Shown here: positions 1-64,000 of the stretch, in pieces
How the letters are laid out: each line of letters starts with the position of its first letter
Position numbering within the stretch: position 1 is the stretch's first letter
DNA from: Periconia sp. R9002
Taxonomy: Eukaryota > Ascomycota > Dothideomycetes > Pleosporales > Periconiaceae
DNA: 64,000 nucleotides
Direction of reading: 5' to 3'
Assembly (NCBI GenBank): GCA_023627715.1
Contig: JAMAHW010000075.1
Location: forward strand, 1-64,000
The notes under the pieces: model-generated
Seen by the model: only the letters and a program-made list of their open reading frames with translations
Databases searched by the model: none
What the model was told of the DNA's origin: nothing
Position numbers and translations under genes: made by a program

Positions 1-1090
1 AGTGCCACTCATGGTAATTATCAAAACTACACTCACCATGAGTGCCAAGAGTAATTCTGTGAGGCACAGCCGTAACACTTAAGATGCTTAAGAGAATAAT
101 AGACCTTTAAACAGCAGCTATTACATTTAGTTTAACCCAATTCTCTAGCGTAAACAAATCTTTATCTAGGGGTCTTTTAGGTGTAAGGATTATCGGAATG
201 GTAGTAGTGATGGGGATAAGGAGTGCGGCAGTGAGCGTGGAGATGGAAATTAGAGAAAAATACATCGTAAAAGTTACGGTGCAGGTTGAAGAAAATAAGA
301 TAAATAAGATAACGAATGTGGATATTCAAAGAGAATGCTAACAAAAGGAAAAAGGAATGAGATGAATAATACCTAGTAGATTGTTGTCTCGTCGGCTGCT
401 ATAAGAAGGTGTGAGTGGGTTACTTTTTAATTCGGTAGCGGCCACGGTCATCTTCAGCCTCAATCAACCTCAAATTTAGCTTTACACCAGCCGGAATCCG
501 ATAGTCCGACTGAGTATAGTAACTAGCTTATTATGTAAATGAGTGCTGAATAGGGAAGCCTAGCATTAGCAACTAGGCTAATTGCGGTAATGCATTCCAT
601 CAGTAAGCAGGGCGCCTCTAATGAGAACATTAGCAACAGCGCTACTTTAGTGTAGCATTCGCTTTTCTTGACTATCTGTCAGCAGTAAACGGAAAATAGA
701 CGGAGTGATCTATATATGTATGCCCTTATGGAGACTACTAAACGCTCACAGAGGTTGTATCGAAGCGCAAGCTTCGAGATATCGGTCACTTACAATCCCT
801 ATCGCTCTAACTCATGGATTCACAAATTTATAGAGGGAATTGAAAAAACTAAGAATGTGAATGCAAATTATGCAGTTCGGTCCCACGCCCGCCCAGCAAA
901 ATAAAGAACTATGCTAATAGCCCTTACAACCGACACCCGCCCGCTCAGCAATCGTACGTTGAACCACCAACACATACTGGTCTAAACTCATGGGCTACAA
1001 GAATAAATACTTGATAAACGTCAACTAAACCAGCAGAAAGTTCCCTGGACGACAGGCGCAAAGCAGGCACATGCGCAGTTCACCAGATTT
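1..1090. other. intergenic, no gene seen
   Basis: No reading frame here has family resemblance, splice continuity or useful length. The longest, at 716-904, is 62 codons with no recognisable motif. The region is AT-rich. It ends at the 3' end of the GH72-like gene. Confidence 0.6.
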
Positions 1091-3160
1091 CTAGTCGCGG
1101 ACTCCTCTTTCCAAATCTGTATCCAGATCAAGAATGCCATTTCCTGGCAACTCCTGTGGACTCCTTAAACCCTTACCTGGCAGCTCAAAGACTGGAACAG
1201 ATCCCTCTACTTCGATATTCCCCGGTTGGGTCCCAGGTAGTTCTTGGGCAGGTTGCTGTAGCGGGGTCTGGTGAAGTTCGGCGATATTGCCATCGCCTGA
1301 TGCTTCTAGGGGAGTCCCGGCACTCTTTTTATGCACATTGTCTGACGGAAGCTCCGGCTTTGTAAATGCCTCTTCTTCATTTCCACTTTCCTTCGCTTCC
1401 TCGGCAGATGGTAAGGAAGGCTTCTTATAATTCCGACGCCGATATACGAGGTAGATCGCGCCGATGATGATCAAAGCCCCTACGGCGCTTCCAACACCAA
1501 TTCCTGCTTTTGAGGCTGTGGATAAGGACGATGTGGTTCGTTCTGGTGTAGGTGTAGGTGCTACTGTAGTAACTCTCGCTTGACTTGGGGTGGGCTCTAG
1601 TTTTACTTGCATAGTCTTGCCGCTGCTATCTAGTATTTGCTTCTTTATAGTAGTTATGGTGACGTCCACCATTTGACCTTGCTTGCCCCCCGCCCCCCTG
1701 GTTATGACATCATGAATTTCGAGTGGTCGGGTTGGTAATTCCCAGTCGGTGGGCAGACTGTAGGTAGCTTTTGAGATGACTGTAGTTTTGTTCTTGATAA
1801 GATCAGGCGCGCAGTTCAGTCGTGCCGCGATAGTGTCTAATGGGGGTCCCATATCCAAGTAACCCTTTGTATTGGCGTCCTTGATTGCATTTTGAGCACT
1901 GTCAAATTTCCATGTCAACTGTACATTGCCGTCTTTATCGAGGGTGACCAAATAGGGCATTGGCTCTCCAGTTATTAGCATGGTATTCGACCTAAATTTT
2001 CAATCAGTTGATTGAAATGTGATTTTACAACCAGGATCTCCTACCATTGCGCCCTTGCAATCCCTGCGAATGGCCCAATTGGCACAATGTGAAATCGGCC
2101 CGCAGTGCCAAAGAACTGATTGATGTCTTGTGAGACAGTCTCGTTATCCGGGGTCTTTGTGTCATTGATTTTTTTATGCGTTCGATAGTCGTCCAAAATC
2201 GTAGGGGCATGGTACCCAGTCCCCTCAAGGAAGTGTGATAGCGCGTCGACGCCCTCTTCCATTGCCGCTGCATTTTGGAACAGCCATTCAGTAGATGCAT
2301 AGTCGACAAAATCAACCGTTGACGAAGCAGGCTCATTTGGAACATTGCACGACATCCATTTCAAGGTCTCTGGCAAGAGATCGTCGACCACGTGATATAT
2401 TCGAGAGCCTACCAGGATTCTATTTGCGCTGTTTTTCACGATGTACTCTTTTACGTCTCGGATGGACGACTGTCGTGGATGAGCACAATACTTTTGCGGC
2501 GAAGGAAAAAGGAAGTAACATACTCGCAGTGTTTTTGCCGCGGTGACATACTGGGCAGGACCGGTATCGGCAGGCCGGAAAACGATTGGGTCAGGATATG
2601 CCACTAATGAGAATCCCAATAGATTCTCATAATTCTTCACAGAATCGACTAGGCGAAATATCTCCTTCAGAATTTCGGTATAGTTCGACCCTGGGTTGTC
2701 TAAAGGGTTCTGCGGGTATTGTACATTCAATAGCACATATATCTGTGCGCTATTGAATATGGAGAAGCATTCATCGTGGTTCAATTCGAGGTTCCATCCG
2801 AAGTGCGTGCTTATAAGATTGATTCCCAGTTTTTGCATTAATGCGGCATCGCGCCTGCAAGCTTCAGCATCCACGAGACTATCGCTCTCTTCCGTCGAAT
2901 AGTTAGATGTTGAGTAACTGGAATTTGATTAGTAATTCTCTGTGCACGCCTTGAGCGAGTCGTCTTCGTACGTTATACCGTTCAGAATCATCATGCCCCC
3001 TGTCCTATTGTTGACCAAGAATTGGCCTTTAACTCCAACTCTGTCGAGAGCAAGCGACAGCCCTGCAAGGCCGAAGAGCCATGCTAGAAACAAGATGCAG
3101 GGTGTCTGTTTGTAGATTTAGTAATTTCGTGAATCACTGGTAATTGCACGCCCTCACCAT
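1091..3160 (-). CDS. GH72-like (Gas1/Gel family) membrane protein, probably catalytically inactive
   Basis: Predicted exons are 3158-3160, 2972-3105, 2524-2917, 2045-2469 and 1091-1991, giving 618 residues. The first coding exon is only the ATG, followed directly by a GTGAGG donor. An intron at 2470-2523 (54 nt, GTATGT..CAG) is in frame and would be missed by ORF calling. A hydrophobic signal peptide precedes VKGQFLVNN, and the stretches DAEACRRDAALMQKLGIN and LNHDEC match the beta-1,3-glucanosyltransferase fold. Known GH72 enzymes need a Glu in GNEV and a Glu in FFSEYG. Here the matching places read LVAYPD and ILDDYR, so both are lost. After the domain comes a Thr/Ser/Pro stretch, one membrane helix (VGALIIIGAIYLVY) and a tail of about 120 residues with repeated ELPG, instead of a GPI signal. 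Inference: a wall-associated pseudoenzyme or sensor. The fold is fairly sure, the function is not. Confidence 0.72.
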
Positions 3161-4533
3161 AATGTTTGACGCTGGTATGAATACTCGGAACGTATGAGAC
3201 GTAAGATCGGAGCATGAACAAGTCTTTATCCACCCATGATGTATCATGCTTTTTCCAAGTTTTCGTTTGTTTGCCTGCATTGCCTTCAAACGCCGGATGG
3301 GGAAGTAAAAAGCGACGGGCGGCATATTGGCCCCTAAGGCGGAGCCAATAAAAGTTTGCCGCCACCCTTGGACATCCTACTGTTTTGTCTTGGCAGCGCA
3401 TGAACCATGAACATTCAATAGATAAGTACTATATGACAGATCGGATCTGTACGCCAGACGTCACTCACAAGATCACATCTGCATCTACATTTGTGATAAG
3501 AAAGTACAGCAGTGCTCTTACGTCTCATCGGTACTGGGCCTGTGCGTGGTATATTAGCCGTACCCTAACTTTCTCCATAATTTCACAATATTGTAACTTG
3601 ACTATATATTGGGAAGCATTCCGAAGGCAGGTATCAAGGGTTTCAATAGCCAACATACAGATCAGAACTAAGGGCCTCACAACAAGGACATAACACGGTT
3701 CCGATGAACTGTTGTGAGCGTGATGGCCGTGCTGCCAATCTTGACATGCTTGATAGCGCGCCATTTAGCGAGCCGCTTTGAAAACGAATCGCGAGATAAG
3801 CATCCACTAACAGCCGTTCCCTCATTAATGTTGCATTAGCGTAGGAGCTGCTTGAGTGCTCAACCAGTTCGTGGTTAGTTACCGCACCGAATTCTCTCAC
3901 CCTCGCCAAAGAAAACTCGAAACTTCATCACTATGTGCATCGTTACTCAACTAAGTGTTTCCGTATAAACTGAGTGTACAATATCTTATATTCGGCAGTC
4001 CAGCGGACGGGCTTCCATCGACTCTTTGCATCGGTATGTATGCACTAATCCTACCAATACTCTGCACAGCTTTTACAGTTGGTGGGAAGGGGAACAGAGA
4101 GGCGAGTCCGTGAGATGCACGCAAGAGTCGCAAGAACTATTATTGGCCGCGAGATATGGACCCAGAAAAGCAAGGAAAAGAGCTAAGAAGTTGTTGGATT
4201 AAAGGTTCCGGGCAACAGTATCATAAGGGACTTGCTAGATATCAGTTCATATTGCTTGGTTTCTCTTACCTGTTTTCATCGTTAACTTGAAAATTGTCTC
4301 ATCCATGTTTTCTTCCCTTTAACCTCGGTATCGATTTCACACGAGCAACACTAATTACGTGGGATGGAGTCATCCCAAAACCTAGAGCCTGAACAAAGAA
4401 CTAATGTCGCCAATCAAGAAGATTACGAAATGCCTACTGAAGCTGCTTAAAAAGAACAGTTGCATAAGATACAAGCCAAGACGTTTTTTTACATGTTCTA
4501 AGTTTCCAGCTCTTAGTGACCAATTTCCAAGGC
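3161..4533. other. intergenic, no gene seen
   Basis: AT-rich spacer with only short overlapping frames (the longest about 105 codons, on both strands) that lack motifs or convincing splice partners. The part next to 3160 should hold the promoter and 5' UTR of the GH72-like gene. Confidence 0.55.
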
Positions 4534-5529
4534 TCAATCAGAGTAGTAATAGTCGTAGTCGCAGTCGTCGATGATATCCCGACAGCTGGTCGGACCGTCG
4601 TCGTCCCAGTACTCTGACTCTCGAGAGAACTCTACTCTACTGAATATAGAGTCAGCCGCGTGCAAGCGCTGGAAATGACATCGTCCTGGCAGCACATTTT
4701 CAGCCATATGAATTGTCTCTTCCTCCTTGTTCGCATCCACCACAATCTGAGCTGTCCCGGGGAGAGCACGACCGAGGTACTCCAAGATCGGTGTACACCA
4801 CGCCACCCATTTCTCCAATGGTTCCACTGCGGGCGATGCGTACGGAGAAGGCGGCTTCGGCTGCTCAGCGATAATCCCTAAGGCCAAAAGGTTACCGAGA
4901 ACACCATCCCAGATTTTCGGGTCCATGTAGAAACCGGGTCGGTAGGAAATCCCCATGGGTCGTAAGACCAAAATCATCTTTCGCATTTTACCCCTTGTCT
5001 CGGAAGTAAACAAACGTGCAAGATCCGATTGGCCCTCACCGTGAAGATTGACTTGGAAAGTATTTCCTCCGTACAGCATTGCTTTTACCTCATCGGTAAT
5101 CTGGCGGCAAACGAGAAGTAATCCAGGTAAGGCGCTTTGACGAGACGGGGAAAGTCTAGGGCGATATCGATGACCTGTCGGGCAATAGTCGTCCAGCTTA
5201 CATGGTATATAATCACCCTCTTCATCGCTAGCCTCTCCATCTGTTGAAAAAGCCGCAATACTCACGCACTCCTCTTGATCGAAGAAGTCGTCGTCATACC
5301 GATCCCAAGTCCTGTCCAAGCGCGAGAGCGGCTCGGTCCATCCATGGAGGCGATTTTGGTGGTACATGTAGTTTGAACAGATGAAGCAAAGGCTTTCTGG
5401 GATGCAGAATCGATAGATCTGCAGGCGAATTTCCAGTGGAAGGGCCAGGAAGGCACTGGAAGTTGCGGAGGAGGGAGTAGGCTTCATATTCATTCCTGGA
5501 ACTTGTAGTATAGATGGATAAGATGTCAT
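4534..5529 (-). CDS. F-box-like / DUF7730-type hypothetical protein
   Basis: Single exon, 331 residues. The N-terminal motif FLALPLEIRLQIYRFCIPE (about residues 27-45) is the LPxEIRxxIY signature of the F-box-like and DUF7730-like proteins that are very numerous in filamentous fungi. A later LLLVCRQITDEVKAMLYGGNTF segment is also typical of that group (conserved CRQI...LYGxNTF). The C-terminus is acidic and tyrosine-rich. Family members are mostly uncharacterised, and some act as substrate adaptors of SCF-type ubiquitin ligases, so no specific role can be given. The start at 5529 lies just downstream of a minisatellite (5589-5683) that would fall in its promoter or leader. Confidence 0.7.
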   Translation of the reverse strand: MTSYPSILQVPGMNMKPTPSSATSSAFLALPLEIRLQIYRFCIPESLCFICSNYMYHQNRLHGWTEPLSRLDRTWDRYDDDFFDQEECVSIAAFSTDGEASDEEGDYIPCKLDDYCPTGHRYRPRLSPSRQSALPGLLLVCRQITDEVKAMLYGGNTFQVNLHGEGQSDLARLFTSETRGKMRKMILVLRPMGISYRPGFYMDPKIWDGVLGNLLALGIIAEQPKPPSPYASPAVEPLEKWVAWCTPILEYLGRALPGTAQIVVDANKEEETIHMAENVLPGRCHFQRLHAADSIFSRVEFSRESEYWDDDGPTSCRDIIDDCDYDYYYSD

Positions 5530-5588
5530 GGTACGTTAGAAATCTAAGCCAGATTGATTTTTGGTAATGGCCCTGTGTGTCGCCAAAA

Positions 5589-5683
5589 GATGATGGTGAG
5601 GAGATGATGGTGAGGAGATGATGGTGAGGAGATGATGGTGAGGAGATGATGGTGAGGAGATGATGGTGAGGAGATAGTGAGGA
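5589..5683. repeat. 14-bp minisatellite, six full units plus a short one
   Basis: The unit GATGATGGTGAGGA is repeated six times without change from 5589 to 5672, followed by an 11-bp shortened unit (GATAGTGAGGA). It lies about 60 bp upstream of the start codon of the F-box-like gene. Perfect identity between units points to recent slippage and probable length variation between strains. Confidence 0.95.
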
Positions 5684-5788
5684 GATGAAGAAGCGGGGTT
5701 AGAACTTAGCGGCGTAGCACAGAAGGACCCTCAGCCAAGACTCAACACAGCCACACCTCCCTCATATTGCTATATAGTCGTTTTCAAT

Positions 5789-6030
5789 AAAACATGCCCC
5801 CTCCCTCTTATCTAGATTATCTTATAAAATTAGTAATTACATCACTCTACATATACTTTACCTTATATTACATATACTTTGTGTACTCCTATTAGTCCCC
5901 TTCCTTATAAAACACCCTACTATTATTACTTTTAGGGTAAAGTATACTAATTTTTAACATATCTAACAAGTTCTTACGTATTTAGGTAAGCCCTTCTTCT
6001 CCTTTTCAACTGGGGAGGGGGGCATGTTTT
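5789..6030. mobile_element. candidate MITE (non-autonomous DNA transposon)
   Basis: About 242 bp bounded by near-perfect terminal inverted repeats: AAAACATGCCCCCTCCC at the left end and, inverted, AAAACATGCCCCCCTCCCC at the right end (about 6012-6030). The interior is strongly AT-rich and noncoding, with a short direct repeat ACATATACTTT near 5850-5880. I could not define a clear target-site duplication because both flanks are A/T runs. Size, TIRs and absence of coding capacity fit a MITE. Confidence 0.6.
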
Positions 6031-7390
6031 TTTTAAAAAGCACCAATAATAGTAGAATTTAGCCTAGTGATATCAGTCTTGTTTCGGTTAAATTACCTTA
6101 CTGACAATCCCTGAACCCCCAGATTCAGGACAGTATTTGAACGTTGTTTTCCTCTCCTCTAGCGAAAACCTCACACGTTCATTGGGAAATTCCCGTTCAT
6201 GGTTTGCGTTGTCCAATCGCAGAAGGTGCGTAGCTATCTGTATTCATTTCGCTGAATTCCAATTTGGCTCTACTGCAACATAGTGTTCTGTCGTTCGAAG
6301 TGGTTTATCGCGTGATGCACCATCACGACCCTGACTGATCAGAATCTTCAGTGTTGACAGGAGGGCCATAGCAACTGCCATGTAGAGATTTGTGCAACTT
6401 CAAAGTTTGAAAGGACAGGGAGACGAAGATATAACACCGCGCTTGTTTAAAAATCTTGTAACGTTATTGGATCCGTGGCGAAGCGCAACTTGAAGCAGTG
6501 CCATGAAAAATGGAATTAGATATTATTACAAAGTATTGGATTACTCGCCATATCACCACGCTGGAAATTTCAAAGTAACGTGCTCGGCCAACACGTATAC
6601 ACAGGTAGAAGCGATGTCGCATATGTCGCGCCCTGATCACTATCCAAATAGCTCAGCAGAAGTGATACATGCACGAGGCTTGGCCCGCAATGTCTGAGTT
6701 TTGAGCGAGCGACAGATAGATTAACCCTTTGAACTCATAGAAATATTGTTTATCATCGCGTGGCAATGTATTTGCCCATATTCTTTATGCAGTAAAGAAT
6801 TCACAGCAACATCCAAGCTAAGAATATCCACATAGTAGATTAAGGACCACGTGTTAAACAAGAATTTAGGATATTAGGAGCAGAGGCACTGTCAAGCCAT
6901 TATGTTCTGTACTATGGACTATGGACTACAAATTCTTGATTGATTGCAAATAGTTCACCATCGCCAGCTACCAGAACCCATAGGGGAAACCCATATCGAT
7001 GTCGAACCACATGTTTGAAGTGCATCAAGGGAGTAAGGACCACAAAAGAATTCTGGTTAAGCATAGATTTTCTCCCACTCCCACTATCATGATAGGTGAT
7101 CTTTGGCCATCTTTGCATAATTTTGGAATGGGGGACAATATAGGATAAGTTTTGGTGATAAAGAAAAAGGAATTTGAGGTGTTCAAACCCAATTTGTTAG
7201 TTTGGTCTTTGATTACGGTTCCGTTATACGTCATTTATTCGAGTCTACCAAATATAACATAGAGTCTAAATGTTTTCTCACAGTCAACACTCCTCCGTTA
7301 CATCTACACAGCCCCCCAGCCAGTGCGGCTAGGCAGTGCTTTCTTCTAGCGTCGCCAAAGTGTTCATCCTATCTCGAAGATATACACACT
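6031..7390. other. intergenic, no gene seen
   Basis: No supported gene. Short frames at 6503-6697, 6912-7234 and 7202-7432 have no motifs and overlap one another on opposite strands. Confidence 0.55.
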
Positions 7391-8437
7391 CTATGTCTTC
7401 TGTTGTTTTCCTATGAGCTCATGTACCTCTAAGATAGCGTTCACGAACGCTGTTGGGTTCTGCTGAGGAATATTTTCACCGGTATCGGCAATAACATGAT
7501 GGATGCGTGGACCGGTGAAGAATTTAGCCGAGGCGGAGCCGTCTGTGGCAGGAAAGGTAGTGCTATTTTGAGGGTCGAGTGTCACTGCTGGTACAGGGAT
7601 CTTCGGCTGCTTGTCAAGCTTATCCAAGAGGTCGCTATAAGCAGGATCACCTGGAGCGTACAGCAACCTGTTTTTGTAGAAGTGGGTAGTAATCTCCACA
7701 AAGTCTGGATTGTAGAGCGACGGCAAAGTGCGCTCAAACTCTGCATCTGTGAATTTCCACTTTGGAGAGTTCTTCTGCCATATCGAACGGGCGAAAGCGC
7801 GTAGCTGCTGTGCCAGCCCAGCATAACCGCGTGGGGTAAGAAAGAGGTAGAAGTACCACCTCGACGCCTCCGATTCTGGATCACTCGGGATCCAAGCCGT
7901 ACTGCGATCTTGGATTAAGTAGCTACCCACAGCCACAATGCCGTCAACACGCGCAGGCCACCTTGCTGCAACGACGTTGACGGGAATGGTTCCCCAATCG
8001 AAACCAGCGAGGATGGCATGTTCAATGTGCAAAGCATCCATCAGTGTGATTAGGTCGTATCCAAGAGCAGCCTGGTCCGCGCTTCGGGGTGTGGTTGTTT
8101 TCAGGAAGCGCGTGGGTCCATAGCCACGTAAGTAGGGTGTGACTACTCGATAACCACGCGCTATCAGTGGAGGAACAGCATCGGCAAAGCTGTTGATGTC
8201 GTACGGGAAACCATGAACCAGTATGACGGCTTGACCATCTCTTGGACCGTCGTCGAAATATCCGACACTCAGCAAACTGGTTGTATTGACAAATTGGATG
8301 GGTTGAAGAACCGGAAGGGACGAAACATTGCCAATTGATGCAGGGGTATTCGTATTTAGAGGACTTGCGGATACTCCTTTACAGCAACCGATACTGATCA
8401 ATAGGAGAAATGGTTGGAAGATTTTCATATTGCTCAA
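7391..8437 (-). CDS. secreted alpha/beta hydrolase, epoxide-hydrolase-like, catalytic His replaced
   Basis: Single exon, 348 residues with an N-terminal signal peptide (residues 1-25). The oxyanion motif HGFP is at 75-78 and the nucleophile elbow GFDWGT has Asp147, as in epoxide hydrolases and haloalkane dehalogenases rather than the Ser of esterases. The cap region (RWYFYLFLTPRGYAGL) also fits that group. The family normally ends with a catalytic histidine in a G-H-N-(L/I/V)-P-Q-E motif. Here the matching place reads GENIPQQ, with Glu321 instead of His. A nearby His313-His314 pair might or might not compensate. The fold is secure. Activity is uncertain, so this could be a secreted non-enzymatic relative. 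Confidence 0.78.
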   Translation of the reverse strand: MSNMKIFQPFLLLISIGCCKGVSASPLNTNTPASIGNVSSLPVLQPIQFVNTTSLLSVGYFDDGPRDGQAVILVHGFPYDINSFADAVPPLIARGYRVVTPYLRGYGPTRFLKTTTPRSADQAALGYDLITLMDALHIEHAILAGFDWGTIPVNVVAARWPARVDGIVAVGSYLIQDRSTAWIPSDPESEASRWYFYLFLTPRGYAGLAQQLRAFARSIWQKNSPKWKFTDAEFERTLPSLYNPDFVEITTHFYKNRLLYAPGDPAYSDLLDKLDKQPKIPVPAVTLDPQNSTTFPATDGSASAKFFTGPRIHHVIADTGENIPQQNPTAFVNAILEVHELIGKQQKT

Positions 8438-10006
8438 GGTGGGTAGCTATCGTGATTTCGTGTTATTGTGATCATGAATATGGCTTTTATACTGTCGCTC
8501 ATCGCCAAAAGCATTTACATAATTGCATAAGCACATGCGTCAGCGATGAAGTTTAGTATCGTACTCAGCCACCGTTCGAGTAAGGCCAACGGCTCAATTA
8601 GGTATATAAGCATCGTATTAATGCACATAAGATAGCTAGATAATACTATTAGTAAAAGAGCTAATGACGCAACGGTTTCTGCTTGGTAGGACTCTGGGCT
8701 AGGCCAGGCTTTTTGAGGATTCAATAGAAGTCTTACGAAAAACACGTTAATGCGCTAATAACATATTTAGTTTTGTTCTTTGCACGCTAAAGTAATAACG
8801 AAGTAGATGAAAGAATAGCTCAATTTCCAATAACATTGAGGGCCATATGTTTAAATTTATTTCCACGGTTGCAGTTCGTAGTACAGACGTTTTGGTATTA
8901 GAAGGAGGTCATGGTGTTTTACGTATTCATGTAGCGCATGGTATAAACTCTCTGTTCGTTACAGCTGAAACCTAGATTTAGTATATAATGCTGCTTCTTT
9001 TGTTTACTTTTGTAGTTAGCATAACCACGTTGTAGTGAGACCTATACTCGTAATGATGTAGTGACTAGGGTGTGAGGGAGAACAAACGAACATACCCAAT
9101 AGGAATATGGCGGCTCTTGTATACGAGTACGCGCGATTGATGCCCGCCACTTGATAATTTTTATTAACTTGGTTCGTCTAGTGAACTAGCCCTATCCGCA
9201 AGAAAGTACTGTGATGCAGACGTGGCAGGGTGTGCTCATGACTGATGACGTGAACGGGTTGAGGCTGTGCATCTACCCAATTAATTTATCATACACCATT
9301 TCAGGAACTAGGCATCTCTTTATTACGCGCGATCCAATAAGGCTTAGTAGCTTCTAATTCTTGTAAAGCTGAACATAACTTATATGCTGTAGACGGTCTT
9401 TAGTAAATGTTTGCGTTCTCCTCTATGTATGTGTATAGCGAGCTCCGGTCCCGCTCAGTTGATAATAATATTCCACGGATGACGATAACCAAAATAAACC
9501 GCTTTGAGCCTTGTCCTTTTTTATACGCTTGTGAATGGTTGAAAGCGTCTGGAGTAACTTGGTCGCAGGTTCGGTAGTCATTTATGTTTCTCGCTTGATT
9601 TATTTGTCTTTGCAAGGCCTAAACATAAATATTATCACCGCATAGAAATTAATTTCATGCCGAATAGACACAAAAGGGGGAAAACACAGAAACATCCTGG
9701 GCAGCCATTGTTTTATGCAAACGGTGAAGACATATGAAAAAGTATTTATACATATATACCCCAGCCTCACGTCTGCAGCCTTAGGCATCAATCTGGTAGT
9801 GGGGATTTCGATCCTGATTGGCCGCCCGGCTCAGCCGCAAAGAAGGGAGGGGTAAAGGCCAACACGCTCGGAGACGTTAAATACTGTTACCAATCCTGAA
9901 TTCACCTCTATACTAGGACTGCCACACGCCATACAAGTTCTCTATATTTAGTTGTTTTCCGCAACCGTGTCTAATTTTTTTTACCAATACCATAGTCATC
10001 GTAACG
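8438..10006. other. intergenic, no gene seen
   Basis: AT-rich spacer between a minus-strand and a plus-strand gene, so it contains both promoters. Frames at 8515-8745 and 9400-9791 are short and motif-free. No repeat or transposon remnant was recognised. Confidence 0.55.
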
Positions 10007-12043
10007 ATGTCTTTCTATCAGCGACTTGACAGCGAAAGGTCCCAGATTCGTCTCCTAACTTTACACCCAGGGGAATGCGATACAGAGATCAAATGCTCCC
10101 TCCAAATCGTCTCCATGGATCTACCGTGTGATTTTGAGGCCCTTTCATATGTCTGGGGTGAAACGTCTGATCTCCAATCCATCATCGTCGACGGCGCGAA
10201 CTTCGGGGTAACGGTTAACCTCGCGGCAGCTCTTCGTCGGCTCCGTTACCATCAACAACCACGTGTGCTGTGGGTCGACGCCATTTGTATAAATCAGGCA
10301 GACCTAGAAGAGAAGAGTACACAAATCCCTCTCATGTGCCGAATATACAGTGTGGCGAGCAAGGTTCTTGTTTGGTTGGGTGAAGACGATGCGAAATCAA
10401 TGGAGCTGGCCGTTTCCTGGGTCCAGACATATTTCACCAAGGAAATCACCTCGCCATCTTCGTACTGGCTTGCACTGGACACCAAGGCGCGAGTCTCAGC
10501 CGAAGCCATGCGCGAGAAATACCTTGCTACGAAAAGAGCATACCTGGGTTATCTCAATTTTGAAGCCAACCCGTATTGGAAGCGGATGTGGACATTCCAG
10601 GAATTCAGACTGCCACCAGATGAACCTCTTTGTATTCATGGACTAATCTCATTCCCTGCCTCACTTTTGATTGAGGCCAAGTCGGCGCTCTATAATGCCG
10701 AACGCAAGAAACTTCCACGTAGAGCGGAAACATTTGCTACAGAGAGCCCCGATTGCGTCCACAATGGAGCTATGCTTTTGGACAGGGATGAAAGGGGCAG
10801 GTTTCGAGATACCGGCGGTGAAGCATATCGGCGAAGAGAACACCAAGCTGCAAAAAAGGAAGTCAATCAGGCATCGAGAGCAGCAATACTCGCTTCTGCA
10901 GATTTTACCTCGGCACAAAAGGAGGAAAGGCCTGGAAAGGGAGTCAGAGAACTGGGAAAGACAGCTAAAGAACCTTCAGAAGTGGCAGTCAAAGCTTCAG
11001 ATAATCTCCTGCAGGTTGTGTCAAAACAATGCTATCATATGGAAAGAGAGCTAAAATTCACGGAAGAGACTTACCGGTTGGCCTCTTCGATACTTGATCG
11101 ACTCAATCAGGAGAATGATGTTGATATTGATTGGATTCGACAGTTCCCGAACGCTGATCCCAGCCTCTGGTGCTCGAAGGCCGGCCTGTTCAGACTCCTA
11201 TGGGATACAGTGAACCGACAATGCTTCGATCCACGAGACAGGGTGTACGCGCTGCAAGGGCTTCTATCCGACCCACGAGAAAGTTGCCTTCCAGATTACA
11301 ACAAGCCTATCCTCCAGGTAATGCAAGAGACCACTGCAACTGTCTTAAATACTTCTGCAGATGCTTGGTTTGCCTTTTCAGTATTTTCGCTTCGTAGTGA
11401 AAGATTTATTGACACAGCATATGCGTCATGGGTCCTAGACTTTTCGTCGGGGACAACAATTTATCACCCTATCCCCCGTTTGTTTTCAGATGCGGAAGGC
11501 ACGGTTAATCATGCGGATTCTGAATCGGGGAAATTGCACGTTGGCGCGCGGCATCTAGGCGACTGCGTTGTGTATGCACGGTTCAATACAGACGAAAAGG
11601 ATATCCAGAAGACATTATACGCGGTTCTGCACAATTGGGACATGACCGACAACACTGGGAGGATGACTAAAAGACAACTCCAAGTCTTCTTTCCTGACTC
11701 CCGTCCCAGTAAACTGGAGAAAGACTTCCAAGTTGGTAATACTGAGAAATACGTTAAACAAGTGACAGGGAAAGCTCTGATAAGAGCTGGTGGATGTCTC
11801 GGTATCTGCTCTAACGACGTCAAAGATGGTGATCTAGTTGTTTTACCCTCGGTCTTCAGGTGTCCAATTATACTAAGGCGAGAGCAGACATCATCAGCCT
11901 CAGAAAGGTCTTACTCACAGAGTCCATACTATCAGATGGTAGGATCAGCCTATATTGGAGGCATATGTAGTGATAAAAGCCAGGATGATAATATCATTGC
12001 TCGGCTTAAACAGAACCCACCAACACAGTATGTAATTGTTTAG
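10007..12043 (+). CDS. HET-domain (heterokaryon incompatibility) protein
   Basis: Single exon, 678 residues. The HET domain spans about residues 40-200. It shows its three usual blocks: FEALSYVWGE near 43-52, RVLWVDAICINQADLEEKSTQI about 45 residues later, and MWTFQEF near residue 195. A charged helical insertion (about residues 250-370, rich in Glu/Lys/Arg) separates it from a C-terminal region containing FDPRDRVYALQGL, which is also conserved in this family. HET proteins trigger cell death in response to non-self partners, acting through their TIR-related HET domain. No NACHT or repeat domain follows here. The protein ends in PTQYVIV, and an alternative last exon beyond 12043 cannot be excluded. 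Confidence 0.88.
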   Translation: MSFYQRLDSERSQIRLLTLHPGECDTEIKCSLQIVSMDLPCDFEALSYVWGETSDLQSIIVDGANFGVTVNLAAALRRLRYHQQPRVLWVDAICINQADLEEKSTQIPLMCRIYSVASKVLVWLGEDDAKSMELAVSWVQTYFTKEITSPSSYWLALDTKARVSAEAMREKYLATKRAYLGYLNFEANPYWKRMWTFQEFRLPPDEPLCIHGLISFPASLLIEAKSALYNAERKKLPRRAETFATESPDCVHNGAMLLDRDERGRFRDTGGEAYRRREHQAAKKEVNQASRAAILASADFTSAQKEERPGKGVRELGKTAKEPSEVAVKASDNLLQVVSKQCYHMERELKFTEETYRLASSILDRLNQENDVDIDWIRQFPNADPSLWCSKAGLFRLLWDTVNRQCFDPRDRVYALQGLLSDPRESCLPDYNKPILQVMQETTATVLNTSADAWFAFSVFSLRSERFIDTAYASWVLDFSSGTTIYHPIPRLFSDAEGTVNHADSESGKLHVGARHLGDCVVYARFNTDEKDIQKTLYAVLHNWDMTDNTGRMTKRQLQVFFPDSRPSKLEKDFQVGNTEKYVKQVTGKALIRAGGCLGICSNDVKDGDLVVLPSVFRCPIILRREQTSSASERSYSQSPYYQMVGSAYIGGICSDKSQDDNIIARLKQNPPTQYVIV

Positions 12044-13079
12044 ACAGATTTTATAGGGAAGTATATAGTTAATACTCTCGAACATATTTAGGAAATGGCT
12101 TCACATTGATATGGAAGACTGCGATTCTAAAGAACGGGGAGTGGGTGACTCATTCGTCCCTGTCTGTGATTCGAATACATGTTACTGTCATTCTGAACTT
12201 TCGAAGAGGTATGGTTTCTTGATCCACCGCAACGTTCTCCAGCTATGTCAAGTATGTTGCTGATCTTGCGGCATGCGTCACAATCCTATCAAGGACAATA
12301 AATCAACTCTTACTCGCATCCTGAGACACTTTATGGTAAAGCACAGATAATGAACGAATATTGAAGTTCGGAGAGAATTGCTCTCTGTTCTTTCTTTGGT
12401 GTTGTCACTGACTTTGGGCTTCTCCGTCACCGTATGACTCTACATCCGCATTTTCATGAAAGTACCAATTTGGCCCAGAGTTGGAGAAGGTTGAAGGGTG
12501 TCCGCCAGGAGACGAGATGCTCGAAAATCAACGCGCATGCTTGTTCAAGTGATCATCCAAAAAACCGAGGGACATATTTTCAGCATAATATATTTCATAG
12601 CCACCCCAGTCCTCGCCAAAACCCTGCACCTCGCTCCCACAACCCATCATCCCAAACAGGCAGGTCTCTATCCCCCTCCGACTCCTTTACAAACCCCGCC
12701 CCCACGTGCTCCTTTCATCTTACTCTATGGACACTCCCCTGCACCCATGACGGCATTCCCACTCCCATCACAACCGACATGCCAATTCCGGCACCCTGGC
12801 ATGAAACCCGCCCCCAAATCAGGAGAGAGATGTGCAAACGAACAGTCGTGCAAACGAACCTTTCTATTTTTTCCTCCGTTTCTCACTGGTGGTGGCGTAA
12901 AGGCCTGCCTAATCCGTCACCCATCCGGGGCTTGTCTTAAAATAATCTCCTTGTTTGGGGATATAGAAATGTCCGAGATGGGGTGGTTTTGTATATAGCT
13001 GCGATATGCGCTGCTCCGATCTCTGGGGGTGTTCGCGTTTTGACTTTTGTTTGCTGTCGCCGATTAAAAAACGTTTAGC
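12044..13079. other. intergenic, proline-rich spurious frames only
   Basis: Contains the 3' region of the HET gene and the promoter of the phosphodiesterase gene. Two long overlapping frames (12434-12940, 12498-12998) are low-complexity proline/serine-rich translations of C-rich promoter DNA and do not look like proteins. Confidence 0.6.
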
Positions 13080-14797
13080 ATGAAATCGGTGCTCGTGGTT
13101 GTGGCCCTGAGCACTGCTCCTCTCACGGTAATTATGCGCCCTTACACCACACTCAATTCCCCGCGGCAGTGCGACTGGAATTCAATGTATACCTCTAACT
13201 AAGTGTTGAACGAATACACAGGTAGCGAAACCCGTCGCCTCAAGCGACGCCGGCTCTGCAACCCTCGCACCGCGAACAACCGATGGCATCTCTTCCTGCG
13301 GAGACCAATGGATGGCCATCGACAACATAAAAACAAACAACAACGCCGTCGAGCGCCAGGGCTACAACGCTGCCGTCGATCAATTCTGCGCCAAAGCCGC
13401 TGGTCAAAACGTCGGGAAAGACAAGTTTCTTTCTCAGGCGATTCGTGTCTGGCTTGATTATGGGGGTACGTGTTCTTACGGCTTGTTCGTCTGCTTTCTT
13501 GTAAAAGGGTGGAAAGTCGAATATCGAGGTAGCTATGTATCTGAAGAGCTGCTCTGGTGTTTACTTAACGCCATTATTCCAAAAACGTAACTGACGCTGT
13601 GTTGGGTAGGTAACCCATCAACGACCGGTATCAACGGCTACGTTTATTTCGAAATCCACAACAAGAAGCAAAGCAATGGACACGTCGTAGACGGTACGCA
13701 TACTCCCAATCACCTCCCTCCCTCCCTCGATCCCAAACAAGCCCAACCCAACCCAACCTAACCATACCTCTTCCCCCTAAATAGAAACCACCTGCAAAAC
13801 CAACCTCAAAACCCTTTCAGCCACCTCCTCCAAATGCTACGGCAAAGACAACCACGACACAAAGGGCGGAACCTACCAAGTCGGCAACGAAGAAGTATCC
13901 TACCACGCGCTCCCCAAAAAGTTCCCACCCACCGCTTCCTCCGCCGTCAACGCACCCGTACTCCAAGACTCCGAAATCACACCCCTCACCAACGGTGGAA
14001 AAGGCAACACGCTCTCCCCCTTCCCAACGTACGCGTTTAGTGATGTGACGCCGTTCCCCTGCCACTCGCACAACGACTACGAGCGCGACGCCGCCCTCTA
14101 CACCGCTCTCTCCACAGGCTGCATCAGCGTCGAGGCGGACGTGTGGGTCCAACCCTCTTCAAAACTCACAATCGCACATACCAGCGACCCCGGCGCGAAC
14201 GGACAAACCCTCCCAGACCTATACCTCAACCCTTTAAAATCCCTCCTCGACACCAACAACGGCGCCATCTTCCCAAAGAAACCAGACCAGGGGATTTATC
14301 TCCTCGTGGACTTTAAATCCAAAGGGCCGGAGACGTGGACCGCGCTCGTGGAGAATTTGAAGCCGTTGCGGGACGCGGGGTACTTGTCGCACTACTCGCC
14401 GTCGTCGCAGCAGTTCATCCAGCGCCAAATCACCGTCATCGCGTCGGGAAACGCGCGGGTTGATATTTCGGGCGCGACGCCGTCGCCACTCCCTGCGTCG
14501 CTCGACGCAAGCACGAATCCCGATTTCGCGATTTTCGTGGACGCGGTGCTGGATAGGGATTTGCGCAATTTCAACAAGAGTAATAGTTTTTATGCGAGTG
14601 CCAAGTTTTCGGGGGGTGTGGAGTTGGGGGCGGATATGGTGGCCAAGGTGAAGGAGGCGAAGGGGAAGGGGTTGGTGGTGCGGTATTGGGATGTTCCGGA
14701 TGGGAGGGAGAAGTGGCAGAGGTTGGTGGATCAGGGGATTGATCGGTTGGATGTTGCCAAGTTGGAGGAGATTGCTGGGGTGGATTTTAAGGTGTAA
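13080..14797 (+). CDS. secreted AIM6-like PLC-type phosphodiesterase with an extra N-terminal domain
   Basis: Predicted exons 13080-13127, 13222-13465, 13610-13693 and 13785-14797 encode 462 residues. Exon 1 is a signal peptide. Exons 2-4 then encode a cysteine-containing domain of about 140 residues: SSCGDQWMAID, DQFCAKAAGQNV, GINGYVYFEIHNKK, ETTCKTNLKTL and SKCYGK. I recall its pattern from small secreted fungal proteins but cannot name it. Without a stop the frame continues into an AIM6-like PLC/GDPD domain starting at TPFPCHSHNDYERDAAL, with SVEADVW, LVDFKSKG and a C-terminal RYWDVPDGREKWQRLV. The HSHNDY and EADVW blocks carry the family's likely active-site residues. AIM6-like proteins usually begin just before HSHND, so this is a domain fusion or a rare architecture. 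It is convergent with VPS8, with 109 bp between the stop codons. Confidence 0.78.
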
Positions 14798-14906
14798 AGG
14801 TGGTGGGATGGTATATGATGGGGTTGTGTGAGAAAGGATGAGGATGAAGAAGAGTATATATAAGATATGGAAGAAAAAAATTGTAGAAAGAGATAACAAA
14901 AGAATT

Positions 14907-17900
14907 CTATGCACAGATAGGGCACTTGAGTCTTCCACCAGCACCGCCAGTACCACCACTTTCCTCGTCCCTTCTCTCCCCTCCATTTCCCTGCTCCTCC
15001 TTCACCCCAGCAGCTTTCTCCAGACAGCCGCGATGCCAAAGATGCCGACAAGCAAAAACAACTAAAGACGCATCCTTCTTCGCCCCCTCACCCTCTTCCC
15101 CTCCAACGTCACTTTCGTCATCCAGCTCAACCCTGGCACTCTTGCCCTTACCCTTCCCTCCATTGCCCGCGTCCCGTATTTCCGCACGTCTCACAACCTC
15201 CTCGCCCTCCCGCCGTCTCCACGCATCCCAAACCCCACCTCCAGTGCCAGGGCCCCAGCAGCGTTTCTTGCAGCCCTCGCAGACCTGGCCACGTGGGCGC
15301 CACCCGCGCTGACGGAGGTCGTGGATCTCGGCAACATTAGCGAAACCTTCTTTATCGAGGAAGCGGTTCGCGAGGCTGAGAATGGTTTCTTCAAAGGTGT
15401 AAGCGGCGAAGATTTCGGCGAGGACGCTGCGGAGGTGAGCGAGTGTGGGAGAGGTGTGTGCAGCGCGGGTGAGGAAAGTGCGGAGAATGCGGAGGAAGGA
15501 GGGGTTGGTTTGGGGTTGTTGTGTGTGCCGTGTGCGCAAGGGCGGTCTTTGAGGGTGGTGGTCGTGTGTCGCATTGGAAGAAGGGATGAGGTGTTTTTGT
15601 TTCGGGGGGATGGTGGTGGAGGCAAGGAGTGCAGAGAAGGTTTGCTGAACGGCGGAGCGGAGAGTCGTTGTAATTTTCGTAGTGTCAATAGGTGGTTGGG
15701 CGGAAGTGAGTGTCTTATCCGGCAGGGAAGCCGTGGCGGTGGATACGTTTTTGATGAGTTTCACGACAGTGTCGACAAGGTCGAGCCAGAGGTATTCGTC
15801 GAGAGCGAGGTCTTCTTCACGCACTTCGCCGTATGCGGATTTGCGGCGATCCATGAAAGATTCGACAGGCCGTTCCATGGACCGAGTCTGCCCCTGACAT
15901 AGCCAGATGCCGACTTTGACGTATTTTTGTATGTCCTCAAGCAGATCGTGCGCAGCCTCCTCTGTGTTGCTCACATCGGGCGTCTCTTCGGCAGCACTCA
16001 CAAGACCTGCCAATGCGGTTTCTAGTGTGCCCAAGTGCTTCACAAGTCTATCCATGGCTTCCTTTACAAGCCCATCGCGAGCCATGAGAACCACAGCAGC
16101 ATCAATTACACCGCTCTGCTCAAGCGCAGGTAAAACCGGGTCTAGCTTCAAATCGCCGGATTCAAGAAGACTGACAAAATCCGCAACATGGGTGCTATTA
16201 TACCTACACATGAGTTGTACGTATCGCTCGACGAATCCCGCGGGCAAGCCTTCACTGGCAGTACGAGGGATGCTCGCGGCGCCCGCATCAGGCTCAACAA
16301 GGGCTTCTAGGTACTTGAACTGGCTATCTGGTTCATCTTCAAGAACCTCCAGCACCGGTTGCAGAACATCTGGGGCGTATTGTTTTAAAGTGGTAGCCGT
16401 GCGCGTGGCATCAACCCGAACCAGCTCTTTCGCACGATCAACAATGACGGCTTTCACCTCGGCAATCTGCTTCTTCGTAAGACCTTTACTCGGCCTCAGG
16501 CAATCACTGATACATCCGAAGACTTCTGCACGATCTTCATCGTCGTCAAGATAAGTTTCTACCAGCTTTGCCCACTGCTGCGCTCCACGGTATACTGACT
16601 TGAGGACCCTGTGAAATTCTGCTTGTTCGAACAGCGGAACGAGGCTCTGAAGGTTGGGAGGGTGATATATTGAGAGAAGGTATTCTGCAGATAACTGACA
16701 GTCTTCCTTGATCATGTCAGGTGGATGGTTACACAACCCAACCAAGATTTGATGTAGGGATGTGCCTGGTAGCATAATATGCTGCGGATACTTGGGTAAA
16801 TTGCGTGCGATGAACATATAAAAATATACGACATCTTCAACATCGAATCGCTCCGGAGTGATGATCCCAAGAAGTATGTTGATGATATATTGCCGTGTTG
16901 GTGTTAATGCCGAGCCACGTTGTGCACCATTCAGCTGGCTACCATTTGCGGCTTCTTGGTCTCCGTTAAGAAAGCTGTCCTCGAAAGCCTCATTGAGTAC
17001 GCTCATGAAACTTGAAGCATCGAAATCAAGAATCAGGCATAGGTACGGGAACGCAGGTTCTGGTCCTTTATCCGTACGTGTAGTTATGATTTTGCCGGAG
17101 CCGGGAGGCCATGCCAGGTTCTTTCCGGAAAACAAAAACCGGTACAGGTCCTTTTTCGCGCTATAGGCTTGATCGTCATCGAGCATTGCTCCACTAGGGT
17201 AAACCTTTCCTGTGAAAGTGTATGCTAGGTAGGGGAAGATCTTCATGGCAGATGCCATGTATACGTTTTCAGTTTCATCTGCGTCAAAATCCACCACGCT
17301 CATGAGTCCCAGGATGTTGACTAATGGGGTAATGAAGTCACCAATCGCCCGGGTCCAAACATAGATGAGCGCGTCGTAGAGGTTGTACTGCTGGCAGAGA
17401 GTCGTCACCTGATTGATATCTAATGTATCAGTGCTCAGTCGACATATCATTTCCTCTAAACGTGATGCGCGACCGGAAGAGACATAAAATGTGATGAGAT
17501 CTTTGAGCACATTCGGTGGTACAGCTGTAATCTCTTCGTCGAGGATATAAGGCTCAAGGGTCTCGAAAAAAACCTTTTCTGAGGATGCCTCTTCGAAAGC
17601 ATCGTAGACGTCTTCGAACAGAAAGTCCAGCTCACGCATATTGAGTAAGCCAGTGAAACATGCAGAAGCAAGATCTCTCAACTGCTTTTCGCGGGAATCA
17701 TCCTCATCATTCTCGTGGGAAAATGTGTATTTTAGAGATGCAGAGATCATCTCCAAGAGCTTCTCTTGCACCAAAGCATGTCGCGCATTGTTATCATCAG
17801 GCAGTCCAACAGTAAGTTTATCGGCATCGCCCACATAATACGAGGTAGCGAGCGTAATGGCAGAAATGAAGTCTCCGTCCTCCATGAGCGCCATCAGCCG

Positions 17901-19607
17901 ATCGGCCCAGTTGGAAAGGGTACCGATAGAAATATCGTTGACGCCCAACAGAAACAACCGCCCTTTGTAAGCCCGAAAGCTCATGTAAAAAGCATCGGCA
18001 ATAACGCCATGCAATGACGTATCCGCTTCATTGAATTGTTCGATGACCGGGGTAAGCTGGTTCGAGAACAGGTCGGAATGATAGATTTGCTTGTGCAGCA
18101 GATCGAAAACATCCGTCATGCGAAGGGTATTGTCTTCAAGAATCAAAAGCCGTTGACTGATCGTAAGAACGCCAAGTACAGATCGGCTGAGCCATTGGAC
18201 GCCAACAATAGCCTCTTCACAGGTCCACCGACTGCGCGGCTTGAATTTCAGTTCGGTGGGTTTTTCGCGTTCAGTCGGAGCAGCTTCAATCGCCTCAACA
18301 TCGAGTATGGTGAGGATGTTTGACCAACAATACACGAGTTTCGTTTTTGAAACGGCTTGTTTGGAATCCCCAGAGACATTCTTCAGTTTGACAGCAGGAA
18401 ACCAAGCTAAGCAGCCGCTCAGCGTACTATGGGGTGCGATGTCTTTAGGTCGCGAAGCTTTGTGTTGGGTTTGTGCAATAGGGGTTGTAGAAACAATGAC
18501 AAGCAGGTAAGGAGTCAGTAAGGCAGTAAGCCCCATGGAATCTGTCGGCTGTTCGACGTTACCGAGCGGTAAAGGAGAAAAGGCAAGGACAGAACTCGGT
18601 TTTCGTGGCCGTTCCATCGATTTGTCAGACAAGGGATACCGTCCCAAGATGCGAGTGATTTTGACAGTTCTTGCAATAGCCCCCAGGCCACGGGTAGCGA
18701 GGTGAGAGAAAGCCATTCCTCCATCGTCGGCTGAAACAAGGGCAGTATGGCGGGTCCCTAGGAAGCCCAAGTGCAGGATGGCCACGCCTGATATATGGCC
18801 ATCGGATTTCCTCTCGTCCAGAGCATTGCGATCGAGGGGAGGGATGTGTAAGAAGGGTTTCGCTGGCCTCGCCAGCTCCCAGGTGAATATGTGGCCTGTC
18901 GCATGGCCCCCAGCGACGGTAGAATGATCTGCAGAAATAGCCAGGGCCGTAACAGGCCCGCATTCAATAGCCTTGGTCCCAGGGCCTATGATGGATTTCA
19001 AAACCTGCTGGTAATCAAAAACCAGAATAAAGCCTTTGGAAGTGCCGACCACTAGGGAGGCCGTGACCGCCAGACATGTGGGACGTCCAAAATTTCGCTT
19101 CCCCACCTCAGAAAAGACCTGGCCGGTGATTTTCTTGAGCTTGGTCCATCGTACCACTTCCCAGGGCGCTTGTGGGGTATCTGTATCATCGGGCTGCTGT
19201 TGGAAGAGCAAATTACTGGATATTGATGATTGTCGAGAATGCGGGGAAAGGAACGCGGGGCTCGCTATGCCGCGTGGAGAGGCAGAGGGTGAGGGTGAGA
19301 GGCGGGCGGAGAAGCGACGCTCGAAAGGCTGAAGGGAGGTGGGGCGATGCGGTCGCGAGGAGGCGTACGAGAGAGGTAGGCTGCTACCTGGAGAAGAAAG
19401 GCCGGATTCTTGGATGGAGGGGGTATCATCGGGGGTGGAGATGGACCCGGGTTTCTCTTCGTCTACATAGCCATGGTGCCCGCCGTCCTTCAGGGAGGTG
19501 ACCGTGTCACTGTCGCCTATCTCCACACTTGGAGATGCAACGTCGGCACCATCATCCGGGTTGTCCTGTTGAGCGCTCGGTTGGCTCTCTTCTGAATCTG
19601 AGCTCAT
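14907..19607 (-). CDS. VPS8: CORVET complex subunit Vps8
   Basis: Single exon, 1566 residues. A disordered Ser-rich N-terminus (about 1-150) leads into a WD40-like propeller (VVGTSKGFILVFDYQQVL, VTALAISADHSTVAGGHATGHIFTWEL), then a long alpha-solenoid with the Vps8 core (YHSDLFSNQLTPVIEQ, FMSFRAYKGRLFLLGV). The C-terminus carries a RING-type zinc motif, from CEGCKKRC through CRHLWHRGCLEK to CPICA at the very end. Vps8 is the Rab5-binding subunit of the CORVET tether on early endosomes. A low-complexity stretch near residues 1280-1320 (ATHDHHPQRPPLRTRHT) may be a small lineage-specific insertion. The gene runs head-to-head with the GPALPP gene over a 538-bp promoter. Confidence 0.95.
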   Translation of the reverse strand: MSSDSEESQPSAQQDNPDDGADVASPSVEIGDSDTVTSLKDGGHHGYVDEEKPGSISTPDDTPSIQESGLSSPGSSLPLSYASSRPHRPTSLQPFERRFSARLSPSPSASPRGIASPAFLSPHSRQSSISSNLLFQQQPDDTDTPQAPWEVVRWTKLKKITGQVFSEVGKRNFGRPTCLAVTASLVVGTSKGFILVFDYQQVLKSIIGPGTKAIECGPVTALAISADHSTVAGGHATGHIFTWELARPAKPFLHIPPLDRNALDERKSDGHISGVAILHLGFLGTRHTALVSADDGGMAFSHLATRGLGAIARTVKITRILGRYPLSDKSMERPRKPSSVLAFSPLPLGNVEQPTDSMGLTALLTPYLLVIVSTTPIAQTQHKASRPKDIAPHSTLSGCLAWFPAVKLKNVSGDSKQAVSKTKLVYCWSNILTILDVEAIEAAPTEREKPTELKFKPRSRWTCEEAIVGVQWLSRSVLGVLTISQRLLILEDNTLRMTDVFDLLHKQIYHSDLFSNQLTPVIEQFNEADTSLHGVIADAFYMSFRAYKGRLFLLGVNDISIGTLSNWADRLMALMEDGDFISAITLATSYYVGDADKLTVGLPDDNNARHALVQEKLLEMISASLKYTFSHENDEDDSREKQLRDLASACFTGLLNMRELDFLFEDVYDAFEEASSEKVFFETLEPYILDEEITAVPPNVLKDLITFYVSSGRASRLEEMICRLSTDTLDINQVTTLCQQYNLYDALIYVWTRAIGDFITPLVNILGLMSVVDFDADETENVYMASAMKIFPYLAYTFTGKVYPSGAMLDDDQAYSAKKDLYRFLFSGKNLAWPPGSGKIITTRTDKGPEPAFPYLCLILDFDASSFMSVLNEAFEDSFLNGDQEAANGSQLNGAQRGSALTPTRQYIINILLGIITPERFDVEDVVYFYMFIARNLPKYPQHIMLPGTSLHQILVGLCNHPPDMIKEDCQLSAEYLLSIYHPPNLQSLVPLFEQAEFHRVLKSVYRGAQQWAKLVETYLDDDEDRAEVFGCISDCLRPSKGLTKKQIAEVKAVIVDRAKELVRVDATRTATTLKQYAPDVLQPVLEVLEDEPDSQFKYLEALVEPDAGAASIPRTASEGLPAGFVERYVQLMCRYNSTHVADFVSLLESGDLKLDPVLPALEQSGVIDAAVVLMARDGLVKEAMDRLVKHLGTLETALAGLVSAAEETPDVSNTEEAAHDLLEDIQKYVKVGIWLCQGQTRSMERPVESFMDRRKSAYGEVREEDLALDEYLWLDLVDTVVKLIKNVSTATASLPDKTLTSAQPPIDTTKITTTLRSAVQQTFSALLASTTIPPKQKHLIPSSNATHDHHPQRPPLRTRHTQQPQTNPSFLRILRTFLTRAAHTSPTLAHLRSVLAEIFAAYTFEETILSLANRFLDKEGFANVAEIHDLRQRGWRPRGQVCEGCKKRCWGPGTGGGVWDAWRRREGEEVVRRAEIRDAGNGGKGKGKSARVELDDESDVGGEEGEGAKKDASLVVFACRHLWHRGCLEKAAGVKEEQGNGGERRDEESGGTGGAGGRLKCPICA

Positions 19608-20145
19608 GAGGCTCGTTCACTGCAAAGCATCGCTCCACGCGCGCGCTTGACTCGAGTCTCGGTGCTCCCGTGAGGCTTTTGGTAGTCAATGCCTTGAGAC
19701 ACTATATCATATCCTTCTCTTCCCTTCTTTGCGATCAATTGGCTCGGGATTGGAGTAGTAGCGGGGGTGGATTTGGGGTCGCGACGTGAGAAATGGAAGC
19801 CTGACGGGGCTCAGACCATAGATCGGGGATGGCGGAGGTGTGGAGACTCGGGGAGGCTTGGCGGATTACCTCGTAAGAGACGGTTGGCAACCTTATACAG
19901 GCTGATGCCTCGAAGATAGCGACGGCAACGAGCGATGGCTATTGGGGAAGGAGAAAGGTGGGATGCGCTTATTTACAAGCTTGAGGCAAGCCATCACCCA
20001 TCTCCATGGCGGTTGGCGGCATTTGCCGCGTGAGGTGCAGCTAAGGTGTGGTCCAAGCTCCCAGCTCCTACCTCATTAGTAACTACTTACCTACCTACGT
20101 ACTACCAACCTCACCCTTCTACATCCACCCACACCCTACATCACC
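19608..20145. promoter_or_regulatory. shared divergent promoter, VPS8 / GPALPP gene
   Basis: Intergenic space of 538 bp between divergent start codons with no reading frame of its own. GC-rich next to VPS8, pyrimidine-rich next to the GPALPP start. No defined operator was recognised. Confidence 0.6.
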
Positions 20146-21096
20146 ATGCCAATTGGACCCTCTCTTCCGCCTCACCTTGCAAAGCGCAGCCGCGAAGACG
20201 ATGACGATGGCGGCCGGTCCCCCAGCCCCGACAACAGCGACAAACGCCGCAGAGTGGTAGGCCCTGCTCCTCCTCCGCCCTCCAAACCCTCACCTCCGCG
20301 CCTTGTTGGACCCTCACTCCCGCCTCAATCTGCCTCGCGATCAAGCAGTCCCGACAGTGATGTAGGCCCGGCGCCGCCCTCGCCGCCCACAAAATCTACC
20401 CGGGTCTTGGGTCCAGCACCCCCTCCCGCTCCGCTGGAGCAACGACCACCTAACCCACCCTCAGACGACGACTCCGATAGCAGCAGTGATGACGACTTTG
20501 GGCCTGCTCCTCCGCCAGCTGGCGCGTCTTATGATGCCTTTGGAAATACCACATCGGCCACCAAATCAGCCTTTGATACCGAACCCCAATACGCTGAGGA
20601 GTCCAAAAAGGTGCAGCGCGATGACTGGATGACCCTGCCGCCAACCCAGGACGGCCTGTCGCGCATAGACCCCACCAAAATGCGTGCGCGCAAATTTAAC
20701 ACGGGCAAGAACGCCGGCGCAGGGGGCGGCGGTGATGGGATGGGCATCTGGACAGAAACGCCGGAGCAGAAATTGAAGAGATTACAGGATGAAGCTATGG
20801 GAATCGTTGCGCCTGCGAACACTTCTTCCTCCAAGAAGGAGTCGCGGCGCGTTAAAGAAGACCACGAGCGGAGGAAACGGGACCAGCTAGAAGCAATGCG
20901 GGGTCCGAGTTTGGTAGACCAACACAAGGACAAGTCGAAAAAGGCGAAAGAAGAGGAGGATGATCCCAGTAAACGAGGTTTCGATTACGAGAAGGACATG
21001 GCTGTTTCTGGAAAACTTTCACACAAGCAAAAACGTGAGATGATTAACAAAGCAAAAGGATTCGGAGACCGATTCTCCGGCGGTAGCTTTCTGTAA
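20146..21096 (+). CDS. GPALPP-motif / DUF3752 nuclear protein
   Basis: Single exon, 316 residues. The N-terminal half repeats G-P-(A/S)-(L/P)-P-P blocks (IGPSLPP, VGPAPPPP, VGPSLPP, VGPAPPSPP, LGPAPPPA, FGPAPPPAG), separated by acidic/serine stretches and an early nuclear-localisation-like cluster (DKRRR). The C-terminal half has the DUF3752 features: DDWMTLPPTQDGLSRIDPT, KFNTGK, WTETPEQKLKR and the closing FDYEKDMAVSGKLSHKQKRE. GPALPP1 homologues are found throughout eukaryotes and are poorly characterised. A role in RNA metabolism is commonly assumed. The ATG at 20146 gives the canonical start with the first GPSLPP motif. Confidence 0.88.
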   Translation: MPIGPSLPPHLAKRSREDDDDGGRSPSPDNSDKRRRVVGPAPPPPSKPSPPRLVGPSLPPQSASRSSSPDSDVGPAPPSPPTKSTRVLGPAPPPAPLEQRPPNPPSDDDSDSSSDDDFGPAPPPAGASYDAFGNTTSATKSAFDTEPQYAEESKKVQRDDWMTLPPTQDGLSRIDPTKMRARKFNTGKNAGAGGGGDGMGIWTETPEQKLKRLQDEAMGIVAPANTSSSKKESRRVKEDHERRKRDQLEAMRGPSLVDQHKDKSKKAKEEEDDPSKRGFDYEKDMAVSGKLSHKQKREMINKAKGFGDRFSGGSFL

Positions 21097-21463
21097 AATT
21101 CACTGGACCATTTCTGTTACGCGCTACATTCACCCTCGATCATTCCGCAGTGCAATGTGATCATCTTAGGTGTTTTCTTCACAATTGATTTGTGTAATCA
21201 GTCAGTGTATAAACACTAGCTAACAGTTGATTTCAGCTAACGTCCTTGACTGGGGGATGTGCACACAGGTAACTATGCAACGTGCTCATAAACTGGATTG
21301 CTGAAAAATTCAAATTCTATAGTAATTCTATGATAGTGAAGGGATACAAAAAGCTAATAGCACACTAATTACGCGCGCAGAGAAGAAAAATAGCAAGAGA
21401 AAAAGGTCAAAAAATTCAGTACTCGTCCAGTCACAGCGTGTGAGCTACGAATCCAACCCCTAC
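21097..21463. other. convergent 3' spacer, nothing seen
   Basis: AT-rich spacer of 367 bp between the ends of the GPALPP gene and the GMC oxidoreductase gene. It should hold both polyadenylation regions. No gene or repeat was recognised. Confidence 0.6.
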
Positions 21464-23424
21464 TCACCCCTTGGTGATCACGTCAATAGCCTTCATGCTC
21501 ATGGTGAAGGTGGGAAGGTTGACGAACGCACCGGGCACACGGGGCCAGACACTCGCGTCGACAACCCTCAACCCCTGCGTTCCCTGGACTTTGAACTCAT
21601 TGTCAACGCAGTAGTCCTCCTTGCTACCCTTCTTGCCCATGCGGCAGCTCGATGTTGCGTGGTGGCTGAAAGCCTCGTCCCTGATGGCTTGCTCGATGGG
21701 CAATCCAGGGGTGGGGTGAATGACTGTGTAAGGGATGCCCGTTGCATTGTAGGCCTTGAACAACATATCAAACGCGTCGGAGATGGCTTTCATGTCAATG
21801 TCTGCGTTGTTCTCGAAGAAGTTGAAGTTGATGGCGGGTGCTTGGCGGGGGTCTTTGGAGCGCAGCGTGACGGTGCCGGCTGGGTTGGCGGTTTGCATCC
21901 TGACTACCGCTGTGGTGAAATGCGTTGCGTTGGCAGTGGCGTTTGAATATCCCGGGTAAAAGCCTGACGTCGGCCTCGTTGGCATGCTCAGGAAAGTCAC
22001 GTCCGCATCGTCATCCCACGAAACACTGGTGCGTCCCGTGAAGGTCGCTCCCGACTGCGTCGCATACGGGCCGGACGCATTGCGCTGCCACATCACGAAA
22101 CAAGGGTCCGAAGAATCGAACCTGTAGGTACAAGGCGAAGAAGCATTGACCCAGGGCTCCGCGGCGACAATGTGTGTAGATGCTTCGTAGTTGTCTTGCA
22201 TGTAGTTGCCAACGGCGGGGAGGTCGACGACGACGGGGATATCGAATTTCTTGAGCTCTTCTTTGGGACCGACACCGCTGAGTTTGAGGATTTGGGGTGT
22301 GTTGAATGTTCCACCGGCGACGATGACTTCTTTTTTCGCATACACTCTCTCGACCACGCCCTTCTGCGATGGGTCGTATCGGTTATCGGCAGAATAGAGT
22401 CTGAGATCAAGGAGATAGTGTCAGTATGTGTATGGACCAAGTATCATGCTGTCTGGGACCGAACTCACCCTTCACCCTTCAGATACTCCACGCCAATAGC
22501 CTTGGGCAAGCCTCCATCCTTGCACTCCTCGAAAAGGACCCTCTGCGCGAGCGAGTGCAGACTAAGCGACAACGGGTGTCCCGCAGCGATAACGCGGTTG
22601 AGGTAGTCCGCGATTCCGCTCCTCGAGCCGGTATTCAAATCCACTGCCATCGGACCGGCAAACATTCCCGCTTCATACCGCTCTGGTTCTTGCCTGTTGA
22701 TATCTCTGGAGAACCTGCTTATCAAATCTTCAAAATCCGTTGGCCTGTCCCCTTCAATCACCTCAACCTGATTATTGAGGTAGTTGTTCAAGTTGGGTTG
22801 CCTAAATTGCTCGAAGTTTCCAGGAGTGCTGATTTGCAAGAAGCCCTCATGGCCGTGTCCGGGGGTGTCGAGGGGAACATATGTCGCGTTCTCGAGCTGC
22901 ATCAGGTACCCTCTCATCGACGCAGGACCAAACGACGCGTCGCCGGTCACATTGGCAAGGTACTCCCACTCGTTGTCAGGAGACCATTGCGCGTTCATGG
23001 CGTTGATCTGCGCGCTGCCGCCTAGCGTAGCACCTCTGGGGTACATTACACCCTGCGGCTCTGCACCTTCGGGCGGATCCAGACCCGCGTAGTACGTGCC
23101 GTTCGGGAACCGGTACGCGTACTTTGTGTCGCGGCGGGCCTGCGTAGTGTTGGTGTAGTGCTCGACGAAGAACTGCCACGAGTGTGGCGCGTTCTCGCCC
23201 GCGTATTGGACCCGCGGTGCCATGCGCTGGTTGATGTCTGTGGAGTGGTCGCCGCCGGCCTCGACGATGAGGACGCTGTTTCCCCGTTGTGCCAACCCGG
23301 CAGCCAGAGGACCACCGCCTGGCCCGGACCCGATGACGATGTAGTCGTATTCTTTGCGGGGGATTTTGCCGCCCAAGGCGAGGCTGCTGCTCAAAAGCAA
23401 GACATTAAGGTGTTTGGAGAGCAT
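21464..23424 (-). CDS. secreted GMC-family FAD oxidoreductase
   Basis: Exons 22469-23424 and 21464-22400, with a 68-nt intron (GTGAGT..CTCAG), encode 630 residues. A signal peptide (1-18) is followed by the FAD-binding Rossmann motif YDYIVIGSGPGGGPLAAGLA (GxGxxG at about 32-37) and VLIVEAGG. GMC signatures follow: PRGATLGGSAQINAM, then KKEVIVAGGTFNTPQILKLSGVG in exon 2. The active-site histidine region is HATSSCRMG, and the C-terminal block is LRVVDASVWPRVPGAFVNLPTF. This family covers aryl-alcohol, glucose and choline oxidases or dehydrogenases. The secretion signal suggests an extracellular alcohol or sugar oxidase, but the substrate cannot be assigned. Confidence 0.9.
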
Positions 23425-25217
23425 TTTTGCTCGTAGTGGTTAGGTTGCGTTGGTAACGACAGTGCTTTGTTTAATAATGCAGAAACAAAAAATTGAAAGG
23501 AATCGAGCAAATCTAAATCAAAAAACAAAATCTATCCTAAAGGAAAAAAAAGATTGTACAAGTGAAGTTGATTGCTCAGTAGTGTGACTTTTTTCCAACC
23601 GGCAGGACGAAGCATCATATTTATACCCACCACAGCAACCCTCAACCACCCCACCGGGCATACGCAAACAAAAAGCCCGCACCCTGAACATCCCATCCGC
23701 ATACCCGTCCCCCTCCTCAGCTCCGCCTCCCTCCTCCTTCGCATCTCCTCCTCAAAACAACTATCCACCTCTCAATCCAGCCGCTGCACCGCCAAGTCTC
23801 GCTTCCTATCCCACTCCGCCAACGTGCCAAGAGGTACATACGAACCTCCCCCCTAACCCTAACTTAACATACTAACGTTCAACTAGTCTAACCCATCAAT
23901 CTCACGTAAGTAGGTAGCGAGCATAACCCCATGCGGTAATTTTTTTATCCTTCAGCCCCCAATTGTTAAAATAGAGCTCGTAGTTGTTGCTGTTTATGCT
24001 GTTGTTATGGGGCGGGGGGATGTAGGGGTGATGCGGCTGGGATTCTTGATCGGCGAGGAACGGGGGGGAGAGGGGTGTGTTTGAGGTTGTGTGGTGAGTG
24101 CCGTGACGGACGGGGTGATTAGGTAGGTAGGGGGTGAGTACGTACGAGTCGGAGGGATATGACGGTTGTGGAGTTGGAGGTACGGGATCTGTGAGGTGAG
24201 GCTGAGGATTGATCTGGCTTGGGGGAGTGGGGCTGGGCTGGGTTGGAGCCCGGTTTGTGTTGTGGGTGGAGGGGTGTTTTAGGGAGAGGAAGTGGTTGTG
24301 GGAAAGGGGGTGGGTTTGGGGAGGTTCATTGGGTGGTGATCAGGTTTAGATATTTCATACAGTGCTAGTACCGCAGTACTAAGTGCTATCCGTACCTACG
24401 CATACAAACATGAACATTATATTAATAAAAAAAACGCGGAAAATCAGAAAAAAAAGAAGACGGCACGTGAGCGCTAGACCTATAAAAGCCTGTTCAGTGG
24501 GTATGTTGGTGGAATTTGGAGACGGGAATTCGGGTTTGCTATTCGAGGATGGATGGAACATGGCATGGATGGGGTTTGAGGCGAAGGGAAAATTTCCGAC
24601 GCAAGGCTGGGGTAGGCGCGTCCCATGCACGCGTGTGTCTCTCTCGGGTTCGGGGTTAGGAGATTTTTTGGGTGGTTGTTTTGGATGGGTGGATGACGAT
24701 GGTGATTGAGTAGCCTGGAGTAGCGCATCCATGCACGCGTGCGTGGCTCTCGGGTTCGGATGTAGGAGATTTTGGCGAATGTTCTGGATAGATGGATAAC
24801 GATGGTAACTGAGTAACCTGGAGTAGTTCAAGTATGTTATTCCCTCTAAAATATACCACGTGACGCCAAACAGGGCTGATAATTACTGGAAGGAAGCAAG
24901 AAGAGTCTGCAACGATTCAATATGATGCATATACTAACACCCCTTTGCGCACATGTGTGTCTCCTTTGCGAACTTCAAACCGGCCTCGGAACTAAGTTCA
25001 CAAACAGAATGAAGATGCGCGGTATTATGTCCGGCCCAGCTCCGTGAACCTCGTATACCACTTTCTCATGTCTAATTGGCCATGATCCTGGTTGTGAATG
25101 TCCACTTCATTCGTCATCCAATTCAGCTTGCATCTCCATTATCCTTCCGACGGCATTTTCATGGGCCGATCTCTCCTCGTTGGTCAAGCCTTCATCTTCA
25201 ACTTTATTAGCTGGAAT
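23425..25217. other. intergenic with purine-rich tracts and a local duplication
   Basis: Contains the GMC promoter, a long G/T-rich stretch (about 24000-24330) and a tandem duplication (24616-24826). Overlapping frames between 24379 and 24859 are translations of that duplication and have no protein features. A 13-bp telomere-like CCCTAACCCTAAC occurs at 23850-23862. Confidence 0.55.
24616..24826. repeat. imperfect tandem duplication, two units of about 105 bp
   Basis: Unit A (about 24616-24723) and unit B (about 24724-24826) share the same order of blocks: ATGCACGCGTG, CTCTCGGGTTCGG, TAGGAGATTTT, GGATGGATAACGATGG or close variants, and finally CCTGGAGTAG. They differ by small indels and substitutions, so the duplication is not recent. 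No gene is involved. Confidence 0.8.
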
Positions 25218-25637
25218 TTATGCAGTTGACGCTTGCTTACAAGTCGGTCGACCCCGCATGCTGGTGTATGCCAGTGCTGCTACGCCAACGGCCACCGCCC
25301 CAACCGCTACAATCTTCCCAGCATCTGAATAGCTGGTTTCGGATTGTTTCTGGCTTTGGTTGTCGGAACTTTCTGCTTTAATCGAAGAGTGAGAGTAGTG
25401 TTTGTGGTAAACATTTTTTTCGTATTTGTCGCCGATATGCAGAGTGTTGCCCGAGAAATTGCGTGACGCATTTCCGGAGAGCTGGGAAGCTCCTTGGTTG
25501 CTAGTCGTGCTTGAGGTATGCTTGTTGATGGATGAGTCGGCTGCTTTTGACGTAAAAGCTTTGTTTCTATTCAACCCTTTACCAACCAATGGTGGCTCTG
25601 AGCTGCTCCCTGAGACGAAGAACTTAAGAAAACTCAT
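25218..25637 (-). CDS. unrecognised 139-residue protein with C-terminal membrane helix
   Basis: I do not recognise a family. The start at 25637 (MSFLKFFVSG) was preferred to an in-frame upstream extension to 25874, whose translation looks like non-coding DNA. Residues 1-60 are Ser/Thr/Asn-rich and likely disordered. Then comes a distinctive block, NFSGNTLHIGDKYEKNVY. A Ser/Gln-rich spacer follows, then a Gly/Ala-rich hydrophobic helix (GKIVAVGAVAVGVAALAYTS) next to a basic C-terminus, so it is probably a tail-anchored membrane protein. It is divergent from another unknown gene (26008-27708) across 370 bp. The G-N-x-h-x-x-G-D block loosely recalls short amyloid-forming motifs seen near fungal NLR and HET-s systems, but that is only a resemblance. 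Confidence 0.55.
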   Translation of the reverse strand: MSFLKFFVSGSSSEPPLVGKGLNRNKAFTSKAADSSINKHTSSTTSNQGASQLSGNASRNFSGNTLHIGDKYEKNVYHKHYSHSSIKAESSDNQSQKQSETSYSDAGKIVAVGAVAVGVAALAYTSMRGRPTCKQASTA

Positions 25638-26007
25638 CGTTGTAAATCGGTTTAGGCAATGGATGGAAGATCTGTAGGGACTGCATCGGCGTTCTGTTTG
25701 GATTTTATGTGTCGCGGCGTAGCCTTGCTGGACTGCGAGGAGTTGGTCAGCTGCCCACGCCATGCAGCTCGATTGTTCAGGCAGGTGGGGTTCTCGTATT
25801 GCATAAATTGTATATAGACAAGCGGTGTGGGCATAGCACGCAATGAGGAAATGGAGGAGGCTTTCATTCATCATTCACCCAGTTTGCGTAATCCTCAAAA
25901 CTTACAAAAAGCAGAAGAATCTCCACGCTTGAAATACAGACGTTGAAGAGGAAGACCTCGATAATTCATTTCTTGACAGACACAGAACGAGAAAATTGAA
26001 CTGAGAA
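25638..26007. promoter_or_regulatory. divergent promoter of an unknown gene pair
   Basis: 370 bp separate the chosen start codons of the two divergent unknown genes. No operator was recognised. The spacing is compatible with co-regulation. Confidence 0.4.
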
Positions 26008-27708
26008 ATGTTTCAAACAGCATGGGTAGCAAGCGTATATCTGATTAGGATTATCAACATCTATCTGGTTGTCCAAGCGGAAATGGAAGTAATGGAGTCA
26101 TTTAACAAGCTGCCCGCCATTCATAAAAATTTCCAGCGATTGTTCGAGCAGTTAACATCACTCCATCAGGCATCCCTGAACCAATCAGGTAATTTGAGTC
26201 TGCAAGGTCGATTTCTCTTCAAAGAGCGTCTGAAGGACAGTTTCAAGTCGATGCAAGAACTCCACGATAAAATCCATCGCTTGGACGAGATCATAAAGAA
26301 CAGAGGCTCAAATTTCGACGAGTGGGTCGTCGATTTCGCTGTCAAAAAGTTCTGGGAAGACACCGAGGAGAAACTGGTCGCTGAATGTCTCGAAATAGTG
26401 GACGACGTACAGAAAAATGTGCAGACCTTGGTTAACAAAATTATAATTCACCATTGCACAAATACCAATCAAATACCCAGTTCGGGAAGGAATTTGGGGC
26501 CAACTTACAGTCATACAGTTGAGTCATCTGCTCTTCATCATCAACCGCAAGGTGGTACCCGAATTACCGAAGCATTGGATGATGAGGAATTCCTGAGGGA
26601 GATACAGCAACATTCATCCTATATATGGGACAGGTTGGTTATTTCTGACATGCGGTAGTAGCAAATGCACTAATCCTAATATAGTGAAGCCTGGGAGGTA
26701 GAAATCCACAACCAGGTAGGGCACTTGAAATTCAGCGTACCTACTAGGGTCGTCCTTCTTAACTCGGAATGGCCGGGCGCTGGAATATCCATTGCTTTGT
26801 GGAACACAGAAATGAAATTCTGCCATTTTCAAGGTGGGCATAACGATACTGTCGATGCTTATAGGAAGTCATCACTGAATCTAACAGTGCAGGGAAGGAT
26901 GGCTTGCAGCTCAATACCTATGTCACGGACATCCCGTGCAAATCGCGTCATGGTTATCCGTCATCAGTTATCTGGTGTAGAGTTGGAGCCGTATCGTGAA
27001 CGGCACGAGGAGATGCAGGTCATGCTATCATTCAAACGCGCTAAGGGTAAGTGCTGGGACCACCAGGACAGATATAAGCGGACTTTCAATAAATGATATA
27101 TCAGATGCAAGAAAGCTTCGGGGTCATGCCCAGGGTTATAGGATTCGTCGAGCAAGGTAAGTAAGTGTGCATGCTAATGGAGCCAAAATGGTGCTGATTA
27201 AGATAGTCGGATCATAGCGAGAAATGAGAGTGGAGAGGCGCTGCCTGGGATAGCAGAAGTCATTGACATTGCATCTAATAGTATTTTGCAACATTTTTTT
27301 CCAGAGATTAACGGATATCTTCGTGTACTTCAGCTATGGTATTTTCAGAATCAAAGTACGGGGGCAGATCACGAGAGGTGGCTGCATATCAGTCAGTTCC
27401 ATCCATCGCACGGCCTTGTACATGTGCTCACCTTGATAGTATCACCCCATGTTTTGTACTTGGTTGATCCCAACCGAAGGAAGATCTTGACGGCCGAGAA
27501 AGCAGTAGTGCTGCAGAGTGACGGAGATCTTACGGCTCTTGTTACCCAACAAACAGGGATGCAAAGCTCTGATGAAGGTGTGAGCCTTGAGATCGAGTTC
27601 CGCAAGACGAGAGATGCTGAACGCACGTTGCGTCTCATTGAGCATTTTCAAGCGAAATGTTCTCAAGAATCATGGGATTCTGACCCAAGTGACCTAACTG
27701 AAAGCTAG
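26008..27708 (+). CDS. unrecognised 513-residue protein, helical N-terminus
   Basis: Predicted exons 26008-26633, 26685-27046, 27105-27156 and 27207-27708 keep one frame across three introns with good branch sites (ACTAATC before the first acceptor). Residues 1-25 are hydrophobic (WVASVYLIRIINIYLVV) and could be a membrane helix. Residues 30-150 are strongly helical and charged (FNKLPAIHKNFQRLFEQL, FKERLKDSFKSMQELHDKI, KKFWEDTEEKLVAECLEIV). The C-terminal 300 residues alternate beta-type and helical segments (KFSVPTRVVLLNSEW, FFPEINGYLRVLQLWYF, HVLYLVDPNRRKIL) with no motif I know. A membrane helix ahead of a helical bundle is reminiscent of HeLo-like cell-death domains, but no diagnostic residue supports that. 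A start at a later Met (residue 26 or 29) is possible. Confidence 0.6.
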
Positions 27709-28619
27709 AAGAACAGATGGGGAGACAGCGATTTCTTTCAAAAATTGGTAAGTGAATAGTCAATTATATCCTTGCTTACATAAGTATGTATCTCATTCAA
27801 CAATGTACATTTTAATAAACGTCAGCCACTTTCTTTTTTGTTATTCATTTGTCAGTAATTTTTGTTCGGGTAAATTGCCTGCTTAATTCTCAAAATTATA
27901 TTTGAAAAGTAATGGCTCTTTCGACTCCCGCCCTTCAATGGGGTAGGAAAGTTGTAGACCTTCGGCCCATCAGCTTATTTATGTTTGAAATCTTCAGGGT
28001 AATACATAAGAATGTCTACTCAATCAGAAATACATAACCTAGATTAAACTTTATAATCTACTAGAAATACAAAATAACAAATCGCCCAATCTGCTCATCC
28101 GAATGAAACACCATACCATTCTCAACAACGCCTTAATTCCCAATCAATCATTTTCTTACGATTTAACCCTCTAGTAAGTGTCGGGAGATGGAACAGCAGC
28201 ATATGGATAAGATGCACCAGCGACACGACACCTTTTATTCTGCTTGAAGTCAACTAGTATCTAAGTCTAATAGAAAAAGTTGAATCGTGCATAAAGTAGA
28301 ATAGAACGAAGTAGTTTCCGGACGAGTGAAACTCCGATAGGAAGATGTCGAAGGCAGTGAAAAGTGACATCACGTGATGGGAGACACTGGGATGAAAGAA
28401 GCCTAGCGTCAAGCAGCTCGTCCATACATATTCTTGAATTATTGCGCGACATTGGGGGAGAAAAGATGGATATATTATTGGTAGAAATTCACAGAGATGA
28501 AGAATTGTGCGTCTTCATGAATGCGCTGTCAAAGAACGCGCGCGTCTCCGCTAGAAAGAACGAGAAAAGCTCGCTAACTATACACGTGTACAGAGAATCA
28601 ATCAATACAACAAACGAGT
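27709..28619. other. convergent 3' spacer, nothing seen
   Basis: AT-rich spacer between the unknown gene and the phosphate permease. Frames at 28267-28452 and 28364-28639 are short, opposite and motif-free. Confidence 0.55.
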
Positions 28620-30435
28620 CTAAAAATGAGGCGTATTAAGCGCCATGGCCATCAGCAACCCCGAGATCAACCCAGCACTAGGCAACGTAATAATCCAAGA
28701 CGAAAAGATAAAAGCAATCTGCTTCCAATTCACAGCCCTAAGATCCCAATTGCACAGCGCGACGCCAATAGTAGCGCCAGTGAGGCACTGGGTGGTGCTG
28801 ACGGGGAGGCCGAGATGGCTAGCGAGCAGGACCGTGATGGCGGCGCCGAGTTCCATGGCGAAACCGCGGGTAGGCGAGACTTGGGTGATTTTGTTGCCGA
28901 GCGAGCGCATCACGTTGAAGCCGTAGACCCAGAAACCGAGGCCGAGGAGCAGCCCGGCGACGACGAGGATCCAGATTGGCGTGTCGGCTTTGGAGGTCAC
29001 GCGGCCGGTTGTGTAGGTGTTGTAACTGGCAACCCAGGGGCCCACGGCGTTGGCAACTGCGGGTGGTTGTTAGTATGAGATGGGCTGTGTAGGTAAGCTG
29101 GTATTGAGGGGGTTGTCACTTACCATCGTTGGAGCCGTGAGCGATAGACATCATCATTGCGCTCGCAACCTGCGCGTACGTCCACAGGTGCTCTACTCGG
29201 TTGTCGTAGACGATCGCGCGTGCGTGGACCGCCCCCAAGTTCTTCTGCGTCACCACGTCACGCGACACGCCCTGCAAGAGGAGGTATTTGGCCCAGTTGG
29301 CAAGCTTCTTGGGGGAGTAGAACGGCAGATGGCTGACGGGTGTCAACCACCGCTCTCTCGGCTCGGGTTTCTTCGCAACGCGGCGGGTAATGGTGTCTCT
29401 CTCCGAGTTGAGGACGGGGACTGCGAGGCCAATTGGTGCGCGGTCCACAGAAGATGAGGTACCGTTGCCTTGGCCTTTCACGGCTCCAGCATCGGTTCCG
29501 CTTGAGCTGTCTTTGGGGTTGTCCTTGTTCTTTGACTTTTCTAGGTCGTTGGGGGTGTCTTCGACGGATGTTTTCGCGTAGTAGTCAGTGACGACCTGCT
29601 CGCCCTTGCCGGGCAAGTAAATGGGAGGGTTCTCTCGGTACAGAAGAGGACCGAGGGGGATGTGCCATGGGCGCATGCGCGCGTCGTTCAAGACCAGGCG
29701 GCGATGGAAATAGGGTATGAAGAAGATATAGCTGATAGCCAAGACTCCTCCGGCAACACCTAGGATGATGCCGACGGGCTTTCCGGGTACCATATCTTCC
29801 AAAGCTTCGCCGTTTGGCAACTCGGACATGATGAATAAAGCAAGGCAGCCGGCGGTGAAAGCAAAGTACCAAGGAATGAGGCGGAGACCCCACTTCAAGG
29901 GTTCCTTCCTCTCGAGGACGGCATATTTGACGGTGCAGAAGAGGATTGCAGAAAAGCCGGCCGAAATGAGCGGAGCAATTCCCCAGGAAGCAGCAATCTG
30001 AGAAAGACTGCCACTGCTCCAAGCCCACTTGAGAGGTGTCTGAGCTGCGATACCAGCGCCAGCAAGGGCACCAACAACGGTTTGCGTGGTGCTCACGGGC
30101 ATACCGTACAAAGTAGCGATGGTGAGGAAAGTCGCGCTTCCGACCTCGGCACATCCCATGACCAGCATAAAGGTTCCGGGAACAGGTTGGAATTTGCTCA
30201 GGCCAAAGACACCGCTCTTGATAGTGGAAGTGACTTTGGATCCGAGAGCAACGGCGCCGATGAATTCGGTGAAACAAGCTAGTATACCAGCATGCCACAT
30301 CTTCAGAGTCTGCGCTGCCACCGATGTGGCATAGGAGTTTGCGACATCATTGGCACCGTTGGAAGCGGATGAGAAGATGAAGGCTATGGTGGTGATTGCG
30401 AGAATCCAGTTGTATCTCTGGAGAGGGGGAGCCAT
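28620..30435 (-). CDS. PHO89/PiT-type phosphate permease
   Basis: Exons 29124-30435 and 28620-29056, with a 67-nt intron (GTAAGT..CGCAG), encode 582 residues. This is the SLC20/PiT family of Na+- or H+-coupled inorganic phosphate transporters of the plasma membrane (Pho89 in yeast, PHO-4 in Neurospora). The two inverted-repeat signatures are both intact: GANDVANS at 27-34 and GSNDVANA at 434-441, the latter split by the intron. About ten to twelve membrane segments surround a central hydrophilic loop (about residues 270-390) rich in Asp/Lys/Ser. Such genes are usually induced by phosphate starvation, but no CACGTG-type box was seen next to the start. Confidence 0.93.
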
Positions 30436-31695
30436 GGCGGTTCTTGCAATTCGTGGCGATCGACTGGGTGAGGGATAATCGAGTAGGTAGTAGTCAATGC
30501 CAATGCACTGTTTCTTCCCTCGAGGACCCGCTAGATCCTGGGATCAAGTAAAGAGGGAAGAACCGAGAAGTCGTTTTGGATTCTCGAACAGTGAGCACGC
30601 TTGCCGAAGCAAACGACATCTTTCTTATATGAACATTTTGATCCATCGAGGCCGGAGCGAACGGCACGCTTGGCATGGCGTGCCATTGTGATGGCGAGAG
30701 GTTGTACTAAGAACAAGATCACGAAGGCCGAGTTTTTATTGGGTCCTTTTGGTGGAGCGGGACTCTTGGAAGTCTTGGGCGATTCCACACTAGACCGTCG
30801 AGAAGCTGCTTGGCAGCGGTTCAAAAGGAAAAGAGCGTGACCGTTGAGGCGAATCAGACGTTTGCAACGAACAACGTGGGCGATTCTATGGCCGTTGAGA
30901 GGAGCGGAATGCCAAGTTGTGTTAAGGCCACCAACGTCTTGGCTTTTCTGGGTGTGAAAAACTAGCAAGAGGGCCCTGGACGTCGCGGCCCGCTTCAAAG
31001 TTGATCCGCCCATGCCAAGACTCCACCGCAGGGTATCTTCCGACTACGTACGGCATGTCCGCGACTACTGACAACTCAACGAAGATAGGGTATTCGCCTC
31101 CTCAGAAAGCTAGCTTTTATGATGACTCTGATCTCGAATCAGCGTCGAGCACTCTTGCACGCGTTTCACCAGCCAGCCCTACCAGGTGACTAGATATTCA
31201 TCCGCCGCGGCAGGCAGTGCACTCCATCACCGAGAAATGAAGACTTTTGACGTCACTGTCGGGATGCCGCTTCAGCCTTCATTACTAATTATTGCAATCT
31301 TGAAGTTGGAGGTTAATCGCTTACGTCGTGTGTAGGTGCGTTTTCCCATTTTGGCATCTATTCGAAACCCCCGTACAAAGTACCCCACACATCACAGGTA
31401 CAAAATTAGCTCGATGCAGCCAGAATGGTGTCAATACATGATCAGGGTCTCCATCTGCAACGCTACGTGGTGTCTCGACACTAGACGACCAGGTACCTGG
31501 GGCCCAACCCGCAGTAGCGATGAAGCTTTGTACTCTCGCTTGACCAATCTCAATTTCATGACGACTACCTACGCTAAGTAGATCCACTGCTTCTGCTTCA
31601 TGGGGACCTTCCAAGTCCGTGGCAGCGCCAATTCCTCGGGAGTTGTGACCTGATCGCCTGCCATCATCTGCATGCCTCATTACTTGGCTTGCCAC
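30436..31695. other. intergenic, no gene seen
   Basis: Holds the promoter of the phosphate permease and the 3' flank of the small gene at 31696. A 160-codon minus frame (30531-31013) lies in the permease promoter and shows no motifs. Other frames are shorter. Confidence 0.5.
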
Positions 31696-32285
31696 TTATC
31701 CCACGACGTCCCTCAGTGACTGCTGTACCAACGCAGATGCCAATACTTCCATCTCAGCGTTTTGCTTTTGTTTGGATATCTTCCTCACATGGTGTCGAAG
31801 TTGCTTTATTCCACCGAGTCCTTTGGGCACCGTCATGAGTTGATTGCCGAAGCGGTCATACGCTTCTTTCAAGACGCAGAGAGGGACTTCATAGGATGAG
31901 CTAATCCTCAGGTAGGAAGCCTTGGGCAATACGGTGGGATGAATTATTCGCATATTCCAGTAAATTTCCTCTGGACCATTCTGCAGCTTAATCTGGATAT
32001 CGAACTGCTGCTTCCGTGTGGGCGCTATTGGAACGCATTCGTCAACAGGGCCACGCTGCGATGTGATCTGAAATGTTTTCGATACTGATCAGTTTTTGTC
32101 GCTGCACAACTATCTGGACATCTTACGGTCATGATATTCACGTAGCCCAGTCGTTGTGCCCAGTCGAGAACTAGCACCATATGACGAGTGACAATTTCCG
32201 GAACATCTGGACAGACTATTCCTAAGTCATATTCCGTCCTGCGAAAAGTGTATATTCTTCCTTCAACTTTGTTGCGCGGAGGCAT
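31696..32285 (-). CDS. orphan 176-residue protein
   Basis: Two exons, 32127-32285 and 31696-32067, are joined by a 59-nt intron (GTAAGA..TTTCAG) in a single open frame. The product is 176 residues, begins MPPRNKVEGRIYTFRRTEYD and ends SALVQQSLRDVVG. Both exons read as real protein: mixed hydrophobic/charged segments such as TRHMVLVLDWAQRLGYVNI and KQQFDIQIKLQNGPEEIYW, and a basic helical C-terminus (KQLRHHVRKISKQKQNAEME). No signal peptide, membrane helix or known motif is visible, so no function is proposed. The joined frame across an intron with correct phase is the main reason for calling it a gene. Confidence 0.6.
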
Positions 32286-32653
32286 CGGTTGTATTTTGTT
32301 GTTGATGATTTGGACGGTTGCCTCATAATACTATGCGATGAGCAATTTATACATGTCTTGGACGGTTGCCTAGAGACGAGGGGGCAGTGTTCACGGCACA
32401 GCACAGCTGTAGATGGTCTACTCCAAACACGCGTGCAGTGGGCTGAAACAGTCTGAATATGATTCGCTAAAGCTCGCTGCAGCGAGACGCGCACCTATTT
32501 GAGTTATATACTAAACACCAGCACCATGTATTAGCTAACAACTATTAAAAACGGCAGGTATTCCTGCGCTACATTACTACAAAATCCACACATGCTCGAC
32601 TGGCTTTACCACGCCTTGCGCCTTTTCGAAACCTCACTCAAGTACAGAAACGT
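32286..32653. other. spacer, nothing seen
   Basis: 368 bp containing the promoter of the orphan gene and the 3' end region of the AIF-like gene. No further gene is supported. Confidence 0.5.
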
Positions 32654-33889
32654 TTATAGTTGAGCAAACTTCTTTCCGTTGACAGCTGGTTCCGCCAACT
32701 CGATCAAGAACTTCTCAGCCTTGCCCTTCTTGACCAGAAATGAGGGAGCCGCGACACCCATGATCTGGCCAACGCCTCCCTTCGGACCAATGGGAACGAA
32801 CAGGGCGTTCATGGGCTTGAATTCTTTGATCGTAGGTCCCGATGACCCGAATCCAGGAACAAAGCTGAGGAGACCACCCGAGCTCGACTTGTGCCCGAGT
32901 TTCTGCGCCAGTTCAACCGCAAAGTGCGAGGCAGCAGTGGCAACCTGGGCATCGAGCTCGATGGCTGTGTTCAAACTCCCTGCGACGATGTCGCCCAGGA
33001 CGAAAATGCTCGATACGTCTGATTTGCCGTCTCCGGTGGGCTTGAAGGCTTTGTCGACCTTGATCCGGCCGGTTTGGTCGAGCCACGACGCAGGAACGAA
33101 GCTGTTGTTGATTGTGGAAGCGCCGCGAGCATCGATAAAGACATCTACCGTCTTGGATGAGCCATCGCTTAGCTCCACGGTGGTGCCTGATTCCGCTGGC
33201 TTTGTGTCCTTGACACGCACGTTTGTGAGGGTTTCGATCTTGTAATCTGCGAGTTGTTTCTTGGCCTTTGAGACTACACTCGTGCCGAGCTTTTGCCTCT
33301 CTAGTACATCCCCTCCAGCAACGAGAGTGATCTTGGCGTTCGGGAAGGCGAAGGCGATCTCACCAGCAGTTTCCACGCCGACGGGGCCGCCACCAGCGAT
33401 GAGTACGGTTTTGGCGTTGGGCAAGCGAGTTCGTGTTTCCTTGAATGCCTCAATGGTCTTCTCGTGGCTGTCGTGCAGTGTCCAGAGGGGACTAGCAGAC
33501 GTGGTCCCGGTAGTGATGAAGAGCGTGTCATAGTTCAATGTCTGCTTTCCACCACTAACCAGCTCCACTTCGACAACGCGCTTGCCGTCGGTGTTCAGAC
33601 CCACCGCCTTGCCCTGAATAAATGTGGTTGCTTCGCCGTACTGATCAAAAGCTTTTGTCAAAGGCTTGAACAGCTCGCTATCAGGGATCGCGTTTTCCTT
33701 GGTGAGCGCACGCGGCGCAGCGATTTTGAAGAAAAAGTGCGTATTGGGCGACACGACTGTGATGTGGAACCTGAGCTCCGCATCGAGCTTCTCGAGGCCG
33801 GGGAAGACCTGGCGGTGCAGGTAATGCGTGACGTTGACACCGCCAAAATTGGCTCCCAGGACAACGATTTCGTGCGTGGATGGCGCCAT
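32654..33889 (-). CDS. AIF/AMID-like FAD-dependent NAD(P)H oxidoreductase
   Basis: Single exon, 411 residues. The FAD Rossmann motif is near the start (EIVVLGANFGGVNV). A second dinucleotide motif sits mid-protein (VLIAGGGPVGVETAGEIA, about 165-182), and VFVLGDIV near residue 300 is the flavin-binding ATG/GD block of pyridine-nucleotide-disulphide oxidoreductases. Size, motif order and FFFKIAAPRALT match the fungal apoptosis-inducing-factor-like (AMID/FSP1-related) group, which are NAD(P)H:quinone-type oxidoreductases linked to lipid or mitochondrial redox. There is no mitochondrial targeting peptide or disulphide-type CxxxxC. It is divergent from phenylalanine ammonia-lyase across about 780 bp. 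Confidence 0.85.
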   Translation of the reverse strand: MAPSTHEIVVLGANFGGVNVTHYLHRQVFPGLEKLDAELRFHITVVSPNTHFFFKIAAPRALTKENAIPDSELFKPLTKAFDQYGEATTFIQGKAVGLNTDGKRVVEVELVSGGKQTLNYDTLFITTGTTSASPLWTLHDSHEKTIEAFKETRTRLPNAKTVLIAGGGPVGVETAGEIAFAFPNAKITLVAGGDVLERQKLGTSVVSKAKKQLADYKIETLTNVRVKDTKPAESGTTVELSDGSSKTVDVFIDARGASTINNSFVPASWLDQTGRIKVDKAFKPTGDGKSDVSSIFVLGDIVAGSLNTAIELDAQVATAASHFAVELAQKLGHKSSSGGLLSFVPGFGSSGPTIKEFKPMNALFVPIGPKGGVGQIMGVAAPSFLVKKGKAEKFLIELAEPAVNGKKFAQL

Positions 33890-34670
33890 TTGTCGTATCG
33901 ATTGATCCCTAAAAAAACAATGCTGCGAGCTATTGGAAGAGAGGAATACGACAATGGCTTGTGCCTTATAACTGGAGGTCGAAGGGATCGAGGGACGAAG
34001 CTTAGTGAGCTGCGCTGAGGATGCAGCACGTTATCGCGCGACGAAATTACAAAGCATCACGGATGCCGGAGCTTCGTTGGAGCGGGTGGGTGTGGCACAG
34101 TTTTCCTGGGGGGATGGGGCTTGACGGCAAGGCTGCCTCTGCCAATAAGATGGACCCTTTTTCGCGCGTCTGGACCAGGAGTCGGACGGGACCCACGTTG
34201 GAGACTCCACAGTTCCCGCCCCCGACTCAGGGAACGAAAGTCTGGCACGTGTCTGGTTACCAAAGCACGCATGCGCTGACAGACACACACTACACTACAC
34301 AGACCGTCTGCACATGCATCTGGGTACATGGATTGGAGCAAACATGGCTAGGGAACAAAACTTTCCGGCGAGATGTGCGTCGAGTTCGGTACAAGTCGAT
34401 CCCTGTCGGACTCCGAAGATCTGTGCAGGGGGAAAGGGAGCTGCTAGCTTACTGTAGGGTCCCCTTCGGCAGCTGAGAGCCATAGTGAACCGCAATTGGA
34501 AGTGGTCTAAAAAGAAAAAGACAACCCGAGAGACACGAATTGAGGAAGAACACCCTGTTGTCATCTCGTAAGATGACTTGACCGCATGTCTATTTCTTTT
34601 TGATTGTGAATATGCGCATTACTTTTGGCAACTCGGGCTGCTTTGTTGTTCGCTGCTATTCTACACAACG
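33890..34670. promoter_or_regulatory. shared divergent promoter, AIF-like / PAL
   Basis: Intergenic 781 bp between divergent start codons. Frames inside it (34021-34476 and opposite strand) overlap and lack motifs. No specific operator was recognised. Confidence 0.5.
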
Positions 34671-36976
34671 ATGAAGGAATCGACGTCATTCAGCCGCTTG
34701 TTTTTGTCGCATTTCGACAATTATTCTCGTTTACTTGAGACACCCCGTGCGATTGTTCTTGATGGGCATAGCTTGCGACTTGCAGATGTTGTTGCCGTTG
34801 CGAGGTATATTTAGCGTCGCGACTCTGGAATATGCGCTGGTTTAACTGGATATAGGCATAACTTGGTTGCTTCTCTCTCGGAAATTGCTATTCAAGACAT
34901 AAACGCAAGCGCCGAGGCTTTGCAAAAGAGTATATCCAACGGTGAAATTATCTATGGTACTTGAGGAATTTAAATATCAGAGTACAAAATGCTGGGCTAA
35001 AAATCATAGGCGTCAACACTGGCTTCGGGGGCAGCGCCGACACACGTACTCAGAAAATCGAAAACCTCCAGCGCGAGATAATCCGAGGTCTCAATTATGG
35101 AATCCTTGAAGGAGATCGTTATTCAACTCCATCTGCATTGGTTGATCGCAACCCGAGGCTTATGCAACGTTTCACAGACACGCTTCCCATCGACACTCAG
35201 TCAGGTAACCAGATGCCAGAGTCGTGGGTCCGCGCAATGTTGCTCATTCGCCTCAATTCCCTCGTCAGTGGCGCTTCTGGTGTCTGTCTACCCACTGTCG
35301 AAACGTTATTCAAGCTTCTTCAAGAGAATATCATGCCGTTGGTCCCACTCCGCGGCAGCATTTCAGCGTCGGGCGACCTGAGCCCCCTTTCATACATAGG
35401 CTCGACTATCCAGGGCAAGCCAAACATTCTCGTCATGACCGGTGACAAGGCCGAGCGACGTGTGTCTCGAGCCGACATAGCCCTCGCATCAAAGTCCATC
35501 CCAAGAATTCATCTCGGGCCAAAGGAAGGCCTCGCGATCGTCAATGGCACCGCGGCATCCACATCCGTAGGCGCCCTCGCCATGCACGAAGCCATGTGCC
35601 AGGTGTCTCTAGCCCAAATCCTCACCGCAATGAGCGTAGAAGCTCTCCTAGGAACGGACGAAAGCTTCGACCCTTTCTTCTCCCACGTGCGTCCCCACCC
35701 GGGTCAAACCGATACCGCCAATACCATCTTCCGCCTTCTGCGCGGCTCCTCTTTGGTGCAACGCGGCGATGGATCAGAAAAATCTTCGTTACGACAAGAC
35801 CGATACTCCATCCGCACGGCGCCGCAATGGTGCGGGCCGATCCTCGAAGATTTCACCCTCGCACACGACCAAGTAGTTACAGAGCTCAACTCCGTTACCG
35901 ACAACCCGCTTATCGACATCACGGGACCCGAGAACCGTACCATCCATGGTGGCAATTTCCAAGCCAAATCCATCACTTCCGCCATGGATAAGATACGCCT
36001 CGGCACGCAGAGTATCGGAAAAATGCTCTTCGCACAGTGCACCGAACTCATCAATCCAGCCACCAACCGCGGACTCCCACCAAACCTCGTTTTCGACGAG
36101 CCCAGCGAGTCCTACATATGGAAAGGAACAGACATCATGATCGCAGCATTGGTATCCGAACTAGGCTTCCTCGCAAACCCCGTAGGAACCCACGTGCAGT
36201 CCGCGGAAATGGGGAATCAGTCTCTTAACTCTCTCGCCCTCATCTCAGCACGCTACGCACTCGATGCGCTCACTGTATTGACGCAGTTGTCATCCGCGCA
36301 TCTCGTTGCGCTGTGTCAGGCGCTTGACCTCCGCGCGATGGACGCGAGGTTCCTTGAACATTTGGAACGAGATTTGCAGCATGTGTTCCAGTCAAACCTC
36401 GCGTCCAACATCTTCGATGCGGCGAAATCTACAGCGGAGTCACCTCACCACTGGAAACAAACCTGGAAAATCTTCACAGGGCGCTACACACAACTCACAA
36501 CCTCCAACTCCCGCGACCGCTTCGCGACGGCCATCGCAGCGACCTCATCATACCTCCTACCCCTCCTCGACACAACCAACCCCTCCGCTCTTGGCTCTCT
36601 CCAAACCTGGACAGAAGCCGCGACGCAGTGGTGCACCGACGCCTTCCTGGCCAACAAAAACATGTATTTCGCCAACCCAGATGCGACACCGTATTTAGGC
36701 GTCGCTTCTCGGAAAATGTATGCCTTTGTGAGGAAAGAGCTGGGGATTCCGTTTATCAGGAATGATTCGATTGCTACGCCGAGAGAGAAAGAGGTGGGGG
36801 GCGGGGGCTTGGGGAAGGGGATGGGGATGGGGGAAGGGAGGTTGGGGATGACGATGGGGGATGTGGTGACGGAGGTTTATCGGAGTCAGAGGTGTGGTTT
36901 GCTTTATGGAGTTGTTGCTGAGTGTTTTAGGGTTGTGGATGGTGGGGATGGGGGGGAGGGGGAGGGGGAGGCTTGA
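34671..36976 (+). CDS. PAL: phenylalanine ammonia-lyase (aromatic amino acid ammonia-lyase)
   Basis: Exons 34671-34804, 34856-34956 and 35010-36976 encode 733 residues. Phase continuity across the second intron restores IYGVNTGFGGSADTRT, so the frame between 34957 and 35009 is intronic. This is the MIO-dependent PAL/TAL/HAL family, which deaminates L-Phe (or L-Tyr) to cinnamate (coumarate). The catalytic Tyr is at 78, the Ala-Ser-Gly triad that forms the MIO cofactor is at 198-200 (SISASGDLSPLSY), and the NxxQ-type region (SVTDNPLID, HGGNFQA) is intact. The length fits fungal PALs. The C-terminal segment carries a glycine/methionine-rich insertion (about residues 675-700) before VVTEVYRSQRCGLLYG. 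Phe versus Tyr preference cannot be decided from sequence. Confidence 0.92.
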
Positions 36977-37312
36977 GAGGGGTTTTGGGTGGGTGAGGGT
37001 TTTAGTTGTATTATTTTGAGTCAAATACTCTCTGTGATGATTTTTTTATCTTTTCATCTTATTTTGAAGAGCTTGATGCATAAAAATCTTCTACCTATTC
37101 GATCAACTAATTACAACATCGTCGCGCTATAGAGGGTGATTATATACAGGAAGTACAATAAACGACATACATGACCCCAACCAGACTATTTCCCCGACTC
37201 ATAATATGCAAAGTACGGTACTACAAACAAGACAAAAACCCCGCATAATCCTTCCAACTACATAAAAAATTCTATCGCAGGACCCCAGCAACCACGACCC
37301 TCCAACCAAACC
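36977..37312. other. convergent 3' spacer, nothing seen
   Basis: 336 bp between the PAL stop and the stop of the rhodopsin-like gene. AT-rich, with no gene or repeat recognised. Confidence 0.55.
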
Positions 37313-38696
37313 CTAATACCCCACCACCCTCTCTGCACCTCCCTCATCCTTACGCGAAGTAACCGTCCACGCCGTCTGCACACTAACCTGCATCTTCTCC
37401 TTCCCCCTCGACAACCCACTCTCCCTCTTTCCCTCCAAATTCTCCAACCTTATATACCCCGCATCATCCCCTCCACCGGCACCGACAAGCGGCTTCCCAT
37501 CAGACACGCTCCCAATTTCAGTCTCGTGACCCTTATTCGAGAAACGCGACCCCCATGGCGACTTCTTGTACGAGCCGATAGTGTCGTTGGTCTGGCGCGG
37601 GCTGCTCGCGAATGCGGTGCCGGATGCTGAGCCCGTCGTGATAAGGAGGAGTAAGGGCCGCAGCTGCGGTAGACACCCGCATACGACGGCGATGTTGAGT
37701 TCCACACACGTCCAGATCTGCGGGTCGATGAAGACCCAGGTCACGTCTGGGTTGGCGATGTTGAGGGATACGAGGAAGACGAGGCGGGTTATTGATACGG
37801 CTGTTACGCTATATTATATCTCTTCATCAGCGAAAACTGGTGTGAAAGGTGGAGGTGGAGGGTTGGGGGGTTGAACGTACAAGATGCCTAGCAGGAATAT
37901 ACCGGATAACGACACCTTTTGACGCAGCTCGAGGTGCAAGGTCCAGATTGCTGGGAGCGGAGCGAGCATTAGGAGGAGGTCGGTGATGATGTTGGGCGTC
38001 GAGTTGCCGTAGAAGAATTTGTAGCTGTCGACTGTGCAGTTGGCTTGGATGGTTTTGTCCCAGAAGCCTTTGAGGGGTCGGCACTGGGTCACTACAATAA
38101 TAAACTGTAACGAGACGTTATTACATTGAATATTTTGTTAGGTGGGTGGGGAGAGCTTACCACGGCAGTACCCCACATACTCACGACCACCGCGAGAGCA
38201 ATAATAGATCTTCGCACCAAAGTGTTCATTTTAAAGAGCCGCCAGTAAAACGCGAGGATGGAGAACTTGGCGAAGACGATGGTACCAGTGTAGCATATTT
38301 CGGCGATGAAGAGCGACTTCAGGAAGACTGTGACCACGACGGGGATACGCTGCGGTGGCTGGATGAAGATGTGCTTCCCGAAGTCGTTAAAGATCATGTA
38401 CGTTAACGTCACCCATGATACAATGGAGGTAAAGATGTAGGCGGGTATCATGAGGTAGTCATCCCACCAGAGATTGGCCTTTGAGATGCGGCGGCAAATG
38501 AAACGCAGCATGATTGCTGCTGTTGCGAGAGCCCATGTTGCGCTCACGGAACCTTTGCACTTGGTCAGTTTCCATCTTTGCCCTTCAGTTGTGGTTTCGA
38601 AGAGGTAGGTATATTGACGACCTCACCGACCCACTCACCTATGATTTGGGGCTGCTTATCGTCCGCCAGATTGATACCTGGTGGAAGTCCCGCCAT
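37313..38696 (-). CDS. rhodopsin-domain (PTH11/SAT4-type) integral membrane protein
   Basis: Exons 38639-38696, 38161-38552, 37881-38104 and 37313-37808 keep phase and give 389 residues. The family pattern is clear: SATWALATAAIMLRFICRR (TM1), WWDDYLMIPAY, a Cys- and aromatic-rich third-helix region (ICYTGTIVFAKFSILAFYWRLF), the loop TQCRPLKGFWD...NCTVDSYKFFYGNS, ITDLLLMLAPLPAIWTL, LGIFVTAVSITRLVFL, and the last segment ELNIAVVCGCLPQLRPLL. Seven membrane helices are expected, with a cytoplasmic tail of about 110 residues rich in Ser/Gly. These proteins belong to a large fungal GPCR-like family with mostly unknown ligands. Some act in host or surface sensing. Confidence 0.88.
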
Positions 38697-39352
38697 TTGA
38701 TCAACAAATTAGTTAATAATAACTGTACGGCAATGATTCAGAGGCAATAAGGAAATGAAAGGCAAACTTCGTGCCGTATGTGAATGCGGATATGGGGTTC
38801 GTACTACGTCTCTTCTGCACTCACCTTCCACAATAATATATAAGAGCTGTTTTGCAACCACTAGTTGACACGAGCGAACCACCATAACAAGGGCATATTC
38901 GTATCTCCGCCTAACTAAGTTCTAGATTCCCCAATTCTGGCAGCAATGTAGTATTCCAGCATGTAAGCAACCGAAGCTTTCACCGTCGTACCCAACACCG
39001 ACGGGATTTCCTATTTTCGTACTCTCTACTTGTGCTCGATGCGGTCACGGTACCTTACTAGCCTTTGTTTATGCCCTCTACACGATGCATGGAGGTGTAG
39101 GTCAGATGTAAGCACGCCACGCCGCAAGCCAATAAAATGTTTTAGATAAATTGAACTCTATCTCCCAGCGTTTTACAGATACGGCCCCCATCACATCCTG
39201 CCAGAAATACCCTACCGTGCCACGCGACAACAGCTCCATCAATCATGCAGATCAGCAGAGGCTCGGCAGCTTCGCCTCAGGGCCGTTTGCTTTATTATGC
39301 CTTGCTGCTTCTGCCCTTTTTCTTCCAAACCTCGTTGCAATTCTCTTTCAAG
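38697..39352. other. shared divergent promoter region
   Basis: Between divergent genes (rhodopsin-like on minus, hydrolase on plus). An in-frame ATG at 39245 would extend the hydrolase by 36 mostly hydrophobic residues. Otherwise nothing was recognised. Confidence 0.45.
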
Positions 39353-40207
39353 ATGTCGTCGCTTCCCACCATTGTCGTCATCCCGGGTGCCTGGCACAGT
39401 CCCCAACACTACACTCCTTTGTTTGATGCGCTCCGGGCTCAGAAGTACGAGGTTGTGTCGGAGCGTCTTCCTAGTGTTGGTTCACCCGCTCCCCTCGATC
39501 AGTCTGTGGCCAAAGACACTGCTTTCATCAGGGACTGGCTGCTTCTTCCCCAACTCAACAGGGAGAAGGATGTCCTTCTTGTCATGCACTCTTATGGTGG
39601 CTGCCCTGGAGCTGCTGCCGCCAAAGGTTTGAGCAAGGTTGAGCGTCAAGCTGCTGGGAAGAAGGGAGGCGTTGTGGGATTGGTCTTCATGTGCGCCTTC
39701 GTGGCCACTGAGGGAGCTTCCCTGAAGAGTAGTCTCCCCGGTGGTGTCTACGACCCCTGGGTCCTCGTGAACGTGAGTACCAATCCATGCAACCAAACCG
39801 ACCCATTCGTGCACGATAAACTAACCTACCCCACTTTTCCTTGATAGACCCAGACCGGCCAAACCACCGTCGACAACCCCAAAGACATCTTCTACAACGA
39901 CGTCTCCGACGCGCAGGCCAGATGGGCTATCTCGCTTCTTCTCCCTCACGCCGAGAAAGCGCTGTCTTCCCCCAGTGGCCCTCCCGCCTGGTCCGACGCT
40001 ATCTTCAATGGCAAGCGTGCATACATCCAGACGGAGAACGACCGCACTATTCCCTTTGTGGCACAGGATGCTATGGTCGCTTTCAGCGGGGTTCAATGGG
40101 ACATCACGAAGCTCCAGTCGGGCCACAGTCCATTCTTGAGCCACACCAAGGAGGTTGCTGATTTTGTGGTTGCCAAGGCGAAGGCTTATGATAGTCGAGT
40201 AAAGTGA
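39353..40207 (+). CDS. alpha/beta hydrolase (Ser-type, AB_hydrolase-1/6-like)
   Basis: Exons 39353-39772 and 39848-40207, with a 75-nt intron (GTGAGT..GATAG), encode 259 residues. The N-terminus PTIVVIPGAWHSPQHYTPL is the classic start of this group. The nucleophile elbow is VMHSYGGCPG (Ser within H-S-Y-G-G), and the catalytic His sits in LQSGHSPFLSHTKEV at the C-terminus, so the triad appears complete. Relatives include plant methyl-esterase-like enzymes and many uncharacterised fungal hydrolases. An upstream in-frame ATG at 39245 adds a hydrophobic stretch (LLYYALLLLPFFF), which could be a signal anchor or simply translated leader. I chose 39353 because the family begins there. It is the nearest gene on the left of the RiPP-like cluster, 2 kb away. 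Confidence 0.8.
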
Positions 40208-42288
40208 GAGGGGGCATCTGAGGTGGATTGGATCGACGCATGCATTGTTTCTGCGGCGTCATTATGCTAGTGCGGATTTTCTCGCCCTCATGTACATAGT
40301 GGATGGTTCGTAGTGCAGTGATCCGCCAATGATATAATTTGCTCCGAGCATCAGCCATAATCACTATTATTACCTAAATTCCTGCAACTTGGAACCAATA
40401 TCTGTTGCCGTGAATAAACATGTTTCGGACGTTGTTCCGCATCGAGGAACCGAATCGTGGTTGACCGACTTTACAACCCCGAGGACCGACTCAAGCAACG
40501 GTTATAGAGGTTGAACTAACGGCTCAGTCCTCAGGGCCAAGCTAGTGTATCTCAGTTCACCACGTTGAAGTCGGCAGTGTTGCAGTCTATTGACCACGAA
40601 AGGTTAAGCGTCCATGCATGCAAGGCGCCGTACATATAGATTAAGCCATCGGATACCGCACGCCAGGAGGTTCAGCTTCACTACATTTCTATTCCAGTAA
40701 CAATCTAGACCAATCTTCTCAACTTAATGCAATAAGTTAAGGGATTAGTAAGTGCAAAGGGTCCCAAATACGACGTTGATGTGGTAACCCCTGTAGCAAT
40801 CACTCCGGTATGTAGTGGGTGGACCTCCACACTCTAAAATCTTACAGATGTGAGATTAGTACCTTTGTAGGAATGAGCAGGAAACAGTCTCTCGGTAATG
40901 ATTTGAATGGTAAACGCCAAATGTAGTAATTCGACGGCATTCTTAGAGGCAGGGATGGAAGACGTGAGGCGGAAGTTTGGTACCAATACGACACCCTCAC
41001 ATATAGCGAACATTGAAAAAGCGCCACGCAGGAAAAGCGGTCCGGAAAACACAGAAAATGACCTGATTTGTTGTTATCAAAGTTTGGGTACGACGCGCAG
41101 TGAGATGGGGCGCTTTAAGAAACAGTACTTACGCACTTCACCAAGTTCGTAAAGTTATGGTACGGACTTACGCTACCGCTATTAGGGACGGTACAATATG
41201 CCTTCGAGTTACTCTCGCATACCTAACGAGTGCGTGATTTACATAAGTCTTACGACCGCAGTGGTGCCGCTCGCTTACGTATTAATTCCCTTGCCAAGCT
41301 AGCAACCCGAGCAATTCATTAATTCCAGATGCAAGACAGTTGAATTAGCACGTGGCTTCGCCCCAGATCTCAGGGTACCCACCGGGGTTATACGTTACGA
41401 AGTGAGTTAATCGGCATTCGTTATTAGTTATGATCACTCACCAGGCCGCACAAGGCCAAGGGATAATGTCGACAATCAAAAATACTGCTACACCGGTAAC
41501 TGATGTCTTCATATGCATGTTGAACATAGACGAGCCCCGACCGCTATTCCTTGTCAATCGGAATATCAGTGGTCAGATTTCTACCCTGCCCGCTTTCCTA
41601 GGATAAGCTACGGGTTTGATTCTTTCCCACGTGCTTGCAAACCAGGATCTTACACATCTAATCAGGGCCAATCCTTCGAGCCTCCAGATGTCTCTCTACG
41701 CTTGCGCACTCAACTCCGATTTGTGTTTCTTGGCGCTATATAGCTTTTACTTGGCCAGGCGCTAAAGTGGACTAGATATACGGGATGAGGGGGCGGCACG
41801 AGCGGGTTAGGTGGGGAAGCCGTTACCCCCTGTACACCAAGTTCCCGGGGGATTTCAACCTAATCCCTATCCATCTTTAGCCTGAACCTGATCACCAGCT
41901 TAGTTTATACAGGCGGTCTGGTAGCAGATACGGCCCCCGATTTGACGTTCGTGCAAAAGTTTGTTGTAGACGGTAGATTTTGGTTATCTGAAGTATTTTT
42001 AACTATTGCGTAAGTCTAAGAATAGAGTCACTGTTTTGGGTTTGAACACAGGTTAAGAGCAGTTTTCAACTCTACGGGACTGTGATCAATTGTACCATGC
42101 ATAGAAAATAGCGCACTATTACAACAACAAATTAAAAATCGATGGTACTTTCTATGGGCTGACATCGTGGCTTCTCGAATTCTTAATCTATACATCTGTG
42201 ACCAAAACCCCACACATCCGAGGGTTGAAGCGGAACTCCTTTAAGTTCAAGAGTCAACCCCCACCCATGGTTCTCCCCGCAAACTTGA
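40208..42288. other. gene-free spacer left of the RiPP-like cluster
   Basis: Just over 2 kb without a supported gene. Frames such as 40907-41152, 41513-41743 and 42028-42213 are short, isolated and motif-free. It forms a natural left boundary of the cluster. Confidence 0.55.
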
Positions 42289-42578
42289 TTAATAGCTTTC
42301 GGGGTAGGCAACCTCAGCCTCACGCTTGTAACTTTCAGGATAGGCGACCTCCGCTTCACGCTTGTAGCTCTCGGGATATGCTACTCCAGCCTCACGTTTG
42401 TAACTCTCTGGATAAGCAACCTCGACTTCACGCTTGTAGCTCTCAGGGTAGGCAACTGGATTCATATCGTTAGCATATACTTTGCATTGAATGTGGGGGA
42501 ATTACCCTCTGGTTTGGCAACAGGGGCAGCCGAGACCACAGTTGCGAGCGTGATGGCAACCACAGAAGAAAATCGCAT
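42289..42578 (-). CDS. RiPP precursor peptide, five Kex2-separated VAYPESY cores (dikaritin-type)
   Basis: Exons 42506-42578 and 42289-42455, with a 50-nt intron (GTAATT, CTAAC branch, CCAG), encode 79 residues. Residues 1-18 are a signal peptide (RFSSVVAITLATVVSA), then APVAKPE. Exon 2 is five copies of VAYPESY joined by KREVE, KREAG, KREAE and KREAE. The stop follows the last Tyr directly. KR is the Kex2 site, and Glu-Ala dipeptides after it are typical Ste13-type trimming sites. This is the layout of UstA, PhomA and AprA precursors, whose cores are cross-linked through tyrosine by UstYa proteins. Two UstYa genes lie next door, the nearer one divergent from this gene. Core copies differ only by silent codon changes. 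The exact mature end (VAYPESY, AYPESY or YPESY) is unknown. It is too short to appear as a long ORF. Confidence 0.9.
42292..42455 (-). repeat. 36-bp tandem repeat encoding the core peptide
   Basis: The period is exactly 12 codons. Units two to five run 42420-42385, 42384-42349, 42348-42313 and 42312-42292 (last one shortened by the stop). The first unit begins across the splice junction at 42455. All third-position differences in the core codons are synonymous. Confidence 0.92.
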
Positions 42579-43379
42579 GTTGAATAGTGATTTGATTAAG
42601 CAATACTCGTGAGGACAAAAGAATTTGTATGAGGCTGTTGGAGGTATCTCAAAAAGATGAGGGGCTTTGATCGGATAGTGACAGCATTTTCAACGGGCGA
42701 GTTACTTCAGATATTGAAATACAAGACCCACAAGCAAGTATCGGAGTTCAGCTCCAGTCCAGAACCTACAGAACATTTTGGTTCACCGCCATTGATGTAT
42801 AATTCCGAGCTTTCCAGGGGTCAATTACCCATCTGGATTGCATCAGCATGCTACAGTCTTGTTGCTGGAAAACACTGCAGAGGCCCCACTGGGGCACATG
42901 CACTGTTCTCAGTCTATGATGGCACTGAACATTTGTAATTCCTCGTGTAACCGAAGTCCGAGACACAGACCCTCTTGGCGGCACACGCTACACTGACGGG
43001 CGTTCATGTGCGTCTGGATATGTATAGAAAAAGCCGGTGCCCAGGCTGGTTAAGGTGGTGTAATAACGCCACCAGAGGCTTTATTGCAAGGTTCGTATGA
43101 TACACTCAAGAGCCGCACCAACTGTGATCCCCCGAAACTGGACTTCAGTCAACAGTTGACACCGCCTACCCTGTGGTAGTAAAACTTGTTCCCAACTGTG
43201 ACATTTTGACTTTAGGGGCTGGCGACACTCTACATTAGGTCTGGTCTGCACATGTCAGCAGCCATGTATCCTCTAGCATCCGTTTGTCCGGTCCCTAGTT
43301 ATGCGTGACAGTCATTTTCTTTTGAGCATGCTCTCTCAATCGACAATCGTGGTTTTGTGAGTGAAACGGCAGCACAACC
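42579..43379. promoter_or_regulatory. divergent promoter, RiPP precursor / UstYa-1
   Basis: 800 bp between the divergent start codons of the precursor and the first UstYa gene. A shared promoter like this would co-express substrate and maturase. I found no cluster-specific palindrome that I could support. Confidence 0.5.
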
Positions 43380-44173
43380 ATGTTTTTCACATCCAGGAAG
43401 AAGCCCAGGTACTCGTACGCCAGTCTCTCAGGTGACAGTGAGGATGGGACTCAAACTGGCTCACTTAATTCATTCTCTCGTCCAGAATTTTGTCAGCCTT
43501 CTTTTCGTTTCCCACAATGTCTTCACCTCTTTTTCTACTCCCTAGTATTGCTGCTACTAGGTTTCGCCGTTGGCTCCAAGTATATGCAGCACAGCCTGAG
43601 GTTTGAAAATCCATTATCCCTCGAAACCAAAAACCGTTTATTCGAGCACGTATACGTCTATGGGGGAAAGTCTTCAAACGAGAGTGACGCTGCCTGGAAC
43701 GCGTTAATGCCTAAAAGAGGCGGATTTTTCAACCATCCGAAGATCGCACCTGAACGATCTGCATATGCAGTGTTCCATCAGTTACACTGTCTAGTGAGTT
43801 CTTTTCTACTCAGTCAAGTATGGCAAATATCTCTAACAAACAAAAGAACGCCCTTCGAGAAGCATATTGGACAACTTTGGACGCAGCCGCCTCGTCAACG
43901 GCATTGAAGATAGAGGATATTTCATTTGAGATATCTCCAAAGCATATGAATCATTGTATCGATCTTTTACGACAGACCCTAATGTGTAAGCCGGATTTAA
44001 CTGTCGAAGTTAAGAATTCAACCTTGGGTGGTGTCACAGGCTTTGGGACTGTGCATCAGTGTCATAGCTGGGATCAATTGATGCATTGGGTGGGGGAGTG
44101 GGAAGACGTTGGGGCGCCGTCGCACAACTCTAGTGAAGGCGGTCACGCCCCTGGCCATCATCATGGATCTTGA
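43380..44173 (+). CDS. UstYa-family (DUF3328) oxidative cyclase, copy 1
   Basis: Exons 43380-43793 and 43847-44173 with a 53-nt intron (GTGAGT, CTAAC branch, AAAG) give 246 residues. Correct splicing yields FHQLHCLNALREAYW, the standard family sequence. A cytosolic N-terminus is followed by one membrane helix (about 50-70, FFYSLVLLLLGFAVG). The paired metal-binding motifs HxxHC are both intact: HQLHC at 133-137 and HMNHC at 171-175. They are followed by a Cys/His motif (GTVHQCHSWDQLMHWV). In ustiloxin, phomopsin and asperipin pathways UstYa proteins carry out oxidative macrocyclisation through the Tyr side chain. The tail is His/Gly-rich (GHAPGHHHGS). It is divergent from the precursor and convergent with copy 2. 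Confidence 0.92.
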
Positions 44174-44356
44174 TCGGATCAGTCTATAGATTCTGAAGAT
44201 TGTAAAACATGTGAATGCGACTTTTATACACGAAAACAATTTGTCTTCTTCTGTGCATGTGTCACGAATATGAATCTAGTTTCATCACGTTACAAAGAAG
44301 AGAACAGTACTAAGATGAATTTAATTTCTCGCTATAAGGTCTTTCCGCCCTATTCA

Positions 44357-45276
44357 TCAGTGAGAATGGATAGTTTCATGGATATCTTCATTCGTACGCC
44401 CGTTCAGCAGTGGGTTCTTCAATCGCTTCATCTCGTCCTCACTCACCACTCTCAATTTCGCTGCTTCCATAAAAGCATCCCAATCCACGCAACTATGCGT
44501 CGATTCGCTCACATTGAACATGGGTAGACTAGTTGTGGGATGCCATATGAAGGATGTGAGCGAGGTATCTGGCTGACACATAGCTCCCTGGCGTAACAGC
44601 TCAATGCAGTGATGTACGTGTCCTCTGTCTTCCCTGGAAACTTCCTCTGTTCTATTGCCCTGCTCGGCTCGCTCGAAAGACTCTCGGATCATTTTCTGGA
44701 GAGCCAAACTGTCAAATTGGTCGTACTTGGGTTCGTACTGGCGTCATGGGAAACTCACTACGCAGTGTAGACTGTGGAAGATGCCAAACCATCCCAAATA
44801 GCCGCCTCCTTCCGGCAGAGCTACTGAATCTTGGTTTACTCTGGCCAACTCATCCTGTGTAAAGCGCATATTCATTGGCGTGAGAAGATTATCCCAAGCT
44901 TTGTTCAAAACATCTGCAGGTTTGTCGCCCGCATACCTCGTCTGCGAAAGATTGTGGAACGTTTTTTCTGTGTAGGAGAAATCTACCGGTATATTGTGTT
45001 TCGAGCCTAAGCAAAATCAGAAAGCTGAAAGGATTTCTTTGCGACAAACTTGCCATGATTCTGATATTTGCATCGTTCACCGTCGAGCTGGCTAGTAACG
45101 AGAAGGATATAAACGATGGTGTAACAGATTATGATTCCACCATGCACACAAAGAGTGCGTTTCCATGAGCATCCATTAGATGGACTTTTGCTGTAGTTGT
45201 CACAGGCACATGAATCATAGTCCTCTTCATCGCTTCTGAACTTCGGTAGAAACGGTTCACTTTGGTTGGAATGCAT
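44357..45276 (-). CDS. UstYa-family (DUF3328) oxidative cyclase, copy 2
   Basis: Exons 45054-45276, 44759-45006 and 44357-44695 give 269 residues. The first intron (47 nt) uses a GC donor (GCAAGT..CTTAG). No GT donor restores the family frame, whereas this one yields NHGSKHNIPVDFSYTEKTFH. The second intron (63 nt) places HSLHC directly before KMIRESFE as expected. Membrane helix near 50-70 (GGIIICYTIVYILLV). Motifs: HSLHC at 152-156 and HVHHC at 183-187, both intact. Also KAWDNLL, the typical D/A-W-x-x-L region. Asperipin-2a needs one UstYa and ustiloxin needs two, so a pair suggests two different bond-forming steps or a heteromeric enzyme. Start at 45276 is the first ATG. The frame extends upstream without one. 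Confidence 0.9.
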
Positions 45277-45945
45277 TTTACCCAACGTAAAATGGTCACT
45301 GTCAACCACCTTCTCAGAAGTTAAGCAGTCCGCAAAACCTGCAAAGATACATTGGCGCCAACAACACCGTCTGAAAATGCGGGTTCCGATACCAGTCAGC
45401 CTGGACGGATTATGTTCTGAGCTTTTGGCAAGTATGGACGACTAAGACTTCGTCTGTACCCTATTTCTCGTATGATGAGCCAAGTTACGATAAGGTAAGC
45501 ACTAGTCTTATCAATAATCAAGCGCGCGACAAGGGGGCCCGGGGCCGCAATTTAGCACTGCTTAGGTCTTAGTGGGGAGCGGGGGAAGAGGGATAAACTT
45601 GGACTATTGCATACCGAAGCACGTAGACCAATAAACACGTAATATCACCAGCACGACCGGGTTGGCCCTGTGATTGGCGCAAGATGCCGTTCACACTGCA
45701 GATAGTACCCACCCCGAAACGCTATCTCAACCATTCAGTCGCAGCTTCGATTAAGAAAAGTAAAATACACTGGTACGCACGCATCCGCTTGGATGGCGTA
45801 GCTGTGCGCCTTGTCCTGAAGTGAGTCACAACACCTCATCTTTTCTTCAAGTTCTTTACAAGGGATATTATGATAGAAAGCGTATCAGAAAGCTGCATTC
45901 TTGGACCATTTCCAACCAACGAGCGAAAAAAAAAAAAACACCTAA
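45277..45945. other. promoter of UstYa-2 and 3' flank of the P450
   Basis: No gene seen. A 13-nt A tract near 45928 lies just past the P450 stop and probably belongs to its 3' end. Confidence 0.5.
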
Positions 45946-47553
45946 TTAAGCTCCCGTGAAAGCAACTTTCGCCCCATTTTTACTTTGGGTCGATAGAGTG
46001 TACTGCTCCTGGAACTCCCATACCGGATCCCGATTCTTCAGACCCTTGAAGGTTTGCAGGAATCTCACAATTGTGTATGATGCTTGTGTAATGGCCATTT
46101 GCTGGCCTATACACACCCGGGGACCACCCGAGAAAGGCAAATAGACCCAGCGAGGCGGCTGGCCATTGACCCAGCGCTCGGGCTTAAATTCCTCGGCATC
46201 TTCGCCAAATAAATCTTTCCTTCGGTGCAAACTATAGAAACTGACAGAAAAGATGTCACCCTTTCGAATGTGAATAGATGCATCGCCTGTGCTCCCTCCA
46301 CCAGCAGGCAGTGTTGTATCGCTAAGCGCAATACGAGAGGTGTTGCCGATGCTGGGGTTGAGGCGCAGCGTCTCGGTGATGACAGCCTGCAGGTATTCCA
46401 TGGATCTGAGAGTCTCGTATGTGATTTCTAGACCAGGCGGCAATTCTAATGTTTCTGCGCGAAGCTTGTTCCAGACGTGAGGGTGCCGAGCGACGTTGAA
46501 GAAGATGTTAGTAAGCGCCACACCGGTCGCTTCATGCGCTGGCAAAAAAACGTTTAGCAATTCATTGCGAATCGCTAGTCGGTCGGACGTCTCTTTCAAA
46601 AGCTCACGGGCCAACACGTAGTGCTTCTGCCGTGGTTTGTTCAGGTCTTTCTCTGCCCGTGCAATTGCGTCGATCTTAGCGTCGACAAAGCCGTGAACGG
46701 TCTTGCATGATGCCCAGAATCTTGGATCCCTAGTGAATATGTTCCACTGCGGCAGTTGCATCCTCTTTCCTAGAGTCATCTGCCCATAGTTCATAGCTTT
46801 GAGCCAAGCCTCATTTTCAGGCGTTGGATTTCCCAGCATGTCCAGTGACTCGCCGAATAACATTTCTGAGGCGGCGTCCAGAGCCATCCTGGTGAATAGA
46901 GGGCGGAGATCTACTGTTGATCCATCTCTAGGAATACTGTCAAGTAACTTTTGAACGTGGACTTCTAATGAGGGAAGGTCCGAGATTTCCTTGCGAGAAA
47001 AGGCTGGGCGCAAGAGGGCCCTGGAATGCTCCCAACGTCGTCCGTCTATACCCATAATTCCCCTGCCTATCAAAGGCTCAAACGAAAACAACCTCAGAGG
47101 CTCCACACCCCAGCTCTCGAAGTCCGTTGACATGACTGCTTGTATATTTCGGGGTTCAATCGTGTGGATTTTTCGGCTTCCGTAGAACTTGCTGGAAAAG
47201 GTAGGGCCATATTGCTCATGCAATTCGCGTATTGAGGCATTTCGCCGGTCCTTCTGAATATTGACTATTTGTGCGTATACGAAATCTAGCCCGAAAATCC
47301 AGTCTTTCTGTGGGGGCGAAGGGGGCTCTTTGCAGTTGAGCCTTTTTGACGTTCTGTAACGGGTGAATGCTCTGTATGAGACTCCGAGAATGTAGATAGA
47401 GAGTGCAAAAGCGATGCAGTACACAATTTTCATGATAGTGACCGAAGCCATGACTGCTCCTGACAACATAGAATGGCTGCTGCTCAGCATGATCAGGTGA
47501 ACGTTATTTCGAAGTTTGGTTGGTTTTAGAAGCCCAAGTCGGCAAGCTAGCAT
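45946..47553 (-). CDS. cytochrome P450 (CYP52-like group), cluster monooxygenase
   Basis: Single exon, up to 535 residues. A later start at MASVTIMKIVY (about residue 36) is also likely, as it places the membrane anchor (IVYCIAFALSIYILGV) at the very N-terminus. The K-helix reads ETLR, followed by FKPERW. The heme loop is FSGGPRVCIGQQ with the Cys ligand (about residue 475), and WGVEPLRLFSFEPLIGRGI resembles CYP52-type sequences. The I-helix reads FLPAHEATGVAL where A-G-x-(D/E)-T-(T/S) is usual: the Gly and the acidic residue are changed. P450s hydroxylate or desaturate residues in several fungal RiPPs and victorin-type peptides. Placement inside the cluster and divergence from a methyltransferase suggest a tailoring role. 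Confidence 0.88.
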   Translation of the reverse strand: MLACRLGLLKPTKLRNNVHLIMLSSSHSMLSGAVMASVTIMKIVYCIAFALSIYILGVSYRAFTRYRTSKRLNCKEPPSPPQKDWIFGLDFVYAQIVNIQKDRRNASIRELHEQYGPTFSSKFYGSRKIHTIEPRNIQAVMSTDFESWGVEPLRLFSFEPLIGRGIMGIDGRRWEHSRALLRPAFSRKEISDLPSLEVHVQKLLDSIPRDGSTVDLRPLFTRMALDAASEMLFGESLDMLGNPTPENEAWLKAMNYGQMTLGKRMQLPQWNIFTRDPRFWASCKTVHGFVDAKIDAIARAEKDLNKPRQKHYVLARELLKETSDRLAIRNELLNVFLPAHEATGVALTNIFFNVARHPHVWNKLRAETLELPPGLEITYETLRSMEYLQAVITETLRLNPSIGNTSRIALSDTTLPAGGGSTGDASIHIRKGDIFSVSFYSLHRRKDLFGEDAEEFKPERWVNGQPPRWVYLPFSGGPRVCIGQQMAITQASYTIVRFLQTFKGLKNRDPVWEFQEQYTLSTQSKNGAKVAFTGA

Positions 47554-47898
47554 GTAATTTATACATAGTAAGGCACACGAGCTTCTTTAGCTTTGCGTTA
47601 CTAGGGCTGACAAGCTACCATGCTGGATTATTCCCCAGCGACGTTTAGTGGAATCTTGCAAACACGCACCACGCCACTGGAGCCTCTTTAGAATCAAGCA
47701 GAGCTGAAAAGCGTTCGGTCCCCGAGAGAAGACGGGTAACTATCTATAGCACACATCGAAGAAACGGGGATGGCTGACATGTGACCTAAAATTCAGTTTG
47801 TGCGTTGTGACGTACCGCTCGTTCTTGAGACCAATTGACCATTTTGGAAAACCATGCGCTAACATCAAGTCCATCGCTACTGCTATCACATCAACGAA
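47554..47898. promoter_or_regulatory. divergent promoter, P450 / methyltransferase
   Basis: 345 bp between the start codons of the P450 (minus) and the class I methyltransferase (plus). No coding potential. The arrangement suggests co-expression. Confidence 0.5.
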
Positions 47899-48711
47899 AT
47901 GGTTACCACAAGTGACGATCAATACATCCTCGGGCGCAGTTTTGCTTCATCGTCACGCCTCAATTTATCCCACTTCCTTTGGAAACACATCCTCGGTTTC
48001 AATATCGACCACCGCATCCCTACATCTGGTCTTCGTATGATAGCAGATGTTGCAACGGGGACAGCCATCTGGCCCCTCGACGTTTCTTCTGAACTACCTA
48101 CCGCAGAAGTAGATGCATTCGACATTGCGCTGGATCAATGTCCACCAAAAGAGTTTCTGCCGCGCATACGAAAACTCGACATATGGAACATCTTCGAGGA
48201 GCCTGATAAATCGATGATCGAGCGCTACGATATCGTACATGTCCGACTTATTATCTTCGTAGTCCGTAATGAAGATCCGCGAGACATTATTCGCAACTTG
48301 ATGAAGCTTCTAAAGCCGGGCGGGTGGCTGCAATGGGAGGAATTGGATCTGTCTGGCTCACACATTGAGCGCGGTCCCGGGAATGATGTCATCGCACCCA
48401 CTGCTGAAAATGCTCTGAAGAGAGTTCAAAGCATTAGTGTGAACCACTGGACGGTAAATCTATCATCTATCCTCACGGAAGAGGGCATGACGAAGACAAA
48501 TCGGGATGTGTATATAATTCCTCCGCAGTGGGCAAAGATGTTTTCGGATATGCATCTTACGATGGAGAACGAGCTTGCTATGCCTTCGCCGGAGGCGAAA
48601 CAGGCGAAGTTGGAAGAGATCGCTGCTATTTGCGAAGAGTCGAAGAAGGGCGCCATCATCTCCACGCCATTGACTGTGACTATTGCGCAGAAGCCTGAGA
48701 TGGAAGCATAG
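47899..48711 (+). CDS. class I SAM-dependent methyltransferase (LaeA/UMTA-like)
   Basis: Single exon, 270 residues. The N-terminal YILGRSFASSSRLNLSHFLWKHILGF and the SAM motif I MIADVATGTAIWPLDV match the fungal LaeA/UMTA-like group, which also holds secondary-metabolite N- and O-methyltransferases. Motif II-like DAFDIALDQCPPKEFLP and the post-SAM LKPGGWLQWEELDLSG are in place. The usual GTGTG(I/V)W reads VATGTAIW, still glycine-containing. In ustiloxin and phomopsin clusters a methyltransferase methylates the peptide amine, so this is a candidate for that role. It is convergent with the following O-methyltransferase, 114 bp between stops. Confidence 0.85.
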   Translation: MVTTSDDQYILGRSFASSSRLNLSHFLWKHILGFNIDHRIPTSGLRMIADVATGTAIWPLDVSSELPTAEVDAFDIALDQCPPKEFLPRIRKLDIWNIFEEPDKSMIERYDIVHVRLIIFVVRNEDPRDIIRNLMKLLKPGGWLQWEELDLSGSHIERGPGNDVIAPTAENALKRVQSISVNHWTVNLSSILTEEGMTKTNRDVYIIPPQWAKMFSDMHLTMENELAMPSPEAKQAKLEEIAAICEESKKGAIISTPLTVTIAQKPEMEA

Positions 48712-48825
48712 ATAGCGTAATCATGTATTTTGCATGCCGTCAATTGATCTGTACTGAGTTCTAGAGCTTAAATGTAAAAACAAAACAAAACTTGTGTCTA
48801 TTTCAACTCATTTCGAGGTTACATT

Positions 48826-50182
48826 CTATGAGATCGACTGATTCCATGTCGCTTGAATTATGTCGAATCGCGAGCCTGGGGTACGAACGATGCCATCAAA
48901 ATGGAATCGCGAATCGCAAGTTCTAAAGAGGCTTTCCCAGTCGTCTGCGTCTCTTTCCTTGCCGTTGTGTAGCTCGAGCATCGACAAATCCATAGTCCTG
49001 AATATAATCAGCAATAAAACTTCCTGATATGTACATTGGATTTACTTACCGGAGACTTCTATTTAAGAAGACGGATTCCGCTCCAGGTGACGGTAAGACA
49101 TATTCGTTCAATACCACTTTTGCGCCATCTCTCAAGGCAGGAATCAAAGCGCGCAGAATTTTGATTGCATATGTGTCGGACCAGTCGTGCAAAATCCACC
49201 GAAACAGATAGACATCCGCGATTATGGGTTGTTCCTCGAAGAAGTCGTGCTCCATAAAGGTGATTCTATGTTTGAACTCGGGTGCAAGACTCTCCATTCC
49301 CTCTGCGACGGGCTTCGGTCGGTCCTGCACTACGAATCTGAGCGCTGCGTGCTTTTTTGCAATTGCCTGGCTCACGCGCCCGGTGTTACCACCAACATCC
49401 ACCACTGTCTGGTATTTGTCCCATGGAATACTTTCGAGCAGTCCAGTTGGTTCAAAGCCAGGTGCGGAATTGAACCAGCCCATAGCGTCAGCATAACGTT
49501 TTTCACGCCCTGGATCCTTACCAATCTCATTGAAAAATAAATCTGTGGTAGTATTGGCGAGGTTGAAGCTAGTTTGATCGGGCTCCTGAGCATCTGGCCA
49601 TTTCTGCAGCGCATCTACCGTCTTGACGGCTGACGGCCAAAGCTCACCTGTAACGAAACCTAGCCAGGATTTCATCAATGGATCGGAGAGACGTTTGGAA
49701 GCCGCAGTGTGCGCGACGTGACCTTTCCGCGGCTCGTGGAAAATGCGATAAGTCATTGCATGACGCAGCAGTCGTCGAACTTCAGGCTCGCTGAGCTCGC
49801 AACCTGCTGCGAGTTCTCCAAACGTGACTTCTTCTTTACCCTCGGGGAATTGGGTGAGGTTGAAGCGGATGATTGCTTGGACGCTCAAAAGGGAATTGTG
49901 CTTCGCGAAGTTAGCAGTATACCAGCTTTGCGAGAGTGCGCGTACAAAAAGCGAGCTGAGCAACCCAGTAGGGCCCAACATCAGAGATTGAAGCTCGTCG
50001 GTTGCATCAACCACAGATTGGCGGGCAGCGTCAAGTTCGGGCCCATGTCCGAAAAGTAGTTTGGGTGGGTTGTCTGCTGCGAATGACGGAGTAGGAAGTC
50101 CGTTTGATGTGAGGTGAGCATCGATCGTCACCGTGTTGGAGTGTATGATATTAGAAAGTTCGAGTATGCGTTTGGAAGACAT
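48826..50182 (-). CDS. O-methyltransferase (family 2, plant-OMT-like)
   Basis: Exons 49050-50182 and 48826-48997, with a 52-nt intron (GTAAGT..TTCAG), encode 434 residues. The start at 50182 (MSSKRILELSN) fits family length. The frame upstream to 50377 looks untranslated. The N-terminal winged-helix dimerisation domain (ELSEPEVRRLLRHAMTYRIF) is followed by the SAM motif VVDVGGNTGRVSQAIAKKH, and then FRWILHDWSDTYAIKILRAL containing the catalytic His of the HDW motif. The C-terminus, supplied by exon 2, is RTMDLSMLELHNGKERDADDWESLF, also canonical. Such enzymes methylate phenolic hydroxyls. In this setting a tyrosine-derived phenol of the peptide is an attractive substrate, but that is inference. 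Confidence 0.9.
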
Positions 50183-51593
50183 TTTGAACGGAGAGCCCAG
50201 CAAATGTGCATGCGGCTGTACCTGCGCTTTTGTATGCAAACACAGCATGCACGGCACTACCGTGGACTCCCGTACCCTTGTTAGCTCGCTAGGACGGCCG
50301 CCAACGCCACCCAAAGTTAGTCCGCTCAGCACTAATTCTACCTTGAGACCCATCATAGTAGTACACGCGATTTGCAATTTTGTAGAGATGGAATGTCTCT
50401 ACTGAGTGATCTTACAGCTGATTAAGAGATTTTGGGCACGAACGGCATGGAATCTTCCACTTATACAACCAATTGAATGTCCTGAGCCGACGTTGAGCTC
50501 ACAATGGTATAATTTTAAATTCTACAATATGAGCTGTATGGGACTATGATGATAGGATGGATTAGATCTCGTTATATATGTACTATTCAAGGCTGATTTG
50601 TATTTTTCGGTATCGTTCTCACACTTACTATTGTTCATAGGACATTCTCATGTCAAAAAAATGACCAGTGTACGTTACCGTCATTGCTGCATTAATCCAA
50701 TGCCATAACGATATGGGGCCAAAATGACATATTGTGATATTTTCACTCAATGAGCCCGCAGGCAATTAATATTGAAACAATGTTGTCTCGAAAGCTTGTT
50801 TTGTTGCGTAGAAGAACTTTACCTATCAATGTAAAACCAGGTGAGGCGGTGGAAGAGTGTTTATATTTTGAGGTCAACTGATATATAATGCTAATTGTAC
50901 CCCAGTCACACAACCTCTCTGGCCTTGCTTTCAGGGCAGGACATATATATATGCCCTCGCCCACCTATTTCACCTGTAAAGGCACTATCGATTACCCCCC
51001 ACTACCACCTACAATCCATCTGTAATACGATGACGGAAACACATAATATGCATCATTTACCAAACATCAATGCCCAATTTTTACTGATTTCTATCACCGA
51101 CATTCGAGTGATCAATTGCATTGTTCTGAAATTCCTTAGGCAAAATACCTTCATATCATCAATCGTTACACAATCAATCAAATTGGCTTGTACTGTTTCT
51201 ATAAGAATGTACTATTCTAACATCATTCATAATTGCGTACCAGTGAAACTAGAGGATCAAGCAGTTGTCTCTGTATGCACAATGCCAAGAACATATGCCT
51301 ACTTGGAGCTGTGCACAGATCACCGTTGCTGATATCATGGTCACGTGCCCCGCCCGCACACCTATGAGGAAAGCGCTTGGGCCTCATAGATCAAAACGTC
51401 CGGCTTTAAGCTATGCTCCATTGTTCAATCAACAACAGTGGATTGCTCCTATACAAACGCAAAGTTTGCGCTGCATGGGCATATATATTGATTGTCTCAC
51501 TCGCACCTACATGCTTCTACCTCAACGGGCTACCACCACACTTTTCATTGTACCTTCCCAACGGCGTCCACAGATCAGGAAGGACCATCAGTC
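50183..51593. other. intergenic, no gene seen
   Basis: AT-rich spacer at the right side of the RiPP-like cluster. Frames at 50895-51332 and 51265-51597 lack motifs and splice partners. The distal part is the promoter of the J-domain gene. Confidence 0.55.
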
Positions 51594-52797
51594 ATGACGT
51601 CTACAACTACCACGGAAGATTATTATGGAATTCTCCAAGTTTCTCAGTCTGCCACAATCGAGGAAATTACCAAATCGTATCGGCGACTCGCTTTGCAAGT
51701 GCATCCGGATCGGAACAAGAAGCCGGATGCCACTGCTACCTTCCAACTGGTATATCGAACAAACAATCCTTCTCGGTCTGTGAAATGGGCGATGTTTACT
51801 GAGTTTTTGTTGTTAGCTTGGTAGAGGATACGAAACGCTGAAAGATGCCGAGAAACGTCGGAGCTATGATCGCATCTACGACACAGTGACAAAATTGAAG
51901 GCACAAGAAGCACCCCCCCGAAACGAAGCAGCCCCAAGAAAAGATGGAGTAGAATCATCAAATAAGAGCAAGGCGCCCGAAGGGCCGAAAAAGTCGCAAC
52001 CATCAACATCCACGGCAGATACAGAAGCATCAGGGGACGAAGGAGAGATAGCTCGGATCCGTAAGGCTAAGCAACAATGCGCTACGTCTTGGTCGAACAG
52101 CAAGAAGATTATTGAAGGTTCGATCTTCGGGTTTGAGCGCCAGAAACGTACCCTAGAGCGCGAGATCGAAACCGTGGAAGAGACTATAGCTGCTAGGGAG
52201 GCTTCGGAAGCTTGGGACGATTCTTTCCCCAGTTTGAAGAAGGTTACACTAACCGAAGAAGAGATGGACCGCAAGTACAGGGAGGCACAAGATTTGAGAA
52301 GTAGGAAAGACATGAAGGAAAGACGACTGGAGTCTGTGCAATCTGAGCTAAAACGGCAGCGAGAACTTTACCAGAAGACTGAGATGATATTCTGTGCTGA
52401 AAGCTCAAAATACGATGACGAGATATGGCGAATTCAAGATAGGATCAACCAGAGAAAAGAGCAGGAATATAAAGACAAGGAGAGGACAGAAGCGAGAGAG
52501 AGGGCAGAGGCGAGGGAGAGGGCGGAATATGAGAAGAGACAGCAGGCGAAGTTGAAGGAAGAACAAAGGAGAAGAGCGGAGGAGTTGAGACAACAGAAGG
52601 AGCTCGCCGAGCAAGAAGAACTTCGACTCAAACAGGAGAACTGTGATCATGATGGATGGTGGCCAAAAGTTCACGGTTATTCAGAATGTCCAGTGTGTGG
52701 CGAGGAGTGGAGGTATCTACTGGAGTGTCCTCATTGCGAAATTCAAGCTTGTCCGAGGTGTCAGTACGACCTACGCCCGTCAAGGAGGCAGCGCTAG
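51594..52797 (+). CDS. J-domain (DnaJ) protein with coiled coil and C-terminal zinc ribbon
   Basis: Exons 51594-51749 and 51817-52797, with a 67-nt intron inside the J domain, encode 378 residues. Splicing to the acceptor at 51816 restores FQLLGRGYETLKDAEKRRSYD. The J domain is complete: DYYGILQVSQSATIEEI, the Hsp70-stimulating HPD in QVHPDRNKK, and helix IV. Residues about 85-130 are disordered (EAPPRNEAAPRKDG). A long charged coiled coil follows, with a repeated AREREREA-like Glu/Arg/Ala stretch. The C-terminus holds a four-to-six-Cys zinc ribbon (ECPVCGEEW, LECPHCEIQACPRCQ). Numerous fungal J proteins share this layout. The Hsp70 client is unknown. Confidence 0.88.
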
Positions 52798-53281
52798 GAT
52801 TACGGAATGGGAGAGGATTGAAGTGGGAGATGGGGTTGATGAAATAAGAGCTGTTACAGTGAATGGGAATGAATGCGCGGTGGGCACACCTGCTACAGCT
52901 GTGTAATGATAAACTCCTATTTGTAGAACATAACGCTACTGCGAAGAACCTGTCTCATCTTGATGTCATGCGCATTCTGTTCTATCCGCAGGTAGTGATA
53001 CACAACTACCTGTTGCTGCCACACTTACACAGGTTTCACTAGTTTACATCATCAGCACAGACAATGAGATTGACCGTGATATTGCACTAGATATAACTGC
53101 GTGCTTACATCCATGAATACAACATTAGGTTGCTCAGGGTTGGGTGTTATGTGCACTTCACAGATCTCTAATTGACAAAATACCAGTAAAATTAACTATC
53201 ACGTAGTACGCCAGAAGACCGTTTGATTTCACTAATTCGAAAGCAGCATCACGTTGTGGCATCTCCAATATATTGTTAACA
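52798..53281. other. convergent 3' spacer, nothing seen
   Basis: 484 bp between the J-protein stop and the P450 stop. No gene, repeat or RNA was recognised. Confidence 0.55.
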
Positions 53282-55081
53282 TTACCCGACTTTCGTCAAT
53301 TTCAAAACACACTTCCCTCCCCTCGGAGCCATGACAAAATGATCCATCATCTCCATATCCTTATCCGTCGTCGGACTCCCAATCTCAAAACCATACCGCT
53401 TAATCATCGCCGCCACACAGCATTTCAGCTCCATGACAGAGAGCCTCTGCCCCAAGCAAGCCCGTGCTCCTTTCCCAAACACCATGAACTGGTCGCGCAT
53501 TGCCTCTGCGCTTCCCAATTTTTCGGCATCAAGCCAGCGCTGCGGGTTGAAGCGATCTGGGTCGGGGAAGAAGTCTGGGTTCCGCTGTGACGTGAAGGCT
53601 TGGCAGGAGACGACAGTCTTTTCGTAGGATCATAGTCAGCGAATCCATCCTTCATATTCACTTCTCTCATAGTTGTATTTCTCATAATCGAAGACTTACA
53701 CCTTTGGGGCAATTCACTCCTGCAATGATCGCTCCACCCTCCGGCGCCATTCTCTGCAGCCCAGCAGGACCAGCAGGATGCACGCGCAAAACCTCCATTA
53801 CGACTGCATCCAATACTGGTAATTCCTTAAGCGCATCATACCTAGGATTCAATATTTGCTCATCCCTTCCAATTGCATTGACTAGTTCCTCGCGTAGCTT
53901 TGTTTGCCATGTGGGGTTATGAGCCAGCTGCCAGAAGAGGTACGTGAGTGTGTTACCTGTGGTGTCGGTACCGGCAAAGATCAGATTAGTCAGTTCATCA
54001 ACGATACCAGTGTCTGTTAGGTGTCTGGGGATGGGTCGCTGGAGATTTGCCGCTTGTAGATTGGCTCTTTCATTCACCATTCTCGCAATGAGGCTGTTCT
54101 GTCCTTCGGTGCCGTTTGCCATTGCTTTCTCGTAGGCGGCAGTGCAATACTGTGATATTGTCAACATCGAGCACATCTATTTCTTGGATAATTGCGTGTT
54201 GATGTACCTTGCGAAACTCGCGTGCGGCGTTGAGGAATTTCCTGATGCTTGGGAAAGGAGAATGTTGAAAAACCATGGAGAAGAGAGGGAACATCCACCA
54301 TACCCAAAGGGTCGGGAAGACAGAATCAATTTCCTTCAGTAAATCTGGAGATTCCTCGGTCTCTAAACCTGAAAAGCTGTCTCCGACAAAGCCCTCCCCT
54401 ATCTCGTCTTAGTTTGTCGCATTCACATAGCCATGATCTAATTGAAATTGAGGGGAATGAATCTCCCAATCACTTACCAACAACGCTCAATGCCAGCATC
54501 CTGAACCAGGGAAGGACATCCAAAGGCTCCCCCACACGCTTATCAAAACACTTGACCAAATTTCCAATCTGCCTCCAAAGAACTGGTTCCAAAGCCGCCG
54601 TTGCAGAGGGACTAAAACTCGGAATAATCCTCTTTTTCATTGGTTTATACTTCATGTCATCTCTCGTAGTAAACGTGCCCACAAACCCAAACGATTCATA
54701 CGCCGGCGCCTTTGGATACTTCGAATTCGCACTGTAGATCTCTTTCATAGCTTCAGGCGATGCGAAACATACCTGGTCCGGAGCCACGCGAACTGCTGGT
54801 CCGTATTTCTTATGCAGGGCGTGGATGGTTGCTGCGCGGTTTCCGGAGACATCGAGCAAGGTTATCCAGAGGCTTGTATATTTCGCAAAGAAGGGACCGG
54901 GGATGGGACGGAGAGGGTCAGTATACCATTGATAAATTATGAAAGGGAGGACGGCTGGGACCAAGATGTGTGTGAAGTACCATATCGGTTCGTGGTTGGC
55001 GGAAAATACAGAGCTGAGAGTTGTCTGCATCCAAGACAAATATTCCAAGCAGGTGTCACACTGGCTAAGAAGTGGAGACAT
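53282..55081 (-). CDS. cytochrome P450 monooxygenase
   Basis: Exons 54478-55081, 54208-54398, 53700-54149 and 53282-53617 all join in phase to give 526 residues. An N-terminal anchor (FTHILVPAVLPFIIYQWY) is followed by the proline hinge LRPIPGPFFAKYT. The I-helix motif FAGTDTTGNTL is canonical, the K-helix reads VVMEVLRVHPAG, and the PERF-type region is PDRFNPQRWLD. The heme loop FGKGARACLGQ supplies the Cys ligand. These features fit fungal class II microsomal P450s acting on secondary metabolites or aromatic compounds. It lies 2.7 kb from the RiPP-like cluster across the J-protein gene and next to a Zn2Cys6 regulator, so membership in that cluster is possible but unproven. Confidence 0.9.
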
Positions 55082-56009
55082 TGATACTGATAATGGAATA
55101 AAAGGAGTTGGACAATGCGGAAGACTACATAGGCAATTCGAAAGTAGACAGATTTGATATTAGTATTATCTTAGGGTTGCCATTTGTTATCACAATATGG
55201 TGTCCCGTATTAAGCTGCAACCCCGCAGCTGTGCAACTTGACGGTGAAGCTGAGGGGGAAAGGCTCGTAACGAATCAGAACAAAACGGCTAAAAAGCATA
55301 TCTACGAGGTCTTATCTCTGAAGGTTCTCCCAAATACGATTAGTCATGTGGCTGTTCAGTCACCCTGTATACGAACCTGGACTGCCCTACCGTGTAGATA
55401 CCGCAAGGATTCGAATATTCTGTGACAATCAATGATGTTTCTGTGATGTTTTCCGGTACGAACCTAGGATAAGAACGTTCCTGGGTCATTTCTTGTACTC
55501 AACAAAGCCACCCCCAATCTCTTCAATGCTAGTGTTTATTGAATTGATATGTACAAGTACACATGTACAAACATTGAGATTCCGGAACGCTTTCGGTCCG
55601 ACGTAAATGAGCCAATCGGAGGCCAGAAAGGCCGGACCAATAGAATTCCTACATATCAATCAAATGTATTAGAGCCGTAATTGCGTCACACGCCATAAGG
55701 AAGATAATTTGTGCGCAGCTCGAAGTCAACTGGATGTGTCTTGAACCCCTTATAATCAAGTTGAATAAGAACTACGTCGAGTTTGATGGAATGTGCGAAA
55801 CAATATCATGTGATTCACTCACACTGTTAGACGAATGATCTTGCTCATATTTGATAGCTCGGGGATGCTACTGCGTTCCAGACGGCGAATGCATACATGT
55901 CTGGTCTGTTCCTTGTGTTTGTGTTATGAATCAGAACTAAGAAGTATCGAAATTTTTTACAACCAGGTAGAAATTGAAATTTTGTTGCTGGAAGGAAAGG
56001 CGTGGTCGG
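55082..56009. other. promoter of the P450 and 3' flank of the regulator
   Basis: No supported gene. The frame at 55108-55425 is motif-free. Confidence 0.5.
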
Positions 56010-58486
56010 CTACATAGGTTCAGCGCCGCCTTCATACAACCAAGCCATGTCCAGAAATTCCGTAAGTGTATCCGGGTACAGTAAATCCAACTGAATCGCA
56101 TTCGGGTCCGACTCCGCATTTGCGTAAGAATTTATCACACCCTCCTGTCCCGCCATGCCGATAGGTGCGGAGTTTAGTGCGGAGCTATCTACAGCAGAAT
56201 TGGATTGTGGAAGCGATGTCGCTATCAGGTAAGTGTCATCATGCCCAGTCTGAGCGGATACGAAGCTTGCATTATTATCTGACATGATAAGGGCGGACCC
56301 AGAAGCAGAAGATCGATGACGATGAACCGAGCGCGAACTGGTTGCCGTGAGCGTCGGCGACATGAGCTGCGGCGGAAAACTAGGTGCTCCGTTGTTTGGA
56401 GCATATGCAAATTTCTTGCGCCACTGCCAAAGACCATCGAGAGTAATACTGAAGAAAAGGCGCGACTTCAATTTAATCTGTGGGGGGTGTGGGGTTTGGT
56501 GGTGGAGTTCGAAGTGAATGACCCAAAGTTGGGGCAACACCTTTGTGGCGCGACCGGACATGTCATTATCTTGGACGCAGGATTGTTTGGCTATGGATAT
56601 GCAAGCGTTGAAGATGGCTTTCCCTCGGGTGTAATCAACGAGGGTGGCGTAGCTGGAGTGGCAGACTTTAGATATTGAAATTGCGGCGGTGATGCAGACG
56701 CGGAGTAGGACGGAAGGTAACTCCTGCGCGGAAATGCTGAAGGCTTGCTCTTTCTCAATAAATTGCAGGGCGGTTTCATATGCTTTCATAATACCGTCTC
56801 TACGTAGAGATGTTTCCTCGTCCTCGAAGATCCAGTATGCTCGAAGCTGTAGAGCAGCGCTATAAAGGAGCAATCGGGTCCAATCTACTTCTGATTAGTG
56901 TTTGAAACGTAAAATGAGGATCAAGTCAAATCACCAGAGATATCGTCACCTAGGATGTTTTCAAGTGTTTGCAGATCAACCTCCAACAGCTTCAACAATG
57001 AAGTCCTCGAGACTTGAGCCACCGATGCTGTAGATGTTTCCACGTCAGACATGGCTGAATGGACCTTGTTGCAATACATTTGTATTAAAAGTGATTGATG
57101 AAGTGCTTTGGGCAACGCGAAAGGATTCGAAGCGGTCGACGCCTGTTCGATTATTCGATCAGATGTTATGAATGGTGGGTGCCCATTGGCTACGGCGACA
57201 CTGTACTGGTCGTTTGGCATTAGCTTACAGACAGAAGCAAATATTGGTGTTCATATTCTAATGTGGACGTACCCTTCTATAGCAATATAGACACAGCACC
57301 ATACTCTGACTGCTTCTCGGATCTCCTGTGTCCCCAAAGAGAGACGGATGCGAGAGTAGTGACTAAGTACATCTGGTCGATGTAGACCGGCATGCATTGC
57401 AGCTGATTTTAAAATGCCGGCCAGCATGAAAGTACTGTCTATTGGCATTGATGACTCTGGGAATGGCCATACACAAAGTATTGCCATAGCTTGTAATGCA
57501 GGTAGTGTGTGGGGAACGGTAGCGACATTTGACCAGAGCAAACTTTTCAGTGCGGGCAGTAGCGACGGGAGTACCGAAAAATCAGAATTATCATGGCGAG
57601 CAGCGGTAAAGATGATCGTCCAGAAAAGGAATGGACAGGCTTTGTAGACGGCATCGGGGACGATGTTGGGGGGAAGGATGGGAAAAAGAGGATGATAGTG
57701 TGTAAAATAGCTGCGAGTGGTTGGTATCAGGTCCTCATGGGTGGCTATACAAGTTCACGATCAGTACTTACGTTCTAAAATAAAGCTGTATTTGCTGGGG
57801 TTCCAGTGTGACTGAATCGACTGATCGTGTGACCATGGTCGAATAACTTTGTTGGTTAAATTCATTTCCACCTTCATCTTGGTTATAGGTACGCGTCAAA
57901 CCCATACCGGTGCTATCTGGTGATGTTGTGCTTCGCGACGGCTGCGTGGAAGTGGAAACCGAAGCAGCAGATGGAGATGGTTGTTGTTGCAACATAGGAG
58001 GAATATCATTTGTAGCAACATGAGTATTGGTGTTAGAAGCTGCTCTTGTTGAGCTGAGTGGCTTGACATGATCGTCCAAATCAATCAACGTTCTGATTTT
58101 ATCGTGTGAGAATTGTTCGACTACATGGACCGGGAATAATGACATGGACTGGGAATAACGACTTACGTTTTGTTACTGACGCGTTCGTACTGCGCGTCCA
58201 TTGTGCAAGAATATGACTGCTCAACACATCGATGACAAGGCTGGCCCTGGCCATTTGAAGGTACACACCGGAGCTGCATGGTTCGGGTCAAATGTGCGAA
58301 AAATTATTGAGATTGAAGCCCAACCTTAGACTGTCTACAACGTTGGCACGCGATCCGTCTCCGCTTTGCAGGGTGGTGAGGCGTAGTGTCATCATGGTTG
58401 TTGGTTATGTTTGTATTTGTGTTTGTTGTACCCGGTGGTCGGGGTGCTAACGCTCGCGACGAGAAAATACGAGTCGTTTGGCGCAT
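56010..58486 (-). CDS. Zn2Cys6 (Gal4-type) transcription factor
   Basis: Exons 58325-58486, 58167-58273, 57772-58092, 57274-57710 (right edge of the donor within one base), 56935-57200 and 56010-56890 give about 724 residues. Splicing of the first intron completes the binuclear zinc cluster: CQRCRQSKLRC, nine residues, then CHRCVEQSYSC, preceded by the basic stretch AKRRRIA. A Ser/Gln-rich linker follows. The fungal-specific middle homology region starts at TYFTHYHPLFPIL and VYKACPFLFWTIIFTAARHD. The C-terminal activation region is Ser/Asn-rich and acidic (DLLYPDTLTEFLDMAWLY, an aromatic-acidic motif). Target genes are unknown. Neighbouring P450 and lyase/hydro-lyase genes are candidates, and it could equally regulate the RiPP-like cluster. 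Confidence 0.85.
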
Positions 58487-58778
58487 TGTGGAATACAATG
58501 AGAAAGAGAATGGTTGACAAGAGCAATGATGCGACTCGAGATAGTGGCATGCACAGTATTGTGGGGTCACGGCTTTACGGCCGCGCGGCTAAGGTAAAAC
58601 CGACGTAGGGTTTAGCGACATTACGTAGCATCTTTTCCCAGTGTTGCTACTACAACAGACACCTCACCATTTTCACTGAAGCCACGGCGTATCCATGTGC
58701 GTTGAGTTGAAGTTCGTGATATAGCCAGATCACTATCAAATTGACGGAAGTGTCGCAAAGCAACTGCAACACGAGAAC

Positions 58779-59780
58779 TTACACATTTGAGTAAGCTTTA
58801 CCTCCAGCTCGCTTGTCAAGCTCTATACATTCTTGAAGCCCACAAAGCGTGAAGAAGTCTCTAGGAGAGGTGCCCGGAGGAATCTTTGTCGCGCCCGTAC
58901 TCATCAATTCTGAAACAGCTGCCGCACAACTCTGCTGTACAGCAAACAGCATGCACCCAGGATGTATAATGATTTTGAACCCCGCCTCTTTGGCCTCTTT
59001 TGCCGTGAGATTTGGCGTCACACCCCCAGGCACCATGTTGAGTAGCACTGGCATCGGCGCCAACTTTTCACAGACCATCTTGCACTGCTCGACATCCGTA
59101 GGACCTTCCAGAAACCCAACATCTGCCCCAACTTGGATAGCTTTCTGCAGCCTTTCTAACGCGTCATCGAACCCATTGGTCTGAAGTGCGTCCGTCCGCG
59201 CTATCAACACAATATCTCCAGCTTCACCCAAAGCTTCTTTCATCTCTTCCCTCGCTATCACAGCTGCACGGATCCTGGAGATAAAAGTATCTTGGTCAAC
59301 TACTTCTTTGCCGAAAAGGTGCCCGCAGCGCTTCGAAACTACTTGGTCTTCTAGATGCAAGCCCGCCACACCGCCCGCAATGTATGATTTAACAGTGCGG
59401 GAGATCATGAGGGGTCCGCCATAGCCTGTATCTGCGTCCGCGATCAATGGAATCGTTCTATCGAGTGATGCGATCATGGCCGCGTTGACCGCCATATCGT
59501 TCATCGTCACGACGCCGAGATCAGGCATCCCAAGCCGTGAAGCTGCAGTGCCTGCACCAGTCTCTATCAAGTCAGCATTTGGCGAACACTTGCTGTTTTG
59601 GAAAGTGATGCGCACCATGTAGAGGCACTCAAACCCCTCTCTCAACGCAACTCGAGCAGTGATCCCGTCGTAAACACCCGGGCAGACAGTGATGTGGTCC
59701 TCTCGACTAAGGAGCTCTCGCAGTCGAGCAGCAGCCGCTAGGGGGACTAGCGTATTCGTTCCATTCCTGTCGTCATACAT
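58779..59780 (-). CDS. isocitrate lyase / PEP mutase family lyase (methylisocitrate- or alkylmalate-lyase-like)
   Basis: Exons 59616-59780 and 58779-59561 give 315 residues. The 54-nt intron (GTGCGC..GATAGAG) is in frame with no stop, so it would be translated in a naive call. Its removal restores ECLYMTGAGTAASRLGMPDLG, the family's standard text. Motifs: PGVYDGITARVA, metal-binding DADTGYGGP, HLEDQV, and the catalytic-Cys loop KRCGHLFGKEVV. RTDAL and FLEGPTD are also present. The superfamily cleaves C-C bonds of 2-methylisocitrate, 2,3-dimethylmalate, oxaloacetate and similar acids to pyruvate or glyoxylate plus an acid. A lysine/arginine-rich KRCGH loop points to a lyase, not a phosphonomutase. 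It is divergent from an aconitase-family gene across 487 bp, which strengthens a pathway link. Confidence 0.88.
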   Translation of the reverse strand: MYDDRNGTNTLVPLAAAARLRELLSREDHITVCPGVYDGITARVALREGFECLYMVRITFQNSKCSPNADLIETGAGTAASRLGMPDLGVVTMNDMAVNAAMIASLDRTIPLIADADTGYGGPLMISRTVKSYIAGGVAGLHLEDQVVSKRCGHLFGKEVVDQDTFISRIRAAVIAREEMKEALGEAGDIVLIARTDALQTNGFDDALERLQKAIQVGADVGFLEGPTDVEQCKMVCEKLAPMPVLLNMVPGGVTPNLTAKEAKEAGFKIIIHPGCMLFAVQQSCAAAVSELMSTGATKIPPGTSPRDFFTLCGLQECIELDKRAGGKAYSNV

Positions 59781-60267
59781 TGTTTGTGGGTGTAGAAGCA
59801 ATAGACGTGCTGATGATATGCAAAATGCTTGGACACGAATTGCATTGATGTTAAAGCAGGAAAGTGATAAAAACCGTCGACTTTCAGAATCTTTCAAAGG
59901 AGATCATGCGACCAGATTGGGAGATTTTAACGGCCTCCGATGAAAGTATTATTGCCCCGAGGTAAGTGATGGTAGTCAATTATATATGTATCGATCGCAG
60001 CACAGATTGGCTCTGCAAGAACGACTCCGATTGGTCGAAATCCAACTCCCCGATTGGCTCCACCCGCACCACGAGGCCGAAGTGCCACTCCCGATTACTC
60101 CACGTTCTGAGGAAAAACAAGCTTCAAAAGCGGCGGTTACAACATCATGCTTTATTGAGTGATGATTGTATTTAAGGTGCTGTCTTCGTCTTCTCGGTGT
60201 CATTTCATTCGGCGATCAATCTCCTCTACGACACTTAGCAACATCGTTGGCCTAATATTCATTAAGA
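59781..60267. promoter_or_regulatory. divergent promoter, lyase / aconitase-family hydro-lyase
   Basis: 487 bp between divergent start codons with several CCAAT-type boxes (ATTGG on the plus strand near 60031-60059). No coding potential of its own. It likely co-regulates the two enzymes. Confidence 0.55.
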
Positions 60268-62871
60268 ATGCCTATCAATATGAAGGAAAGGAACCCGAAA
60301 GAGATTTCTCTAAAAACTTTGCTTCTGGAAGTGAGGTCAATTGATGTATACGGTAAGAACATTTCCTTTTGAATGATACGGTTGCATTCTAGCTGATGAA
60401 CGCTCACAGACAGTCCATACCCTGGCGTCGGACTCCTTCAACTGCAACAACTCGCCCAGCATCTACACAAGAATGGACACATCCGCGAAGCCGATGCACT
60501 TATTGAAACATATCAGCATTGCAAGACTGACCCGGATTTCGGCGGTCTTGGTCTCTCCGACGATACTTCCCTTGACGAATCTCAAGCAAATGAACTTCTT
60601 TTCTACGTGTCAGCTTACCTGGAAACACTCAACTACCAAGATCGCAATGCTAAACCTCGAGAACCACTGCACGAACGCCCGCATAGTCGGCGCGCACTGA
60701 CACTCGCCGAGAAAATCTTCGCGGCACACGATGTCTCGGGTAAAGGTGAGGTTAAACCAGGCGACGTGATCAGATTAGACGTAGACTGGGTGATCGCATC
60801 CGAGCTCTCGTGGGCCGCCATGGAGAAAACATACGAGTCTTTGGGAGCGCCTGGTATCTTCCGTAACGATCGCCTCTGGATCGCTGGGGATCACGTGGTG
60901 GACCCTCGCGTTATGGACCATCCTAGGATCAAGCCGCTAATCGATGCCAGCGAGAGGGCGAAGCGCGTGTTCAAGATGACAGAGAATCAGGGAATGAATT
61001 ACACGATTATGCATACCGAGTTCTGTAGGGAGAGAGCACAGCCGGGGATGTTAGTTATCGGGTCAGACAGCCATACCTGCTCCGCAGGAAGTGTGTCATG
61101 TCTTGCAATTGGGTTGGGTGTTGCAGATGTGACGCTGCCACTTGTAACGGGCGAAACCTGGATCAAAGTGCCTGAGACGGTCGAAATTCGCTTCATTAAC
61201 GAACCGCGACCCGGTGTTGGAGGAAAAGACGTTATTCTCTACATTCTCAAGGAGCTCAAGCGAAACACGGTCGCTGCTGATAGGGTGGTTGAGTACACCG
61301 GGCCTGGACTGCAGAGTCTTTCTTGCGACGCTCGTTTTGCGATCTGCAATATGGCTACGGTATGACAACTTTCTGCGTACCTGTTTTGAGCCATACTTAT
61401 GATCGAAAAGGAATTCGGCGCTGTTACGGGCATTTGTGTCCCAGATGATATCACGAAATCTTTCATTGACAAAAGAAAAAATCCGAAGCACAAAAGGCTC
61501 GCTCATTACTATCGACCCGATACTGACGCCCACTACGCTGAGAGTCACATTATCGATCTACACGAGGTCGAACCGTCTGTCGCGCGCTACCCCAGCCCTG
61601 ACGATGTAGTCCCCGTTGCAACAGTTGCGGGTACCAAACTTGATGGATGCTTTATTGGTGCGTGCACAACCGCGCGAGAAGATCTGGTTCTCGCAGCGCT
61701 AGTCCTCGAAGCTGGCCTCGGCCAAGGTCTGAAGCCAGTCGATCATGGCAAGCGGAAAGTTGTTCCAGGCTCAAGGCCTATCCTTCATGACCTACGCAAG
61801 CTTGGCCTCATCGATATCTTTGAACAAGCTAAGTTTGAGATCGGCGTCCCAAGTTGCAGTTATTGTGTTGGCATGTCGGCGGACAAGGCCGGGAAGGGTG
61901 AAGTTTGGCTCAGTAGCCAGAACAGGAACTTCGAAAATCGCATGGGGCCAGGTAAGCTACCCAAGTGACCGTCGTATTACCTTCATGCGTACTAACCTAT
62001 CTTTCAAGGTGCGATTGGTAGCATCACATCAGCCGTCACAGTGGCTGCAAGCAGTTTTGATATGAGCATCACAGACCCGACACCACTGATCGACAAAATC
62101 GACCAGCACCGACTCCATGACTTACTGGGTATCGATCTTTCCGTGAAATCCCATATTCAATATGTGGAGCCATCCGCCAGAGGCGATATACCAGCCGAAT
62201 CCGCGGCAAAGCAAAACGCAGCAAAGAAATCATCGCCAGACCCTCACACATCAGATGATGAAACTCCTCGATATAGTACTAGCCACACGAGTATAAATGG
62301 CAAAGTGCAGACCCTTGGAGACTTCATCGACACCGACGCGCTCGCTCCCGCAGAGGCCCTTATCGGCAATCTCTCAGCCGAAGAACTCGGCCAATACTGT
62401 CTCTATCATACCCATCCATCTTTCCGTCAACGCGTCAAAGACGGCCTCAATGTCATAGTCGCAGGCAAAGCCTTTGGAGTCGGATCTTCACGTGAGAACG
62501 CTGTCACGGCTCTGATGGGAGCAGGCGTCCAATGCGTCATTGCACGATCGTTTGCATTTATATATTCTCGAAACCAGCCGAATTTAGGACTGCTCGGGAT
62601 TGTGATGGAGGATGAGAAATTTTACGAGGTTGCGGTCGATGGGGCGGAAATTGAGATTGCAATAGAGGAGAGGTTGGTTAGAGTGGGGGGCCAGGAATTT
62701 CTATTTGCGTTGAGCGACCTGGAGATGAGGCTTTGGAAGCAGGGTGGGATGAGTCCCTCTTTTGCAAAGTGGGGGAAAAAGATTTTGGAGCGTGTTACGG
62801 CCCCTAGTAAGAACGTGGATGCACAGGCAAGACTGGAGATATCGGCCGAGGAACAGAAGATGGCATGGTAA
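60268..62871 (+). CDS. aconitase-family hydro-lyase, fused LeuC-LeuD type
   Basis: Exons 60268-60352, 60410-61359, 61411-61951 and 62009-62871 give 812 residues. The [4Fe-4S] ligands lie in SDSHTCSAG (about 248) and SCSYC (about 493). The aconitase signatures [22 protein letters not shown] and [20 protein letters not shown] are present. The C-terminal swivelling domain (about 600-760) carries [13 protein letters not shown], the conserved SSRE(H/N)A. Large and small subunit regions are joined in one chain as in fungal isopropylmalate isomerase and homoaconitase. The sequence looks divergent from the usual Leu1, with an added N-terminal stretch of about 90 residues and an Asp/Ser/Lys-rich interdomain linker. 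Beside a methylisocitrate-lyase-like enzyme it may hydrate or isomerise an alkylmaleate, methylcitrate or similar acid. The exact substrate is open. Confidence 0.88.
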
Positions 62872-63068
62872 CATGGTGAAAATTGATCAATTGAGAAGAA
62901 ATGTGGTTTGGGTGATGGTTTTTCAAGGTGGTCATCACTCCGACGACTTCAAACTCATTCGTTAAAACAGGAATAACTTGAGCATTTCATTGCTTTCCAG
63001 ATTGCAATTCTGTCACTGCCAGGTAATACTTGTATAATTATTTCTACACATTTAAATTACGAGTTCAA

Positions 63069-64000
63069 TCACGCAGCTACTTGTCCGGTGCGCGCCGCCC
63101 TTGATTGCTGGATGCTATCGACATTGGACCGGTGGACCTCTTCGTACTGCGCGAAGTAGATCAAGCTGCCATTACTTACATCCGCTGCCACCACCTCCTC
63201 CAACGTCTTGTCCCAAGCGGCCGGTCTTTGTACAGGCTCGTCCACTGCCCGAATGTATCTCAACGTGGCATCAATAAATGTAGCATCGTACCCTCCGGCT
63301 GCAATACGGTCCGGGCTTCCATGAGCCGGCAGTATCTTTGCAATAGGAAGCTGCGCCATTCGCTCAAGCTCTTGCTGATGCGTGGGCAAGCTATCAGCGT
63401 CCGCAATGAAGGTAGCTGTGTCTTCCAAAGTATCACCCGCGAATAGTATCCTGTCCTGCGGAAGAAAAAGAATGGTACCATCTGGAGTGTGGATGTTGAA
63501 ATTGTGCAGTTCAACGGTGCGATTGCCCACTTGCAGCGTCATGTTTTTATCATAAAGCACAGTAGGTAGCACCGCTTGAATTGGTGGATCATCTCTTGCC
63601 AAGGCAGCTGTATTCTTTCTGATGGTCGCCTCCGTCTGTTTCTGGCCCACTATCGTCGTTTTATTTCCAGCGAGCGCCACTGCGCCCGCTATGTGATCAT
63701 TGTGGAAATGACTGTACACTGTCGCGATCTTCGTCGCGCCTAAACTTCGCACATGATCCAGCATGAATGCCGCGTGCTCGGGTGTAATCGCTGCATCAAA
63801 AAGAAGCGCTTCAGGCCCGCTCACGATGCTATATGTGGCCACACCTAGCGTGAAGGCGCCGTCGTCCAGCCAATTGGGGGCCGCGGAATGGAAGCGCTCG
63901 CCCGTGCGGCCATCGTAGTAGGCGAAGATTCCGGGGTAAGGCTGAACTGTACGAAGAGATGACAGAGGGTCAGCCCCCGGTGGACGAACATTTTGCCTTT
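63069..64000 (-). CDS. metallo-beta-lactamase-fold hydrolase, 5' end beyond the window
   Basis: The open frame runs without a stop from the edge of the window to the TGA-side end at 63069 (about 310 codons visible), so the start codon lies outside or in an upstream exon. Visible features: an N-terminal segment PYPGIFAYYDGRTGERFH, the strand GPEALLFDAAIT, the metal-binding HFHNDHIAG (HxHxDH), a later aspartate in LFAGDTLEDTA, and a third His in ILPAHGSPDR. All expected zinc ligands for this fold are there. Members range from glyoxalase-II-like thioesterases to lactonases and quinone-linked hydrolases. The nearby lyase and hydro-lyase genes make a thioester or lactone hydrolase a reasonable guess only. 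Confidence 0.82.
   Translation of the reverse strand, partial: RQNVRPPGADPLSSLRTVQPYPGIFAYYDGRTGERFHSAAPNWLDDGAFTLGVATYSIVSGPEALLFDAAITPEHAAFMLDHVRSLGATKIATVYSHFHNDHIAGAVALAGNKTTIVGQKQTEATIRKNTAALARDDPPIQAVLPTVLYDKNMTLQVGNRTVELHNFNIHTPDGTILFLPQDRILFAGDTLEDTATFIADADSLPTHQQELERMAQLPIAKILPAHGSPDRIAAGGYDATFIDATLRYIRAVDEPVQRPAAWDKTLEEVVAADVSNGSLIYFAQYEEVHRSNVDSIQQSRAARTGQVAA

What the first reader, a model, noticed from the sequence alone, without database searches (positions are those of the whole stretch)
42289..50182. Candidate dikaritin-type RiPP biosynthetic gene cluster
Seen: a secreted precursor with five Kex2-bounded identical repeats, two UstYa/DUF3328 proteins with both HxxHC motifs, a P450 and two SAM methyltransferases, contiguous over 8 kb, with divergent gene pairs sharing promoters. 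Known: this combination defines the ustiloxin, phomopsin and asperipin pathways, in which UstYa proteins cyclise short Tyr-containing peptides. Inference: the locus makes a cyclised, perhaps O- and N-methylated, Tyr-Pro-Glu-Ser-Tyr peptide. I do not recognise this core among published dikaritins.
Basis: partly seen in the sequence, partly recalled or inferred. Interest (0 to 1): 0.95.

Follow-up and report, generated by a model that had tools for sequence, protein, structure and literature searches.

The report
Fungal modified-peptide (dikaritin-type) gene cluster
A fungus carries a small gene cluster that probably cuts a short tyrosine-containing peptide out of a repeated precursor and modifies it with copper enzymes; clusters of this kind are known, this peptide seems to be a new one.

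Summary
Window 42289-50182 carries a spliced 79-aa secreted precursor with five identical VAYPESY cores, two UstYa (PF11807/DUF3328) proteins with both HxxHC motifs, a P450, an O-methyltransferase (OMT) and a weakly classified second methyltransferase. All seven core codons vary between copies, only synonymously. Relatives of the precursor exist in Bimuria, Byssothecium, Lophiotrema and a metagenome. Precursor and UstYa appear to share a contig in Byssothecium, UstYa and OMT in Melanomma; precursor-OMT linkage was not seen elsewhere. No tyrosinase lies on this contig. Best reading: a new tyrosinase-free, dikaritin-like RiPP cluster, a known and common kind. The peptide is then more likely EVAYPESY or AYPESY than YPESY. 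Cyclisation, methylation and function are inferred, not shown. The genome has a separate pheromone-like precursor.

The parts
42289..42578 (-). precursor gene (exons 42506-42578 and 42289-42455), 79 aa: signal-like N-terminus and five VAYPESY cores separated by four KR sites
   Evidence: gene model; hydropathy; one copy in the genome; relatives
42456..42505 (-). 50-nt GT-AG intron with GCTAAC branch-like sequence
   Evidence: only one of the listed splice choices that keeps the signal-like N-terminus and all five whole cores; not checked against transcripts
42292..42456 (-). the five core copies (42436-42456, 42400-42420, 42364-42384, 42328-42348, 42292-42312) with KR-E-x-x-V spacers; the contiguous genomic match of the first copy includes one intron-side base that matches the spliced codon
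43380..44173 (+). UstYa1 (DUF3328), 246 aa, exons 43380-43793 and 43847-44173, HQLHC and HMNHC, one hydrophobic segment near residue 47
   Evidence: (PF11807, 91.8 bits)
44357..45276 (-). UstYa2 (DUF3328), 269 aa, three exons (45276-45054, 45006-44759, 44695-44357), HSLHC and HVHHC, one hydrophobic segment near residue 42; the first intron would be of the GC-AG kind
   Evidence: (PF11807, 129.6 bits)
45946..47490 (-). cytochrome P450, 514 aa, single exon
   Evidence: (PF00067, 204.1 bits); linkage in other genomes not tested
47899..48711 (+). putative SAM methyltransferase, 270 aa
   Evidence: Methyltransf_12, 24.4 bits, below the cut-off of 30; no solved relative by sequence at E 0.01; linkage not tested
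48826..50182 (-). O-methyltransferase (Methyltransf_2), 434 aa, exons 50182-49050 and 48997-48826
   Evidence: (PF00891, 97.7 bits)

Best explanation
A dikaritin-like (UstYa/DUF3328) RiPP biosynthetic cluster without a tyrosinase. Likely course: the precursor enters the secretory pathway; Kex2 cuts after each KR and Kex1 removes the KR; a STE13-type dipeptidyl aminopeptidase trims the X-Ala/X-Pro dipeptides, leaving EVAYPESY (GVAYPESY from copy 3, possibly an untrimmed form of copy 2) or, if the last EV/GV pair also goes, AYPESY. The two membrane-anchored UstYa proteins, binuclear copper oxidases by analogy with CctR, oxidise the peptide in the Golgi lumen, most likely linking a Tyr side chain into a ring. 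P450, OMT and MT may add oxygen and methyl groups. Shown here: genes, motifs, repeats, selection on the core, relatives. Inferred: every processing and chemical step, and membership of P450, MT and OMT in the pathway.
For: Precursor architecture and single copy. All 7 core codons vary at the third base only: 44 synonymous and 0 non-synonymous differences summed over 10 pairs of copies; about 21% of random single changes would be synonymous. Four relatives of the precursor keep AYPESY or close forms. Melanomma: UstYa P0010 (47%) and OMT P0018 (69%) both list 51,263. Equal length taken as same contig is inference. Both UstYa keep both HxxHC motifs, which in CctR bind two copper ions and are needed for activity (PMC12435403). 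1758 of 7878 repeat precursors in a 1461-strain survey lie near DUF3328 genes, most often next to them (PMC7329392 passages). One Kex2-type P_proprotein match and two full-length DPPIV_N matches in the genome.
Against: No tyrosinase on the contig; no peptidase or transporter beside the precursor among the 28 reading frames scanned with Pfam. The best 120 of 940 OMT relatives include none named Byssothecium or Bimuria, and the Lophiotrema one (P0135) lies on a contig of another length than its precursor, so the OMT may be optional or not part of the pathway. P450 and MT linkage untested. No shared promoter motif. DUF3328 enzymes also hydroxylate or halogenate, so a ring need not form. No transcripts or chemistry. 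The structure model of a relative (P0006) was too poor to use (pLDDT 49.1).
Confidence: 0.82

Rival explanations
1. The precursor makes a linear secreted signalling peptide, pheromone- or hormone-like, trimmed by Kex2, Kex1 and STE13, and the UstYa genes next to it serve something else.
For: STE13-like spacers: the first dipeptide after KR/KW is XA or XP in 13 of 15 spacers, and 14 of 15 spacers are even in length. PMC6339444 holds that STE13 signatures mark hormone-like peptides and are absent from ascomycete cyclic-peptide precursors (passages). No PYGxPxG-type pheromone was found by pattern.
Against: Two UstYa genes are the nearest genes on one side, and precursor plus UstYa appear linked in Byssothecium. 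A separate repeat precursor at C90 (one GCRFVGQPC unit and eight RRFVGQPA units, KR[ED]AE(A/E)P spacers) looks like the alpha pheromone, judged by resemblance that I recall. Another UstYa-flanked precursor in this genome (C60) also has DA-type spacers, so the signature does not exclude a RiPP.
Confidence: 0.12
2. Two neighbouring units: a small RiPP unit of precursor, UstYa1 and UstYa2, and an unrelated P450/MT/OMT unit with another substrate.
For: The OMT was not found with the precursor in Byssothecium, Bimuria or Lophiotrema within the listed hits; no shared promoter motif; a 669-bp gap lies between UstYa2 and the P450.
Against: UstYa and OMT appear to share a 51-kb contig in Melanomma; in lichen Clan R1 an OMT lies between two UstYa-type genes (PMC12048977 passages).
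Confidence: 0.25
3. The cluster is degenerate or silent and makes nothing.
For: No expression data.
Against: Gene models are open with both motif pairs intact and the core copies show only synonymous change.
Confidence: 0.05

Closest known systems
Ustiloxin / phomopsin (core dikaritins)
   Same: Secreted Kex2-processed repeat precursor, several UstYa proteins, a methyltransferase, Tyr-containing core
   Different: Cores YAIG/YVIG and YVIP (PMC7329392) against AYPESY; no tyrosinase on this contig; STE13-like spacers, which PMC6339444 says those precursors lack; a P450 and an OMT are present
Asperipin-2a
   Same: Repeat precursor with UstYa; rings from Tyr side chains, two internal ones (PMC9233826 passage); functional without every gene of Ding's list (PMC12048977 passage)
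   Different: One DUF3328 protein there against two here; P450 and two methyltransferases here; another core
Victorin (Cochliobolus victoriae)
   Same: A RiPP of an ascomycete with repeat precursor and likely Kex2 processing (PMC9233826 passage)
   Different: Cyclised between C-terminal Phe and an internal Leu and chlorinated; another core; no sequence comparison made
Lichen Clan R1 UstYa clusters
   Same: Two UstYa-type genes with an OMT and a SAM-MT (PMC12048977 passages)
   Different: They have a tyrosinase and no recognised repeat precursor; here the repeat precursor is clear and no tyrosinase lies on the contig
Ascomycete alpha-pheromone precursors
   Same: KR-[ED]A repeat architecture with STE13 signature (PMC6339444 passages)
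   Different: AYPESY is unlike the Pleosporales PYGxPxG pheromones; two UstYa neighbours; a separate pheromone-like gene exists

Membership tests
Dikaritin (class-defining enzyme DUF3328, Montalban-Lopez 2021 as cited in PMC12048977) | DUF3328/UstYa protein | tested here: met
   PF11807 over cut-off for both proteins; both HxxHC motifs in each
Dikaritin (Ding et al. list as cited in PMC12048977) | precursor with N-terminal leader and repeated cores | tested here: met
Dikaritin (Ding et al. list) | multiple DUF3328 proteins | tested here: met
   two
Dikaritin (Ding et al. list) | methyltransferase | tested here: met
   PF00891 OMT over cut-off; second MT below cut-off; whether they act on the peptide is unknown
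Dikaritin (Ding et al. list) | tyrosinase in the cluster | tested here: not met
   32 PF00264 matches in the genome, none on C75
Dikaritin (Ding et al. list) | transporter or peptidase in the cluster | tested here: inconclusive
   none beside the precursor among 28 frames scanned; a PHO4 phosphate transporter lies 12 kb away (29116-30543) and is not counted; intron-split or short genes could be missed
Dikaritin | UstYa-dependent side-chain ring in the product | not testable with these tools
   needs chemistry
Kex2-processed repeat protein (KEP) | secreted protein with repeats separated by Kex2 sites | tested here: met
   five cores, four KR sites; signal peptide judged by hydropathy only
Ascomycete alpha pheromone | STE13 XA/XP dipeptides after the Kex2 site | tested here: met
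   13 of 15 spacers over five precursors; 3 of 4 in the window's own
Ascomycete alpha pheromone | known pheromone sequence type | tested here: not met
   AYPESY has neither PYGxPxG nor the paired cysteines described in PMC6339444
Ascomycete alpha pheromone | no DUF3328 gene in the vicinity | tested here: not met
   two adjacent UstYa genes; PMC7329392 reports three exceptions among annotated pheromones

The most novel reading that the evidence does not exclude
A pheromone-style precursor (Kex2, Kex1 and STE13 trimming) whose short Tyr-ended peptide is then modified by a pair of UstYa copper enzymes, conserved across several Pleosporales: a cyclised signalling peptide or a living intermediate between the alpha-pheromone route and toxin-type RiPPs, as two published hypotheses would predict (PMC7329392, PMC9233826).
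Probability: 0.25. Interest if true: 0.72.

Novelty: new member of a known kind. Interest (0 to 1): 0.48.

Why it matters
It gives a clear precursor, two intact UstYa enzymes and a strictly conserved core, so enzyme and substrate can be paired directly, which is the missing piece in many UstYa clusters (PMC12048977 found no repeat precursor in its two lichen clans). The STE13-like spacers bear on the open question, raised in PMC9233826 and PMC7329392, whether fungal RiPPs arose from pheromone precursors.

Tried and rejected
Alpha-pheromone reading: tested with a PYGxPxG codon pattern (0 matches, 3 for the reversed control) and a looser one (12 matches against 15 control), both at chance level; a KR[ED][AP][ED][AP] pattern gave 45 matches (control 26), with clusters only at C90 (8) and C60 (4), plus a pair at C42 that I did not look into. 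C90 reads as a pheromone-like repeat protein.

Shared promoter motif: none above shuffles for 7- to 9-mers in four promoter stretches. Structure prediction of the UstYa2 relative P0006 with ten sequences: mean pLDDT 49.1, pTM 0.25, unusable, so no fold search was made (repeat it). UstYa2 has no solved relative by sequence (best E 0.64); the MT none at E 0.01; the P450 matches 132 distinct chains at E 1e-20 or better, which only says it is a P450. Linkage of P450, MT and UstYa1 in other genomes was not tested: the three protein searches went to precursor, UstYa2 and OMT.

Literature: 8 of 10 searches used. 'YPESY' inside words is held by 29 papers, 20 listed; no listed title concerns a fungal peptide, nine were not listed. 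The KEP catalogues of PMC6339444 and PMC7329392 sit in supplements that could not be read here, so this core may already be tabulated there. Papers seen: passages of PMC6339444, PMC7329392, PMC12048977, PMC9632046, PMC9233826; parts 1 and 2 of 3 of PMC12435403; the rest as listings only.
Full report
What is there. The six genes lie at 42289-50182 as described. By hand model the precursor has two exons. Its intron is 50 nt, GT-AG, with GCTAAC 21 to 16 bases before the AG end. The protein is MRFSSVVAITLATVVSAAPVAKPE followed by five VAYPESY cores joined by KREVE, KREAG, KREAE and KREAE. There are four KR sites, not one on both sides of every core. The degenerate core pattern is found 5 times in the window and never in 100 shuffles. 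The genome of 42.9 Mb in 267 contigs holds only this copy.

Enzymes. UstYa1 (246 aa) and UstYa2 (269 aa) pass the PF11807 cut-off (91.8 and 129.6 bits against 25). Each has one strong hydrophobic segment and two HxxHC motifs. The P450 and the OMT pass their cut-offs; the other methyltransferase does not. In CctR, a DUF3328 protein, the paired HxxHC motif holds two copper ions, uses O2, and loses activity when those residues are changed (PMC12435403 parts 1 and 2). That the two UstYa proteins here work the same way is inference from the motif.

Selection. In the five cores every codon differs between copies, always at the third base. Summed over the 10 pairs there are 44 synonymous differences over 56.7 sites and none over 153.3 non-synonymous sites. 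If changes fell at random, about 21% would be synonymous; seven of seven variable columns being so has a nominal probability of 1.6e-5. Copies within a gene are not independent, so this is a guide only. The spacers do vary (EVE, EAG, EAE).

Relatives. The precursor search gave four proteins of 734 candidates: Bimuria novae-zelandiae (53%), Byssothecium circinans (68%), a JGI metagenome protein (76% over 49% of the query) and Lophiotrema nucula (55% over 65%). The UstYa2 search gave 12 of 183 candidates, among them Parastagonospora nodorum (55%), Byssothecium (54% over 58%) and Melanomma pulvis-pyrius (47% over 58%). The OMT search gave 940, of which 120 are listed: Melanomma 69%, P. nodorum 65%, an unnamed assembly 83%, and many lichen fungi at 44-51%. 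Contig lengths coincide for precursor and UstYa in Byssothecium (1,060,273) and for UstYa and OMT in Melanomma (51,263). I take equal lengths as the same contig; distance on the 1-Mb contig is unknown. Against a fixed six-gene set: no Byssothecium or Bimuria OMT is in the listed 120, and the Lophiotrema OMT is on a contig of another length (1,870,134) than its precursor (1,316,291). The named relatives are mostly Pleosporales, so the host is probably one (inference); it is unnamed.

Trimming. I tabulated the residues between each KR (or KW) and the following core in five precursors. Of 15 spacers, 14 are even in length (4, 4, 4, 4, 4, 4, 4, 4, 4, 10, 4, 8, 6, 4; one of 5), and 13 of 15 begin with an XA or XP dipeptide. 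Units with a broken core were dropped by the search pattern; one of them, the last of Byssothecium (AANGNEV before AYP), is odd and counts against the rule, and the last Bimuria unit has no comparable core. In the window's own precursor three of four spacers begin with EA and one with EV. The stretch before the first core also reads as AP-VA-KP-EV. This is the STE13 signature of alpha pheromones. PMC6339444 says it is generally reserved for them in Ascomycota and absent from precursors of ustiloxin-type peptides and epichloecyclins (passages). PMC7329392 reports that 17 of 76 KEPs related to STE13-bearing basidiomycete proteins do lie near DUF3328 genes (passage), so the pairing is not without precedent. 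The genome encodes one Kex2-type protein and two full-length DPPIV_N proteins. The predicted peptide is then EVAYPESY, or AYPESY if the last pair is also removed.

Same genome, other loci. PF11807 gave 61 matches, which I group by hand into 34 places, the window included. I fetched 10-kb stretches at 20 of the other 33. A repeat scan found a Kex2-type repeat protein in 2 of the 20: C60, WYDITYID between two UstYa genes, with DA-type spacers, and C100, nine units of TN[IS]YPGV[KR]YPGD, without them. Three other stretches were flagged only for low-complexity repeats. The scan needs three or more exact 5-mer copies in one frame, so it misses others.

Pheromone question. C90 encodes one GCRFVGQPC and eight RRFVGQPA units with KR[ED]AE spacers. 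Its likeness to two-cysteine alpha pheromones is my reading. This makes it less likely that the YPESY gene is the mating pheromone, but does not exclude another signalling role.

What it is called. By the current class definition (DUF3328 as class-defining enzyme, as cited in PMC12048977) the locus is a dikaritin-type cluster. By the older five-part list it fails on the tyrosinase and is open on transporter or peptidase. Such clusters are common: 22% of 7878 KEPs lie near DUF3328 genes, and nine dikaritin clusters were reported in Venturia inaequalis (PMC9632046 passage). I therefore file it as a new member of a known kind. What is less usual is the STE13 signature and the OMT and P450 next to a clear repeat precursor.

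Interest.

Noticed in passing
G000:C60:46046-46405 (L022 5046-5405, minus): Repeat precursor WYDITYID with KKRDADA-type spacers between two UstYa genes in the same genome: a second candidate RiPP locus.
   Followed up: partly
G000:C100:88989-89663 (L028 3489-4163, minus): Repeat precursor with nine TN[IS]YPGV[KR]YPGD units among several UstYa matches.
   Followed up: no
G000:C90:113901-114900 (L042): Pheromone-like repeat precursor in which only the first unit (GCRFVGQPC) keeps two cysteines; eight others read RRFVGQPA.
   Followed up: partly
G000:C42:207619-207701: Two KREAEA-type coding matches 66 bases apart, perhaps another repeat precursor.
   Followed up: no
window 53682-62871: P450, Fungal_trans regulator, PEP-mutase/ICL-family protein and an aconitase-family protein in several exons lie together; perhaps another metabolic cluster.
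   Followed up: no
window 34946-36976: Aromatic amino acid lyase (PF00221, 452.9 bits), 5 kb left of the precursor.
   Followed up: no
window 9917-12043: HET-domain protein (PF06985).
   Followed up: no
   Followed up: no
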